Translations under genes and position numbers: made by a program
Notes under the pieces: model-generated
Seen by the model: only the letters and a program-made list of their open reading frames with translations
Told to the model about the DNA's origin: nothing
The model's database searches: none
In this document: positions 1 through 64,000 of the stretch, in pieces
Numbering within the stretch: position 1 is the stretch's first letter
Layout: every line of letters begins with the position of its first letter
DNA from: Pisaster brevispinus
Taxonomy: Eukaryota > Echinodermata > Asteroidea > Forcipulatida > Asteriidae
Direction: 5' to 3'
Assembly (NCBI GenBank): GCA_023634235.1
Contig: JAMKCF010000001.1
Span: forward strand, 18,114,258 to 18,178,257
DNA length: 64,000 nucleotides

Positions 1-1278
1 TCATCGGGTATATTGTTGTTCATTCCCTCACTAGAACTACAGTGCAATGAGTCATTATCCGAAATCATATTGATATCTACGTTATCTGACAATGATTTGG
101 ATGATTTTTGACATCGTTGTTTTTGACATTGAGGATCAATGTCAACTAGATTAGGCTTTTTCTGAACTGACGGTTGCACAGGTGTTTCTGACGAACACGA
201 CACACTCTGCTTCTCCTTGTTACTACGTAAAACATTGTTATGTAGCCATACAGAGGATGTCATTGATTCGTTTGATTGTACATGTACATCTAACGGGAAT
301 GAATCAGTGTAGGAAATACCAGGTGTAATAGTTGAGGATGGCTTTGAATCAGGTTTGGAACTCTTTTTATCCAAGTAAATAGAGTTTGCATTCATCCATT
401 TAATTACTTTAGAAAAGTAGTTCGGTTTATCAGTTGGTAATTGTGAGAGCCGCGTGTTTGTCGCTTTCATTTTGATCCAAGGGTGTGACCGGAGATTTGT
501 ATGTAAATAACCTTCCCCCTTATTACAGCCATTTAACCCACAATAAAACACGCAATTAAACAGATACGACTGACGCCTGGACTCTGGCTCGAGGTTTATA
601 CAAGAATAATGATACCAGGAATCGCACTTGTCACACGCAATCATGCTTTTTGAGTCATGGTAGGGTTGTTGGCAAATGCAGTAAAATTGGTCCGGTGTCG
701 AGTTATCCTTTTGTGTACGGTTAACGCAGTCTAGCGATAATTCATGAAAGGATGGAACTGGTGTAGAATGCAATATGGGTTAACAGTCTACGAGATTAGA
801 TTCTGAGATTTGTTTCTGGGGACGATTCAAAGAATCGGGATTGAAATTAAACATATGTTGACAACTTACAGAATGTTGATCCATACTTTGATCTTATATA
901 GAACTCGGTGAGGATTTGCAGTCAACAACGGATTCGGGAGATGGGTCAGAGTTTGGCGGAATGAGTGTGGGTTTTTTCTTTTTTGATCCTTTGTTAGCGT
1001 TTTGAGGTTTTATTGGTCTAGCGTCTGTAAATAGTTTGCGAACTTTGTCTCTAAATCCCATGCGATTGTTTTTCCAATGCAGCTTCACTATTTTTTTTTA
1101 CATTTTGCTTTTTACATTTTTTACGCAAATTTAACAAAGTGTTATCAGAAATATATATGTCGTGGTTAAGCCAAGGAAATTCTTCCAGTGTCTCAACCAA
1201 GACATTGGCCATGTTTGTTACAACCTTTTCTCTACATTGCTTCCGTCGTCCTCCCCCGCTTCTGTGCTGTGCCGATTC
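1..1278 (-). CDS. PHD-finger protein, large internal exon (runs off left edge; disrupted)
   Basis: Seen: the minus strand begins after a good acceptor (tttgcag, AG at 1279-1280) and reads in one frame to base 1, interrupted by one frameshift at an A8 run near 1,095 and by TAA codons at 894-896 and 780-782. Residues encoded at about 680-540 form a C4HC3 PHD finger: CIC, then CDKCDSWYHYSC, then C-V-F-Y-C. The upstream part is Lys-rich (KGSKKKKPT) and the downstream part is Ser/Asn-rich and acidic. Known: PHD fingers usually read histone H3 tails, but here the function is not shown. It follows a C2H2 exon (2,025-2,213) in the same phase, so the two probably belong to one transcript. All three lesions could be single-base changes, the TAAs possibly from CAA. 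Alternatives: a decaying duplicate, or base errors. CR1-type ORF1 proteins can also carry a PHD finger, but the introns argue against a retrocopy. Confidence 0.68.
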
Positions 1279-1380
1279 CTGCAAAATGAGTCAAATGATT
1301 AATCAAAAGGGGATACGCAAAGCATTTGTTTTATAGTTATTCAGACTGATAGCATTGAACGCCTGATGTGTTTTTGTCAG

Positions 1381-1741
1381 CGGCGTAACCATGACTTTTT
1401 CGGGTGGGGGGGGGGGCGAGGGTCAGGGGGCATGCTTTTAAGTTGGGGGCAGGGGAATGGGTTTCTGTAAGTGGTGGGGGTAATGCTTTTATTTTGGAAT
1501 GAGGACATTGCAGGGGACCAACATCTTCTTACGGTTTTTGCTTTATATTTGCATTTCGTGGCCACAGTAGCGTTCACTGCATTACATTTTACAAACACGT
1601 TTTTTACCCATTTTTTCTTCTTTTTGTGTGTGAGCACTTTCACGATTTGTTTTTGGTTGGGGGGAGGGGGCACATCCGGGATTGCACTAGAACTTTGTAG
1701 GGGTACGTGATCCCCCCCCCCCACCCTTCGTGGCTACGCCG
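1381..1741. mobile_element. MITE-like element with imperfect terminal inverted repeats
   Basis: The left end reads CGGCGTAACCATGA followed by a G-rich run. The right end, reverse-complemented, reads CGGCGTAGCCACGA and also runs into a poly-G stretch. The two ends pair over about 25 bp. It lies in the intron between the PHD exon and the C2H2 exon. There is no coding capacity and the superfamily is not assigned. The G and C homopolymers (1,406-1,417; 1,712-1,722) may be length-unstable. Confidence 0.6.
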
Positions 1742-2024
1742 TTGGTTCTTTGTCCTTGGAGAATGAACGGGTTTAAATATTATTTGTTTTATTTTTTTTT
1801 AAATTGGAATTTTCACTATTTTTTGTTGCGTTAGTACATTTTAACCCTATACTACATGTAGAAGGTAGAAACATAAATTTACCAATCCAGTTGAATGACA
1901 GTTTCACCACAATGTGATCACGCTTTTGAGAGACAACGCAGTTGAGTTTGATCGTACATAGACTTTTAACAAATTAAACTGGCTCATCTTAAGAGTGTTC
2001 TTATCTTAATTCAAATCCACTTAC

Positions 2025-2213
2025 TTTCTTTGTTCGATGTTTTGAATGAAAATGATCTAGGAATGCACTGTCATCTGGGCAAACCTGATCGCACAAGAAG
2101 CAGTTGACCTCAAATACACACTTTGGCCTTTCCTTCACTCTTTGTGTCGCACGAATATGAGGGGCATAAGAAGAACTGGGTCCGCTGTTTGTACAATCTT
2201 GTCGTTGTTTGGT
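2025..2213 (-). CDS. C2H2 zinc-finger exon
   Basis: Seen: a 189-bp exon of 63 codons, phase 0 at both ends, bounded by acceptor tatttag (AG at 2214-2215) and donor GTAAGT (starting at 2024 and reading down). The last third encodes CFLCDQVCPDDSAFLDHFHSKH, a C-x2-C finger with an H-x4-H ending, following a Ser/Thr-rich stretch. It lies upstream of the PHD exon in the same orientation and phase, so C2H2 followed by PHD in one protein is the simplest reading. The exon is fully open. The role is not known; nucleic-acid or protein binding is expected from the finger type. Confidence 0.62.
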
Positions 2214-2275
2214 CTAAATAGATTAGAAAATTAGCAAAAATACATGTTTCAACAGTGTATTTAAAAGCACTAATT

Positions 2276-2385
2276 GACATCAGACCCAATAGCACAATGA
2301 CATCAGACCCAATAGCACAATGACATCACACCCAATAGCACAATGACATCACACCCAATAGCACAATGACATAAGCCCTATAGCT
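2276..2385. repeat. Short minisatellite, about 23-bp unit, five copies
   Basis: Consecutive copies of the core ccaatagcacaatgacat differ by one or two bases (tcagac, tcacac, aagccc between cores). The repeat lies within the intron upstream of the C2H2 exon. Confidence 0.9.
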
Positions 2386-3562
2386 GACAATGCAAAAGTG
2401 CATACCGATTGTGTCTTTTCAAAAGAGGGCGCTCTGCACTGCCTTCGTGTGTAACACGCGATATAGTTTATTAAGAACCGCTAGGTAAAGGAGTCTGAAT
2501 ACATGTAATGAATTTCACATGACCTCAAATCAAATCAAAAGGATATACCTGGTTGCTACATAAACATATGGTCATAAACATCTTATCCTTCTAGTGTACA
2601 ACAAACAATAAAATATTGCTCATAGGCATATGATTTACACCTTACTGCTTTTAAGAAAACTTCTTGCAGGCATAAGCCTACCAGGATTTAGATTACCTTA
2701 TACATGCCTGCTTTTGGACATGGAAGTGCATACGTCACCGACTCAAGCAGCTAGCGGCAGGACCAGTCATTAGTGGTTTCGTTCTGAATAATGGTATGAC
2801 AATAAAAAGCTGTCAAAATTTAAAGAAGACAACTAGGACTTCATGTGTTCTCCTCTTAACTGATCACATAAAAAAGAAAGTGTCCCCCTTAGAAATATAT
2901 GTATGTTTTGTTGGGGAAAATATTCAAAATTCAAAGTACACAAATAAATTAGTCTTTTCACTCAGCCCGAAAAGAAGTTAAAGTATTACTTACTGTAAAT
3001 ATCCAGAACAAATTCGATAAAACTCTTCTGTGGCCTTTGCAACAGGTGTTCCCCGGTGTACACGATTTTTCTTTGGATTACAATGGTCTAGGGGAAGACT
3101 TTTCCTGTAAGTTTCTGTCGTTTTTTTATCTAAAGTTAAGTGACAATTTAAAGTGTTCAACTACGAAACGTTTAAAACAAATGTTTGTCAGAATGAAGAC
3201 GGCGAACGAATGTCCTGATGAAGATCCTGACCAAATAGCACATAACAAGTATCTAACTTCCAGTGACTGAAATTGTAATGGCACGTAATTCGGGGGTCGA
3301 TAAGGCTAATTATTAGTGGGAAATTTTGAAAAGGTTAAAATTTGTTGTAAGCTTGTACGTTTTGGTTTCATCTTTCTTAGAGTCTTGAATTTCTTATTGG
3401 TTGTGCGTAACTTCATTTAACACATTGCACGCAGGCTTACATTGTATTTAAATATACCACCCACATGGATTCACTCCACTGAACCCGAGTTACCATAGTA
3501 ATGCAAGGAAAATACCCTTAGGGAGATCTTCTTCCCAGCAATTTACAAAACACAAAATCATG
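2386..3562. other. Intronic or intergenic sequence without recognised gene
   Basis: No exon with convincing splice sites and conserved motifs was found between the SGNH block V exon and the C2H2 exon. Two short open frames on the plus strand (2,796-2,981 and 3,037-3,270) show no recognisable domain. If the SGNH and PHD exons are one gene, a linking exon of unmatched phase should lie here. Confidence 0.4.
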
Positions 3563-3567
3563 TTAAC

Positions 3568-3877
3568 CTTTGGTAGATATGCGAGGCATAGCGGGTGCTT
3601 TCTTAGCCAAGATTCCCTTCAAGGGGCTACTGTCCGGTCGCGATATTATCTTCACTAAGGATTCTTGTACAAGCTCAATGAGCAAAGGTGCACCATCAGT
3701 GTCGCTGAGGTGCACACCGTCCCAGCACCACATTCTGTCCCGTTGGGTTGAGAAGTCATCTTGGACATCGATGAAATGTATCTTTCTCTGCTTGCAAAGT
3801 ATGTGCAACATGTTATTATATCGGAACACTTACTGTCCAAAGTTGTCCAGACGAGGGAGAACCGATAGGATGGCAAT
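3568..3877 (-). CDS. SGNH/GDSL-type hydrolase exon with catalytic Asp-x-x-His block
   Basis: Seen: acceptor cttcttcag (AG at 3878-3879) opens a frame reading IAILSVLPRLDNFGQ, then TAA at 3830-3832, then in the same frame FRYNNMLHILCKQRKIHFIDVQDDF, and further on WDGVHLSD. The D-G-V-H-L segment matches block V of SGNH hydrolases, and LSVLPR is typical just ahead of it. The frame then meets either a weak donor (GTTAAC) or a TAA shortly after ISTKG near 3,563, so this may be the natural C-terminus. The internal TAA overlaps a donor-like GTAAGT, which could alternatively end a shorter exon, but the protein pattern continues across it. Known: SGNH proteins are esterases or lipases; CR1-like ORF1 proteins carry similar domains. 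Activity is not shown. Confidence 0.66.
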
Positions 3878-3914
3878 CTGAAGAAGAACAAAAAATTAAA
3901 ATTAAATAAAAAAA

Positions 3915-3968
3915 GAGAATGTTAAAAACACACTTTTTTACCTGTGAAGATGTGTTTTTAACATTCTC
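3915..3968. repeat. Perfect 18-bp-arm inverted repeat
   Basis: The arm gagaatgttaaaaacaca (3915-3932) is exactly complementary to 3951-3968, with an 18-base spacer. It lies in the intron just upstream of the SGNH block V exon and could form a strong hairpin. It may be a tiny fold-back element. Confidence 0.85.
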
Positions 3969-4279
3969 CCCCCTTTTGTAGATTTTTGATTTTTTTTTTA
4001 CATTCCGACGCCATTAAAACCTGGGAGACATTCTAGTCAGGGCAAAACGCCCGCCATAAACGGATATTTTTGTGTTTGTTCTTGTTTATGCCTCTGACGA
4101 AGGTCCGGTTTGGATCGAAAACTAGGCCATCTCCCTTACTAGTTTTATCTACATATTTGTACATATAAATAAATAAATAAAAATAAAACAATGAAAAAGT
4201 ACAGTGTACAACATTTTGTGTGTTTTCGGAAATGTTTTTTATAAGGACCATTATTCACCATGGTGAATTCTGAGCCTAC

Positions 4280-4432
4280 CTTGCTGTTCCTGTAAAACTC
4301 CCTTGCAGAGTTAATTAGACGCTCAAAATCTTTACACGTCGAGTCATAACTGCTGTACAAGCTTGAAATGTTGTTGGTTCCAACAGAAAAAACGACTTCT
4401 GGATTCATTGGCATTTTGTTGAGTCTGAATTC
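4280..4432 (-). CDS. SGNH/GDSL-type hydrolase exon with GTNN block
   Basis: Seen: a 153-bp exon of 51 codons, phase 0 at both ends, with acceptor cgttacag and donor AAG|GTAGGC. It encodes PEVVFSVGTNNISSL followed by a helix-rich stretch, FERLINSAREFYRNSK. V-x-x-G-T-N-N corresponds to SGNH block III, with the oxyanion-hole Asn. It is open throughout and sits between the block I exon (5,037-5,159) and the block V exon (3,568-3,877), in the right order for the fold. Confidence 0.7.
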
Positions 4433-5036
4433 CTGTAACGAAACAGATGGTACATGTCGTATCATAAAATCTCCCTTCCATATCTTTCATTGTAACTGAC
4501 GATAGATATTGTAATTGTTTCTTTCCTTGTCATAAAATATTACATCCTATTATAGTTCCTTGAGTTTTTGGGGGGCTCATAGTGCTGATTTATTGGCTTA
4601 AGTATCAAAAAAAGGTACAATAAAAGTCACACGAAAAAGTTTCAGAATACTTTTAATAGTTTCTAATCAACGGCACTTCAGACGAAAGTATTTTTTGCAG
4701 GGCGCTTACTACCATTACCATTTTTATAACAAGTAAAGTTTCTGTAAGCAATTCAATAATTTTTCGGGTCGTTGACCAAGTATGACCATACCTTTAAATC
4801 ACTATACAGTAGTAGTGCATGTTGCTTGTATCGCTTGTCATAATTTTATAGGGGTCGACGTGTGTATGAAATATTTACCTTTTTTCAGCAGTATCTCTAA
4901 AACTCCCTTTTAATCTGTGACGGAATATTGCGTCTTTGAAATAGAACACCATTTCACACTATAGTGTGTTCAGCAATGAAAGCCGTGTATGAAATGTTGA
5001 AACCCATCCTGGATCATTCCTGTCATCCTGACTTAC

Positions 5037-5159
5037 GTTGTAAATATCCTTCACTTTCGCACCTGGTGTACAGTTTACTGCCAATCTGCAGTTGCCATAC
5101 AGATCCACATGACCCTCTACCATTGACCTCCACTGTGAGTCTCCATAGATAATTGCAAA
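5037..5159 (-). CDS. SGNH/GDSL-type hydrolase exon with catalytic Ser block (GDSQ)
   Basis: Seen: a 123-bp exon of 41 codons, phase 0 at both ends, with acceptor gtcttgcag and donor AAC|GTAAGT. It encodes FAIIYGDSQWRSMVEG, the block I nucleophile motif (G-D-S), then NCRLAVNCTPGAKVKDI, which fits the block II Gly region. The starting exon was not identified. The minus-strand ORF at 5,233-5,451 begins with Met but shows no clear donor. Together with the next two exons this makes a near-complete SGNH core of about 195 residues. Confidence 0.7.
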
Positions 5160-5738
5160 CTGCAAGACGACATTAGTACACATGTATTAACATAAATAGA
5201 CTTATAAATTAAATTTTGATTCATGATCATTTTTAGTGAGAATTAAAAAAAAAATTAAAATCAATAATTGGAAGGGAAACAAATACTCCCCACAATCTTG
5301 TCATGGTTTCATTATCAACCAAGAAAGTTCTCCTTTTCAGTGTAGACGCGTTAAAGGAGTCGGAAAGGACCAAAACAAAACGTTTTTTCAGGACCTCTCC
5401 CCACAGCGAGTTTTTTAACACGTCGCCGCTGCGAGTGTTACTTCTTGACAAAGTTCATAGTGGGCGCACTCTAACTCTTCCGTACGTTTTCCTGTGCAAA
5501 GTGTCAGACTTTATTATTCTCGTCGGTCTTCGCATGTGGACGCCGTACATGTAAAAATGTTGAACTGCGGTTCGATTAAAAACGAACGGCATAAATTGCA
5601 TAATTGTGGATGCTATGAGGCCTACATTAACGTTAGGCCAAAAAGCTGGTTAAAATAACTGAACCCAAAGAACTCCCTTTTTACCGATTTTCAGCTCACT
5701 CGGCAGCAATCACGCTGCTGAAAGGTGTCATCGGCGGT
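5160..5738. other. Probable 5' side of the SGNH gene; no assigned exon
   Basis: A first coding exon for the minus-strand SGNH gene is expected here. The open frame at 5,451-5,233 (minus) is a weak candidate without a clear donor. No core promoter motif is convincing. Confidence 0.3.
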
Positions 5739-6247
5739 CCTACTAAATACCGTCAACACGCCATGAACAGTACCGTCAATACACCGTCAACACCTCCAAA
5801 ATATATATTAAATCGACAAAAGAGGCATAGAACTTGAAAGTATGGGCTAAAGGAGAATTTCCATTGGTTTGAAATTACATTAAATTTATGGAAATGGAGT
5901 TTTTTCACGCGAAAAATTTATCTTTAAGCATGAGCAAAGCCGCTGGCCGCTATATTGCCGGAGCTTGGACATCTGCAGCAAGGCGCCCTCTGTTGTCCAT
6001 ATTGTACAAGCTCAATGAGAAGACAAGATGGCGTTCAACGGCTACGCTGCTTACCGATCATTTTTTTGCGTAAAAACCCTGCATTTTGACTTAAAAAATG
6101 TAGCCTCAAACCAATGGAAATTCTCCCTTAGCCCATACTTTACAGTTCTACGCCTCTTTCGTCGATTTAAAATGTATATTTGAGGTGTTGACGGTGTGTT
6201 GACGGTACCGTTTGTGTTGACGGTAAATTTAATATAGTATTAGTAGG
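5739..6247. mobile_element. MITE with about 140-bp terminal inverted repeats
   Basis: The left arm begins CCTACTAAATACCGTCAACA and runs to about 5,880. The right arm (about 6,095-6,247) is its reverse complement at roughly 85-90% by eye, including the shared segments accgtcaacacctc, tatgggctaa and gagaatttccattggttt. The interior is about 210 bp with a short open frame (5,888-6,073) without recognisable domains. Target duplication is unclear. It is non-autonomous and the superfamily is not assigned. Confidence 0.82.
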
Positions 6248-6614
6248 GCCCGGTCGCACTAAAAGCCGACAACTGACGACGCCTGACGACAACTGCCGAC
6301 AACAAATTTTATATGCACTTTAAAACAACGTTTGAGCATAAATAGGAGTTTAGGGCTCATCGTGTGGTCAACAGGATGTTAGAAATCTGTCAGACTAAAA
6401 TTTGATTGTTTATTAGAGGCACAAAATGATGGCAGGATGTTACAAAATCTTCCTGGCTTGGCTTGCATTAAAAAACACAAATGTTCATTCTTCATCATAA
6501 TTTGCCTCTAATTAAAGCCTCAGTAATTAAAAAGTAACTAAACAAAACAAAACAGGGCTTAAGTAATCCTAGAAAAATGGGCAAGTTAATAAGTATAAGA
6601 TGTCCACACAAACA

Positions 6615-7300
6615 AAATATGGTCGAAAATGGCGTGTATTGTAGCGACTAATTAGGTATTAATTAGTGATCCGAATTAGCCCCCTCCAAAATTAAGTGTG
6701 CCCAGTGGTATGGTCTATCAGATTATGGAATAAAATTCCATCTTTTTTTGTAACATGAAGGGTACATTTATTTTACGCGAGTGCAGTCAAAATAGTAAGT
6801 AAAGTGTAAATGTGCCTCACATTAACGTATGGTCGAAAATGGCGTATATTGTAGCGGCTAATTAGGTATTAATCAGTGATCCGAATGAGACCCCTCCAAA
6901 ATTAAGTGTGCCCAGTGGTATGGTCTATCGGATTATGGAATAAAATTCCATCTTTTTTGCAACATGAAGGGTACATTTATTTTACGGCGAGTGCATTCAA
7001 AATAGTAAGTTTGTGTGACAAGTGCCATACATTAACGTATGGTCGAAAATGGCGTGTATTGTAGCGGCTAATTAGGTATTAATTAGTGATCCGAATTAGC
7101 CCCCTCCAAGATTAAGTGTGCCCAGTGGTATGGTCTCTCGGATTATGGAATAAAATTCCATGTTTTTGCAACATGAAGGGTACACTTACTTTGGGGTGAG
7201 TGCAAGTTTTTTAGCAGTTGCGTAATATGGTCCTGATGATGTCTTAATTGTGGCGGCTAATTACTCACTAATTATGCAGCCAAATGAGCTAATTTGGTCT
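6615..7300. repeat. Tandem repeat, about 210-bp unit, three good copies and one decayed copy
   Basis: Copies begin with tatggtcgaaaatggcgt at about 6,618, 6,829 and 7,038, and each contains gtgtgcccagtggtatggtc and tatggaataaaattcca. A fourth, heavily diverged copy starts near 7,226 (tatggtcctgatg). No coding potential. Confidence 0.9.
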
Positions 7301-7834
7301 ACGAGTCTTGTCATTGATATGTTAGTTACAAATAATGAAAAAACTATACAGGTAAAGCAAGATTATTAAAAAATTCGTTAAAAGCAAAAAAATAAAGGAG
7401 ACGGAAATTTCACCGCCTTTTACTGCATGGATTCTAGTTTTCCGAATACGCGGCTGGCCGGCCCTTGAATAGACCTTTCCATTGTTGATAAACAAACAGC
7501 GCTGGTTGGCATGGCCCGCCGAATGTTAGTAAAACGTTCAATCGTGTTAACAGATGTTTCAACCAAATGCAACATTTTCGGCAAACTTCTAATTAAATAA
7601 AATACCTCCTATGATCGGTTGCTTTGTTTCCAATAAATTCAACACTATTTTTTAATATTTGTGTAACATTGTTACAAACTATAGCTATCTGTTTTTGTTT
7701 TGCATCTATGGCTTTCCATAGTTTTCCAGCCAGGGTTGGCAAAATCTTGGGCTGTGACGTTGCAAAAGAAAGGTCTATACGCGGATGGGAAATCTGGCCC
7801 AATACGCGGCTAGCTTCAGTCCGGTCATTAACCT

Positions 7835-7944
7835 GGAGCGTTTTCGCGGCTGTACCCAATAACTGTTTCGTTCTTTGGCCAGTGATTAACAAATGGCAAA
7901 TTCAACCGAAGTCGGTTATTCGTTACGACCGCAAAAACGCACCC
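7835..7944. mobile_element. Palindromic MITE, copy 1 of 3 (diverged)
   Basis: The ends pair as GCGTTTTCGCGGCTGTACCC against the complement of gttacgaccgcaaaaacgca. The core resembles the near-perfect copy at 48,265-48,345 and the partial one at 54,263-54,335 (caataactgtttc, aacaaatggcaa). It is the longest and least symmetrical of the three. Confidence 0.7.
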
Positions 7945-8582
7945 ATTGCGTGGTAGTTGGGATCTGCGATGATATTCCGCGACTCCCCGCGAGAGCATGC
8001 AACGGTAACTGAACACCGGCATTGGTCGGCCCTTGCGTATTGTTTCATACCCGTCACGCATGTTTTGGGGGTTTTTTCGGCGAGGTTATTTAGTCTATAG
8101 CGGAGCTTGCGGAGGGTCTGATGATTTGTGGATGTTGATTTTTGGATAAAATTGGCATATTCAAAAGATAGATTAGGACTATTGCCAATTAAATAGGTGA
8201 CTAATAGCAGTGTATTATGTTTTTGTAGAACTCGGGAATGACAAACGGCGAGGAAATACTAACTACAGTAATAACATTAAATTCAACAATGAGTGAGACG
8301 ATTGACTTAAAATTCAGCTAAAAAGTGCGACAAAAAAATCCACATTTATTAGGATTTATAGTTCTTTGTCTTCCTCCAGGTATTTTTTTTTTAAATGTTT
8401 GACATAGCCTCCTATGTCACCTTTATATATTTCTCCTTTATTATTTCTTTCATATATTAATACATTTCTCACCCAGCCAATTCTACAAAATTAATACCTC
8501 TGAGTGTCCCTCCAATTACCCCCCCCCCCCCCTCGCACCCAACATTACATTTGAAGCATTTAATACGCATGAATCGCTCCCA

Positions 8583-8850
8583 TCTAGCGGGTGCCGCTAG
8601 TACATATAATACATATAATACATGGACACCCATGTGTTCGGCGACCTCGCCCCGCGCAGGGGCTTGGGGACGAGGGACAATTTTTAGCCGCCATCTTGGG
8701 TCGCCATCTTCCTCGACTGGTGTCCCGGCGGCGCGCCTTCCGGACGCTGGTTCTCGAGCCGGGTGCCAACTTTATTTCTCGCGTGTGATTGGGCCGCGTC
8801 TCTCCTCGGCCCTCGGTGTCTGTCGCAATTTCCCGGCACTCTCGATAGGA
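8583..8850. promoter_or_regulatory. GC-rich promoter-like patch with two YY1-type motifs
   Basis: This patch is markedly more GC- and CpG-rich than its surroundings. It contains GCCGCCATCTTG at 8,687-8,698 and a second CGCCATCTT nearby, both matching the YY1 consensus, and an inverted CCAAT (ATTGG) near 8,788. A tandem acatataat repeat lies just upstream (8,600-8,622). It could serve the possible exon at 9,551. A TE 5' end is the alternative. Confidence 0.4.
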
Positions 8851-9550
8851 TCGTTTTACTGTCGTTTGTCTTCAGAAAATATTGTTTGCACGTTTTGTTG
8901 GTAAAATGGTATCAGAGTAATTACTCAATAAATATCTAATGCATTTTATGTCACTAAAAGTCCTTGGTTCGAACGACGCGTAAGTCTTTTCGGCGAATAG
9001 TCAGAAGTAGCGTTGCGTGACTGAGGTAATTTCTCATGACTGTGTGCAATTCGTCATTATTTTGACCGTATGGGGGCGTATGTTGACCAGTTTTACGTCA
9101 TGAAAACAAGTAGACAAACGATTTTTTGTTTCATTTCCGTTGTTATAATTTTGTATTTCGTCATTGATGCAAGAAAACTATGTACAGGCAGTAAGGAACA
9201 CGTTGCCTTAAAATCTCATGAAATTTTACTGTTTGGAAGTGTTCAATATCCTTATTAAGAGTTGTTCATGCAATAACATGCCTTTAATGTGTTATAATTA
9301 GTGAATGGTGATTTAAAAAAACAAACAATGACCTCTGACCCCGACATCTGCCCCGCGAAACGTATTCGTATTTCCAGCCGTAAATACCACCGTCCATGTA
9401 ATGGACAAAATGCGCGACGAACAGTCGTTAGGTTGGTGCCGTAGCCAGTGGCCTGGTAAACCAATCAGATGAACACCAGGTAATATACCATTCTGTATCT
9501 CGCTTCGCAACATGTAAACACCCACACCGTACATGCATAGAGGTGTCAAA

Positions 9551-9606
9551 ATGGATCGCCAACAGGATAAAGAAACATCCAAAAAGAAGAAACCTCGTCA
9601 ATCTGG
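9551..9606 (+). CDS. Possible short first coding exon
   Basis: The ATG at 9,551 opens MDRQQDKETSKKKKPRQSG, ending at a strong donor (CTGG|GTAAGA, phase 2). A CCAAT box lies about 100 bp upstream (9,457). The encoded stretch is short, basic and Lys-rich, which is common at the start of nuclear proteins. No following exon was found downstream in plus orientation before the repeat block, so this may be chance. Confidence 0.28.
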
Positions 9607-10405
9607 GTAAGAAAAATTTCTTGAGACTAGCATAGAGAAAGGACTGGGACTAACGAATACGATTTCCGTGTTGTAGTTACCCAATGGTTATGGTGGACAG
9701 GAGAGACCAAACACAGGCTCACAGACAGCATATCGGATGCATGATGACAGCGGCACAGTGCTGCTGATCGTATTGGCAATTGTTTAGCATGCATGTGTTT
9801 GTGAGTACGGATGTATCTCTGTATGAGCTATTCGACCATTTTCTGAGAAATTGATATGCAGACCATGGATATAACTTCATCAGTACTCTATAAATGCAGT
9901 TTCTTGACATATACTGCCAAACACTGCCAAGTGTCCAAAGCAGTGCAGTTTGTTACAAGCTTTAAATCTATCCCCCCCCAAAAAAAAAAATAAAAAAAAT
10001 AAAAAAATATGGTGATCCCGTGGCTGCCGCTTCCCAGGTTGAATCGTAAACGTGGGTGTGATCCCTGGCTACACGGCAGTTAACGGTTGTATGGCTTCTG
10101 ACTGGTAACCCGAACAAAGATATTGACTAGTAGGTAGCCAACAAGGTTTATGGTTTAGAAAAAGTTTCTTTAAATTTGTTGGCTATTAACCTTTCTGAAA
10201 TAAATAAATCAGTACATAATTGGTTATTTTGAAGAGAAAAAAAATCATTTTAAATCCTTAAAAGATATTCTGGATAAGGGGCAAGGAGTTAAACCTCAAA
10301 TAAAATTGTAACGGCAGGTACAGAACTTTGTTTAAATTAAATGTGTTTTATTTTGACTTTTCCAATGCTTATTTTACAACATTTGGTTTGCCATCAATAT
10401 TTAAA

Positions 10406-10539
10406 CAAGTGACTCGTGACTCGGACTCGGACCAAGTGACTCGTGACTCGGACTCGGACTCGGACCAAGTGACTCGGGACTCGGACTCGGACATAATGAC
10501 TCGTGACTCGGACTCGGACTCGACACAGGTGACTCGACT
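10406..10539. repeat. Minisatellite of gactcg hexamers
   Basis: Runs of gactcggactcgg alternate with caagtgactcgtg, giving a nested 6-bp and about 30-bp periodicity with three to four higher-order copies. The in-frame translation is a Asp/Ser-rich repeat (SDSDQVTRD), but no gene context supports it. Confidence 0.9.
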
Positions 10540-11231
10540 ACAAAACTGTTAGATATACACCCTTGTGACTAATAGAAATATATTCTAGCCAAGTTTCCTT
10601 TGAAATTAGCCCACATGTGTCTCTTTTTAGTTTATACCACTTTACTTCCCCTTTGCCTCTGCAACTCATGGAATTAGCACCTGTTTTATTACCAAAGACA
10701 GCTATAATCCCCTAATCTGTTTTGAATGGTCTTTCCCACTAGTCCAGTGGGCACAGTCTGACTCATTTGGCACCTTGATAAACCCTCTACACTTCTTTGT
10801 TACCCCTGCTCCAATAAGCCTAGCGATTATCCATTGTAAAGTTGTAATCAAGGAAATGACACCATGCAAACAAGGCAGATGTAAGATATATCAGTAGTGT
10901 ATTTCATTCAACGTAGATTATAAATTAGTTTATACATGTCAAGTAAAAATTGGTACTACAAAACTCTTCAAGCAAAGGAACAAATGACTTTTGCAGTAAC
11001 AAGAAGTATATTAAAAAAAAATACATATAATAAGTAAAATAAAGAAAACAACATTGGACTAATAAAAAACGATAAACAAATTCGAAAATAAAGATGCAAA
11101 ACATGAGTAAATAGAAACAAATAAAAAACATTTGACTTATAAAAAGGGGAACAATATTTGGAATCTGTAAAAATGAATTCCTACAGACAAACGAATGCCT
11201 TGTGTCGAAATCATTAAAAAAAACAAAAAAA

Positions 11232-11745
11232 ACAATGGACTAGTTTCACAATAAACATAAGTTTACACATGTAAGTAAAATAAAATGGTGTACAGAACAA
11301 TTTTAACACCGAAACAATTGAGTGTAAAAAGTAAGCGGAAATACAGTAATACAGCAAGCACATTTCTAAATAGACCCCATAACATCAAAAATTTTCCACA
11401 TGGTTACAACGTAATCCAAACAAGAAACCATTCAATAATGAAGCAAGAGGGGAAACGTACAATCTATGTCAACAACATAAACGAATGAACAAAAAATACC
11501 TTGGACTAATTTCACAATGAAAGTAAGTTTACACATGTAAATAAAGTACAACGTTGCACAGAACAATTTTAACACCGAAACAATTGAGTGTAAAAAGTAA
11601 GCGGAAATACAGTAATACAGCAAGCACATTTCTAAATGAACCCCATAACTACCAAAACTGTTTACATGGTTACAACGTAATCCAAACAAGATACCAATCA
11701 ACAATGAAGCAAGAGGGGAAATGTACAATCTATGTCAACTATTGA
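11232..11745. repeat. Tandem duplication, about 270-bp unit, two copies
   Basis: 11,232-11,488 and 11,502-11,745 share long identical stretches, for example gaacaattttaacaccgaaa and aagtaagcggaaatacagta, with about 10% differences. The parallel open frames on both strands are by-products of the duplication. Confidence 0.9.
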
Positions 11746-11932
11746 CATGTCTGAATAAACACAAGAAAATAGTAAAAAAACCCAGAAGTGGTACTATTAG
11801 CCCGAATGTTTCTTTTTCCTGAAACAGATGGATACAAGTACATTTTGTTTGTAGATTAGCTTTTGCTGGATGGGATTGAAATTGCACAAAACAAACCTTT
11901 AAAAAAAGTAAATAAAACCAGAATAAAAATAA

Positions 11933-14732
11933 CTAGACATTAGGTGTTTGTGAACAAACACAAAGCTGTTCCGTTAAGTTGTGCTTTGATAAAACCCAAG
12001 TTCAATCTTCAATGTTCAAAGGATCTAATAACTGAAAAGAAATGGAACATGGGTTGTGTAGTTCTTGAGATAATGGTCCCACTTCTGGTTGACCCAGAAG
12101 TAAAGGTTAACATGGGGTCGAAGTTCAATGTTCAATGAGTCTATAACTGAAACGAACTTGAAATGCACATAATTATCGTTTCCAATCAGGCTCGTAGTCT
12201 TTGTTATATGAAAACTGTGCTGGAGGTAATAAATGCAAGAAACATTAAACGCTAGAGGGCGTTACACAACAATTCGATTGCACATGCTCATTTATTTTGC
12301 AGGGTGATTGTGCAGAGCAAATGTTGCACTGAAGAGGCAATGTTTTTGATCACAAACGCAGTTGTGTTAACGTTTTTTTTACTCGAAATTTTGTTATCGA
12401 GGAACATGTCTCACAAGTTAGTATGCATACTAAGCCTGTGACGGTTACATAGTTAACCAACCGATCAACCGGTTAAACCTTTACATTTTTACAGTTCGGA
12501 TAAGCGTAAAACAATTCAATCAAAAAGTGCGCAAAATATTGACTATAATAATTGCCTAGTTACATGAAGTACAAAACACGCCCACGAGCCAAAATTCTCT
12601 GCTTACCCCTGAAATACGCTTAACGTAAGCACGGAAGTCTCTGCTGCCGTAAGCGTTGATTCTTTGCCTTTGGTAAGCAGAGCCATGTATTTGGGCCTGG
12701 GTCTCACAACTTAGTGGATAAAGTGACCTACCCCTCATTTAAACGAATGAGCCCAATTACATGGCTCTGGTTACTGCCGAAATCCATGCTTACGGTCATC
12801 ATTCTCTGCTTATTTTGCAAGCGTCGAATTTCTGCGCTAGCTGTGTAAGCAAAGAATGGCTAGTTACGTGAAGTACACACGAGAAAAACCCGAAATTCTC
12901 TGCTAACTCCTGAAATACGCTTGACGTAAGCGCGGAATTCTCTGCTTCCGTTTCCGTAAGCGTCGATTCTGTGCTTACGGTAAGCAGAGTCATGAAATTG
13001 GGTCCAGGTCACACAAGTTAGTACGCAAACCACACAAGACTGTATATCATGGAATAGGTCCCACAATTTAGTACGTAAAGCAATCACACCACAGGTCTCA
13101 CAATTTAGTAAGTAAAGCGACAAATCAGTGGTCTCACAAGTCAGTAAGTAAAGATTGGTCTATGCTGTTGTATTAAAATTGCAATTGTAAAAAATATACT
13201 TTTAATATCGTGTATGTAATTGTTGTTACGATAAAAAATTAAATGCGGTATAACTTAATAAGTTAGTACATCACACGAACTACCACTCTTATCAAGGAAT
13301 TATGAATTCGAAACGAATTATGAATTCGAAACGAATTATTAATTCAAAACGAATTATAAATCTGTTACTACGCCTGCTTTCCACTGATAACATCTCAGTG
13401 CATGCCACAACAGGGCTTTAGTAGCACATAATAATTTTTGGTAGACGATTTAAATTTTGGTCTATGCTATTGTACTAACAATTGTTGTGTCTTTAATACT
13501 GAATGTTTTTGTTGGGCTAAATTACTAAATATTGGATGACTTTATTGTTAATTTTGGCTCTTCATGCACACCCATGAAAAATGTATTTTTTCTTGTCTAC
13601 AACTTTCCCCATTCAGCTACAGTTGCCTCATTGCAACCCCCAACAGGTTTGTTGTTTGCTACATAGAGTGATTTCCCGAAGTAATGCATTCGCACAAGAA
13701 CCTTAAAAACGTAGCCTTGTTTCCTTCACGATTCAGCTTCAAGTAATGCGTTTGCATAAGAAACCTAAAAGATCGTTTTCTGGTGAACGGGACCCAAGCA
13801 CAGACAAGTCTGCCACGCGGGCAACATCGTCCCACACACGGCGTTCTATTTTTCTACGTTCACGCTGCTGATACCTGAGTAAAGATAAGATCCGAGCGGA
13901 CACACGACGCTCTGCGCTGAGAGCAAGACAAACTCTTCTCGATTCTTGTGAATGGAAGTAGACTTGTGTTAGTCGGCGCAGGAATGACTCTTTATAATAC
14001 ACTCTACATACAAACAATGCAAAAACACGGGTCACAAATGGGTAGGACTTGATCAACTTTTTTAAAAAGCAAGCAAGAGCACCGTTAAACTCGTATAGCG
14101 CCCTCATTTGTTAAAAAAATTTAGAACTTGTCTCCTTTTTTATTTATAAACTCACAGATTATAGGCAAAGTACCCATGGCGTTAAATTTGCCTGAGAATT
14201 TGGGGTTTTTTTTTACTGACAATGTTTTGATAAGTTTTAATGCTTTTAAACTGAAGGTCAATAAAATCTAACTTGTTTTAAGAGACGTTTGTGTAATCTA
14301 GGACGTTAAATTTGAGCTTAATTGAAAAATGATGTTTCTAGAAGTCGGATTTGATTTCCTTATCTCTATGTGTTTTGTACACGGGCAAAAATGCGCAATA
14401 AATGACGTCATTGTGACGTCGTTCGTGATTTTAGGCCGGAAAATACATCTACAGCATCTCATAAGTCTAAAACTAAAAAAAGTTTGACGATCGGCGGTTC
14501 ACTTTTTGAGATATGGTCTTAACAAGGTTGGCTAAATATTCACCTCGCTGTAAAGTGGCTAATTAATTAAGAATTTTAACAATTATCACAATAAATGTTA
14601 AGTTTATGTACTAAGCTTCAATTTGATATAGGACCTAACTCCTTCCTATTTAAACATTAGGATATTGGGTGTATACATAAAACGTGTACAAATGCTATGG
14701 GATTTTAGGTGGAAACAAAGAATAATAATAAC
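11933..14732 (+). repeat. Diverged long repeat unit D1 of the 11.9-39.9 kb block
   Basis: It starts with actagacattaggtgtttgtg followed by aacaaacacaaagctgttcc, the same head seen at every later unit. It contains one to two monomers with the ttgacccagaagtaaaggtt core, Ser-poor spacer sequence, a CRE-containing stretch (aatgacgtcattgtgacgtc, about 14,399) and an AAT run just before the next head. The minus-strand open frame at 13,739-14,107 is matched by a broken version in unit D2, so it is not supported as a gene. Confidence 0.8.
12590..12985. repeat. Paired cassettes bounded by ctctgcttac / gtaagcagag
   Basis: Two cassettes of about 90 bp (about 12,596-12,681 and 12,895-12,988) each begin with ctctgct(t/a)ac and end with gtaagcagag, with several inner copies of the gtaagc/gcttac word. 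Unit D2 has matching cassettes at about 15,533-15,619 and 15,823-15,909. They look like short palindromic inserts within the larger repeat. Confidence 0.7.
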
Positions 14733-17648
14733 TAGACATTAGGTGTTTGTGCACAAACATAAAGCTGTTCCGTTTAGTTGTGCTTTGATTAAACCCAAGT
14801 TCAATCTTCAATGCACAAGGGGTCTATAATTGAAAAGAAATTGAAAATCGGGTGTTTAGTTCTTCAGATATGATCCCACTTCCGGTTGACCCGTCAGTAA
14901 AGGTCAACATGGGGTCACGGTAACCCAAGTTCAATCTTCAATGTTCAAAGGATCTTATAACTGAAAAGAAATGGAATTGGATTGTGTAGTTCTTGAGATA
15001 TGGTCCCACTTCTGGTTGACCCGGAAGTAAAGGTTAACATGGGGTCACGGTAACCCTAGTTCAATCTTCAATGCTCAATGAGTCTATAACTGAAAAGAAC
15101 TTGAAATGCACATAATTATCGTTTCCAATCAGGCTCATAGTCTTTATCTAAATTGTGCTTGAGGTATTAAATGCAAGAAACATTGAACGCTAGAGGGCGT
15201 TCCACAACAATTCGATTGCACATGCTCATTTATTTTTTGGGATGATTGTGCAGAGCCAAATAATGTTGCACTGAAGAGGCAATGTTTTTGATCACAACCG
15301 CAGATGTGTTAACGTTTTTTTTACTCGAAATTTTGTTATCGAGGAACATGTCTCACAAGTTAGCATGTATATTAAGCCTGTGACGGTTACACGGTTAACC
15401 AACCGATCAACCGGTTAAACGTTTACATTTTTAGTTCGGATAAGCGTAAGACAATTCAATCAAAAAGTGCCGCAAAACATTGACTATAATAATTGCCTAG
15501 TGACGTCAAATACACACGCGCACAAGCCAAAATTCTCTGCTAACCCCTGAAATACACTCGACGTAAGCACGGAACTTGCTGCCGTAAGCGTTGATTATTT
15601 GCTTTTGGTAAGCAGAGCCATGTATTTGGGCCTGGGTCTCACAACTTAGCGTATAAAGTGAACTCTCCCTAATTTAAACGAATGAGCCCAATTTCATGGC
15701 TCTGGTTACTGCCGAAATCCATGCTTACAGTCACCCATTCTCCGCCTATTTTGCAAGCGTCGAATTTCTGCGCTAGCTGTGTAAGCGAAGAATGCCTAGT
15801 TACGTGAAGTACAAAGCTGTAATTCTCTGCTAACCACTGAAATACGCTTGACGTAAGCACGGAATTCTCTGCTTCCGTAAGCGTCGTTTTTTGCTTACGG
15901 TAAGCAGAGTCATGAAATTGGGTCCAGGTCTCACAAGTTAGTACGCAAACCACACAAGACCGTATATCATGGAATAGGTTTCACAATTTACTAAGTAAAG
16001 CAATCACACCACAGGTCTCACAATTTAGTAAAAAAGCAATCACACCACAGGTCTCACAAGTTAGTAGGTAAAGATTGGTCTATGCTGTTGTATTAAAATC
16101 TTAAATGTAAAAAAAACGAAACTTTTTAATATCGTGTTTGTTATTTTTTTTGCGATAAAATATTAAATGCGGTATAAGTTAATAAGTTAGTACGTAACAC
16201 GAACTGCCACTCTTATCAAAGAATTATGAATTCAAAACGAATTATTAATTCAGAACGAATCATTAATCTGTTACTACGCCTGCTTTCCGCTGATAACATC
16301 TCAGTGCATGCCACAATTGCGCTTTAGTAGCACATAATAGTTTTGCGTAGACAATTTAAATTTTGGTCTTTGCTATTGCACTAACATTTGTTGTGTCTTT
16401 TTAATACTGAATGTTTTTGTTGGGCTAAAATAGTAAATAGTGGATATGACTTTATTGTTCATTTTGGCTCTTCATGCACACCCATGAAAAATTTAATTTT
16501 TCTTTTCTACACCTTTCCCCATTCAGCTACAATTCGAGCTTCATTGCAACCCCCAACAGGTTTGTTGTTTGCTACATAGTGATTTCCCGAAGTAATGCAT
16601 TCGCAAATAAACCTTAAAAACGTGGTTTCAGGCGAATGGGTAGCCTTGTTTCCTTCACGATTCAGCTTCAAGTAATGCCTTTGCATAATAAACCTAAAAG
16701 ATCGTTTTCCGGTGAACGGGACCTAAGCGCAGACAAGTCTGACACGCGGGCAACATCGTCCCAACACACGGCGTTCTATTTTCAACGTTCACGCTGAATA
16801 ACAAGATCTGAGCGGACACGTCGCTTTGCGCTGAGAGCAAGAAAATTCTTCTCGATTCTTGTGAATGAACGTAGACTTGTGTCAGTCGCCGCAGGAATGA
16901 CTCTTTATAATATACTCTACATACAAAAATCGCAAAAACACAGATCATATGGGTTTAAGACTTGATCGAGTTGAAAAAAAAGCAAGAGCACCGTTAAACT
17001 CGTATAGCGCCCTCATTTGTTAAAAAAATTTAGAACTTGTCTCCTTTTTTATTGATAAACTCACAGATTATAGGCAAAGTACCTGTGGCGTTAAATTTGC
17101 CTGAGAATTTGGGGTTTTTTTTACTGACAATGTTTTGATAAGTTTTAATGCTTTTAAACTGAAAGTCAATAAAATCTTACTTGTTTTAAGAGACGTTTGT
17201 GTAATCTAGGACGTTAAATTTGAGCTTAATTGAAAAATGATGTTTCTAGAAGTCCGATTTGATTTCCTTTTCTCTATGTGTCTTGTACACGGGCGAAAAT
17301 GCGCAATAAATGACGTCATTGTGACGTCGTTTCGTTATTTTAGGCCGGAAACCACATCTGCAGCATCTCATAAGTCTAAAACTAAAAAAAGTTTGACGAT
17401 CGGCGGTACACTTTTTTGAGATATGGTCTGAACAAGGTTGGCTAATTAAATATTCACCTCGCTGTAAAGTGGCTAATTAATTAAGAGTTTTAACAATTAT
17501 CACAATAAATGTTAAGTTTATGTACTAAGCTTCAATTTGATATAGGACCTAACTCCTTCATATTTAAACATTAGGATATTGGGTGTAGACATAAAACGTG
17601 TACAAATGCTATGGGATTTTAGGTGGAAACAAAGAATAATAATAATAA
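14733..17648 (+). repeat. Diverged long repeat unit D2
   Basis: It is collinear with D1 over almost its whole length, about 2.9 kb. Shared landmarks include the head, cacataattatcgtttccaa, gaaattttgttatcgaggaa, the ctctgcttac cassettes, the CRE stretch at about 17,310 and the closing AAT run. It differs from D1 by scattered substitutions and small indels, and has an extra monomer (14,880-15,060) carrying AGGTCAACATGGGGTCA. Confidence 0.85.
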
Positions 17649-17859
17649 AAACTAGACATAAGGTGTTTGTGAAAAAACACAAAGCTGTTCCGAGTAGTTT
17701 TGTTTTGATTAGCACTCAAGAACTTTAAAGTAGGTCTGACTAAGAGGTAGAAAACCTTTCACCTTTTCCATGGACTTATTTTGACTTGAAATGTACCTAT
17801 CAAAACCTAAACCTAAAAGTAACCTTCATTCTGGTACTGAGTCTAAAACTGAACAGGTC

Positions 17860-18240
17860 TCACAAGTGAGTACGTAAAGTGAACAACCCATATCATGTAT
17901 CAAGGAACTGATCTCACAAATTAGTACGCAGAGCGATATAACCCTGTATTTTATCATATACAAAAAACACGTCCCATAAGTTAGTTTGCATTGTGTACGC
18001 AAAGTGAACTACCTGTCATATCAAGGAACAGCTTTCAAAAGTTAGTACGTAAAATGAAATAAGCCTCAAATCAAATAACATGTCTCACAAGTTAGTACGT
18101 AAAGAGAACAACCTCTCACATCAAGGATTAGGACTCACAAACTAGTACATAAAGCGAAATAACCCTGCAATATCAAGGAGCAGGTCTCATAAGTTAGTAC
18201 AACCCCTTGTGTACGTAAAGTGAACTACTGCTCATGCACT
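17860..18240. repeat. Degenerate tandem repeat, about 57-bp unit
   Basis: Each copy carries a version of tctcacaagttagtacgtaa followed by agtgaacaaccc or agcgaaataaccc, then tatcaagga. About seven copies are visible. Short runs of the same monomer occur at about 13,007-13,150 and 15,930-16,070, so it is an ancestral component of the unit. Confidence 0.85.
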
Positions 18241-21045
18241 GCGCCGCATTTTGAATAAACTACATCATCAAACGGGAAGACAGTAAAAACGGTTCGCCTG
18301 ACGAAAAGTAAATGGATTTTATCTTAGCTTAATTTAGGCCGTGTGTTTAATCTACACCAAAAGATGGACTTTTTGAATTTTCAGGGTCTTCGTTCAAAGA
18401 CATTGTATTGGGACAACTTTGATCCCATACCGTAACTTATGTAAAAAAGTGCCGTGTTGCATGACTGCTTTCTATGGTTTATTGTGTGACACAATGAAGC
18501 ACACTAAAAATACAACTTCGCAGTCTAGACTTTATGATGTACATTTAACCGTTGCGCTCATGGTTTCACCATTGGTATTGTCATTAAATTCGGTTGCAAT
18601 ATGCTGTCTGATACCTTCAATCCATACATTTTGTTTTGATCAGGTTAATTGTGCCCTGATTTATGGTTCGCTGAATGTACGGTGGTTGTGGCGACAACCC
18701 ACTATTATCCTTTAGATTTGAAAACGTGAGTTATTATTTCATCTTCGACAAAGGTACTATTCTCGTCTAGCTAAATGTAATAGGGTCAAAAAGTGATGCC
18801 ATTGACACTATATTGCATTTACATGTAGTACATGTAGTTTTGGTTTGGAAGCAGTTTGAAACAGAATTCTTTTTTTTTTCCTTTCGAAATGAAGTCAGAG
18901 TGATTTAGCTTGCTTGTTAAAAGAAAACCACTCGAAAATGATGGGGGGGGGGGGTCCCGCTACCAATACGCCAATTAGTTAAAATTAATCTCATTCGACT
19001 CTCGCAAATTAGACAGTTGGCAGCTCAACGTTCAAAACATTTGAGCGGGTTTTCAAGCGCATGTACATACACATGTCGGTATCCGATGCGTGTTTGCATG
19101 GCCAGCCACTATTAAAGACTGTCTGGACGAGTCTGTTTTAACTTATCGTTTACACTATAGAACATTCGTAAATGATGTTTTGCGTTGCTACCTGCTTCGG
19201 TATTAATAATTTCATGAACAAACATATCTTTAGCGTAAACGACATTTGTTTTTTTTTCCTGTTTTGGATGCGTATGTTGCCTTAGAATTAACATTACCTT
19301 CGGCAATTGTTCATCCGTTGACCTACACAAAATATTGTGACCGTGGCAATAGGCAAAAACCATCTTCTCAAAAAACCTTTATGAATAGATAAACTACAAT
19401 TTCTAGAGGAACGAAAGGTACATCCTTAAAAAAATGTTCAGTGAAAAAAAAAACACGGGATGAACGATAAATGTAACGTCTGCGTGGAATTAGGGTCATG
19501 TCTACTGTCTCAAACTCATGGACAGGTTCAGGAACTGGATCATGTTAACCTATGGCAAAATGTTACTACCCCCTGCTAAGTTCCGCTGATAACATCTTAG
19601 TGCATGACACAACAGGGCTTTAGTAGCAGATTATCATTTTGATTTGATTTTTATTTAAATTCCGGTCTATGCTATTGTACTAAAATCATAACTGTAACTT
19701 GAATATGTTCTTGTTGGGCTAAAACAGTAAATATGGGATATGACTTTGTTAATTTTGTCTCTTCACCCCTATGAACAATGTAAATTCCCCCCTTTTTCCA
19801 TTCAGCTCTAATTCCTGCCCTATTGTAACCCCCTGCCAATTTGTTTGGGGTTTTACGTTCACGCTGTCGCATTCACGCTCCATTCGTTGATACACACGAC
19901 GCTGAGAGCTATAGACAATTCTTCTCAAATACTGTGAACGAACTTAGACTCGTGTAAGTCGGCGTATGTAAAGACTTTTTGTACAATATACAAAAGACGC
20001 AACAACACTGGTCATAAATATGACTAAGGCCGTGTCCGAAACGGCGACTTCGGCTACAGCTCAGCTAGATCAGCGCGTCTGCCAGTGTTGAAGAATAGGC
20101 AGACGCGGGCAATCTAGCCGTAGCTCTAGCCGAAGTCGCCGTTTCGGACACGGCTCAGACTTGACACTTTTTAGATATGTACATTTTTTCGACAATACAA
20201 ATCTTATTTTACGCTGTACCCGATCCGTGAATTTTGCCCGGGAATCCAAAATTGTTATACTGACAATGTTTTGATAAGTTTTAATGTCAGGTCTTACCGT
20301 GGATGTTCCTACCTCCATGGTCTTACTAAGAGGTAGAACCGTTCACCTTTGGCATGCACTTATTTTGACTTGAAATGTGCCTATCAAAACTAAGCCTACA
20401 TGTAACCTTTATTCTGATACTGAGTCTAAAACTGAGCATGTCTCACAAGTTAGTACGAAAAGCGAACAACCCCTTGTGTACATAAAGTGAACTACTGCTC
20501 ATGCACTGCGCCGCATTTTGAATAAACTACATCATCAAACGGAAAGACAGTAAACAGTTTGCCCGACGTAAAGTAAATGGATTTTATCTTGGCTTAATTT
20601 ATGTCGTGTGTTTAATCTACACCATCAGATGAACTTTTTGAATTTTCAGGGTTTTCGTTCAAAGACATTGTATTGGGACAACTTTGATCCCATACTCGTA
20701 ACTTATGTAAACAAGTGCCGTGTTGCTTGACTGCTTTCTATGGTTTATTGTGTGACACAATGAAGCACACTAAATATACAACTTCGTAGTCTAGACTTTA
20801 TGATGTACATTTAACCATTAGGCTCATGGTTTCACCATTGGTATTGTCATTAAATTCGGTTTCGATATGCTGTCTGATGCCTTCAAAACATAAATTTTGT
20901 TTTGATCAGAAAATTGTGCCCTGATTTATGGTTCGCTGAATGTACAGGGGTTGGTTTGTGGCGACAACCCACTATCCTTTAGAACTGAAAACGTGAGTTA
21001 TTATTTTATGTTTGACTATGGTACCATTCTCGTCTAGCTAAATGT
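18215..21045. repeat. Direct duplication, about 560 bp, two copies 2.26 kb apart
   Basis: The copies lie at 18,215-18,780 and 20,475-21,045. Shared stretches include ctactgctcatgcactgcgc, ttgaataaactacatcatca and cattgtattgggacaacttt. Identity is about 93% by eye. Open frames inside do not keep the same frame in both copies. Confidence 0.85.
20029..20154. mobile_element. 126-bp fold-back MITE
   Basis: The left arm starts gccgtgtccgaaacggcgac. The right arm is its reverse complement across about 50 bp, with differences only in the inner half (ctacagctcag versus ctagagctacgg). The loop is about 20 bp. It is near-palindromic, CpG-rich and unlike the AT-rich host repeat. Confidence 0.88.
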
Positions 21046-21732
21046 AATAAGGCCAAAACCAAATGCAGAGTATCCATGGCGTTAAATTTGCCTGAGAATT
21101 TGGTTTTTTTTTCTACTGACAATGTTTTAATAAGTTTTCATGCTTTTAAACTGAACGTCAATAAAATCTTTCTGGATTTAAGAAACATTTGTGTAATCTA
21201 GGACGTTAAATGTGAGCTTAATTGAAAAATTATGTTTCTAGAAGTCGGATTTGATTTCACTATCTTTATGTGTTTTGTACACAGGCGAAAATGCGTAAAC
21301 GCGAAAATGCGAAAATGCGCAATAAATGACGTCATTGTGACGTCGTTTCGTTATTTTAGGCCGGAAACCACATCTGCAGCATCTCATAAGTCTAAAACTA
21401 AAAAAAGTTTGGCGATCGGCGGTATACTTTTTGAGATATGGTCTCAAAAAGGGTGGCTAATTAAATATTCACCTCGCTGTAAAGTGGCTAATTAAATAAG
21501 AATTTTAACAATTATCACAATAAATGTTAAGTTTAAGTACTGAGCTTCAATTTGACATAGGATCTAACTCTTTCAGATTATTTTTATTATTTTTTAAGAA
21601 TTAAACAAATTCGTGTACAAATGCTATAGGAATTTAGGCAAAACAAATAATAATAATAATTAAAGCTAAATGCTGTTGTATCTAAATTGTAATTGTAAAA
21701 CTGCGTGCCCTTTAATACCGATCGAGTATCAA

Positions 21733-22075
21733 TATGCTTATTCAGAATTAATTTGCTTATTCTGAATCATTTCGCTCATTCAAAATCAATTTGCTTATTC
21801 AGAATCATTTTGCTCATTCGTAACCATTTCGTTTAATTATTCGTAAGGATTTCGCCTGTTGATAAAGATTGTGAAGTTTCTTTAATTACACTAACACTAC
21901 ATCATTCAGTGATTAACCACAACACGCATACATGTCAATACCATTTTAATGTTCATTCATGTGTATGCCGTGTAAACTTCCAAATCTCGGGCAGGTATAT
22001 CCATCCGTGCACGGTTGCTTTTACGGAATGGCTTATTCGGAATGAATTTGCTTATTCAAAATCAAATCCCTTAAT
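21733..22075. repeat. Degenerate tandem of ttgcttattcagaatca-type units
   Basis: Seven or so copies of a unit of about 20 bp (variants tttgcttattcagaatca, ttcgctcattcaaaatcaa) lie at 21,733-21,860, with an outlying pair at 22,028-22,072. No coding potential. Confidence 0.75.
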
Positions 22076-22139
22076 TTTTGTTAAAGTTTTGAGCTTCCTG
22101 TTTGGACCGGAAGTAAAGGTCAAAGTGAGGTCATCTTAA

Positions 22140-24060
22140 AAAATTAAATTTTTGCATTTGTTGTAAGCTACAAAACAACAATAACTATACGACTTTACGA
22201 CATGTGGTTCAGGAGATATGATTTTTTAAAGGAATAAGCTTCGAATTACCGTAATTCGACACCTGATGACATCATAGTAAAAACAAATGTGTCATTCATT
22301 CTAATAAATTTCACGATGGTAAAAAAAAAATCCATCCAATGTATTTTCACGAAAACCCTAAACCTACGTAGGAATTTACATGTTGCTCATGTACAAATCG
22401 AATGGGCTGTGCACAAAGCAATGAGTCCTCTACCGGTTAGGAATCGAATATCAAGGATCAGAAGTGCATTGCATATGTATTAACCCATCCTGTTTATAGA
22501 TTGTTAATAGATTCCTTTGTGTTGCAAATACAAGTTTAATTAAACAAAAGCCAAAAAGTCTCTTTAAGGTGAACATTTTTCATTTATTGTCACACTAAGT
22601 ACAAACAGGTTTCATAAAAAAAATTAAAAGTTCCAAGAAATTTTGCTTTTTAATGCAATCGATGGAGATGCACCATTGTGTCCCATTTCATCGTTATTTC
22701 TAACTTTTATGTTGCCATTTTTAAGGGTATTTTACAATTAGTTTATTCACAAAAAGTGGACAGAATTTAGAATGTTATTCTCCGCCATAAACATTCTTTT
22801 CTTTAACGATTTATTAATTTGTCATATTATGTCAAGCCAAAGTGCAATCTTCTCACAAATTCTTCTAACAAGCAAATTTGGGGATTCACAATTCATTTTT
22901 TTTAACAAAAAAAAAACCAAGTAGCTCCCTGAGATGACATCACTGCAACAGCACCCTCGGTAGTCAAGATAAGGGCGGAATTGTTTTAAATATTTACCCA
23001 AATTCAGGTCCTTTAACAACAGCAAAAACAAACAAGGAACGTTTCGCTGCACTTTGTTTCACTGTTTATTGAGTACTGCAAAACTCTGCAGAAAGAAAAG
23101 ATGTTAAGAATTTCTAAAATGATAGTCTTTATCAACTGAAATTGATTCTAAAGCCAATACAAACTTGAAATAAACCAAATCATACTGTGCTTGTTAACTA
23201 CACACTAGTACAAAAGATGCTTAGTAGTTCTACATCATTTACACTTTCATAACTTAAGAGTTAGATTTTGAACTGCCACAAAAAAGTGATCATGCCAAAA
23301 TACTCCAAACTGTTTTATAGATTTTTTTTTTCTTGCTTTACTCATCAGAGTGAAATTCCATAAATCCATAGTACATGTTAATAGGGGTGTAACAATACAT
23401 TAAAGATAAACATGATAAAGAACGCTATTATACAGCATTGCGATAACTGCATTTGACAGTAATGGGTAGGCATACCCAGAGTTGTGGGGACTTTTACACA
23501 GTGGAACAATGAAATGAACCGTTGTGCATTGTGATAAAGGTGATCATATCATACTGGATATGAAAATTATCGACATATATTTCCAAAAGTTGAAATTGAC
23601 TAAATTTTATGATGGCATACAGAGGTGGTCATGCCAAAATGTTACTATTCCTCATTGAATATGGGACTTGGTACATGGTGTGTACTTGTACACTTTTCAA
23701 ACTGTTGCTTTAAGTGTTGTGATCCACATTTAATTTGTGAAATGTTTATTTGACCATCAACTCATGATAAATTGAAAGAGTAAATAAACATTTACATTGG
23801 GTAACCAAATATCTTTGTTCCATAATGTACATTCCTTTAGCTGTCTTTTTAGCCTTCGGTATCATACAATTTTCTAAACCCCCATGAGTTGGGAAGCTGT
23901 TGATGTTTTTAAATCCTAAAATGAAAGCCTAAACACTGATTCAGACTCAAAGAACAACCAATACATGTTTCCGATAAACAATCCGTTTGTGCAGTTGATG
24001 TACAGGGTTCAGTCACCGAGAGTCCAGCACTTGATGGTCCAGCTGTTGATGGATCAATCC
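22140..24060. other. AT-rich spacer without recognised gene
   Basis: No exon with supporting splice sites and domain evidence was found on either strand, and there is no long open frame. Poly-A and poly-T tracts and unclassified unique sequence only. Confidence 0.5.
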
Positions 24061-24179
24061 TTCATCCAGTCTTCCAGATTTCCTTATAGAAATAAAACAT
24101 GGGGAAAAAAAGCAAAATGTTACAATCTATTGAAAACAAATTAAAAAGTTACCAAGAAATTCATAAACCCGCATTGTTT

Positions 24180-25110
24180 TTCCCTGGGGGGGGGGGGGGG
24201 ATTGGAAAGGATGATCAATCAACTAACTACGTGGTGTTCTATAGCTGTATCTCGCAACTCGCGTTATTGAATCTTAAGTTAGGTTTTAATCTTGCACTCA
24301 TATTATCGAATCTCACAGATTTCAAACCCTTCCCTTTTTTATTGATTATGTCGAAACAAAGAAATGACCATGAAGGGATGGAAGAAGCTCGCCACTCTAT
24401 TTTACAGAGGGATTGATTAACATTGCCATTGTTCAATGATATGAGGGCGAACATTTACACCTCGGATGCTCATTGTCTGGTAAAATGTACCCATAAGTTA
24501 ATAAAACCCCCATAATGTTGTTGTTATTGGGGGTGTTGGAAAGGTTATTCATCCACTAACCTGTATTTCACTGTGACTAGGACCAATACTTCAAATTAAA
24601 TAGGAAATTTAAAATATTTCTAATGGGGAAGCAACAAAGATGGGAAACATTTCCGTAGCCAAAGGGGATTTATTCAATTTTTTAATTGATGTTGAACTTC
24701 CTTTCTCTTGTACCTGTTTAAATATTCCTGGTGAGGAATTGGTAGCTGAAACGATAAACTTGGATGAATGGAAAAACAAGTTGCAAGTCGATTTGTCACT
24801 CACTCAGGACTTTTTTTTTGGGGGGGGGGTCTTCTAATAATTCCCAAGTATTGTATTTTGTCAAAGAAAGGATCAATGAAGAGGTGGAACAAGCTTGCCA
24901 CTCTATCTTAAACAGAGGGATTATAGCATTGTCCTTGTTTAGTGACATGACGGCGGTGAACACCATCATTGACACAGGCTCAAGGTGTGTACATTCGGAT
25001 CATTCCGTGCTGCCCAATCATGTTTGCCTAGTATCCGGACAAGGAGTTTCTAATCATAAATCACTTACCCGTGGAATTTTCCTTCTTGTTGTCTGTTTGG
25101 CCATTTCACT
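24180..25110 (+). repeat. Two diverged copies of an unclassified, possibly once-coding segment
   Basis: Around 24,350-24,450 and 24,860-24,960 both strands of evidence point to a duplicated segment. On the plus strand the translations read MEEARHSILQRD and VEQACHSILNRG, each followed by L-F-x-D-M. Poly-G runs (24,186-24,200 and 24,821-24,829) precede each copy. The frames are broken and no family is recognised. It may be a relic of a TE gene. Confidence 0.4.
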
Positions 25111-25799
25111 TTCTAGCTTTTCAGCTTGACTCCCTGACTACGTTCTGGCAATTTTGGGGGCATTCAGTGTTGACTAAACTAACTCAAACTGCACCCTTTA
25201 TGAGGTGATTCGCTGGACCGAGTTCGTTGCTCAAAGACGCTTGCAAGGATGTCCTCCATGCAAGGACGTACGTGTCCAATGTGCGTTAAAAAATAAACTT
25301 CCCTTAGTCTTCCACCGTGAAGAGTCTGTGTATTATGTACAAAGTACGCAACAACATCGCTCGTATACGGGACTGGGACTTGATCAAGTTTAGAATCTTA
25401 CAGCCATGGGTTTTTGTACACAGATACAAAACGCGCAATAAATGACGTCATGGTGACGTCGTCTGGCATTTTAGGCCAGCAAACAGTATCCAACTAGTAT
25501 AAAATCGAAAAAAGTTTGACGATCAGACATACACTTTTTGAGATATGGTGGTCTCAAGATTGGCTTATTAAATATTCATGTCATTATAACTGAGTAAATT
25601 AATTAATTAAGTTAAGTTAAGTTAAGTACATTTTACTATAACTTCATGACCTAAGCTTTAATATGATATATGATTTGACTATTTTATACTAAGCCTAGTA
25701 TGAATTTAGGAGGTAACAAAATGCATGTACAAAACCTATGGCATTTTGGTGGAAATAAAGAATAATAATAAGAAAAACAAATAAAAATCCTAACGAAAA

Positions 25800-25965
25800 C
25801 AATAGCTGTTCCGACTCCTACGTCGGAACAGCTAATAATAAAAATCTCGACAAAAACAAAACCTGTTCCGACAGTAAGTTGGAACAGCTTATCATATGAA
25901 AAAAAAATAAAAATCTCGACAAAAACAAAACCTGTTCCGACAGTAAGTCGGAACAGCTAATAATA
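25800..25965. repeat. Left-flank hairpin array (three copies)
   Basis: Three copies of a hairpin of the form ctgttccgac-N-gtcggaacag (25,803-25,830; 25,862-25,889; 25,931-25,957) are separated by aataaaaatctcgacaaaaac. The same hairpin forms the array at 39,520-39,935, so these mark both sides of the homogenised block. Each hairpin is followed at once by CTAAT or CTTAT. Confidence 0.88.
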
Positions 25966-26094
25966 AAAATAATAAAAATAACTAGACACTAAGTGTTTGT
26001 GAACAAACACAAAGCTGTTCCGTTTTGTTGTGCTTTGATTAATTGATCCAGACATTTAAAGTGAGCCTAAGTTCAAGATTGAACGATATGGTTC

Positions 26095-27000
26095 CATTTC
26101 CGGTTGACCCGGAATTAAAGGTCAACATGGGGTTACGGTAACCCAAGGCTTATCTTCATTGCTCAAAGGGTTTATAACTGAAAACAAAGAAAATCGGCTC
26201 TGTAGTTCTTGAGATATGGTCCCACTTCCGGTTGACCTAGAAGTAAGATCAACATTGGGTCACCGTAGAACAAGGCTAATCTTCAATGCTTAAAGGGTAT
26301 ATAACTGAAAGAAATTGAAAATTGGCTAAGTAATTATTGAGATATAGGCCCACTTCCAGTTGACCCGGAAGTAAAGGTCAACATGGGGTCAGGGTTACCC
26401 AAGTTCAATCTTTAATGCTCAAAGGATCTATAACTGAAAAGAAATTGAAAATCGGTTGTGTAGTTCTTGAGATATGGTCCCACTTCCGGTTGACCCCTAG
26501 TAAAGGTCAACATTGGGTCACGATTTCCCAAAACTAATCTCCAATGCCAAGGAGTCTATAACTGAAAAAAGTCTGAAAATCGGTTGTGTAGTTCTTGAGA
26601 TATGGTCTCACTTCCGGTTGACCCGGAAGTAAAGGTCAACATGGGGTCACGGTTACCCAAGGCTGATCTTTGGTGCCCAAGGAGTCTATAACTGAAAAAA
26701 AGTTTGAAAATCGGTTGTGTAGTTCTTGAGATATGGTCCCACTTCTGGTTGACCCCTAAGTAAAGGTTAACATTGGGTCACGATTTCCCAAAGCTAATCT
26801 CCAATGCCCAAGGAGTCTATAACTGAAAAATGTTTGAAAATCGGTTGTGTAGTTCTTGAGATATGGGCCCACTTCCGGTTGACCCCTAAATAAAGGTCAA
26901 CATTGGGTCACGTTTTCCCAAAGCTAATCTCCAATGCCCAAGGAGTCTATAACTGATAAAAGTTTGAAAATCGGCTGTGTACTTCTTGAGATATGGTGCT
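26095..27000 (+). promoter_or_regulatory. Monomer run carrying DR5 and paired ETS-like motifs (representative of all units)
   Basis: A typical monomer contains ACTTCCGG and CCGGAAGT as an inverted pair around ttga, then AGGTCAACATGGGGTCA or the variant AGGTCAACATTGGGTCA. The latter is two AGGTCA-type half-sites in direct orientation spaced by five bases (DR5), the known arrangement for RAR/RXR, and CCGGAAGT is the ETS core. About 50 monomers across the array carry intact or one-off versions. Whether they bind anything is unknown; in satellite DNA the motifs may be coincidental and copied. Confidence 0.55.
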
Positions 27001-27039
27001 GCAAAGATTAACTAGTTAAATATTCAAATGTAGCGCCCG

Positions 27040-27300
27040 GGACAAAATCGTCGAGCGCCCTGGGCAACAGAATCACGACGTACATGTACACATGCACAAG
27101 CCACCGTTTCAATACGCTATAGATCGATATTTTTGTATAAATAGTGTGCAGCGACTGGTACCCAGAAGTCGGCTATTTCGTTACGGCATTTCGCATGCAT
27201 TTTTCTCTGTGTCGCAGGGCATCCTGACTACATTTTTAGTCGATGAACGGAACCTTGTCTCCAAGCCATTGGTGTCCGATTTGTCACTGAATCGTTAATT
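27040..27300 (+). promoter_or_regulatory. Promoter-like module with TATA box, repeated in each array unit
   Basis: The module begins gcgcccgggacaaaatcgtc and contains gtataaatagtgtgcagc, a good TATA box, with an open frame of 68 codons starting MHKPPFQYAIDRYF overlapping it. Equivalent modules start near 28,795, 30,540, 32,555, 34,898, 37,060 and 38,690. The open frame is kept in five copies, but the copies are nearly identical DNA, so this does not show selection. In the unit at 34.9 kb it is shifted by a 2-bp loss, and in the unit at 37.1 kb its end is altered by an insertion. Not called as a gene. Confidence 0.4.
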
Positions 27301-27829
27301 ATCGTGGACATTGTTCTACTTTGATAAGTTTTAATGACCAAGAACATCTCTTATTAAAAGCAATTAACTTTTCAAAACAGTTTATGTAATTTAGGAAACT
27401 AATTCGTAATTTTAATTGAAAATATCGTGTTTTTGACTGTCAAAACATTTGTCCTTTCAGCGCCAAGTGTTTTGTACACAGAACAAAAACGCGCCAACAA
27501 ATGACGTCATTGATGACGTTTTATGATTTTTTTTGCCACGCTACAGAGCTACATAATAAGACGAGTCTATATTTGAAAACAGTTTGAGGATCAGACATAT
27601 ACTTCTTGAGATATGGTGGGAACAAGATTGCCTAATTAAATATTCATGTCATTATAACTCAGCTAATTAATGAAGAACTTGAACAATTTTACTCTTAGCA
27701 TAATTTCATGTTCTAAGCTTCAATTTGATGTAAGATCTGAATCTCCCATATCTATTATTTTAGAGCTTAGGTTCGTACAAAATCGTGTACAAAAGCTATG
27801 GCAATTTTGACAGAAACAAAGAATAAGAA

Positions 27830-27866
<37 letters not shown>

Positions 27867-29581
27867 TAGACACTAAGTGTTTGTGAACAAACACAAAGCT
27901 ATTCCGTTTTGTTGTGCTTTGATTAATTGATCCAGACATTTAAAGTGAGCCTAAGTTCAAGATTGAACGAAATGGTTCCATTTCCGGTTGACCCGGAATT
28001 AAAGGTCAACATGGGGTTACGGTAACCCAAGGCTTATATTCAATGCTCAAAGGGTTTATAACTGAAAACAAAGAAAATTGGCTAAGTAATTATTGAGATA
28101 TAGGCCCACTTCCAGTTGACCCGGAAGTAAAGGTCAACATGGGGTCAGGGTTACCCAAGTTCAATCTTTAATGCTCAAAGGATCTATAACTGAAAAGAAA
28201 TTGAAAATCGGTTGTGTAGTTCTTGAGATATGGTCCCACTTCCGGTTGACCCCTAGTAAAGGTCAACATGGGGTCATGGTTACCCAAGGCTGATCTTTGG
28301 TGCCCAAGGAGTCTATAACTGAAAAAAGTCTGAAAATCGGTTGTGTAGTTCTTGAGATATGGTCTCACTTCCGGTTGACCCGGAAGTAAAGGTCAACATG
28401 GGGTCATGGTTACCCAAGGCTGATCTTTGGTGCCCAAGGAGTCTATAACTGAAAAAAGTTTGAAAATCGGTTGTGTAGTTCTTGAGATATGGTCCCACTT
28501 CTGGTTGACCCCTAAGTAAAGGTCAACATTGGGTCACGGTTTCCCAAAGCTAATCTCCAATGCCCAAGGAGTCTATAACTGAAAAATGTTTGAAAATCGG
28601 TTGTGTAGTTCTTGAGATATGGTCCCACTTCCGGTTGACCCCTAAATAAAGGTCAACATTGGGTCACGTTTTCCCAAAGCTAATCTCCAATGCCCAAGGA
28701 GTCTATAACTGATAAAAGTTTGAAAATCGGCTGTGTACTTCTTGAGATATGGTGCTGCAAAGATTAACTAGTTAAATATTCAAATGTAGCGCCCGGGACA
28801 AGATCGTCGAGCGCCCTGGGCAACAGAATCACGACGTACATGTACACATGCACAAGCCACCGTTTCAATACGCTATAGATCGATATTTTTGTATAAATAG
28901 TGTGCAGCGACTGGTACCCAGAAGTCGGCTATTTCGTTACGGCATTTCGCGTGCATTTTTCTCTGTGTCGCAGGGCATCCTGACTACATTTTTAGTCGAT
29001 GAACGGAACCTTGTCTCCAAGCCATTGGTGTCCGATTTGTCACTGAATCGTTAATTATCGTGGAAATTGTTCTACTTTGATAAGTTTTAATGACCAGGAA
29101 CATCTCTTATTAAAAGCAATTAACTTTTCAAAATAGTTCATGTAATTTAGGAAACTAATTCGTAATTTTAATTGAAAATATCGTGTTTTTGACTGTCAAA
29201 ACATTTGTCCTTTCAGCGCCAAGTGTTTTGTACACAGAACAAAAACGCGCCAACAAATGACGTCATTGATGACGTTTTATGAATTTTTTGCCACGCTACA
29301 GAGCTACATAATAAGACGAGTCTATATTTGAAAACAGTTTGAGGGTCAGACATATACTTCTTGAGATATGGTGGGAACAAGATTGCCTAATTAAATATTC
29401 ATGTCATTATAACTCAGATAATTAATGAAGAACTTGAACAATTTTACTCTCAGCATAATTTCATGTTCTAAGCTTCAATTTGATGTAAGATCTGAATCTC
29501 CCATATCTATTATTTTAGAGCTTAGGTTCGTACAAAATCGTGTACAAAAGCTATGGCAATTTTGACAGAAACAAAGAATAA

Positions 29582-29618
<37 letters not shown>

Positions 29619-31334
29619 TAGACACTAAGTGTTTGTGAACAAACACAAAGCTATTCCGTTTTGTTGTGCTTTGATTAATTGATCCAGACATTTAAAGTGA
29701 GCCTAAGTTCAAGATTGAACGAAATGGTTCCATTTCCGGTTGACCCGGAATTAAAGGTCAACATGGGGTTACGGTAACCCAAGGCTTATATTCAATGCTC
29801 AAAGGGTTTATAACTGAAAACAAAGAAAATTGGCTAAGTAATTATTGAGATATAGGCCCACTTCCAGTTGACCCGGAAGTAAAGGTCAACATGGGGTCAG
29901 GGTTACCCAAGTTCAATCTTTAATGCTCAAAGGATCTATAACTGAAAAGAAATTGAAAATCGGTTGTGTAGTTCTTGAGATATGGTCCCACTTCCGGTTG
30001 ACCCCTAGTAAAGGTCAACATGGGGTCATGGTTACCCAAGGCTGATCTTTGGTGCCCAAGGAGTCTATAACTGAAAAAAGTCTGAAAATCGGTTGTGTAG
30101 TTCTTGAGATATGGTCTCACTTCCGGTTGACCCGGAAGTAAAGGTCAACATGGGGTCATGGTTACCCAAGGCTGATCTTTGGTGCCCAAGGAGTCTATAA
30201 CTGAAAAAAGTTTGAAAATCGGTTGTGTAGTTCTTGAGATATGGTCCCACTTCTGGTTGACCCCTAAGTAAAGGTCAACATTGGGTCACGGTTTCCCAAA
30301 GCTAATCTCCAATGCCCAAGGAGTCTATAACTGAAAAATGTTTGAAAATCGGTTGTGTAGTTCTTGAGATATGGTCCCACTTCCGGTTGACCCCTAAATA
30401 AAGGTCAACATTGGGTCACGTTTTCCCAAAGCTAATCTCCAATGCCCAAGGAGTCTATAACTGATAAAAGTTTGAAAATCGGCTGTGTACTTCTTGAGAT
30501 ATGGTGCTGCAAAGATTAACTAGTTAAATATTCAAATGTAGCGCCCGGGACAAGATCGTCGAGCGCCCTGGGCAACAGAATCACGACGTACATGTACACA
30601 TGCACAAGCCACCGTTTCAATACGCTATAGATCGATATTTTTGTATAAATAGTGTGCAGCGACTGGTACCCAGAAGTCGGCTATTTCGTTACGGCATTTC
30701 GCGTGCATTTTTCTCTGTGTCGCAGGGCATCCTGACTACATTTTTAGTCGATGAACGGAACCTTGTCTCCAAGCCATTGGTGTCCGATTTGTCACTGAAT
30801 CGTTAATTATCGTGGAAATTGTTCTACTTTGATAAGTTTTAATGACCAGGAACATCTCTTATTAAAAGCAATTAACTTTTCAAAATAGTTCATGTAATTT
30901 AGGAAACTAATTCGTAATTTTAATTGAAAATATCGTGTTTTTGACTGTCAAAACATTTGTCCTTTCAGCGCCAAGTGTTTTGTACACAGAACAAAAACGC
31001 GCCAACAAATGACGTCATTGATGACGTTTTATGAATTTTTTGCCACGCTACAGAGCTACATAATAAGACGAGTCTATATTTGAAAACAGTTTGAGGGTCA
31101 GACATATACTTCTTGAGATATGGTGGGAACAAGATTGCCTAATTAAATATTCATGTCATTATAACTCAGATAATTAATGAAGAACTTGAACAATTTTACT
31201 CTCAGCATAATTTCATGTTCTAAGCTTCAATTTGATGTAAGATCTGAATCTCCCATATCTATTATTTTAGAGCTTAGGTTCGTACAAAATCGTGTACAAA
31301 AGCTATGGCAATTTTGACAAACAAAGAATAAGAA

Positions 31335-31374
<40 letters not shown>

Positions 31375-34300
31375 TAGACACTAAGTGTTTGTGAACAAAC
31401 ACAAAGCTATTCCGTTTTGTTGTGCTTTGATTAATTGATCCAGACATTTAAAGTGAGCCTAAGTTCAAGATTGATTGAAATGGTTCCATTTCCGGTTGAC
31501 CCGGAATTAAAGGTCAACATGGGGTTACGGTAACCCAAGGCTTATATTCAATGCTCAAAGGGTTTATAACTGAAAACAAAGAAAATTGGCTAAGTAATTA
31601 TTGAGATATAGGCCCACTTCCAGTTGACCCGGAAGTAAAGGTCAACATGGGGTCAGGGTTACCCAAGTTCAATCTTTAATGCTCAAAGGATCTATAACTG
31701 AAAAGAAATTGAAAATCGGTTGTGTAGTTCTTGAGATATGGTCCCACTTCCGGTTGACCCCTAGTAAAGGTCAACATGGGGTCATGGTTACCCAAGGCTA
31801 ATCTTTGGTGCCCAAGGAGTCTATAACTGAAAAAAGTCTGAAAATCGGTTGTGTAGTTCTTGAGATATGGTCTCACTTCCGGTTGACCCGGAAGTAAAGG
31901 TCAACATGGGGTCATGGTTACCCAAGGCTGATCTTTGGTGCCCAAGGAGTCTATAACTGAAAAAAGTTTGAAAATCGGTTGTGTAGTTCTTGAGATATGG
32001 TCCCACTTCTGGTTGACCCCTAAGTAAAGGTCAACATTGGGTCACGGTTTCCCAAAGCTAATCTCCAATGCCCAAGGAGTCTATAACTGAAAAATGTTTG
32101 AAAATCGGTTGTGTAGTTCTTGAGATATGGTCTCACTTCCGGTTGACCCGGAAGTAAAGGTCAACATGGGGTCATGGTTACCCAAGGCTGATCTTTGGTG
32201 CCCAAGGAGTCTATAACTGAAAAAAGTTTGAAAATCGGTTGTGTAGTTCTTGAGATATGGTCCCACTTCTGGTTGACCCCTAAGTAAAGGTCAACATTGG
32301 GTCACGGTTTCCCAAAGCTAATCTCCAATGCCCAAGGAGTCTATAACTGAAAAATGTTTGAAAATCGGTTGTGTAGTTCTTGAGATATGGTCCCACTTCC
32401 GGTTGACCCCTAAATAAAGGTCAACATTGGGTCACGTTTTCCCAAAGCTAATCTCCAATGCCCAAGGAGTCTATAACTGATAAAAGTTTGAAAATCGGCT
32501 GTGTACTTCTTGAGATATGGTGCTGCAAAGATTAACTAGTTAAATATTCAAATGTAGCGCCCGGGACAAGATCGTCGAGCGCCCTGGGCAACAGAATCAC
32601 GACGTACATGTACACATGCACAAGCCACCGTTTCAATACGCTATAGATCGATATTTTTGTATAAATAGTGTGCAGCGACTGGTACCCAGAAGTCGGCTAT
32701 TTCGTTACGGCATTTCGCGTGCATTTTTCTCTGTGTCGCAGGGCATCCTGACTACATTTTTAGTCGATGAACGGAACCTTGTCTCCAAGCCATTGGTGTC
32801 CGATTTGTCACTGAATCGTTAATTATCGTGGAAATTGTTCTACTTTGATAAGTTTTAATGACCAGGAACATCTCTTATTAAAAGCAATTAACTTTTCAAA
32901 ATAGTTCATGTAATTTAGGAAACTAATTCGTAATTTTAATTGAAAATATCGTGTTTTTGACTGTCAAAACATTTGTCCTTTCAGCGCCAAGTGTTTTGTA
33001 CACAGAACAAAAACGCGCCAACAAATGACGTCATTGATGACGTTTTATGAATTTTTTGCCACGCTACAGAGCTACATAATAAGACGAGTCTATATTTGAA
33101 AACAGTTTGAGGGTCAGACATATACTTCTTGAGATATGGTGGGAACAAGATTGCCTAATTAAATATTCATGTCATTATAACTCAGATAATTAATGAAGAA
33201 CTTGAACAATTTTACTCTCAGCATAATTTCATGTTCTAAGCTTCAATTTGATGTAAGATCTGAATCTCCCATATCTATTATTTTAGAGCTTAGGTTCGTA
33301 CAAAATCGTGTACAAAAGCTATGGCAATTTTGACAGAAACAAAGAATAACTAGACACTAAAGCTGTTCCGTTTTGTTGTGCTTTGATTAATTGATCCAGA
33401 CATTTAAAGTGAGCCTAAGTTCAAGATTGAACGATATGGTTCCATTTCCGGTTGACCCGGAATTAAAGGTCAACATGGGGTTACGGTAACCCAAGGCTTA
33501 TATTCAATGCTCAAAGGGTTTATAACTGAAAACAAAGAAAATTGGCTAAGTAATTATTGAGATATAGGCCCACTTCCAGTTGACCCGGAAGTAAAGGTCA
33601 ACATGGGGTCAGGGTTACCCAAGTTCAATCTTTAATGCTCAAAGGATCTATAACTGAAAAGAAATTGAAAATTGGTTGTGTAGTTCTTGAGATATGGTCC
33701 CACTTCCGGTTGACCCCTAGTAAAGGTCAACATGGGGTCATGGTTACCCAAGGCTGATCTTTGGTGCCCAAGGAGTCTATAACTGAAAAAAGTTTGAAAA
33801 TCGGTTGTGTAGTTCTTGAGATATGGTCTCACTTCCGGTTGACCCGGAAGTAAAGGTCAACATGGGGTTACGGTAACCCAAGGCTTATCTTCATTGCTCA
33901 AAGGGTTTATAACTGAAAACAAAGAAAATCGGCTCTGTAGTTCTTGAGATATGGTCCCACTTCCGGTTGACCTAGAAGTAAGATCAACATTGGGTCACGG
34001 TAGAACAAGGCTAATCTTCAATGCTCAAAGACTCTATCACTGACAAAAATTTGAAAATGGGTTGTGTAATTCTTGAGTAATGATCCCACTTCCGGTTGAC
34101 CCGGAAGGAAAGGTTAACATGGGGTCATGGTAACCCTAGTTTAATACTCAATGCTTAAAGGGTATATAACTGAAAGAAATTGAAAATTGGCTAAGTAATT
34201 ATTGAGATATAGGCCCACTTCCAGTTGACCCGGAAGTAAAGGTCAACATGGGGTCAGGGTTACCAAAGTTCAATCTTTAATGCTCAAAGGATCTATAACT

Positions 34301-37300
34301 GAAAAGAAATTGAAAATCGGTTGTGTAGTTCTTGAGATAGGGTCCCACTTCCGGTTGACCCCTAGTAAAGGTCAACATTGGGTCACGATTTCCCAAAACT
34401 AATCTCCAATGCCAAGGAGTCTATAACTGAAAAAAGTTTGAAAATCGGTTGTGTAGTTCTTGAGATATGGTCTCACTTCCGGTTGACCCGGAAGTAAAGG
34501 TCAACATTGGGTCATGGTTACCCAAGGCTTATCTTTGGTGCCCAAGGAGTCTATAACTGAAAAAAGTTTGAAAATCGGTTGTGTAGTTCTTGAGATATGG
34601 TCCCACTTCTGGTTGACCCCTAAGTAAAGATCAACATTGGGTCACGATTTCCCAAAGCTAATCTCCAATGCCCAAGGAGTCTATAACTGAAATATGTTTG
34701 AAAATCGGTTGTGTAGTTCTTGAGATATGGTCCCACTTCCGGTTGACCCCTAAATAAAGGTCAACATTGGGTCACGTTTTCCCAAAGCTAATCTCCAATG
34801 CCCAAGGAGTCTATAACTGATAAAAGTTTGAAAATCGGCTGTGTACTTCTGGAGATATGGTGCTGCAAAGATTAACTAGTTTAATATTCAAATGTAGCGC
34901 CCGGGACAAAATCGTCGAGCGCCCTGGGCAACAGAATCACGACGTACATGTACACATGCACAAGCCACCGTTTCAATACGCTATAGATCGATATTTTTGT
35001 ATAAATAGTGTGCAGCGACTGGTACCCAGAAGTCGGCTATTTCGTTACGGCATTTCGCGTGCATTTTTCTGTGTCGCAGGGCATCCTGACTACATTTTTA
35101 GTGGATGAACGGAACCTTGTCTCCAAGCCATTGGTGTCCGATTTGTCACTGAATCGTTAATTATCGTAGAAATTGTTCTACTTTGATTAGTTTTAATAAC
35201 CAGGAACATCTCTTATTAAAAGCAATTAACTTTTCAAAACAGTTTATGTAATTTAGGAAACTAATTCGTAATTTTAATTGAAAATATCGTGTTTTTGACT
35301 GTCAAAACATTTGCACTTTCAGCGCCTAATGTTTTGTACACAGAACAAAATCGCGCCAACAAATGACGTCATTGATGACGTTTTATGAATTTTTTGTCAC
35401 GCTGCGTAGCTACATAATAAGACGAGTCTATATTTGAAAACAGTTTGAGGATCAGACATATACTTCTTGAGTTATGGTGGGAACAAGATTGCCTAATTAA
35501 ATATTCATGTCATTATAACTCAGCTAATTAATGAAGAACTTGAACAATTTTACTCTTAGCATAATTTCATGTACTAAGCTTCAGTTTGATACAAGAATTA
35601 AGTCTCCCATTTTTATTTTTTTAGAGATTAGGTTCGTACAAAATCGTGTACAAAAGCTATGGCAATTTTGACAGAAACAAAGAATAATAATAACTAGACA
35701 TTAAGTGTTTGTGAACAAACACAAAGCTGTTCCGTTTTGTTGTACTTTGATTTACTGATCCAGACATTTAAACTGAGCCTAAATTCAAGATTGAACGATA
35801 TGGTTCCACTTCTGGTTGACCCGGAATTAAAGGTCAACATGGGGTTACGGTAACCTAAGGCTAATCTTCAATGCTCAAAGCGATATAACTGAAAAAAAAG
35901 AAAATCGGCTGTGTAGTTCTTGAGATATGGTCCCACTTCCGGTTGACCTAGAAGTAAGGTCAACATTGGGTCACGGTAGAACAAGGCTAATTTTCAATGC
36001 TCAAAGACTCTATCACCGAAAAAAAATAGAAAATGGTTGTGTAATGAGTTGAGTAATGATCCCACTTCCGGTTGACCCGGAAGTAAAGGTTAACATGGGG
36101 TCATGGTAACCCTAGTTAAATATTCAAAGCTTTAAGGGTATATAACTGAAACAAATTGAAAATTGGCCAAGTAATTATTGAGATATAGGCCCACTTCCGG
36201 TTGACCCGGAAGAAAAGGTCAACATGGGTCAGGGTAACCCAAGTTCAATATTTAATGCTCAAAGGATCTATAACTGAAAATAAGTTGAAAATCGGTTGTG
36301 TAGTTCTTTAGATATGTTCCAACTTCCGGTTGACCCCTAGTAAAGGTCAACATTGAGTCACGATTTCCCAAAACTAATCTCCAATGCCCAAGGAGTCTAT
36401 AACTGAAAAAAGTTTGAAAATCGGTTGTGTAATTCTTGAGTTATCGTCTCACTTCCGGTTGACCTGGAAGTAAAGGTCAACATGGGGTCATGGTTACCCA
36501 AGGCTGATCTTTAGTGCTCAAGGAGTCTAACTGAAAAAAGTTTGAAATTCGGTTGTGTAGTTCTTGAGATATGGTCCCACTTCCGGTTGACCCCTAGTAA
36601 AGGTCAACATTGGGTCACGATTTCCCAAAAACTAATCTCAAATGCCCAAGGAGTCTATAACTGAAAAAAGTTTGAAAATTTGTTGTGTAGTTCTTGAGAT
36701 ATGGTCCCACTTCCGGTTGACCCCTAACAAAAGGTCAACATTGGGTCACGATTTCCCAAAGCTATTCTCCAATGCCCAAGGAGTCTATAACTGAAAAAAG
36801 TTTTTAAATCGGTTGTGTAGTTCTTGAGATATGGTCCCACTTCCGGTTGACCCCTAACAAAAGGTCAACATTGGGTCACGATTTCCCAAAGCTATTCTCC
36901 AATGCCCAAGGAGTCTATAACTGAAAAAAGTTTGAAAATCGGCTGTGTACTTCTTGAGATATGGTGCTGCAAAGATTAACTAGTTAAATATTCAAATAAA
37001 TCAATTAAGAATGTTTATAAAAATTTACATTTAGAGTTAAGCTTAAGTTCAAAAAATGTAGCGCCGCGCCCGGGACAAAATCGTCGAGCGCACCGGGCAA
37101 CAGAATCACGACGTACATGTACACATGCACAAGCCACCGTTTCAATACGCTATAGATCGATATTTTTGTATAAATAGTGTGCAGCGACTGGTACCCAGAA
37201 GTCGGCTATTTCGTTACGGCATTTCGCGTGCATTTTTCTCTGTGTCGCAGGGCATCCTGACTACATTTTTAGTCGATGAACGGAACATTGTCTCCAAGAC

Positions 37301-39472
37301 TCAATAATATGGCTAGCCATTGGTGTCCGATTTGTCACTGAATCGTTAATTATCGTGGAAATTTTTCTACTTTGATTAGTTTTAATAACCAGGAACATCT
37401 CTTATTAAAAGCAATTAACTTTTCAAAACAGTTTATGTAATTTAGGAAACTAATTCGTAATTTTAATTGAAAATATCGTGTTTTTGACTGTCAAAACATT
37501 TGCACTTTTAGCGCCAGTGGTGTTTTGTACACAGAACAAAATCGCGCCACAAATGACGTCATTGATGACGTTTTATGAATTTTTTGCCACGCTGCGTAGC
37601 TACATAATAAGACGAGTCTAGATTTGAAAACAGTTTGAGGATCAGACATATACTTCTTGAGATATGGTGGGAACAAGATTGCCTAATTAAATATTCATGT
37701 CATTATAACTCAGCTAATTAATGAAGAATTTGAACAATATTACTCTTAGCATAATTTCATGTACTAAGCTTCAGTTTGATATAAGAATTAAGTCTCCCAT
37801 TTTTATTATTTTAGAGTTTAGGTTCGTACAAAATCGTGTTCAAATGCTATGGCGATTTTGACAGAAACAAAGAATAATAATAATAAAAACTAGACACTAA
37901 GTGTTTGTGAACAAACACAAAGCTGTTCCGTTTTGTTGTGCTTTGATTAATTGATCCAGACATTTAAAGTGAGCCTAAGTTCAAGATTGAACGATATGGT
38001 TCCATTTCCGGTTGACCCGGAATTAAAGGTCAACATGGGGTCAGGGTTACCCAAGTTCAATCTTTAATGCTCAAAGGATCTATAACTGAAAAGAAATTGA
38101 AAATCGGTTTTGTAGTTCTTGAGATATGGTCCCACTTCCGGTTGACCCCTAGTAAAGGTCAACATGGGGTCATGGTTACCTAAGGCTGATCTTTGGTGCC
38201 CAAGGAGTCTATAACTGAAAAAAAGGTTGAAAATCGGTTGTGTAGTTCTTGAGATATGGTCTCACTTCCGGTTGACCCGAAAGTAAAGGTCAACATGGGG
38301 TCATGGTTACCCAAGGCTGATCTTTGGTGCCCAAGGAGTCTATAACTGAAAAAAGTTTGAAAATCGGTTGTGTAGTTCTTGAGATATGGTCCCACTTCTG
38401 GTTGACCCCTAAGTAAAGGTCAACATTGGGTCACGGTTTCCCAAAGCTAATCTCCAATGCCCAAGGAGTCTATAACTGAAAAATGTTTGAAAATCGGTTG
38501 TGTAGTTCTTGAGATATGGTCCCACTTCCGGTTGACCCCTAAATAAAGGTCAACATTGGATCACGTTTTCCCAAAGCTAATCTCCAATGCCCAAGGAGTC
38601 TATAACTGATAAAAGTTTGAAAATCGGCTGTGTACTTCTTGAGATATGGTGCTGCAAAGATTAACTAGTTAAATATTCAAATGTAGCGCCCGGGACAAAA
38701 TCGTCGAGCGCCCTGGGCAACAGAATCACGACGTACATGTACACATGCACAAGCCACCGTTTCAATACGCTATAGATCGATATTTTTGTATAAATAGTGT
38801 GCAGCGACTGGTACCCAGAAGTCGGCTATTTCGTTACGGCATTTCGCGTGCATTTTTCTCTGTGTCGCAGGGCATCCTGACTACATTTTTAGTCGATGAA
38901 CGGAACCTTGTCTCCAAGCCATTGGTGTCCGATTTGTCACTGAATCGTTAATTATCGTGGAAATTGTTCTACTTTGATTAGTTTTAATGACCAGGAACAT
39001 CTCTTATTAAAAGCAATTAACTTTTCAAAACAGTTTATGTAATTTAGGAAACTAATTCGTAATTTTAATTGAAAATATCGTGTTTTTGACTGTCAAAACA
39101 TTTGCCCTTTCAGCGCCAAGTGTTTTGTACACAGAGCAAAAACGCGCCAACAAATGACGTCATTGATGACGTTTTATGAATTTTTTGCCACGCTACAGAG
39201 CTACATAATAAGACGAGTCTATGATTGAAAACAGTTTGAGGATCAGACATATACTTCTTGAGATATGGTGGGAACAAGATTGCCTAATTAAATATTCATG
39301 TCATTATAACTCAGCTAATTAATGAAGAACTTGAACAATTTTACTCTTAGCATAATTTCATGTTCTAAGCTTCAATTTGATGTAAGATCTGAATCTCCCA
39401 TATCTATTATTTTAGAGCTTAGGTTCGTACAAAATCGTGTACAAAAGCTATGGCAATTTTGACAGAAACAAA

Positions 39473-39508
<36 letters not shown>

Positions 39509-39519
39509 TAATAATCCCA

Positions 39520-39935
39520 AGAAAAACAAAACCTGTTCCGACTGCTAGGTCGGAACAGCTAATAATAATCCCAAGAAAAACAAAACCTGTTCCGACTGCC
39601 AAGTCGGAACAGCTAATAAGAAAAATAATAATTCTAACAAAAACAAAACCTGTTCCGACTGCTAAGTCGGAACAGCTAATAATAATAATGATAATAATAA
39701 TAAAAATAATAATCCCAACAAAAACAAAACCTGTTCCGACTGCTAAGTCGGAACAGCTAATAATAAAAATAATAATCCCAACAAAAACAAAACCTGTTCC
39801 GACTGCTAAGTCGGAACAGCTAAAAATAATAATTCCAACAAAAACAAAACCTGTTCCGACTGCTAAGTCGGAACAGCTAATAAAAATCTCGACAAAAACA
39901 AAACCTGTTCCGACAGTAAGTCGGAACAGCTAATA
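39520..39935. repeat. Right-flank hairpin array (seven copies)
   Basis: Seven copies of ctgttccgactgctaagtcg plus gaacag form hairpins with 10- to 11-bp stems, spaced by cta, AAT-rich DNA and ccaacaaaaacaaaac (about 60-80 bp period). The last copy has the cagtaag loop, like the left-flank copies at 25.9 kb. Each stem is followed directly by CTAA. The plus-strand open frame at 39,688-39,933 is only the repeat translated. Confidence 0.92.
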
Positions 39936-39949
39936 AATAAATGGAGCCG

Positions 39950-41861
39950 TCAAAGTTTGTAAATTGAGTTTTCACTCATTGCCTTATTGACATTCTGTGC
40001 AGATTGCTTCAGTTGGTGGCCTCCTGTTGATGCTGTGTTCTTGCAAGTGAATCGGTGACACACTGAACACATTCTGGTGGTTCTTGCTCTCAATCCTCTA
40101 GGGCATATTACACACCTCCCATGCTTAGGATATACCTCGGGACGTTGCTCTTGCTGACGAGGATGATCAACTTCCATACCGATGTAGCGCATGGCGGAAA
40201 GAGTTTGTCCACGCAGTAGTTCGGGATGCGCAGCCCGCATATGGAGCAGTGGTTGAACCAAGCCATCTATCAGTTGCCGTAAAAACAACCGGCGGGTTCT
40301 AGCCTCACCTCGCAGATTTGGGTGAACTTCGTTGAAGAGGACATAGGTGTTGATGGCAGCTACATTCAACATATGGTAGAACACCACCATAGGCCAACGT
40401 CGGGTGATGCGTGCACAGTTGTACAGACTGCACATCTGATCGACTGTGTCGACGCCGGCCTTGGTGGAATTATAACAATGAATAATCTCCGGCTTTCGGG
40501 AAGATTGGTCTACTGTGTCATCATGGTGCATGGTTGACAGCAGAAGAACATTGCGATGCTTTTTAGGAACAAGACACTATTGTCGCCATTCCGGAAAACA
40601 TGAACTGGGATGATTTCACTTCTCTGCGCTTGGTGTTCTCTTTTCGAAGCTCATGTGGTACTTCTCTGCGAATGTTATTGATGGTGCCAACAAGAGTTAA
40701 CTTCTTACTGAGAAGGAAATCTGTCAGATCTTTACTGACAAAGAAATTGTCAGCTGTAATGTGGCAGCCAGTCCCATGAAGAGCTTGCACTAAGTCCTTT
40801 ACTACACGGGCACCAAGATTTTTTTCAACTCTACCGTGCTCCTTGCCAATGTACGGCATCATGTTGTGAACGTAGTGACACTCACTGTCCACAGAGACCC
40901 AGAATTTTATGCCATACTTGGCGGGTTTGTTCGGGATATATTGCCAAAATGAGCAGCGACCCCGAAAGGCAGCCATCTGTTCATCAAATGTAACACACTC
41001 CCCGGGAGTGAAGTGTCGGCGAAGCGCATCTACAAAGAGTTTGAATACCTCCCTGATAGGCGCAAACTTATCTGTTTCCTTCTGTTGGATGCGAGTTGCT
41101 TTGTCATCAAAGCGCATCATCTGTATGATGTCTGAGAACCGCTTGCATGTCATGGTGGCTTGCAGAACATTCCCGGGGTCCAGAAAGTACGACCTTTCTC
41201 GTGACCGGACTTTGTCAAACCAAGAAAGCCCGATGGCCGCCCTCAACTCAACCATGGATACGTTGACCCAACTTCTACCTCTTTTCACAAGCCCCTGCAT
41301 ATTGGTCATGTCGATGATCATCTGTAACATGGCAACGGGGAAGAACAACTCGAACAGCTCCAATGCCGTTGATGCCCCACCCAGGTTTCGGGGGCCCTTT
41401 GCTTGTGTAAGGATGTTGGGCGGAGCTGTTTTGGCGACTTGAGTTGGCGTGCTTGTCCATATGGTTCCATCTGGCGATGTCGTTTGAGCAGCTTGTCTGG
41501 CCAATGCTGGTTCATGGACATGGGCAGCCTGCCGACCACGGCGAACTGGGCGCCCACAGGCAGCTGGCTGTGCCGGGGCAGGAGGATTTGCCATGACAGG
41601 TGCCTGGCGTCTTCCTTTCGGCAATATGTGTGCCGGCCGTTTATTTGGTGGTGGCACAAGTGGGGCATCGGAATCTTCGCTCTCCTCCTCCTCATCATCA
41701 TCCGTACTACTCCCCTCAAAACTCAGTTCATCTGATGAATGCTCGTCAATATCCGATGCTTCATCTTCAGAAGATTCGCTGATGCCACTAGCATCACTCC
41801 CCTCATCTACAAACAACCCTCTCAACACATCATCGCTCGAGATCCTGCTTGATGAAGCCAT
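39950..41861 (-). pseudogene. piggyBac-family transposase, frameshifted
   Basis: Seen: two open frames, 41,861-40,563 and 40,531-39,950, together cover the family. The N-terminus from Met at 41,861 (MASSSRISSDDVLRG) is acidic and Ser-rich, followed by a Pro/Ala linker. The DDE_Tnp_1_7 core includes VTFDEQMAAFRGR (first Asp), GCHITADNFFVS (second Asp) and, in the second frame, STKAGVDTVDQM (third Asp). The C-terminus has the Cys-rich zinc-binding tail (CVICPRG, CSVCHRFTC). Reading frame changes occur between about 40,610 and 40,555, where an early TAA (40,563-40,565) ends the first frame. Known: these enzymes cut and paste at TTAA. Clear TTAA-flanked ends were not found, so the copy is probably truncated as well as frameshifted. 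An upstream Met at 41,963 extends the frame but lacks piggyBac-like sequence. Confidence 0.93.
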
Positions 41862-41989
41862 AGTGATGGAATGAACTGAAACTGTATATTGCAGAGTGGT
41901 TGTGGGATTGATCACACTATCAACGGCAAAATAACTCTTCCCCTGCCTCAGCAGTTCACGCAATTACCACCCCCCTTGTGTATACTCTC

Positions 41990-42360
41990 ATAAAACAGCA
42001 AAGGAGGCACCATCTAATACTAATAACCCCCATCACACATCCTGCTCAATCAACCATTTCTTGGAATAGAACCCTTTGTTTACACAACTCAGCAAGAACA
42101 TCATAATCTCTTACATCATCCCAAAGGGTCTAACTAATCCTTGGAACACCATTCTACCCAACTATCCAAATAAACAACCAGGGCTGTGCAGGCCCTGTAA
42201 AATTCTAGACAAGAAGCAATCTGAAAACCAAATGGTTCATTTCACCATAGAGCAAGGATTTCACCTAGTAGTGGCTGTTAGGTCCAAGGCCAAGTAATTG
42301 CTGTACAATTCCTATGGGAAAACCAATTCCTATGGGAAAACCAGGTCATTGATTGAAACG
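41990..42360. other. Unassigned sequence between piggyBac and gypsy relics
   Basis: No domain was recognised. A direct doublet of ttcctatgggaaaaccaa occurs at 42,309-42,345. The stretch may be part of either element. Confidence 0.4.
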
Positions 42361-42396
42361 GACACTTGAAAAGTGCCTGATGGCTTCACGGAGGGT

Positions 42397-43140
42397 TAAG
42401 TCATAAACGGCCCCCATACAGGTCTCTCCAAGAGTATTGAAGACTTGATCTCCAAATGTGTGACCTGCGCAAAACATCGACCAGAACAGCGTGAACCTCT
42501 CATGCCAGCATCATTCCTGTCGCGCCCCTGGGAAAGACTCGGAGCGGATTTGTTTGAGTATCGAGGGAAAATCTACCTCATCGTCATTGACTACTATTCA
42601 CGCTGGATAGAAATGAAGTCTCTCTCATCTGTCCAAACCTTAGCTGCTGTGATCCAAGCCTTGAAGGAAGTCTTTGCAGTACACGGAATCCCAGACGTGA
42701 TTATGTCCGACAATGGGCCACCATTCAGCTCAGCCTCATTCCTCCAGTTTGCAAAGACATACGGATTCATCCACACTACTAGTTCCCCACGGTACCCACA
42801 TGCAAATGGGGAAGCCGAGAGAGCAGTTCGCACGATCAAAGGGTTGCTTAAGAAGAACGCAGACCCGTACCTTGCCCTTCTCATGTATCGCTCATCCCAA
42901 CTTCAGAATGGCCTGTCCCCAAGCGAACTATTGATGGGCAGGAAACTAAAGACAACCCTGCCTATCCTTCCATCAAATCTATATCAAAAAGCTCAACAGG
43001 ACCAGATGATCAGACAGAAAGAAGAAGTATCGCACAAAACAACAGCACAACTTCAATCTTCGTCACCATCCTACGACTCTACCAACACTACACCCTAGTG
43101 ACTCAGTTTGGATCCAAGACCAGAACCGCCAAGGGACCAC
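42397..43140 (+). pseudogene. Ty3/gypsy-type integrase fragment
   Basis: Seen: after an in-frame TAA (42,397), the frame reads HTGLSKSIEDLISKCVTCAKHR, the end of the H2C2 zinc-binding domain, then the catalytic core with D in LGADLFEYRG, D in VIMSDNGPPF and E in HANGEAERAV. This is the DD-35-E order of retroelement integrases, with spacing as in Ty3/gypsy. The frame shifts near 43,025 and continues in another frame as DSVWIQDQN, typical of the post-core region, ending around 43,140. There is no protease, reverse transcriptase or LTR in the window, so this is a 5'-truncated, frameshifted relic. The usual integrase is 350-400 residues; about 240 are represented here. Confidence 0.93.
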
Positions 43141-44040
43141 ACTGTAAAAAACTTGGGTAAAAAAGTTGGGCAATACCACTTTAAGCAACAATTGGTCTGT
43201 TAATTTACAACTGTTGGTAAATTTGGTAAAAAATTACCCAACTTCAAATACCTTGAGTTGGTCAAATATAATTTACCAGAATTTAGGCAAAAAAAACTTT
43301 ATAGTTGGGTAATAGACCATTTCATATGGAAGTTGGTTAATTTTTACTCCTATTTTGAGTTTAACAAACGAAACGTTGGGCAACACCACTTTAACCAACA
43401 ATTGGTCTATTATTATACAACTATTGATACATTATGTGAACATTCACCCAACTTAAAGTACTCTAAAGAGAATTCACCAGAATTTGGGCAATTAGAACTG
43501 TATAGTTGGGTAATAAACCAGGTCTTGAAAGTTGGTTAAATGTTTACTCCTTATTGGGAGTTTATCAAAACGAAACGTTGGGCAATATCACTTTAACCAA
43601 CAATTGGTCTGTTATTGTACACAATATTGGTAAATTAGGTGAACAGTTACCCAACTTCAAGTACTCTAAGTTGGGCAAATAGAATTCACAAGAATTTGGG
43701 TAAATAGAACTTTATAGTTGGGTAATAAACCAGGTCTTGAAAGTTGGTTAAATGTTTACTCCTTATTGGGAGTTTATCAAAACGAAACGTTGGGCAATAT
43801 CACTTTAACCAACAATTGGTCTGTTATTGTACACCGATGACATTATTGGTAAATTGGATGAACAGTTATTTATTTGGGCAATGGAATTCACCAGTTTTTG
43901 GGCAAATCAATATTTCTATTTGGGTAAGGTTACATTTGTTTTCCTTAATATTGAGAGTTTATCAAAACGAAACGTTTGGCAATACCATTTTAACCAGTGG
44001 GTAATAAACTTGATCAGACTGGGCAATACCCTATTTTATA
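43141..44040. repeat. Tandem repeat, about 205-bp unit, five copies
   Basis: Copies carry acgttgggcaa(t/c)a followed by ccactttaaccaacaattgg, near 43,166, 43,376, 43,577, 43,791 and 43,973. The units share tttatagttgggtaata. The block opens with cactgtaaaaaacttgggta, reminiscent of a DNA-transposon end, directly at the gypsy relic boundary. The apparent ORFs in this stretch follow the repeat. Confidence 0.88.
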
Positions 44041-44044
44041 ATAG

Positions 44045-44373
44045 TTGTCGAGTTTTGGTTGTCATGGGGACTTAGGCCTAGCCCCGTACATCTGTTTTTT
44101 TTAATGCAGGCCTATCTAAATATTCATTGTTTTGTTTTTTTAAACCGTGGCCCAGTTTCATCAATGACCTATAGGCCCCTAAAATTATACATGGCGCGCC
44201 TACGTGTGTTCTTTGCTTTCCCGCTACAACTTAACATTGCCCATTTTAGAGTAAAAACGGCATGGCGCGAGTAGTCTGGCCGTGCCGCCTAGCATCGGCC
44301 TCTCACCGCGGGTACAATCACGTTGGTATGTCATCGCGCGCACTTACATATCGCGATCAGTCTCTTTGAAATC
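44045..44373 (+). promoter_or_regulatory. Likely TATA-less promoter and 5' UTR of the SAM-like gene
   Basis: The stretch before the ATG at 44,374 is CpG-rich for this window (tggcgcgcc, caccgcggg, atcgcgcgc), with no TATA box. A CpG-rich region directly upstream of a plausible start codon (ATCATGGCGG) supports a host promoter. No transcription start can be placed. Confidence 0.4.
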
Positions 44374-44506
44374 ATGGCGGAGCTGGAAGTGACCGACAGC
44401 GACACTCCATCCATTCTCACCACACAGGGAGCTGGAGCAGATTGTAACCTGCTGATGAAAAAGCTCACATTATGGGGGGTGCCTGAACTCTATGACCATT
44501 TTCAAG
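44374..44506 (+). CDS. Exon 1: start codon and SAM-like helix
   Basis: The ATG context is ATCATGGCGG. The exon codes for 44 residues and ends in phase 1 at CAAG|GTGAGA. The residues NLLMKKLTLWGVPELYDHFQ look like helices 1-2 of a SAM domain, which typically reads W-x-x-x-G-L-x-x-Y-x-x-x-F. Confidence 0.6.
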
Positions 44507-47500
44507 GTGAGAAATGTTCACAATTTCAACAAAGTTTAGAACCTTTAACTTAAAGTTTAAGCACGTCGTGCATGCTACACGTAATTGTTCGTGCAACCCT
44601 GGTCACCTACATGCAAAACTACACGCTCCAATAACGACGCACTTTGAATTACGTTTTGCTTCGCATATCCCGAAGAACTCGCATGTTTAATATGACATAC
44701 AAATGGTTGTATCAACTGTCCAATGTCGTGCTTGTTTCAATCTAGCAACATTTCTTTGAAATGCAAAGATTTACACAAACTTGTCGTTTATTGCATGCAG
44801 GCCAGTGTGGAGTAGGCCTACCCCGGTCCCCTCCGCCCTCTGGCATGGCCTTACTGGAGGCCATGCCGGAGGGGACTCATTAGTTCAAGGGGTAGAGTAG
44901 GCCAAGTGCCTAGGCTAGGGCCTCTAGGCTTACATGTATGATATTGATAGGGTTATGAGCAATTGCCAAACCAAAGTTAGTTTACAGCTTTTTAAATTTG
45001 GTCTGGTGCCTTGTGTGTGCATGCAGTACACATGGGTGGAAGTGTACAGAGAACTAGACTAGTTCAGAAATATTTGTGAAATGAAAATTTCACCCTTTTT
45101 TCAAATGTATTTTGTATTTAGTACACTAGTTCCTAGCAGTGAGTGTCAGTCACATGTCATTTGTATTTATGGGTGTAAACTTGCATCCAAAGCAAAAAGC
45201 CTCAAAAAGTTATAAACTGTAACTTTGATTTGGCAATTACAACCCTACATCATACATGATGTAGGGTTGTGATCATCATAACTAGGCCTAGTCCTATTTA
45301 GAGGCAGGGGGTCAGAACCATCATGTGATATTTTGCATCCACGGAATAGGCAACCTCATGGCCCAAATTTCAACACTGCCAAAATTACACAAATGGGTAC
45401 AATTTTGTAGCTAATAAATATGATCTGAAGTTTCAGGAAATGTATTTTTCATTTTACTCTCAATTTTCCCTGATTTAGTCTCAAATGAATAACAATTAAA
45501 ATCATAACAAAATCATAAAATTGGAGGAAAAATTTACCTCAAAATAACTTTCCACGTTTTCCTAATTAAGATAATTGCTTCAGTTTTGTTTCTGTGGCCA
45601 GTCTATCATGGGCGTTTCTTATGATATATAGCAAACATAAATAAGCTTATCTTTTTTGTGTTTTTGGTTGTTTTTAAAAAGTTACCTTTTTTCATGTACG
45701 TACACCAACAAGAACTTTTTTTTATCTCCACACTTAACACTTAGGCAAGCAATTGCCATAGTACAAAGCACAATTGATGTCTTCTATATGTAAATTATTC
45801 AGAGTTTTAACATGATTTTAAATGACCATTTTGTTGTATGTGTATAGTCACGGTTGCTCTATCATAAATAGAGACAAGCGATTCCCACGCCATGTGAGTG
45901 TATTAAATCTGGTTCAACGCTGGTTGACCTCAATGTATTACATTGTAACAACTTTGGTATTTGAGATTGGGTTCAGGACTTTGCTGATTATGGTGGTTTA
46001 CATGTGAAATTTGCTATACAGGTTTTGTATCTAATCTCATAAATGTATCATAAGCACTGGGGTCTGTGGTTACACATACCTTCCAACTGTCCCTATTTTC
46101 TAGGGACCGTCCCTACTTTGGAGAATCCCAATGTCAAAAAAATAGAGAAAGTCCCTAATTCTTAAAATCTTGTAATACTGAAAAATAAGATATGAATTTG
46201 GTAATGGAGCTGTCCTTCATAATAACTTATGACCGACCTTAATTTTCTGGATCTTACAAATGCCTGAATCCATGTCTTTGTGCACATACTCATAGACTGT
46301 AGGTGTGGGTGCTGAGACACAGATCTGGCCCCATGTCCCTATTTCTGACTTTGCTATGTTGGCAGGTATGGGTTACATGTGCTATACAAATTGCTTATTG
46401 TTAGTATTATTAGTACAATTATTTGTACAGTCAGTGATTCTTACTGTCAAAACAATCTAATAAGAAATTTTTACAAATTTAATAACATTTTGTACTGACA
46501 GGGCAGTAACTGCTTTAAGAAAGAGCATGGGAGATGCTTCAGATATTGCCTTAGATGAACTTCATCAGTCACTTTAAACACTTCGAACTTGTTTTAATGG
46601 ATTTATAACTCAGTACCAGCGAGAAGCACACCTGAAAGTTCAACTACAGCAACATGGAAAAGGAAACGGTGTACGGAAGCATTGGTGAGTACATGTATAA
46701 TACTATTTTGTATAAGGCACCTGGCAATAGGGTTTTAATATTACAATAACATGTATTTGCATCATGCCATCACTTTCCCCACTTTTATTGCAAATCCGGA
46801 GGTATTTAAAGTGTTACTAGAGCGATTTTGGGGAAAGCAGAAACGATTGTAAACCTTGCAGACATTATATCAGACTACTATTTAATGAGTAAGTTAAGTT
46901 ATTTGTGTTCACAGTTTGTCTGTAATATCGCATCAAAAAAAAGGGTCATTATTGGGGATTTGGCAAAACTTGAAAGCATTTCGCCGTTGAGGGCGTTTGA
47001 TTGGTTAGAAAGATCGTGACGTCACAGGGTGGACTAGGTTGTTGACGTTGCGCAATCACGGCTGCAGCAGTGTGCGAGCAATGCGAAAGGTCCGTCGAGA
47101 ATCACACGTCCTGATACATGTCGTTGCTAAATGGTCTGGATACGACTTAAAATGCCAAAAACGTGTGCTGTTGGAGGCTGCACAAGAAGCAGCCCTAAAA
47201 ATCCTCATTTCAGCTTCCTAAAATTTCCAGCAGATTCTGTTATTAGGAGACAATCGATACGTTTTGTAAACAACGCGATCGAACTTCAACGTTTCGAAGT
47301 GTTTGTTGATATGTGCATCGCACGCACTTCACCGACGACTGCTTCTGTGCTTGGATACATCGACCGAACTCAAGCAACAGTTTGGATTCACCCCTAAAAC
47401 TACCCTGAAAACTGGTGCAGTTCCAACAACACTGAAGGCCCCTAATATTTCTACATCGTGGTCGGGGGAACAAGATGAAAAGCCACAGAGTGAAAGGGCA

Positions 47501-50500
47501 GAACGGAGGGGAAAAAACTGGAGCGAACAAGGGTGAGTGTGTGGTTGGTGAAACAGTAAAGTACCTCACGAAAGTGGGGACTGGCCGCGGCATGCATTGC
47601 AGGCATGATCGTCGGACCGGCCCCCAGCCAAAGTTTCCCCATGTTTTCAAGGAAGTGCGGCTTCGACGTGTGCATGATAATCTTTATATGTTTTTGCGCT
47701 ATTTATGTGATATATTTCATGGTGGTCTTGCATTTAATGCATGCTGTATTATGTATAAAATTGATGAAACGATCGATCAGATGAGATTAAGATCGGGAAG
47801 AAAGACGTGTCCGGATACTGGGCAAAACCAACTGGCAATGTGTACATAATATTAGTATTACGTTTTCATCGGGTGTCAAATGGTGTTAAAGGGACACACC
47901 GGCTTACTGTTTATCTAATATAGTGATGTGGAATGACAGACAACAATTTTTAGATGGTTCGTGTAAAAAAGAATCATCAAAATATCACGTAATTAACGAA
48001 AAATGTGAAAAAAACAAAATGCGGTCAAAGGTCAGCTTATACGCTTTTCCAGCCGTTGCAACTGTCAAGTTTACGTACATTGTTGCGCAATGTTGTAAGT
48101 AGACTGGAGCTCTGTTTATGTATAAATTATAAAAATGGCGAGGCATGAGGATCCAGACTTCATATCCATCAAGCACAAATTCACGTGTAAATAAAAAACA
48201 GACATGAACGGACGTCAGTCCATAGAACAAGGTTCCTTGCTCTATGGTCAGTCCTAGTCGAAATCCGCTCGCGGTCGTAACCAATAACTGTTTCGGTTGA
48301 ACTTGCCATTGAAACAGTTATTGGTTACGACCGCGAAAACGCACCCCAACCTGTATTCTGTGTACGACGACGTACTGTATTCTGTGTACTTGCAATGGAG
48401 AACGTTTCTTCGACATCCAAGGATCGGCACAAAAAACATCGCAAGGAAAAACACCCAGAAGGTGGTCCAACGAAAAGTAAAGAGTAAAAAAACCAAACAC
48501 GATAAATCCAAAGGGAAAGCCAGCAAAAGCAGCAATTGTGGGGGGGGGGGGGGGTTGGACACTGCAGCTATCATAGAAGTAGACCAGCTGTATGGGATAA
48601 ATATTCTCCGTCGCCGTCCCGCGTGTGTAGCGCAGGCAACACGTTGCAATAGTTAGGGGATAATAGCTAGGGTATCAGACTAAAATCCTCCTTAAAAAAA
48701 CGTAATTGTTGGTCTGGCTCCCTACCCCTCCGACAAGCTCCCAAGCTCACGGCTAGACCGGCAAGCCCGGGCTTGTCTCTCTGGCCCCACGAGACACGGC
48801 ACAGGCTGTACGGGATATGCCCCATGGTTTCATTCCGCTAGCTCCCACGCTGGTGCGCCGTAAAACACGCTTCGGTTGCACGGACTCTCTGAATGCGAAT
48901 CTTACGTTCGATTTTTCATCATTATTTACAAATTGTATCAATAATCTGAATACATAGTCTTTTTTGTCAAATACTCATGAATAATATTTAAAAAAAAAAC
49001 AGATTTAAATTTGGTTCAGTAATTTACTTTTATACGGCTGGAAGTAAAACTATCTCCGAAGATCACGTGATTTATCCGAACCACTTTTTTGGTTCGGATA
49101 AATCACGTGACCTTCGTTTTTTGAAAAATGCTCAAAAACGGCAAAATTTGATGGTTTCTTTTAGGAACCGTTCTTCTCCATTCCTGGAAGACCTTTGAAG
49201 TCATATGTTAGCCTATTTTGTAGCCCAAATAGCCCAACGAAGCCGGTGTGCCCCTTTAATCAGGTCAAACAATAACTACATCATTGTAAGCTTGGGCGGT
49301 TTTTCGGTATTACCGAGTAGTCACGGTATTTGTTCAATACCGAAAATACCGTGAGCTGTTTTAGAAATACCGAAATACCGTCCCGCACGGTTTTCAATTT
49401 CGATACCGCGGTTTTTTGCCCAAACCGTTGCCATACCACAGCACCAAACGACAAAAGAAAAAAAGAAAAAAAACACACTCACACTCGCAAGCCGCAGCAC
49501 AATCTAAACGATCTCTCTGTGGTCACTCAAGAGTAACAAGCCTATCCAGATTAAAAGACCGCGTTCCCACTGGATCCACAATTACGAGATCCTGACCCCG
49601 CAAAAGGATTAGTCGCAGACGTGAATCGCGGTCGCGTTCCCACTAGAGTATGATCGCGCATTGATCTCCCTTTTGGGAACGGAAGTGGATTCAAAGTTCA
49701 CCAACGCAGGTCGACCAAGTGGGCAGTGCGCAGGCGCAACGTATCTATGGCGACCACACAGTGTGGGGTGGCTCCTCTACTACGCGCGCGCGGCAGTCGC
49801 CATTTTTTTGTCATGATAGTACATGTACTGTATACTGACTACTGTTGACCGACATGATGGACTTTTTTGTGCCATTTATTTTGTTGCGCCATCATCTACG
49901 TCTTCAGAATAGTATTAGAATATCAGCTTTTTTTGAGCTTCGTTCTCGACATCGAAGACATTGTAGACGTCGGAGAAATGAGCGACGGTTGCTTTTTATG
50001 CGACGAAAATTCGTCATGTATGCCCTCATGTTCGAAACGGCAATCACTGAAGACCATCACCAACAAGTCGACAGGTACTACTAGAAGAAACATTTTCTCA
50101 AACACTCGCGCCATTCGGGCCTACCGTACCGGCTGTTCGCCCTCAAATTGCGGGGTCTGATCGCCCTTTGCGTTCCCACTAGACTTTTGATCGCCCATTA
50201 ATCCACAAGGGCGATCAGATCCCGCTTTAATCCTACTCCCGAGGTGGATCAAATTTGCGGGGTCTGATCCTGATCGCCCTTGCGTTCCCACTTACGCTTG
50301 ATCGCCCTTTTCGAGAAATTGCGGGGTCTGATCGCCCTTTTCTCGAATTGCGCGATCAATGAATGGAACTAGCGCCCAGAAAATGTTGATACTTTGTAAC
50401 CTCCAGTCTTATTCGGTCTCTTCAGAAGTTGCCGACGCTCCTACACGTTTGCGGTTTTCCTTGGCAATTATTGCAACTGTCACTCAAGTCTTGTCTGGCT

Positions 50501-53500
50501 CTGGCAGGCGTTTTGGTTTCAAGGACCGAGATTTATATCCCAATCGTTGACACTTCTTTTTAAAAAAGGTTATGGGCCCGGGAACAATTAAAACACCAAC
50601 TATTAGGGTAATTTAGATACAAGGCATAATTTGTGGGGGTGGGCATTGGATAGAGAATTCGGCCGGTTTTTATGGCAGTCCTTTTGCGGTTAGGTAGGAT
50701 GATTTGTGCAAATTGTTTTTTTTTATTACTTTATCTTATCACTAACTTGCCGTTGGCTCGATACTAAGACAAAACTGTGGAGGATGAATTTATACAATGC
50801 GGTCGACAAGTCGCAAATGTTACTTCCTTAAGTTCCTTTCTCAACAATGTTATTTCCTTTCTAAAATAAGCAACTTATACTTTATTAATACTCCAAAATT
50901 CTTTGCCCTGTTGCTTCCTCGAAGACGGAAATTGTTATAGTTAAGAAAGGAGCCGACGAAACGTGTAAGCATATGCGGTAAGATGTTATTTCCTGTAATT
51001 AATAGTCAAATAAACAAAATATTCATTCACAAAATAAAAGACGGTTGAGTATATTTATTCGTGAGAAACCGCTGCGTGGATTCTGTGGAAAGACATAAAA
51101 GGCATTCCAAATCCCTGAATAATCATTTATTCTGCAATTTGCTAACAATCTGCATCTTCTGAAGTCATCATGGCCGAACTTGCCGAACAACGTCTTTTAC
51201 CGAAGAAGAAACCAGTGCTGCAGTGTGGAACCACTTCGGCCTTGAACCAGATAAACACGGAGCTCCGCGCAACGAAACTGAAGCTGTATGTCGACTTTGC
51301 CGCAAAAAGGTTGCAGCAAAGTACGGCAACACTTCAAACCTCCTTGCCCATCTTCGGGCGAATCATCCTGCAGCCCACGCCCAAGTTGCCAAACCACGAA
51401 ATCGTGCTGCATCACGGACCATTGGAGCATCATCGTCAAGGACCTCATCTGAAAACTCCAAACAACAAGCAACGATCTCAGATGCTTTTGCTCGCTCACA
51501 AAAATACGACGGCAAAGCACGCGCTGGAAAGAGCTGACGGATTCTGTGACGCAAGTTTCTTGCAAAAGAAATGCTTCCCTTCTACACGGTAGAGAAAAGC
51601 GGCTTCAAAGACATGCTGAAAAAATTTGACCGCCAGTACGAGTTGCCTGGACGGAAACACTTTTCAAAAGTTGCTATTCCACAACTTTATGGCAAGGTGA
51701 GATCACGGGTGGCAGAAGAGATGGGAGAGGCAGAATTTTTATCTGCAACTACTGACATGTGGTCCAGCACTACTATGGAACCGTATGAGTCTGACGGTCC
51801 ATTTCATTTCGTCAGACTGGAAGCTTCAGTCGAGATGCTTGGAGAGCTCCTTCTTGCCGGACAACCACACAGCCGACAATCTCGCCAAAGCTCTGCAGTC
51901 GGCCCTTCAAGAATGGGACATCCCCGTAACCAAACTGTCCTGCATCACAACAGACAATGGGGCAAACATTGTGGCTGCCATTAGACAGTTGGGTTGGACG
52001 TGGCTAAACTGCTTCGGACACAACCTCCACTTAGGGGTTAATAAGGGCATAACTGACCACACCCAAAGAACGAGCCGTGCACTTGGGCTATGCCGCTCCA
52101 TTGTCGGATGCTTCTCTCATAGCTGGCTGAAGAAAAGAGACTTGGCGAAAGCTCAGGCCAACTTGAACTTGCCAACACATTCGCTCATCAGGGTAAGTGT
52201 TTCCTTTTTAACAGCGTTTTACAATTTTTTTTATTACGTTAACGTATGACAGAAGAATTTTCTTTAATAGATCTCGCAACTTAGAGCAAGTTCGGGTGCA
52301 AACCTTTTAGTAATTAAATCACGCACGCGTGGCCTGTGGTTCACTCGATCGCATTTATCCGATTGATTCAATATGACAACTCATATATTGGCTCGTAAAA
52401 CAAATAAGCATACTTGCAAAATACAGTGCAATGATAATTATTATCTTAATATTTGACATCGTTTTGGCAAAAAAAAACTACCGTTTATCGTTAAACCAAC
52501 TGTTTGTGTTATTGCAAAAGCTTACAAAATTGTCTCCGCCACGAAACCAAACCGCCATCTTGACAAAGTGACGTAACTTTGTTACTTGACTAGAGAAACA
52601 GTGCTCGGGCCCCCAGTATGTTCCAAATGCATGAGTCTGTCTCTTCACACTTTTAAGTAAATCGCAAAATGATTGGTTCGTCTGCAATCAAATTTGTAAA
52701 CATGAAAAGTTTATTTCGTTTAATTCATTTGATTATGCAGCCACCCCCCCCATGACATGATTAATTTTGGTTGACGGTATAACTAAATATTGACTTTTCA
52801 TTTACAGGACTGTTCCACTCGATGGGGATCAAAGCAGAAGATGGTAGATCGTGTGCTTGAACAGGCACCAGCCCTGCGCCAAGTATTGGGCGAAGACGGA
52901 GCTCACGCCCACCTCGTCCCATCGTGGCAGAATATTAGCGTGTTGGAGGCAATCAACAAGGCGCTGAAACCAGTGGCTGACTTCACAGACATTTTATCCG
53001 GAGAAGATTACGTCACGGTGTCTTCCCTTTTGCCTATGCTTGGGCACCTCTCTGACAATGTGCTTTGTCAGAATCAAGAAGATGAGGGCCTCACAGCAGA
53101 TATCAAAGAAACCATAGCTGCAAAATTGAAGACGATGTATGACTGCGAAGCAACGCAGAATTTGCTCCGGATTTCATCTCTCCTTGATCCTCGCTACCGT
53201 ACAGACCACATCCAGGCAGATTATGTCCAAGAAACAAAGGAAACGGTCATTGACGAAGTATCAGCCATGGCTGTAGCCGGAGAAGCGATCCATGATGAAA
53301 GGGAAGATCAGCAGGAGGAACAAGAAGCGGCCGCGGATCAAACGCAACCGATAAAGCGGAAACGTACACTTGGAGGTCTACTAGGGAAAAAGACAAAGAG
53401 GGAGGATCCAACTTTGTTGTAGAACGCGCTCGTCTTGCACTTGAACGATATCTAGTAATAGATGACGTTGACTGAGATGCCGATCCATTGGTGTGGTGGT

Positions 53501-56500
53501 GTGATCACCAGTTATCAAACCCACTATTAGCCAAATTAGCAAAGAAATACTTGTGCATTTGTGCAACTAGTTCCCCGTCAGAGCGGCTATTTAGCACAGC
53601 AGGACACGTTGTAACCCCAAAACGATCTCTTCTAAAGCCGGATAAAGTTAACATGCTCGTCTTTCTCGCAAAGAACTTGTAAAATAACGTCCTTTCTGCA
53701 AAACAATGGCACCGACCGATGTTTATCCCTTTTTGTTTTAATATAGTGTACTGTGCGTAATGTATAACAAACCAACTTAAGTTGTGAGAAAGAAGTTTAC
53801 AGTTGTCGTTTAATTTAATTGATACATTTGTAAAACCAAACAACCAAAACATTTTTTGAAAACCAAATAAAAGCTACCGATAGTTCGAAAATAGCCTGTT
53901 GTCTTTTTACTTGTCTAATTGCAAAAACTTCATTTTGGTAGCATGGGGAAAAAAAGGCAACCATTACAGAAAAACATCAACTGTGTATTGTTTCTTCTCA
54001 ACAAATAGAGGCAGGTAAACTTTGAAGTGTAAGTGAATTTGATTTTGTGATCACTACAGATTGAAATGAAAGATACCCATTTACTTGTTTAAATTGCCGA
54101 TACAGTTGACAAATGTTTCTTGTGAATCTTGAGTAAAGTTACCTTCAGATGATAAAGCGAGATTCCTTTCGATATGACTTTTCGTTCTTTAATATATGGT
54201 ATTAAAACTAATATTGTGGTTTTCCCCATAGAAAAGTGTTGATCTCGATTATTAAATGCAAAACGCGTTTTCGCGGTCGTAACCAACAACTGTTTCGGTT
54301 GAGCTTGCCATTGATACGACTGTGAAAACACACCCTGTCATTTTGTCTTCTGCAGCCTATCATCAGTAACAAACAACTTACTCTGGCGCGGCGTGCTTTG
54401 TAGTCTGACTATGGTCGCTGGCGCGTTTAACCTAAACCCGCCCCAGTCTGTACCATTATTGAGCGGGGAAGTTTGTCTTTTATAGCTCGTATTGGTGGAT
54501 GCAACGCCGAGATTTAAGTTGTAACTTGCTACCCATACTCGTTTTACTACGGTCGAGACACACGTGCGGCTATAAAGATGCGGCACTGCACTCAATAAGT
54601 GAAAAATGGCCCAAACGAAAGGCTGGTAACACTTGTATTCGTTTGTGTGCAATGGCAATGGCATGGGTACCAACACTCGCACGCAACAGCCATGTGCAAA
54701 AAGCGCAGGCCAAGAAAATACAACCTGCAAACATGATTGCGGCGGCTTTGGAGATTAATATTAGCCAGTAAACTATCGTTTCCCTTCAAGAAATGCAACG
54801 TTGAGGGACCCAAGGTTAGTCGAGGCGAGCCATGTCCATTGGAAATCAGTACTTTTTTGCAAATAGCTGCCAGAGAAGTAATGTTTTTTTGTACCCAATT
54901 CATTTTTTAAAATCCCTTTCTTGTACCCCCACAACCATGACAACCGCACCGTGGGCAGGTGGGTGAACGGCCATGCTTTTCACCGCAGTATCCGTTGATT
55001 TGTTTTTGTTTTTGATGACGTAATAGAAATAGCCCCGCCCAGAAAAGTTCCCGCTAATACCGAATACCGTGGTTTTTTCGTCACGGTATACCGTCAACTT
55101 GAAAATTGAAAACCGCCCAAGCTTACATCATTGTATACATTGTATATCTCTCTGTAAAATAGAAGTGGGTAGCTTAATATTACATCCCTTCCTTAATTAA
55201 ATAATCCTGTCATCGTTACAAATACAATACATGGGGAATGTTTCCTTCAATGTTGTAACTAACTTGTACTCTATAGTCATATGTATCCTCCTATGTTGCC
55301 AAGGGTACTGACTAGCCAGTAGCCTCAGGCAGTATGAATGGAACGGTCCAATGGAACTACATGTACATGTATAATGGAAGATCTTTCTTGGTCATATAAT
55401 GAGTGAAATATATTAGTAAGTGTCTTTCCAAAACAAAAACAAAAAACAACCATAAAAACACATGTAAAAAATTCAGTTATGGATTTGTGCGGTGAATAAA
55501 AAAATTGTGTTCAATGGATTGTACTATTTTACTTTTGCTAGATGCTGAAGGAAATGTTTGAACCTAGAGGAACAGCTGTACTGTCATCAGCTAAACCATC
55601 AACGTCTTCAGCGTCTGCTACACTGTCCACAAAATCAAGTGATCTGATTGATTCATCTGATGAGGTAGATGTTAATTATTTAATATTCCTAACCATCTAT
55701 TCTTCTAAAACAAAATTTTTACTAATTAAATTTGATTGAAAAGCATTACATAGATACTGAATGTCATGTCGTAATTTCTTGAAAGTGTACAATTCACACA
55801 CGACGTATTTACTTAGGAGATTATTCCTGTGTTCAGCTCATGTGAAATCATTTTGTGATAGGTCAGTTCAAATCAAGTGCCCTTTATATGTCACATTTAT
55901 AATGTATATTATTTGCCAAAAAATATTTTGTTCATATGTCAAATAAAAACATGTAAATGCATTTGTTTGTTCCTAGGAATTGGCGTCATCATCATCTGAA
56001 ATGTTTAGAAGTGCTGTAACCCATGATTCATCCACCTACAGCTCAGATACCAAGGTTATTATCGTAGTCTGAATCGGAATTTAGAATAATGAAAACAATA
56101 GAGATTCAACTAAATATAGAATCTAGAAAGTTGATATTGTTTTACAGGAGGCTAGAGGAGTATGTAAATTGTTTACCAGATATATTTTGTGGACCAAAAT
56201 AAATGTTTATTTACTCTAACTCTTTCAACTAAGTTGATATTGCAATAGAAAATTTATATATTAAAAGTTGATTACAATACTTTCACAAGCAACATTCTGT
56301 GGAATAATTTTGCCAAAGTTGTAATAATGTGCAAATACAAAATTAAACCTACTAAGTAAACCAAAATGCAATTTTTTTTACAACTTAACTAGCAGAATTG
56401 ACTATTCAGAAGTTCCATTGTACTGTTTGCTCGAAAAAGCAAAAAGATCAATTTACTTGTAAACAGTATTAGCATAAGAAGTTTGACGTTGTTAGGAAAG

Positions 56501-59500
56501 TACTGTATAAATCTACATGTGCAGAGCTAAATTGGGTTTCTGAAATAGAAACATTGCAAAAAATTTCCATGGGAGTGTCAACATAACACAATATTTTTCC
56601 AAAATTAAAAGATAGTACATGAAAATAAAGAGCTGTAAAATACTTCAAAGTGGGCATTTTCATTACCACAATAAAAAAGAGGGGGTAAAAAACTTACACT
56701 GTTACTTCTATACATAGGCTTGTGGTTTTACAAGCACAACCAACATTTCAATATGTAAATAAGACTGTTTTTGTGCAGGACACATGTACTTTTAATCGAG
56801 GACTTACTAGTAAAATGTTGAAATGACTTGTTTTTTGGGCTACCACAAAATTCTGTTTAATTGCAACCTCTGGAAATACCATGCTGTTTGATTAAATTCC
56901 ATACCAAGTAGGGGTCTCATGATATGATATGATCACAATGCACCACTGTTTGTTTTATTATGAAAAATTTAAGTTTAGGAAATGTTACACTGGAAACAAT
57001 TATTAACACGACAGTAAAAATAGCCCAAAAATTTCTCATATTTTCTTTACACACTATTACTTTGTCATTTTATTGTCAATGTAATGTTATATCCCTATAT
57101 TAAAGTAATTGGCAGCTTTTGTACTGTCGAGTGAACTCTGACAAGTTTGGTCATCAATACAGGGATGCATGTCTTTCCTTAGTGCCATACAAATCAGAAA
57201 ACACTGTTTATATGCAAATATTTTACCTCAACAGTTTTTATTTATTTTTATCAAAGTTGCATGTTCATGTCTAAAGTAAAATTAAACAGCAAAAATATTT
57301 TTGAAAGAAGTACATGTACAATGTACATGAAAAGTGCATACACAAAAATGAAAGTTAATCCAAATCGGGATAGCAGAAGCCTTTGTATTTTCCATCTGGG
57401 TTCGGGTCGGGTATGGATTTGATTCACCGCACAACATGGCAGTGGAACTTGACGGTAAGCCACATGTCGATACTTCCTGGAGATTATAAAGAATTTAATA
57501 AACAGAAAAATATAAGTACCAAGTAAGTAAACTTGTGAATTTACTATACTAGTTCATACTGCAATACAGTGTAGCCATTTATTTTGCGGAATCAATCAAT
57601 CTATCTTAATATTTCTATCTTAATACATGTAATCTTGTTGACCATACAAACAATACTATAAAAATGGAAGGAGTCAGTTTTAACTTTCTGTAGAGTTATG
57701 TAATTTTATTATGATTTTTTTATGATCTGATTCTATGTTCTATTTAAAGTTGTACAGTGTACATGTTTATTTACAGCATGGTGTATATGGAGACAAAACA
57801 CAATGTCTTTTGTTGAACTTTTTCAATGTACAACACTGGTAATATTATTAAACAATTAAGAGTTTTAAACATACAATCACTTTTGTCTTAAAACACTACT
57901 TACTTGTCAACTATTCCCTGTATGTCCCTTCTTCCATATTGAGCTTGGTACTGTAAATGTGCAGTCTGCAGAACTGCAAGATGCAAACAGCAGGCTTCGA
58001 ACCATTCATGCTGGCTGATACACTGGTCCTGAGCATCCAGGTTGATCCTCAAATCTGTCATTTTTGTGCGAATTGCATCAACCTCTTTACAGCAAATACA
58101 ATTTGAAATATCAGGTTGCATGATGCAATGTCCACAAGTACACCTGGATATAATAAGGGGGAGAGGAGAAACAACCTTAACATTGTGATGTGTGCAAATA
58201 CTTTTTGTGAAGTTCATTTACAAATAAACCTCACAAAAACAAGTTTTAATTTTACTAAAACTAGGATTACTTTATTCATTAACTTTTAATATTTATATAT
58301 AAATATGCTTTTGTTATTTTATTTATTATTATTTTTTGGGGGAGGGGGTAAGTTTCCTTTTTGTTATTTGTAAGCCTATACAAGTGTAGGCTTATGCATG
58401 GGTCCTTGTGGGAAAACAACGGAACGATGGACCCCACAAGGTATTCTTCATTTAACTTGGACCCAAAAGAGGAATTCTTTAGAAAAAGGAATAATAGGAC
58501 AGCAATAGCAGGACCCCACAAACCGGATCCATAAGGGTGGGGTGTGTGCCCCAACACATGCCAACTTAAAGGGTACACTACATTTAACAATTGATTAATT
58601 GAACAATACTACCCAGTGTGGACCTGAGAACAAAAGAGGTCCACATAATGTAGGGATCTGAAGCACTATGTGGACTTACACACGTCCACACAACGTTATT
58701 TGCAGTGTTGATGAATAGGATTTTCCTTAAGTGTACAGAACAAAGGAATGTCCACACAACGACTGCAAAACAAGACTGTGTACCTGAGTTTGTTTTCACA
58801 TTCAAACCGGGGACCTATAACAAAAGAGGGACAATAGGAGGTCCCCGATTGGAGGTGTTTACACACTTGTGTGTGTGTGTGTGGAGGGGGGAGGGGAACT
58901 TGATCCCAATATTTCACATCTTTGAATGATTAGACCATGTACATGTAGTAAGTAACTATTTTAGGATTTCACCCATGCATTGCGTCAAAACATTTATCAA
59001 AAATTACTTTTAAACTTTGATGGTAAAAGGGTGCACTAAAATTAAATACCACACTGGATAGGAATACTGCGTAAGGTGATAAACAAGTTATTTTGCACAT
59101 TCTGGGGTCGAAATACCAACCTAGCTTACATTACTAATGCGGTCAAAACAATGTTTGATTTTTGAATGGAGCCTGATAATTAATTCACCCATAATAAGAA
59201 AGCCTATAAAACTCAAGTCAAAGCAAAACAGTTTTCTACATCTATTTTCTTTTCTTTTTTAATTAAAATTATTCAATTAGTACTAGTACTAGTACTTTTT
59301 TAGTAGCAGTGGTGAAAATATACATAATTATTAAACTTTTTTCATCATGAACATGTTCTCTCTGAACAGTACAAGTAGGATGTACTAGTGTAAAACATAC
59401 TACTACTAAGCACTATTATGACTATCATTCACTACGTAAACTATGCCTGTACAATTCACACGTGTGTGATGATCCATGTGTGTACTGGCAGTGGCATGAA

Positions 59501-62500
59501 GGTACCCATGTAGTCAATCGGCAAAATTCACCGGGCAATGCGAAGGATTATTTTACAAACCCAATAGTTAGTGTAGAACTAGACCCAGTGGCTTAAAAAA
59601 CGCCTACTGGCTTCTTGATATGTCTAAGATGCAACATCAGTCATTTAATTGTACTCACGATCATGTTTTGTACTCCGAATTGACGATTTTTTAAAGTCAA
59701 TATGAGCTGAGAAACCATCCATCACGATCCATATCTCGCATGTATCGACGGGTGCCCTGCCTCAACAACCGCGTAGTTTACATGGTTGAGGCAGGGCACC
59801 CGTCTGAAAAGCAGGCGGTTGTTTTTATAAGCTTTTTTGTTGGGTATTTTTTTCATTGAGCCATTTTTTGTGGCTTGGTGTGGTGAAATCTTAGCAAATT
59901 GAGGTTTAACAATTGAGTGTACTATTAATTCCTGGGGCTAAGTACGACCACAGATGACAAAATTTCGAAAAAACGAGTACAGCGCCCCAGTTAGTGGGTC
60001 TATTCTAGACTAACTACACTAGACTCTAGTGAATATTTAGAACTACGCTACGTTGGGCTACGTCGGTTTTTAAAATGAAATCAAGTCAAAATTTGAACCA
60101 CCTTCACTAAATAAAAAACCAGGAATGTATTAGAATTCCGGCCTCTACTCACTAGTCTGTGTTTAAAAGACGATCGTTGTCCTAATCGGATTCCTCTTCG
60201 TTGTCATCTTCCCCGCCTTGGCCTACCGGGGCTATGGGCTCGAACCTGTACGGTTCTGCACCACGGACTTCGTCGTAATGCTTTATCGTCTTCGACTTCG
60301 TCGGCAGCCCGTTCAGGCAAACTGAAATTGCTGGAATCACTACCAGAATAAATACTGTCGCTACTACTGTCACCGATGGCATCCTCTGTTTACACTGTGA
60401 GCTTCCCAAGAACTGTCACTTTCAGCCATGGTGAAATATGCAGGAGAATTCGTGAAACAAGCCTAAGCGAAGGGAAAGTAGTGGCTTCCTTCACGCCGTT
60501 GTGTATGACAACACAAGACCTATACCACCCTGTGACGTCACGCAGTGTTTGCGGAAGCTGTGCACAGGGACTCTACGTGGGGGGTCTTTTCGAGATTCGG
60601 AGTGGCGAGTGCAAAAAAATGGGTCTGTAAAAGTTGTTTTTTTGGCATGAACAAAAGAGCCAACTCTTTGGGTTTTTTTATGTGACATAATGAAGTATCA
60701 TTCTACAGTTTTATTATAAAAGGGAACCGCAGCACAAATCGCTCTAGTAACACTTTAAGTACGGCACATTTCGTCTTTTTATGCTAATGAGGATCAGTTT
60801 ACAACCGAAACCCTAGACATTTTTATTTTAGGGGCTTATTTTTTCCTAGATTGAAATGTGCCCATGAATTTGTCAGTGTTATATTCAAAAAGAAAAACTA
60901 CACAAAGAGAAATTCTCTAATGAAAAAGTGGGGGAAAAATGTATTTGTTGACCCGCATACCATGCATACTGCAGAAAAGCTTTAATAACTTGTCGCCTAG
61001 ATTTTTATAGCAACCTATCTAATGACTACGTGTACCAGACTCCTAAATCGCTTAACTCCAGCGTATCCAAAACTCAGCTGCAAGACTAGTCACTCTCTCG
61101 AATCCATGTTGAAATCATGTAAACACATATTATCCCCTATTCCACTAGCTCCTAAAGTGGCAGATAATCTACAAGACCCTTCTCCTAATTTACAAATGTC
61201 TTCGTGGTCTTGGCCCTACTTACCTCCAGCAATTAATCCATAAGTACGAACCTCAAAGAAATCTCCGATCAGGCTCACAATCCCTGCTCAGCTGTTATTC
61301 ACCTCCGTTTATATCTGTACAAATGTTTCAGGACGCAGAACAGATTCTTAAGAAGTCAGTGACAGGAAGGAACATTTTGAAAAGCTTGAGTGATAACAGG
61401 TGTCTGACCAAGTCAAACAGATTCAAGATGACAGCAGTATTCGTAACTCAACTGATCGAAACACATGGCTTTAAGTAAGTAACAGCATGGTAATAGTAAG
61501 AACTGTTTAATTTAAACTTAACAAAAGTACATGATCTAGCTGCTTCCTTAATCTTACTTTTTTACTGAAACAGTACTTGATACCAATGATTGTAATTAAG
61601 CCCTTTTGACACGACGGCGTAAAGGATACAAATGTGAGATATTCGTATCTTGCATAGTTTTCAAGCCTTGCAAGTTTTTTGGACAAGGTCGACAACATCC
61701 AGCCATAAAGGCTCTTTCTACTACAGGAGAGATTCAGTTCTGAGCTGGTCAAGACCCCCAGGCTACCCAAGATCATCCTGGACATAAGAACTGGGATGGC
61801 CTAGCTTGTGGAACGAGCCTGTATGATGCGAGCACAGGAGATCGTTGCGACAACCATGTTGTCTCTGCGGTTGAGTATGTGAGTTGCAGTAGTTAAAAAC
61901 ATTTCTTTTCACACTTCCATTTCATTCCATTTATTTCTGACAGGCCAAGTGCTCATGAAAAGCAGTTGATGGCAGAGAGCATCGTTGAAGCATTCCCTTT
62001 CCTGAAGGACACAGAAGGGACTGGATATGTGAGTCTAATTCTTAAAAATAAACATAAGCACCCTCTGTTAAACCTATCATCTTTTTGAAAAGTGTAGTTA
62101 TGTTCAGCTACAATGTATCTAAACAGTTATTCTGCTATTATAGTCAAGTTCTTAATGTACCTTCGTTCAATGTTTTCGAAGGTTAAGGATCTACAATATT
62201 TCCATTTTATCCAAGGTAATTTGTGCGACCATTTTGGATTTTAAAGATGGAAGGGGTGGAGTCCAGTCCCCACCCCTACATCTTGTGTTTTCTTCACTTA
62301 TAACTTGTATAGTCACTATTGCGATGCAACAATTTTATTGTAAATTTATTGCAGGATGCCTGGTATACAAAGGGTGCTAAAGATCGTCCAGCCACTGGTT
62401 ACTTAGAGGAGAGACTTCGCTACGTTCGTAAAACCATGATCAAATCACACCTCACTGTGCCCGAAACAGATGATGAAGACATTCCAGGATGTAGTCAGGG

Positions 62501-63848
62501 TATGCCTAATTTCCTTTACAATTAAATTACATCAGAGTGTAATATAAAATTTGAAGAGGACAGTGGCCGGCACCTGCATTTTTGTATTATCGCGCCATCA
62601 GTTAAATGCTTGCTGATGAATGTGTGTAAAGGGAAGAGTGAAATCATACATGTAGCCGTGTGCAAACAAACCATGAGATGAGACTAGTGTTACCACAAAA
62701 AACATTTTGCTCGTATTAGAGATGTGCATCAAAAAGAAAACCTTTAAGAGGACAAACGCCAGGAAATAAAAGGACCGACCTGTGCATGTACCATATTGTA
62801 AATACCTGTGGCTTTGGTATATTCCTCACTCTGAGTTTGTTGCAGTGATGCAATTTGTCCTTGGCAAAGTGCATCTTCATGAGAAAAAAGTAGATTTCTA
62901 TTTCAATATTTCAAAGGGCATCCCCATGGCAATGACCAGTGGTATCTATAGAGGCAGTTCCCTCTGTTGTCTTTGTGTGAAGTATCAGCCTGATAATTGA
63001 ATTTGTTTTTCATTTTAGTATCAACATGAGACGTGCATTTAATTGTTTATATAGACTTTAATGTTTGTCACTTTTGTCAATCTATAGCTATAACCACCGT
63101 CACGTTGCCAGATGATGAAGAAGAGGTTGCTGAAATGACGTCATGGCTCAAAGAGCATCATGAACCAGAAGACAAAGTCAAAGACTTCATGGCAAAGACT
63201 GCAAAACACCGCAAGCAGCTTATTTACAAAGATCTGCTATCAACGAGTGAGGTGCTGAAAGAGTTCCCTCGAATTTTCGACCAAGGCATGGTAAGACTTT
63301 TGTTACCTTTTAAAAATTTTGACTAAAAGAACACATAATTTACTTAATGATGAATGAGCTTTTGGCTAATTAAAAAGAATTATGTGATAAAGGAGACAAT
63401 TTTGATGTTATACAGATGGAAATAATGGTCCCTATGTATAAAATGTAACCATGAGTATCTGGGTAGACAGATTGCTGTGTGAAAAAGCAACCTCCTAAAA
63501 ACATGTCAATTCCTGGATATGTATCTTGTATTCGTTTTTCAAGGTAAATTCGGCTTTAGCACGGACCATGCATCTTTAAACTACACGAACTCAGCTATGT
63601 GATTTATTTGTACTTCTAATAACAAAGTTGTCAGTAGATGCAGAGTAATAACGATGAACTCCATATTTTCTTGTCATAGATACAGCAAGATTTTCAACTG
63701 GTCCACTTTGGTAAAGCCACTGACAAGCTTTCCAAGAAGTGGGAAGGTCTAAGCGACTTGATCATTCTCTATGCATCGGTTATGAACTCTGCCTGGAAAG
63801 ATATTTTGGGCTTGTCAAGTGTGGCAGATGTGACTTGCCTCTCAACAG
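44374..63848 (+). CDS. Multi-exon host gene with SAM-like N-terminus (gene span; continues past right edge)
   Basis: Seen: eight or more exons joined by GT-AG introns with compatible phases: 44,374-44,506; 46,614-46,684; (55,542-55,664; 55,977-56,054 of uncertain ownership); 61,332-61,474; 61,944-62,028; 62,355-62,499; 63,088-63,290; 63,680-63,848. The predicted protein starts MAELEVTDSDTPS, has a half SAM-like segment (LLMKKLTLWGVPELYDHF), a Ser/Thr linker with WKRKRC, and a conserved C-terminal region (GYLEERLRYVRKTM, EEEVAEMTSWLKEHH, WKDILGLSSVADV). The layout resembles uncharacterised SAM-domain proteins of fish and invertebrates with the R-G-x-L-x-x-R-Y region. No function is known to me. 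The second half of the SAM domain was not found, so an exon may be missing between 44,507 and 46,613. The large third intron carries the nested transposons. Confidence 0.6.
44836..44873. repeat. Inverted repeat, 15-bp arms (14 of 15 paired)
   Basis: ccctctggcatggcc faces ggccatgccggaggg across an 8-base loop. It lies in the first intron of the SAM-like gene and is GC-rich relative to its context. Confidence 0.8.
45239..45270. repeat. Near-perfect palindrome, 15-bp arms
   Basis: acaaccctacatcat and its exact complement are separated by two bases. Located in the first intron. Confidence 0.85.
46075..46370. mobile_element. MITE with CATACCTTCCAAC-type ends
   Basis: The left end reads CATACCTTCCAACTGTCCCT. 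The right end, reverse-complemented, reads CATACCTGCCAACATAGCAA, so about 12 of the first 13 bases match. The inner stretches share gtccctattt in inverted orientation. The length is 296 bp. Similar ends are common in animal DNA transposons; I do not assign the superfamily. It lies in the first intron. Confidence 0.65.
46614..46684 (+). CDS. Exon 2: Ser/Thr-rich linker with basic WKRKRC
   Basis: 71 bp, acceptor ataactcag and donor ATTG|GTGAGT. Joined to exon 1 (phase 1) it reads VPARSTPESSTATWKRKRCTEAL and ends in phase 0. The acceptor at 46,501 would put a stop in frame, so the later acceptor is preferred. The KRKR stretch could serve as a nuclear localisation signal. Confidence 0.5.
47015..47032 (+). 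promoter_or_regulatory. CRE-containing block in left arm of the TTAA element
   Basis: CGTGACGTCACAGGGTGG holds the palindrome TGACGTCA and sits 120 bp ahead of the THAP start codon. The identical block occurs in the right arm ahead of the P2X7-domain gene. Confidence 0.6.
47152..47536 (+). pseudogene. THAP-domain gene, first exon, frameshifted
   Basis: Seen: MPKTCAVGGC opens a THAP zinc finger of the C2CH type, followed by HFSFLKFPAD and RRQSIRFV (the usual Trp replaced by Ser through one base). The reading frame then changes near 47,277: the other frame gives NFNVSKCLLICASH, and near 47,330 a third frame gives HFTDDCF; TSTELKQQFGF and the closing TLKTGAVPTTL, matching the A-V-P-T motif, return in the second frame. 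The domain is thus complete in content but broken in frame. A donor-like GTGAGT follows at about 47,533. Known: THAP domains bind DNA and occur in P-element and Kolobok transposases as well as host genes. Its place inside the left arm of the TTAA element suggests it belongs to that element. No catalytic domain follows in an obvious frame. Confidence 0.8.
48265..48345. mobile_element. Palindromic MITE, copy 2 of 3 (near perfect)
   Basis: Arms of 24 bp (48,270-48,293 and 48,310-48,333), starting gcggtcgtaaccaataactg, are exact complements around a 16-base loop. The right end continues gaaaacgcacccc. It lies inside the 1.37-kb TTAA element. Confidence 0.85.
49057..49115. repeat. Hairpin with 21-bp perfect arms containing CACGTG
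   Basis: gatcacgtgatttatccgaa is mirrored by ttcggataaatcacgtga, with a 6-base T-rich loop, and pairing extends outward with one mismatch to about 27 bp. It lies near the right end of the TTAA element and is possibly a subterminal transposase site. Confidence 0.8.
49560..50350. repeat. gatcgccc/gcgttcccact-rich segment inside the hAT, possibly another nested element
   Basis: The words gcgttcccact, gatcgccc and gcggggtctgatc recur at least ten times, with inverted partners on the left (gatcctgaccccgc, 49,590) and right (about 50,145-50,350). The middle (49,849-50,160) contains a weak frame, MMDFFVPFILLRHH, with an Arg-rich stretch. It looks like a PIF/Harbinger-type or other DNA element relic, but no target duplication was established. 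Confidence 0.4.
51170..53682 (+). pseudogene. BED-zinc-finger hAT transposase, one intron, multiple frameshifts
   Basis: Seen in order: a BED finger (VCRLCRKKV then LLAHLRANH) at about 51,225-51,400; MLPFYTVEKSGFKDML at 51,571; TTDMWSSTTMEPY at about 51,750; ITTDNGANIVAAI and CFGHNLHL at about 51,940-52,035; intron 52,193-52,807 (AGG|GTAAGT, TTTACAG|GAC); DCSTRWGSKQKM; LLRISSLLDPRYR; and the C-terminal dimerisation block PLLAKLAKKYL, SSPSERLFSTAGHVV at about 53,515-53,610. The frame changes near 51,520, 51,550, 51,784 and 53,410, and TGA at about 53,482 is in frame. It resembles ZBED1/Ac-type hAT transposases. Without repair it cannot make a full enzyme, so this copy is inactive unless the lesions are sequencing errors. 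Confidence 0.93.
54263..54335. mobile_element. Palindromic MITE, copy 3 of 3 (one arm decayed)
   Basis: It reads gttttcgcggtcgtaaccaa, actgtttcggttgagcttgc and then a shortened right arm, tacgactgtgaaaacacaccc. It is embedded in the hAT element, so it was carried by or inserted into that copy. Confidence 0.75.
55542..55664 (+). CDS. Ser-rich exon of uncertain ownership
   Basis: 123 bp, phase 0 at both ends, acceptor tttgctag, donor GAG|GTAGAT. Encodes MLKEMFEPRGTAVLSS followed by a Ser/Thr-rich acidic stretch. It fits in phase between exon 2 and 61,332 of the SAM-like gene. However, it lies inside the span bracketed by the TTAA-element ends, so it may instead be a downstream exon of the THAP gene. 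Confidence 0.5.
55977..56054 (+). CDS. Ser-rich exon of uncertain ownership (second)
   Basis: 78 bp, phase 0 at both ends, acceptor gttcctag, donor AAG|GTTATT. Encodes ELASSSSEMFRSAV and DSSTYSSDTK. Same ownership question as the preceding exon, 312 bp upstream. Confidence 0.45.
56055..57354. other. Spacer between the converging element genes; nothing recognised
   Basis: AT-rich, no domain-bearing exon on either strand. If the THAP gene ever encoded a DDE core, its remains should be here or between 47,540 and 47,885; I see none. Confidence 0.45.
58365..58860. repeat. Cluster of short inverted words (gtccacaca, gaccccacaa)
   Basis: gtccttgtgggg-type and ggaccccacaa-type words, and ggtccaca/tgtggac words, recur in both orientations. 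A short TG run follows at 58,866-58,882. It may be a decayed MITE pair inside the P2X7-domain gene's first intron. Confidence 0.4.
59747..59804. repeat. Perfect inverted repeat, 20-bp arms
   Basis: gacgggtgccctgcctcaac is exactly complementary to 59,785-59,804, with an 18-base loop. GC-rich, in the first intron of the P2X7-domain gene. Confidence 0.9.
60525..60542 (-). promoter_or_regulatory. CRE-containing block in right arm of the TTAA element
   Basis: The minus strand reads CGTGACGTCACAGGGTGG, identical to 47,015-47,032, and lies about 95 bp ahead of the minus-strand start codon at 60,429. The pair implies matched promoters in the two arms. Confidence 0.6.
61022..61246 (+). CDS. Possible exon of the SAM-like gene
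   Basis: The frame ends SSWSWPYLPPAINP and then TAA at 61,241-61,243, right before a donor-like GTACGA. A Trp-Pro-rich segment often precedes the R-rich C-terminal region in this kind of protein, which is why I note it. The stop in frame and the lack of a clear acceptor leave this weak. Confidence 0.25.
61332..61474 (+). CDS. SAM-like gene, C-terminal region exon a
   Basis: 143 bp, phase 0 start, phase 2 end; acceptor gtttcag, donor TTAA|GTAAGT. Encodes DAEQILKKSVTGRNILKSLSDNRCLTKSNRF and FVTQLIETHGF, a likely helical domain. Confidence 0.75.
61944..62028 (+). CDS. SAM-like gene, C-terminal region exon b
   Basis: 85 bp, acceptor ctgacag, donor TAT|GTGAGT. Encodes PSAHEKQLMAESIVEAFPFL then KDTEGTGY, continuing in frame from exon a (phase 2 to phase 0). 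Confidence 0.8.
62355..62499 (+). CDS. SAM-like gene, C-terminal region exon c
   Basis: 145 bp, acceptor attgcag, donor CAGG|GTATGC (phase 1). Encodes DAWYTKGAKDRPATGYLEER and LRYVRKTMIKSHL, the most family-like part (G-x-L-E-x-R-L-R-x-V-R). Confidence 0.82.
63088..63290 (+). CDS. SAM-like gene, C-terminal region exon d
   Basis: 203 bp, acceptor tctatag, donor ATG|GTAAGA. Encodes TLPDDEEEVAEMTSWLKEHH, then HRKQLIYKDLLSTSEVLKEF and PRIFDQGM, with alternating acidic and helical stretches. Phase 1 in, phase 0 out. Confidence 0.82.
63680..63848 (+). CDS. SAM-like gene, C-terminal region exon e
   Basis: 169 bp, acceptor tgtcatag, donor ACAG|GTAAAA (phase 1), so at least one further exon lies beyond the window. 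Encodes IQQDFQLVHFGKATDKLSKK and WEGLSDLIILYASV. Confidence 0.82.
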
Positions 63849-64000
63849 GTAAAAATGTTTGCACTTGTACCCCAGATATGTTTGCTGTATTGTGACTTGT
63901 GTTGCTTTAATTTGGGACTTCACCAGGAATAATGCACCAAATGTAAACGAATTCTGTTCTGACTCAAGATTTGTTTTCTTAAGTGTGCTATTGTTGTTTG

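What the first reader, a model, noticed from the sequence alone, without database searches (positions are those of the whole stretch)
46810..60754. Two-gene TTAA transposon pairing a THAP gene with a P2X7-type domain gene
The two ends share a 19-bp perfect inverted repeat, TTAA flanks and an identical 18-bp CRE block about 205-212 bp inside. Inward-facing genes start 342 and 325 bp from the ends: THAP on the left, the Cys-rich P2X7 intracellular domain on the right. A mobile element carrying this receptor-type domain beside a DNA-binding THAP protein would be an unusual gene pair and could explain scattered stand-alone copies of the domain in invertebrates.
Basis: partly seen in the sequence, partly recalled or inferred. 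Interest (0 to 1): 0.9.

Follow-up and report, generated by a model that had tools for sequence, protein, structure and literature searches.

The report
Shortened Kolobok jumping gene, P2X7-like passenger
The stretch is a worn copy of a jumping-gene family of an already described kind (Kolobok) that carries a relative of the tail domain of the immune receptor P2X7; the part that first looked like a separate DNA-binding gene is the front end of the jumping gene's own enzyme, whose working core has been lost.

Summary
Window 46806-60758 is a TTAA-flanked DNA transposon with perfect 19-bp inverted ends and an 18-bp CRE block inside each end. A hAT (8-bp duplication) and a TTAA-ended MITE are nested in it. 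The genome holds 91 exact ends: 36 facing pairs and 19 unpaired ends; 21 pairs measure 6.1-6.3 kb. Twenty of those 21 were read: all have TTAA on both sides, are 95-100% identical, and have unrelated flanks. Genome-wide, 45 of 73 P2RX7_C genes face a THAP match within 20 kb (control mean 0.7).

This is Kolobok, Kol0 lineage. The 'THAP gene' is the 5' part of a THAP-DDE transposase; the P2X7-type gene is its accessory gene KolX, identified as the P2X7 ballast domain by Kojima & Bao 2022 (PMC9587614). A longer relative holds the DDE core between matching segments; the window family lacks it through an internal deletion of about 5.56 kb, the junction being found in 18 of 21 copies. Both genes are broken in the window, so copies were presumably mobilised in trans. 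Possibly new: the mirrored CRE block.

The parts
46806..46828 (+). TTAA target duplication (46806-46809) and left 19-bp terminal inverted repeat (46810-46828)
   Evidence: exact match to the right end; 91 exact TTAA+end sites in the genome, reversed control 0
47015..47032 (+). left 18-bp CRE block CGTGACGTCACAGGGTGG
   Evidence: TGACGTCA kept at 39 of 40 ends of 20 copies
47152..47530 (+). broken 5' exon of the Kolobok transposase gene, holding the THAP domain; 3' border approximate
   Evidence: THAP 16.9 bits in one frame, 38.0 bits read across frameshifts; copies aligned
47886..49259 (.). nested TTAA-ended MITE, 1,374 bp (later insertion)
   Evidence: TTAA+16 bp inverted pair with 1 mismatch; junctions
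49287..55125 (+). nested hAT transposon, 5,839 bp (later insertion), 8-bp duplication CATCATTG on both sides
   Evidence: 17-bp identical ends and duplication; zf-BED 47.7 bits, Dimer_Tnp_hAT 63.5 bits
55542..55664 (+). first linker exon remnant of the transposase gene
   Evidence: shared with W copies and with the longer relative L062
55977..56056 (+). second linker exon remnant of the transposase gene, ending at the deletion junction
56055..56056 (.). junction of the internal deletion that removed about 5.56 kb with the DDE core; shared GT
   Evidence: comparison with L062 and L040; junction string in 18 of 21 copies
57357..57475 (-). KolX exon 3 remnant, shortened inside
   Evidence: longer form in the relative L040
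57903..58145 (-). KolX exon 2 (Cys-rich part of the P2RX7_C domain), open in this copy
60155..60429 (-). KolX exon 1 remnant with frameshift and stop
60525..60542 (-). right 18-bp CRE block
60736..60758 (-). right 19-bp terminal inverted repeat (60736-60754) and TTAA (60755-60758)
23508..25172 (-). second, diverged relative of the element interior; no KolX found
   Evidence: four collinear pieces, scores 45-77, none in reversed or opposite-strand controls

Best explanation
[quoted passage not shown] In the longer relative (C1:15.087-15.100 Mb) a THAP-DDE transposase gene reads in from one side and the gene for the accessory protein KolX (the P2X7 ballast domain) from the other. A deletion of about 5.56 kb removed the transposase core and left a roughly 6.2-kb element with both ends, both CRE blocks, the THAP exon and KolX. 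Shown: ends, duplication, copy number, junction, core in the relative and not in the copies, decay of both genes. Inferred: copies multiplied because a transposase made elsewhere recognised the intact ends; THAP binds subterminal DNA; the CRE blocks act as promoter or binding sites; KolX helps transposition. The window copy later received a MITE and a hAT.
For: Exact ends; 91 sites, control 0; 36 pairs; 20 of 20 read copies with TTAA both sides, 95-100% identical, unrelated flanks. Termini AG..CT fit the 5'-RR/YY-3' rule for Kolobok. In L062: D, D with DIWH, Cys/His stretch, E, Pfam Mutator 28.5 bits over the 26.5 cut-off when pieces are joined. None of five core pieces matches any of 21 copies or the window at E 0.1. 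Junction with shared GT, string found in 18 of 21 copies. KolX of the relative 58.5 bits P2RX7_C. Convergent THAP for 45 of 73 P2RX7_C genes. Kol0 encodes transposase and KolX.
Against: No open transposase with the window family's ends was found; that search did not complete. The relative's left end was not reached and its THAP exon is interrupted by an inverted repeat; its core has at least one stop. Mutator scores are modest: one piece alone 15.7 bits, family B 21.2 bits, both below cut-off. L020-L022 do not show the junction string at 3 edits or fewer. 27 of 73 P2RX7_C genes have no THAP match within 20 kb, though only 150 of 313 THAP candidates were scored. Placement in Kol0 rests on KolX and motifs, not on a tree.
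Confidence: 0.92

Rival explanations
1. A piggyBac-type element: TTAA duplication made by a piggyBac transposase, with THAP and P2X7-type genes as passengers.
For: [quoted passage not shown] The window has a DDE_Tnp_1_7 transposase gene at 39953-41963, a Pfam family I recall as piggyBac's.
Against: Termini AG..CT as in Kolobok; that gene lies outside the element; the longer relative with the same right end has a core with DIWH and Mutator similarity.
Confidence: 0.05
2. A true two-gene element in which a small stand-alone THAP protein and KolX are both passengers of unknown use.
For: In the window family the THAP exon and two linker exons end at a stop soon after the junction, with no DDE core.
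Against: The same linker exons run into DDE pieces in L062; THAP is described as part of Kolobok transposases (PMC6004289); the THAP frame is broken in the copies.
Confidence: 0.02
3. Two separate elements or a chance pair of ends around host genes.
For: The ends are 13.9 kb apart in the window, with other repeats between them.
Against: The extra length is two nested elements with their own ends; 36 facing pairs elsewhere, 20 of 20 read with the same interior.
Confidence: 0.01

Closest known systems
Kolobok, Kol0 lineage (Kolobok-1_XT and relatives); Kojima & Bao 2022, PMC9587614
   Same: TTAA duplication, 5'-RR/YY-3' termini, transposase plus KolX with the P2X7 ballast domain
   Different: The window family has lost the transposase core and both genes are broken; the CRE blocks are not mentioned in the parts I saw; no tree was made
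Kolobok transposases of Xenopus, PMC6004289 (passages)
   Same: Transposase with THAP domain, DDE motif and an H2CH zinc finger
   Different: The window copy keeps only the THAP exon and linker pieces
Stand-alone ballast (ZCD) proteins and nanor; Rump et al. 2020, PMC7016195 (passages)
   Same: Short proteins with the conserved zinc-coordinating Cys motif and no P2X channel part
   Different: That paper reports fewer than 10 genes per species and a linkage to two markers, and the word transpos- does not occur in its main text; here 73 loci in one genome, many nearly identical

Membership tests
Kolobok superfamily | TTAA target site duplication | tested here: met
   window and 20 of 20 copies read; feature from PMC9587614
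Kolobok superfamily | termini 5'-RR ... YY-3' | tested here: met
   AG..CT at both ends; rule
Kolobok superfamily | DDD/E transposase with C/DxxH between second D and E | tested here: inconclusive
   absent from the window and 20 copies; present as pieces with DIWH in the longer relative L062, with a stop
Kolobok superfamily | THAP domain in the transposase (as in Xenopus Kolobok) | tested here: met
   THAP exon in window, broken (38.0 bits read across frameshifts); feature
Kol0 lineage | second gene KolX with the P2X7 ballast domain | tested here: met
   window 20.6 bits, below cut-off; relative 58.5 bits; family D 64.3 bits
Kol0 lineage | place in the tree of DDE cores | not tested
   no reference cores were at hand
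piggyBac | piggyBac-type transposase inside the element | tested here: not met
   none among the ORFs of 46806-60758 submitted to Pfam; DDE_Tnp_1_7 gene lies outside at 39953-41963

The most novel reading that the evidence does not exclude
Some Kol0 Kolobok families carry a mirrored control site: a CRE-centred block about 200-225 bp inside each end, with a family-specific tail that is the same at both ends (AGGGTGG in the window family, ATTTAGAA-GAC in family A). It may serve as promoter for the two inward genes, putting transposase and KolX under CREB/ATF control, and as subterminal binding site for the THAP domain, so that non-autonomous copies with broken genes still keep it.
Probability: 0.25. 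Interest if true: 0.5.

Novelty: new member of a known kind. Interest (0 to 1): 0.3.

Why it matters
The case shows inside one animal genome what was proposed from transposon comparisons: the tail domain of the immune receptor P2X7 is the accessory protein of a transposon. Here the domain occurs in at least 73 places, 45 of them facing a THAP match. It warns that many 'P2X7-like' gene models may be transposon genes, and suggests (untested) that linkage to nearby markers once read as ancestral synteny may be the transposon's own second gene. The mirrored CRE block gives a testable idea about when such elements are expressed.

Tried and rejected
Rejected: chance inverted repeat; two separate elements; independent THAP gene; piggyBac element. 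Single open frames gave a weak THAP and no P2RX7_C; only joined exons or relatives settled it.

Led nowhere: viral-contig scans with the protein and with the end; PDB sequence search with the window KolX gave nothing meaningful, while THAP matched solved THAP domains; Rfam 0 matches. The idea that the TTAARR-to-CRE spacing is rare in the window failed: 3 hits seen against 3.1 expected in the wide range; in the narrow range 3 against 0.9, reached in 6% of trials. A proposed end of the second relative at 25661 is therefore only suggestive. The 16 CRE columns of the two blocks show no change among copies, but about 1.7 would be expected at the mean rate of 10.5%, so this is no proof of constraint.

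Not done: the genome-wide TTAAAG-CRE spacing search, the genome-wide transposase search and the search for ends with mismatches were asked repeatedly and never answered. No allele or related species without the insertion was available. The host species is not known.
Full report
WHAT IS THERE. The interior is longer than the original element because of two later insertions. The first is a hAT transposon at 49287-55125 with 17-bp identical ends, the 8-bp duplication CATCATTG on both sides, a BED finger (47.7 bits) and a hAT dimerisation domain (63.5 bits). The second is a 1,374-bp TTAA-ended MITE at 47886-49259. Without them about 6,740 bp remain.

IT IS A MOBILE FAMILY. The window lies on C1 of an unnamed 549.7-Mb genome in 512 contigs. 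The 23-bp pattern TTAA+end occurs exactly 91 times (43 forward, 48 reverse), the reversed control 0 times. These make 36 facing pairs under 15 kb and 19 unpaired ends; 21 of the 36 pairs measure 6,137-6,292 bp. I read 20 of those 21, chosen by size; of the other 15 pairs only the window's was read in full. All 20 have TTAA on both sides, they are 95-100% identical to each other, and the window copy is 95.2-97.9% identical to them. Their flanking kilobases show no similarity to each other at E 1e-10. Two copies on different contigs (L011, L024) agree at 100.0% to one decimal, so movement was recent on the sequence scale.

BOTH GENES ARE BROKEN. In 21 copies (20 plus the window), KolX exon 1 is intact in 0, exon 2 in 2 (the window and L026), exon 3 in 0; a THAP stretch gave an uninterrupted match in 2 of 21. 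The THAP exon shows insertions and deletions, many shared among copies. Recently moved copies therefore hardly made these proteins; a source in trans is inferred.

THE THAP PIECE IS THE FRONT OF A TRANSPOSASE. At C1:15.087-15.100 Mb lies a longer relative, 81-91% identical to the window family in L040 and L006, with the same exact right end, an almost open KolX gene (58.5 bits; one stop in exon 1) and a THAP match facing it 8.7 kb away. L062, between them, holds the two linker exons known from the window and then transposase pieces in order: a first D (GMDMRADSMGHCAKFGS), a second D with DIWH (TDRHRQI..HFYDIWHVAKG), a Cys/His stretch and an E (SSVEAVHSVINQFAPK); which D and E are catalytic is my reading. 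Joined, the pieces match Pfam Mutator at 28.5 bits (cut-off 26.5); one piece alone gives 15.7. None of five core pieces matches the window or any of the 20 copies at E 0.1. In the window family the base after the second linker exon joins directly to sequence that in the relative lies 5,561 bp further on, with a shared GT. The junction string is found, at 3 edits or fewer, in 18 of 21 copies; L020, L021 and L022, a close trio, do not show it. So the window family is an internal deletion derivative. Caveat: the relative's own left end was not reached and an inverted repeat interrupts the start of its THAP exon.

THE PAIR IS GENERAL. Pfam P2RX7_C gives 76 matches in the genome at E 0.01 (91 candidates, all scored), all over the cut-off; merged, 73 genes. 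THAP gives 150 scored matches of 313 candidates, so its list is incomplete. Of the 73 genes, 45 face a THAP match within 20 kb, 1 has one in another orientation and 27 have none; 1000 random placements, with contig lengths estimated from the listed places, gave a mean of 0.7 and a maximum of 5. Of the 30 P2RX7_C loci read, 15 form family A, 96-100% identical in their best aligned stretch, and three form family B at 99.7-99.9%. One family A copy (C24) repeats the architecture: KolX and THAP convergent, THAP 26.0 bits, ends TTAAAGAG.. 5,166 bp apart with 3 of 14 mismatches. A second TTAA pair with 3 mismatches also exists there; I prefer the first because of the CRE sites. Family B has a DDE-type gene facing KolX (Mutator 21.2 bits, below cut-off), with a DVWH motif. 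Selection, 8 of 27 loci compared: between families KolX exon 3 differs at 9-21% of amino-acid-changing sites while silent sites are near saturation (69-97%); exon 2 at 26-44%; family A against L057 gives dN/dS 0.14-0.21. Within young sets too few changes exist to judge, and one pair gives 1.1.

THE CRE BLOCK. In the 20 copies, 39 of 40 ends keep TGACGTCA at 212 bp (THAP side) or 221-224 bp (KolX side); 6 of 6 further ends (L003-L008) keep it at 210-222 (L001 and L002 are ends of L019). The full 18-bp block is not exact in all. These are related copies, so this is not independent evidence. Independent support: family A has the full CRE about 200 bp inside one end and a half site with nearly the same 3' tail about 212 bp inside the other. 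Family D has the full CRE upstream of KolX in 2 of 3 loci; the third starts too late to tell. Against: family B has none in 4 of 4 loci including the relative L033, and the spacing alone is not rare in the window. I call it a recurring feature of some families; promoter or binding-site roles are inference.

A SECOND RELATIVE IN THE WINDOW. Four collinear pieces at 25172-23508 on the minus strand match the element interior (scores 45-77; none in reversed or opposite-strand controls). No KolX is found there.

WHAT IS KNOWN. Kojima & Bao 2022 (PMC9587614; outline and abstract, Background, section 10 and search passages seen) state that Kolobok makes TTAA duplications with 5'-RR/YY-3' termini, that Kol0 families encode a transposase and KolX, that KolX is like the P2X7 ballast domain, and that P2X7 arose by fusion of a P2X4-like gene with KolX. 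In the library searched, 'KolX' occurs in 1 paper, 'Kolobok' with 'P2X7' in 2, 'Kolobok' with 'THAP' in 5. Xenopus Kolobok transposases are described with a THAP domain (PMC6004289, passages). Rump et al. 2020 (PMC7016195, passages) found the domain across animals; 'transpos' does not occur in its main text. 'Kolobok' with 'cAMP response element' gave 0 papers.

VERDICT. Observation confirmed; interpretation partly right; kind already known; this is a new deleted family of it.

Noticed in passing
window 39953-41963 (-): Nearly open DDE_Tnp_1_7 transposase gene in two frames (169.8 and 44.5 bits), a Pfam family I recall as piggyBac's.
   Followed up: partly
window 42400-43095 (+): Integrase core domain (rve, 52.3 bits), part of a retroelement.
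   Followed up: no
window 25958-39941: Large tandem array with units of about 1.7-2.3 kb and 130-bp subrepeats; seven TGACGTCA sites fall in it (27502, 29258, 31010, 33026, 35364, 37554, 39155).
   Followed up: no
window 48269-48345, 54265-54314, 7835-7943: A palindromic repeat in three places, two of them inside the nested MITE and the nested hAT.
   Followed up: no
G000 contig C1: C1 is 6.3% of the genome but holds 33 of 91 exact ends and 13 of 36 pairs (binomial p 1.3e-7 for pairs); pairs longer than 6.3 kb are 8 of 13 on C1 and 5 of 23 elsewhere (p 0.03). Old copies seem to persist there.
   Followed up: partly
L030-L035, L038, L042: Another P2RX7_C lineage. A partner C-terminus (..RRISTTIAPIPPPPTEQLVKERQTRF) matches in L030-L034 and L042; L038 has a similar-looking one by eye. 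No CRE in L030-L035 and L038, one in L042.
   Followed up: partly
PMC7016195 (Rump et al. 2020): The paper reads linkage of ballast genes to two markers across invertebrates as ancestral synteny; if these are Kolobok transposase genes it would be hitch-hiking in one transposon. The marker names were not in the passages seen.
   Followed up: no
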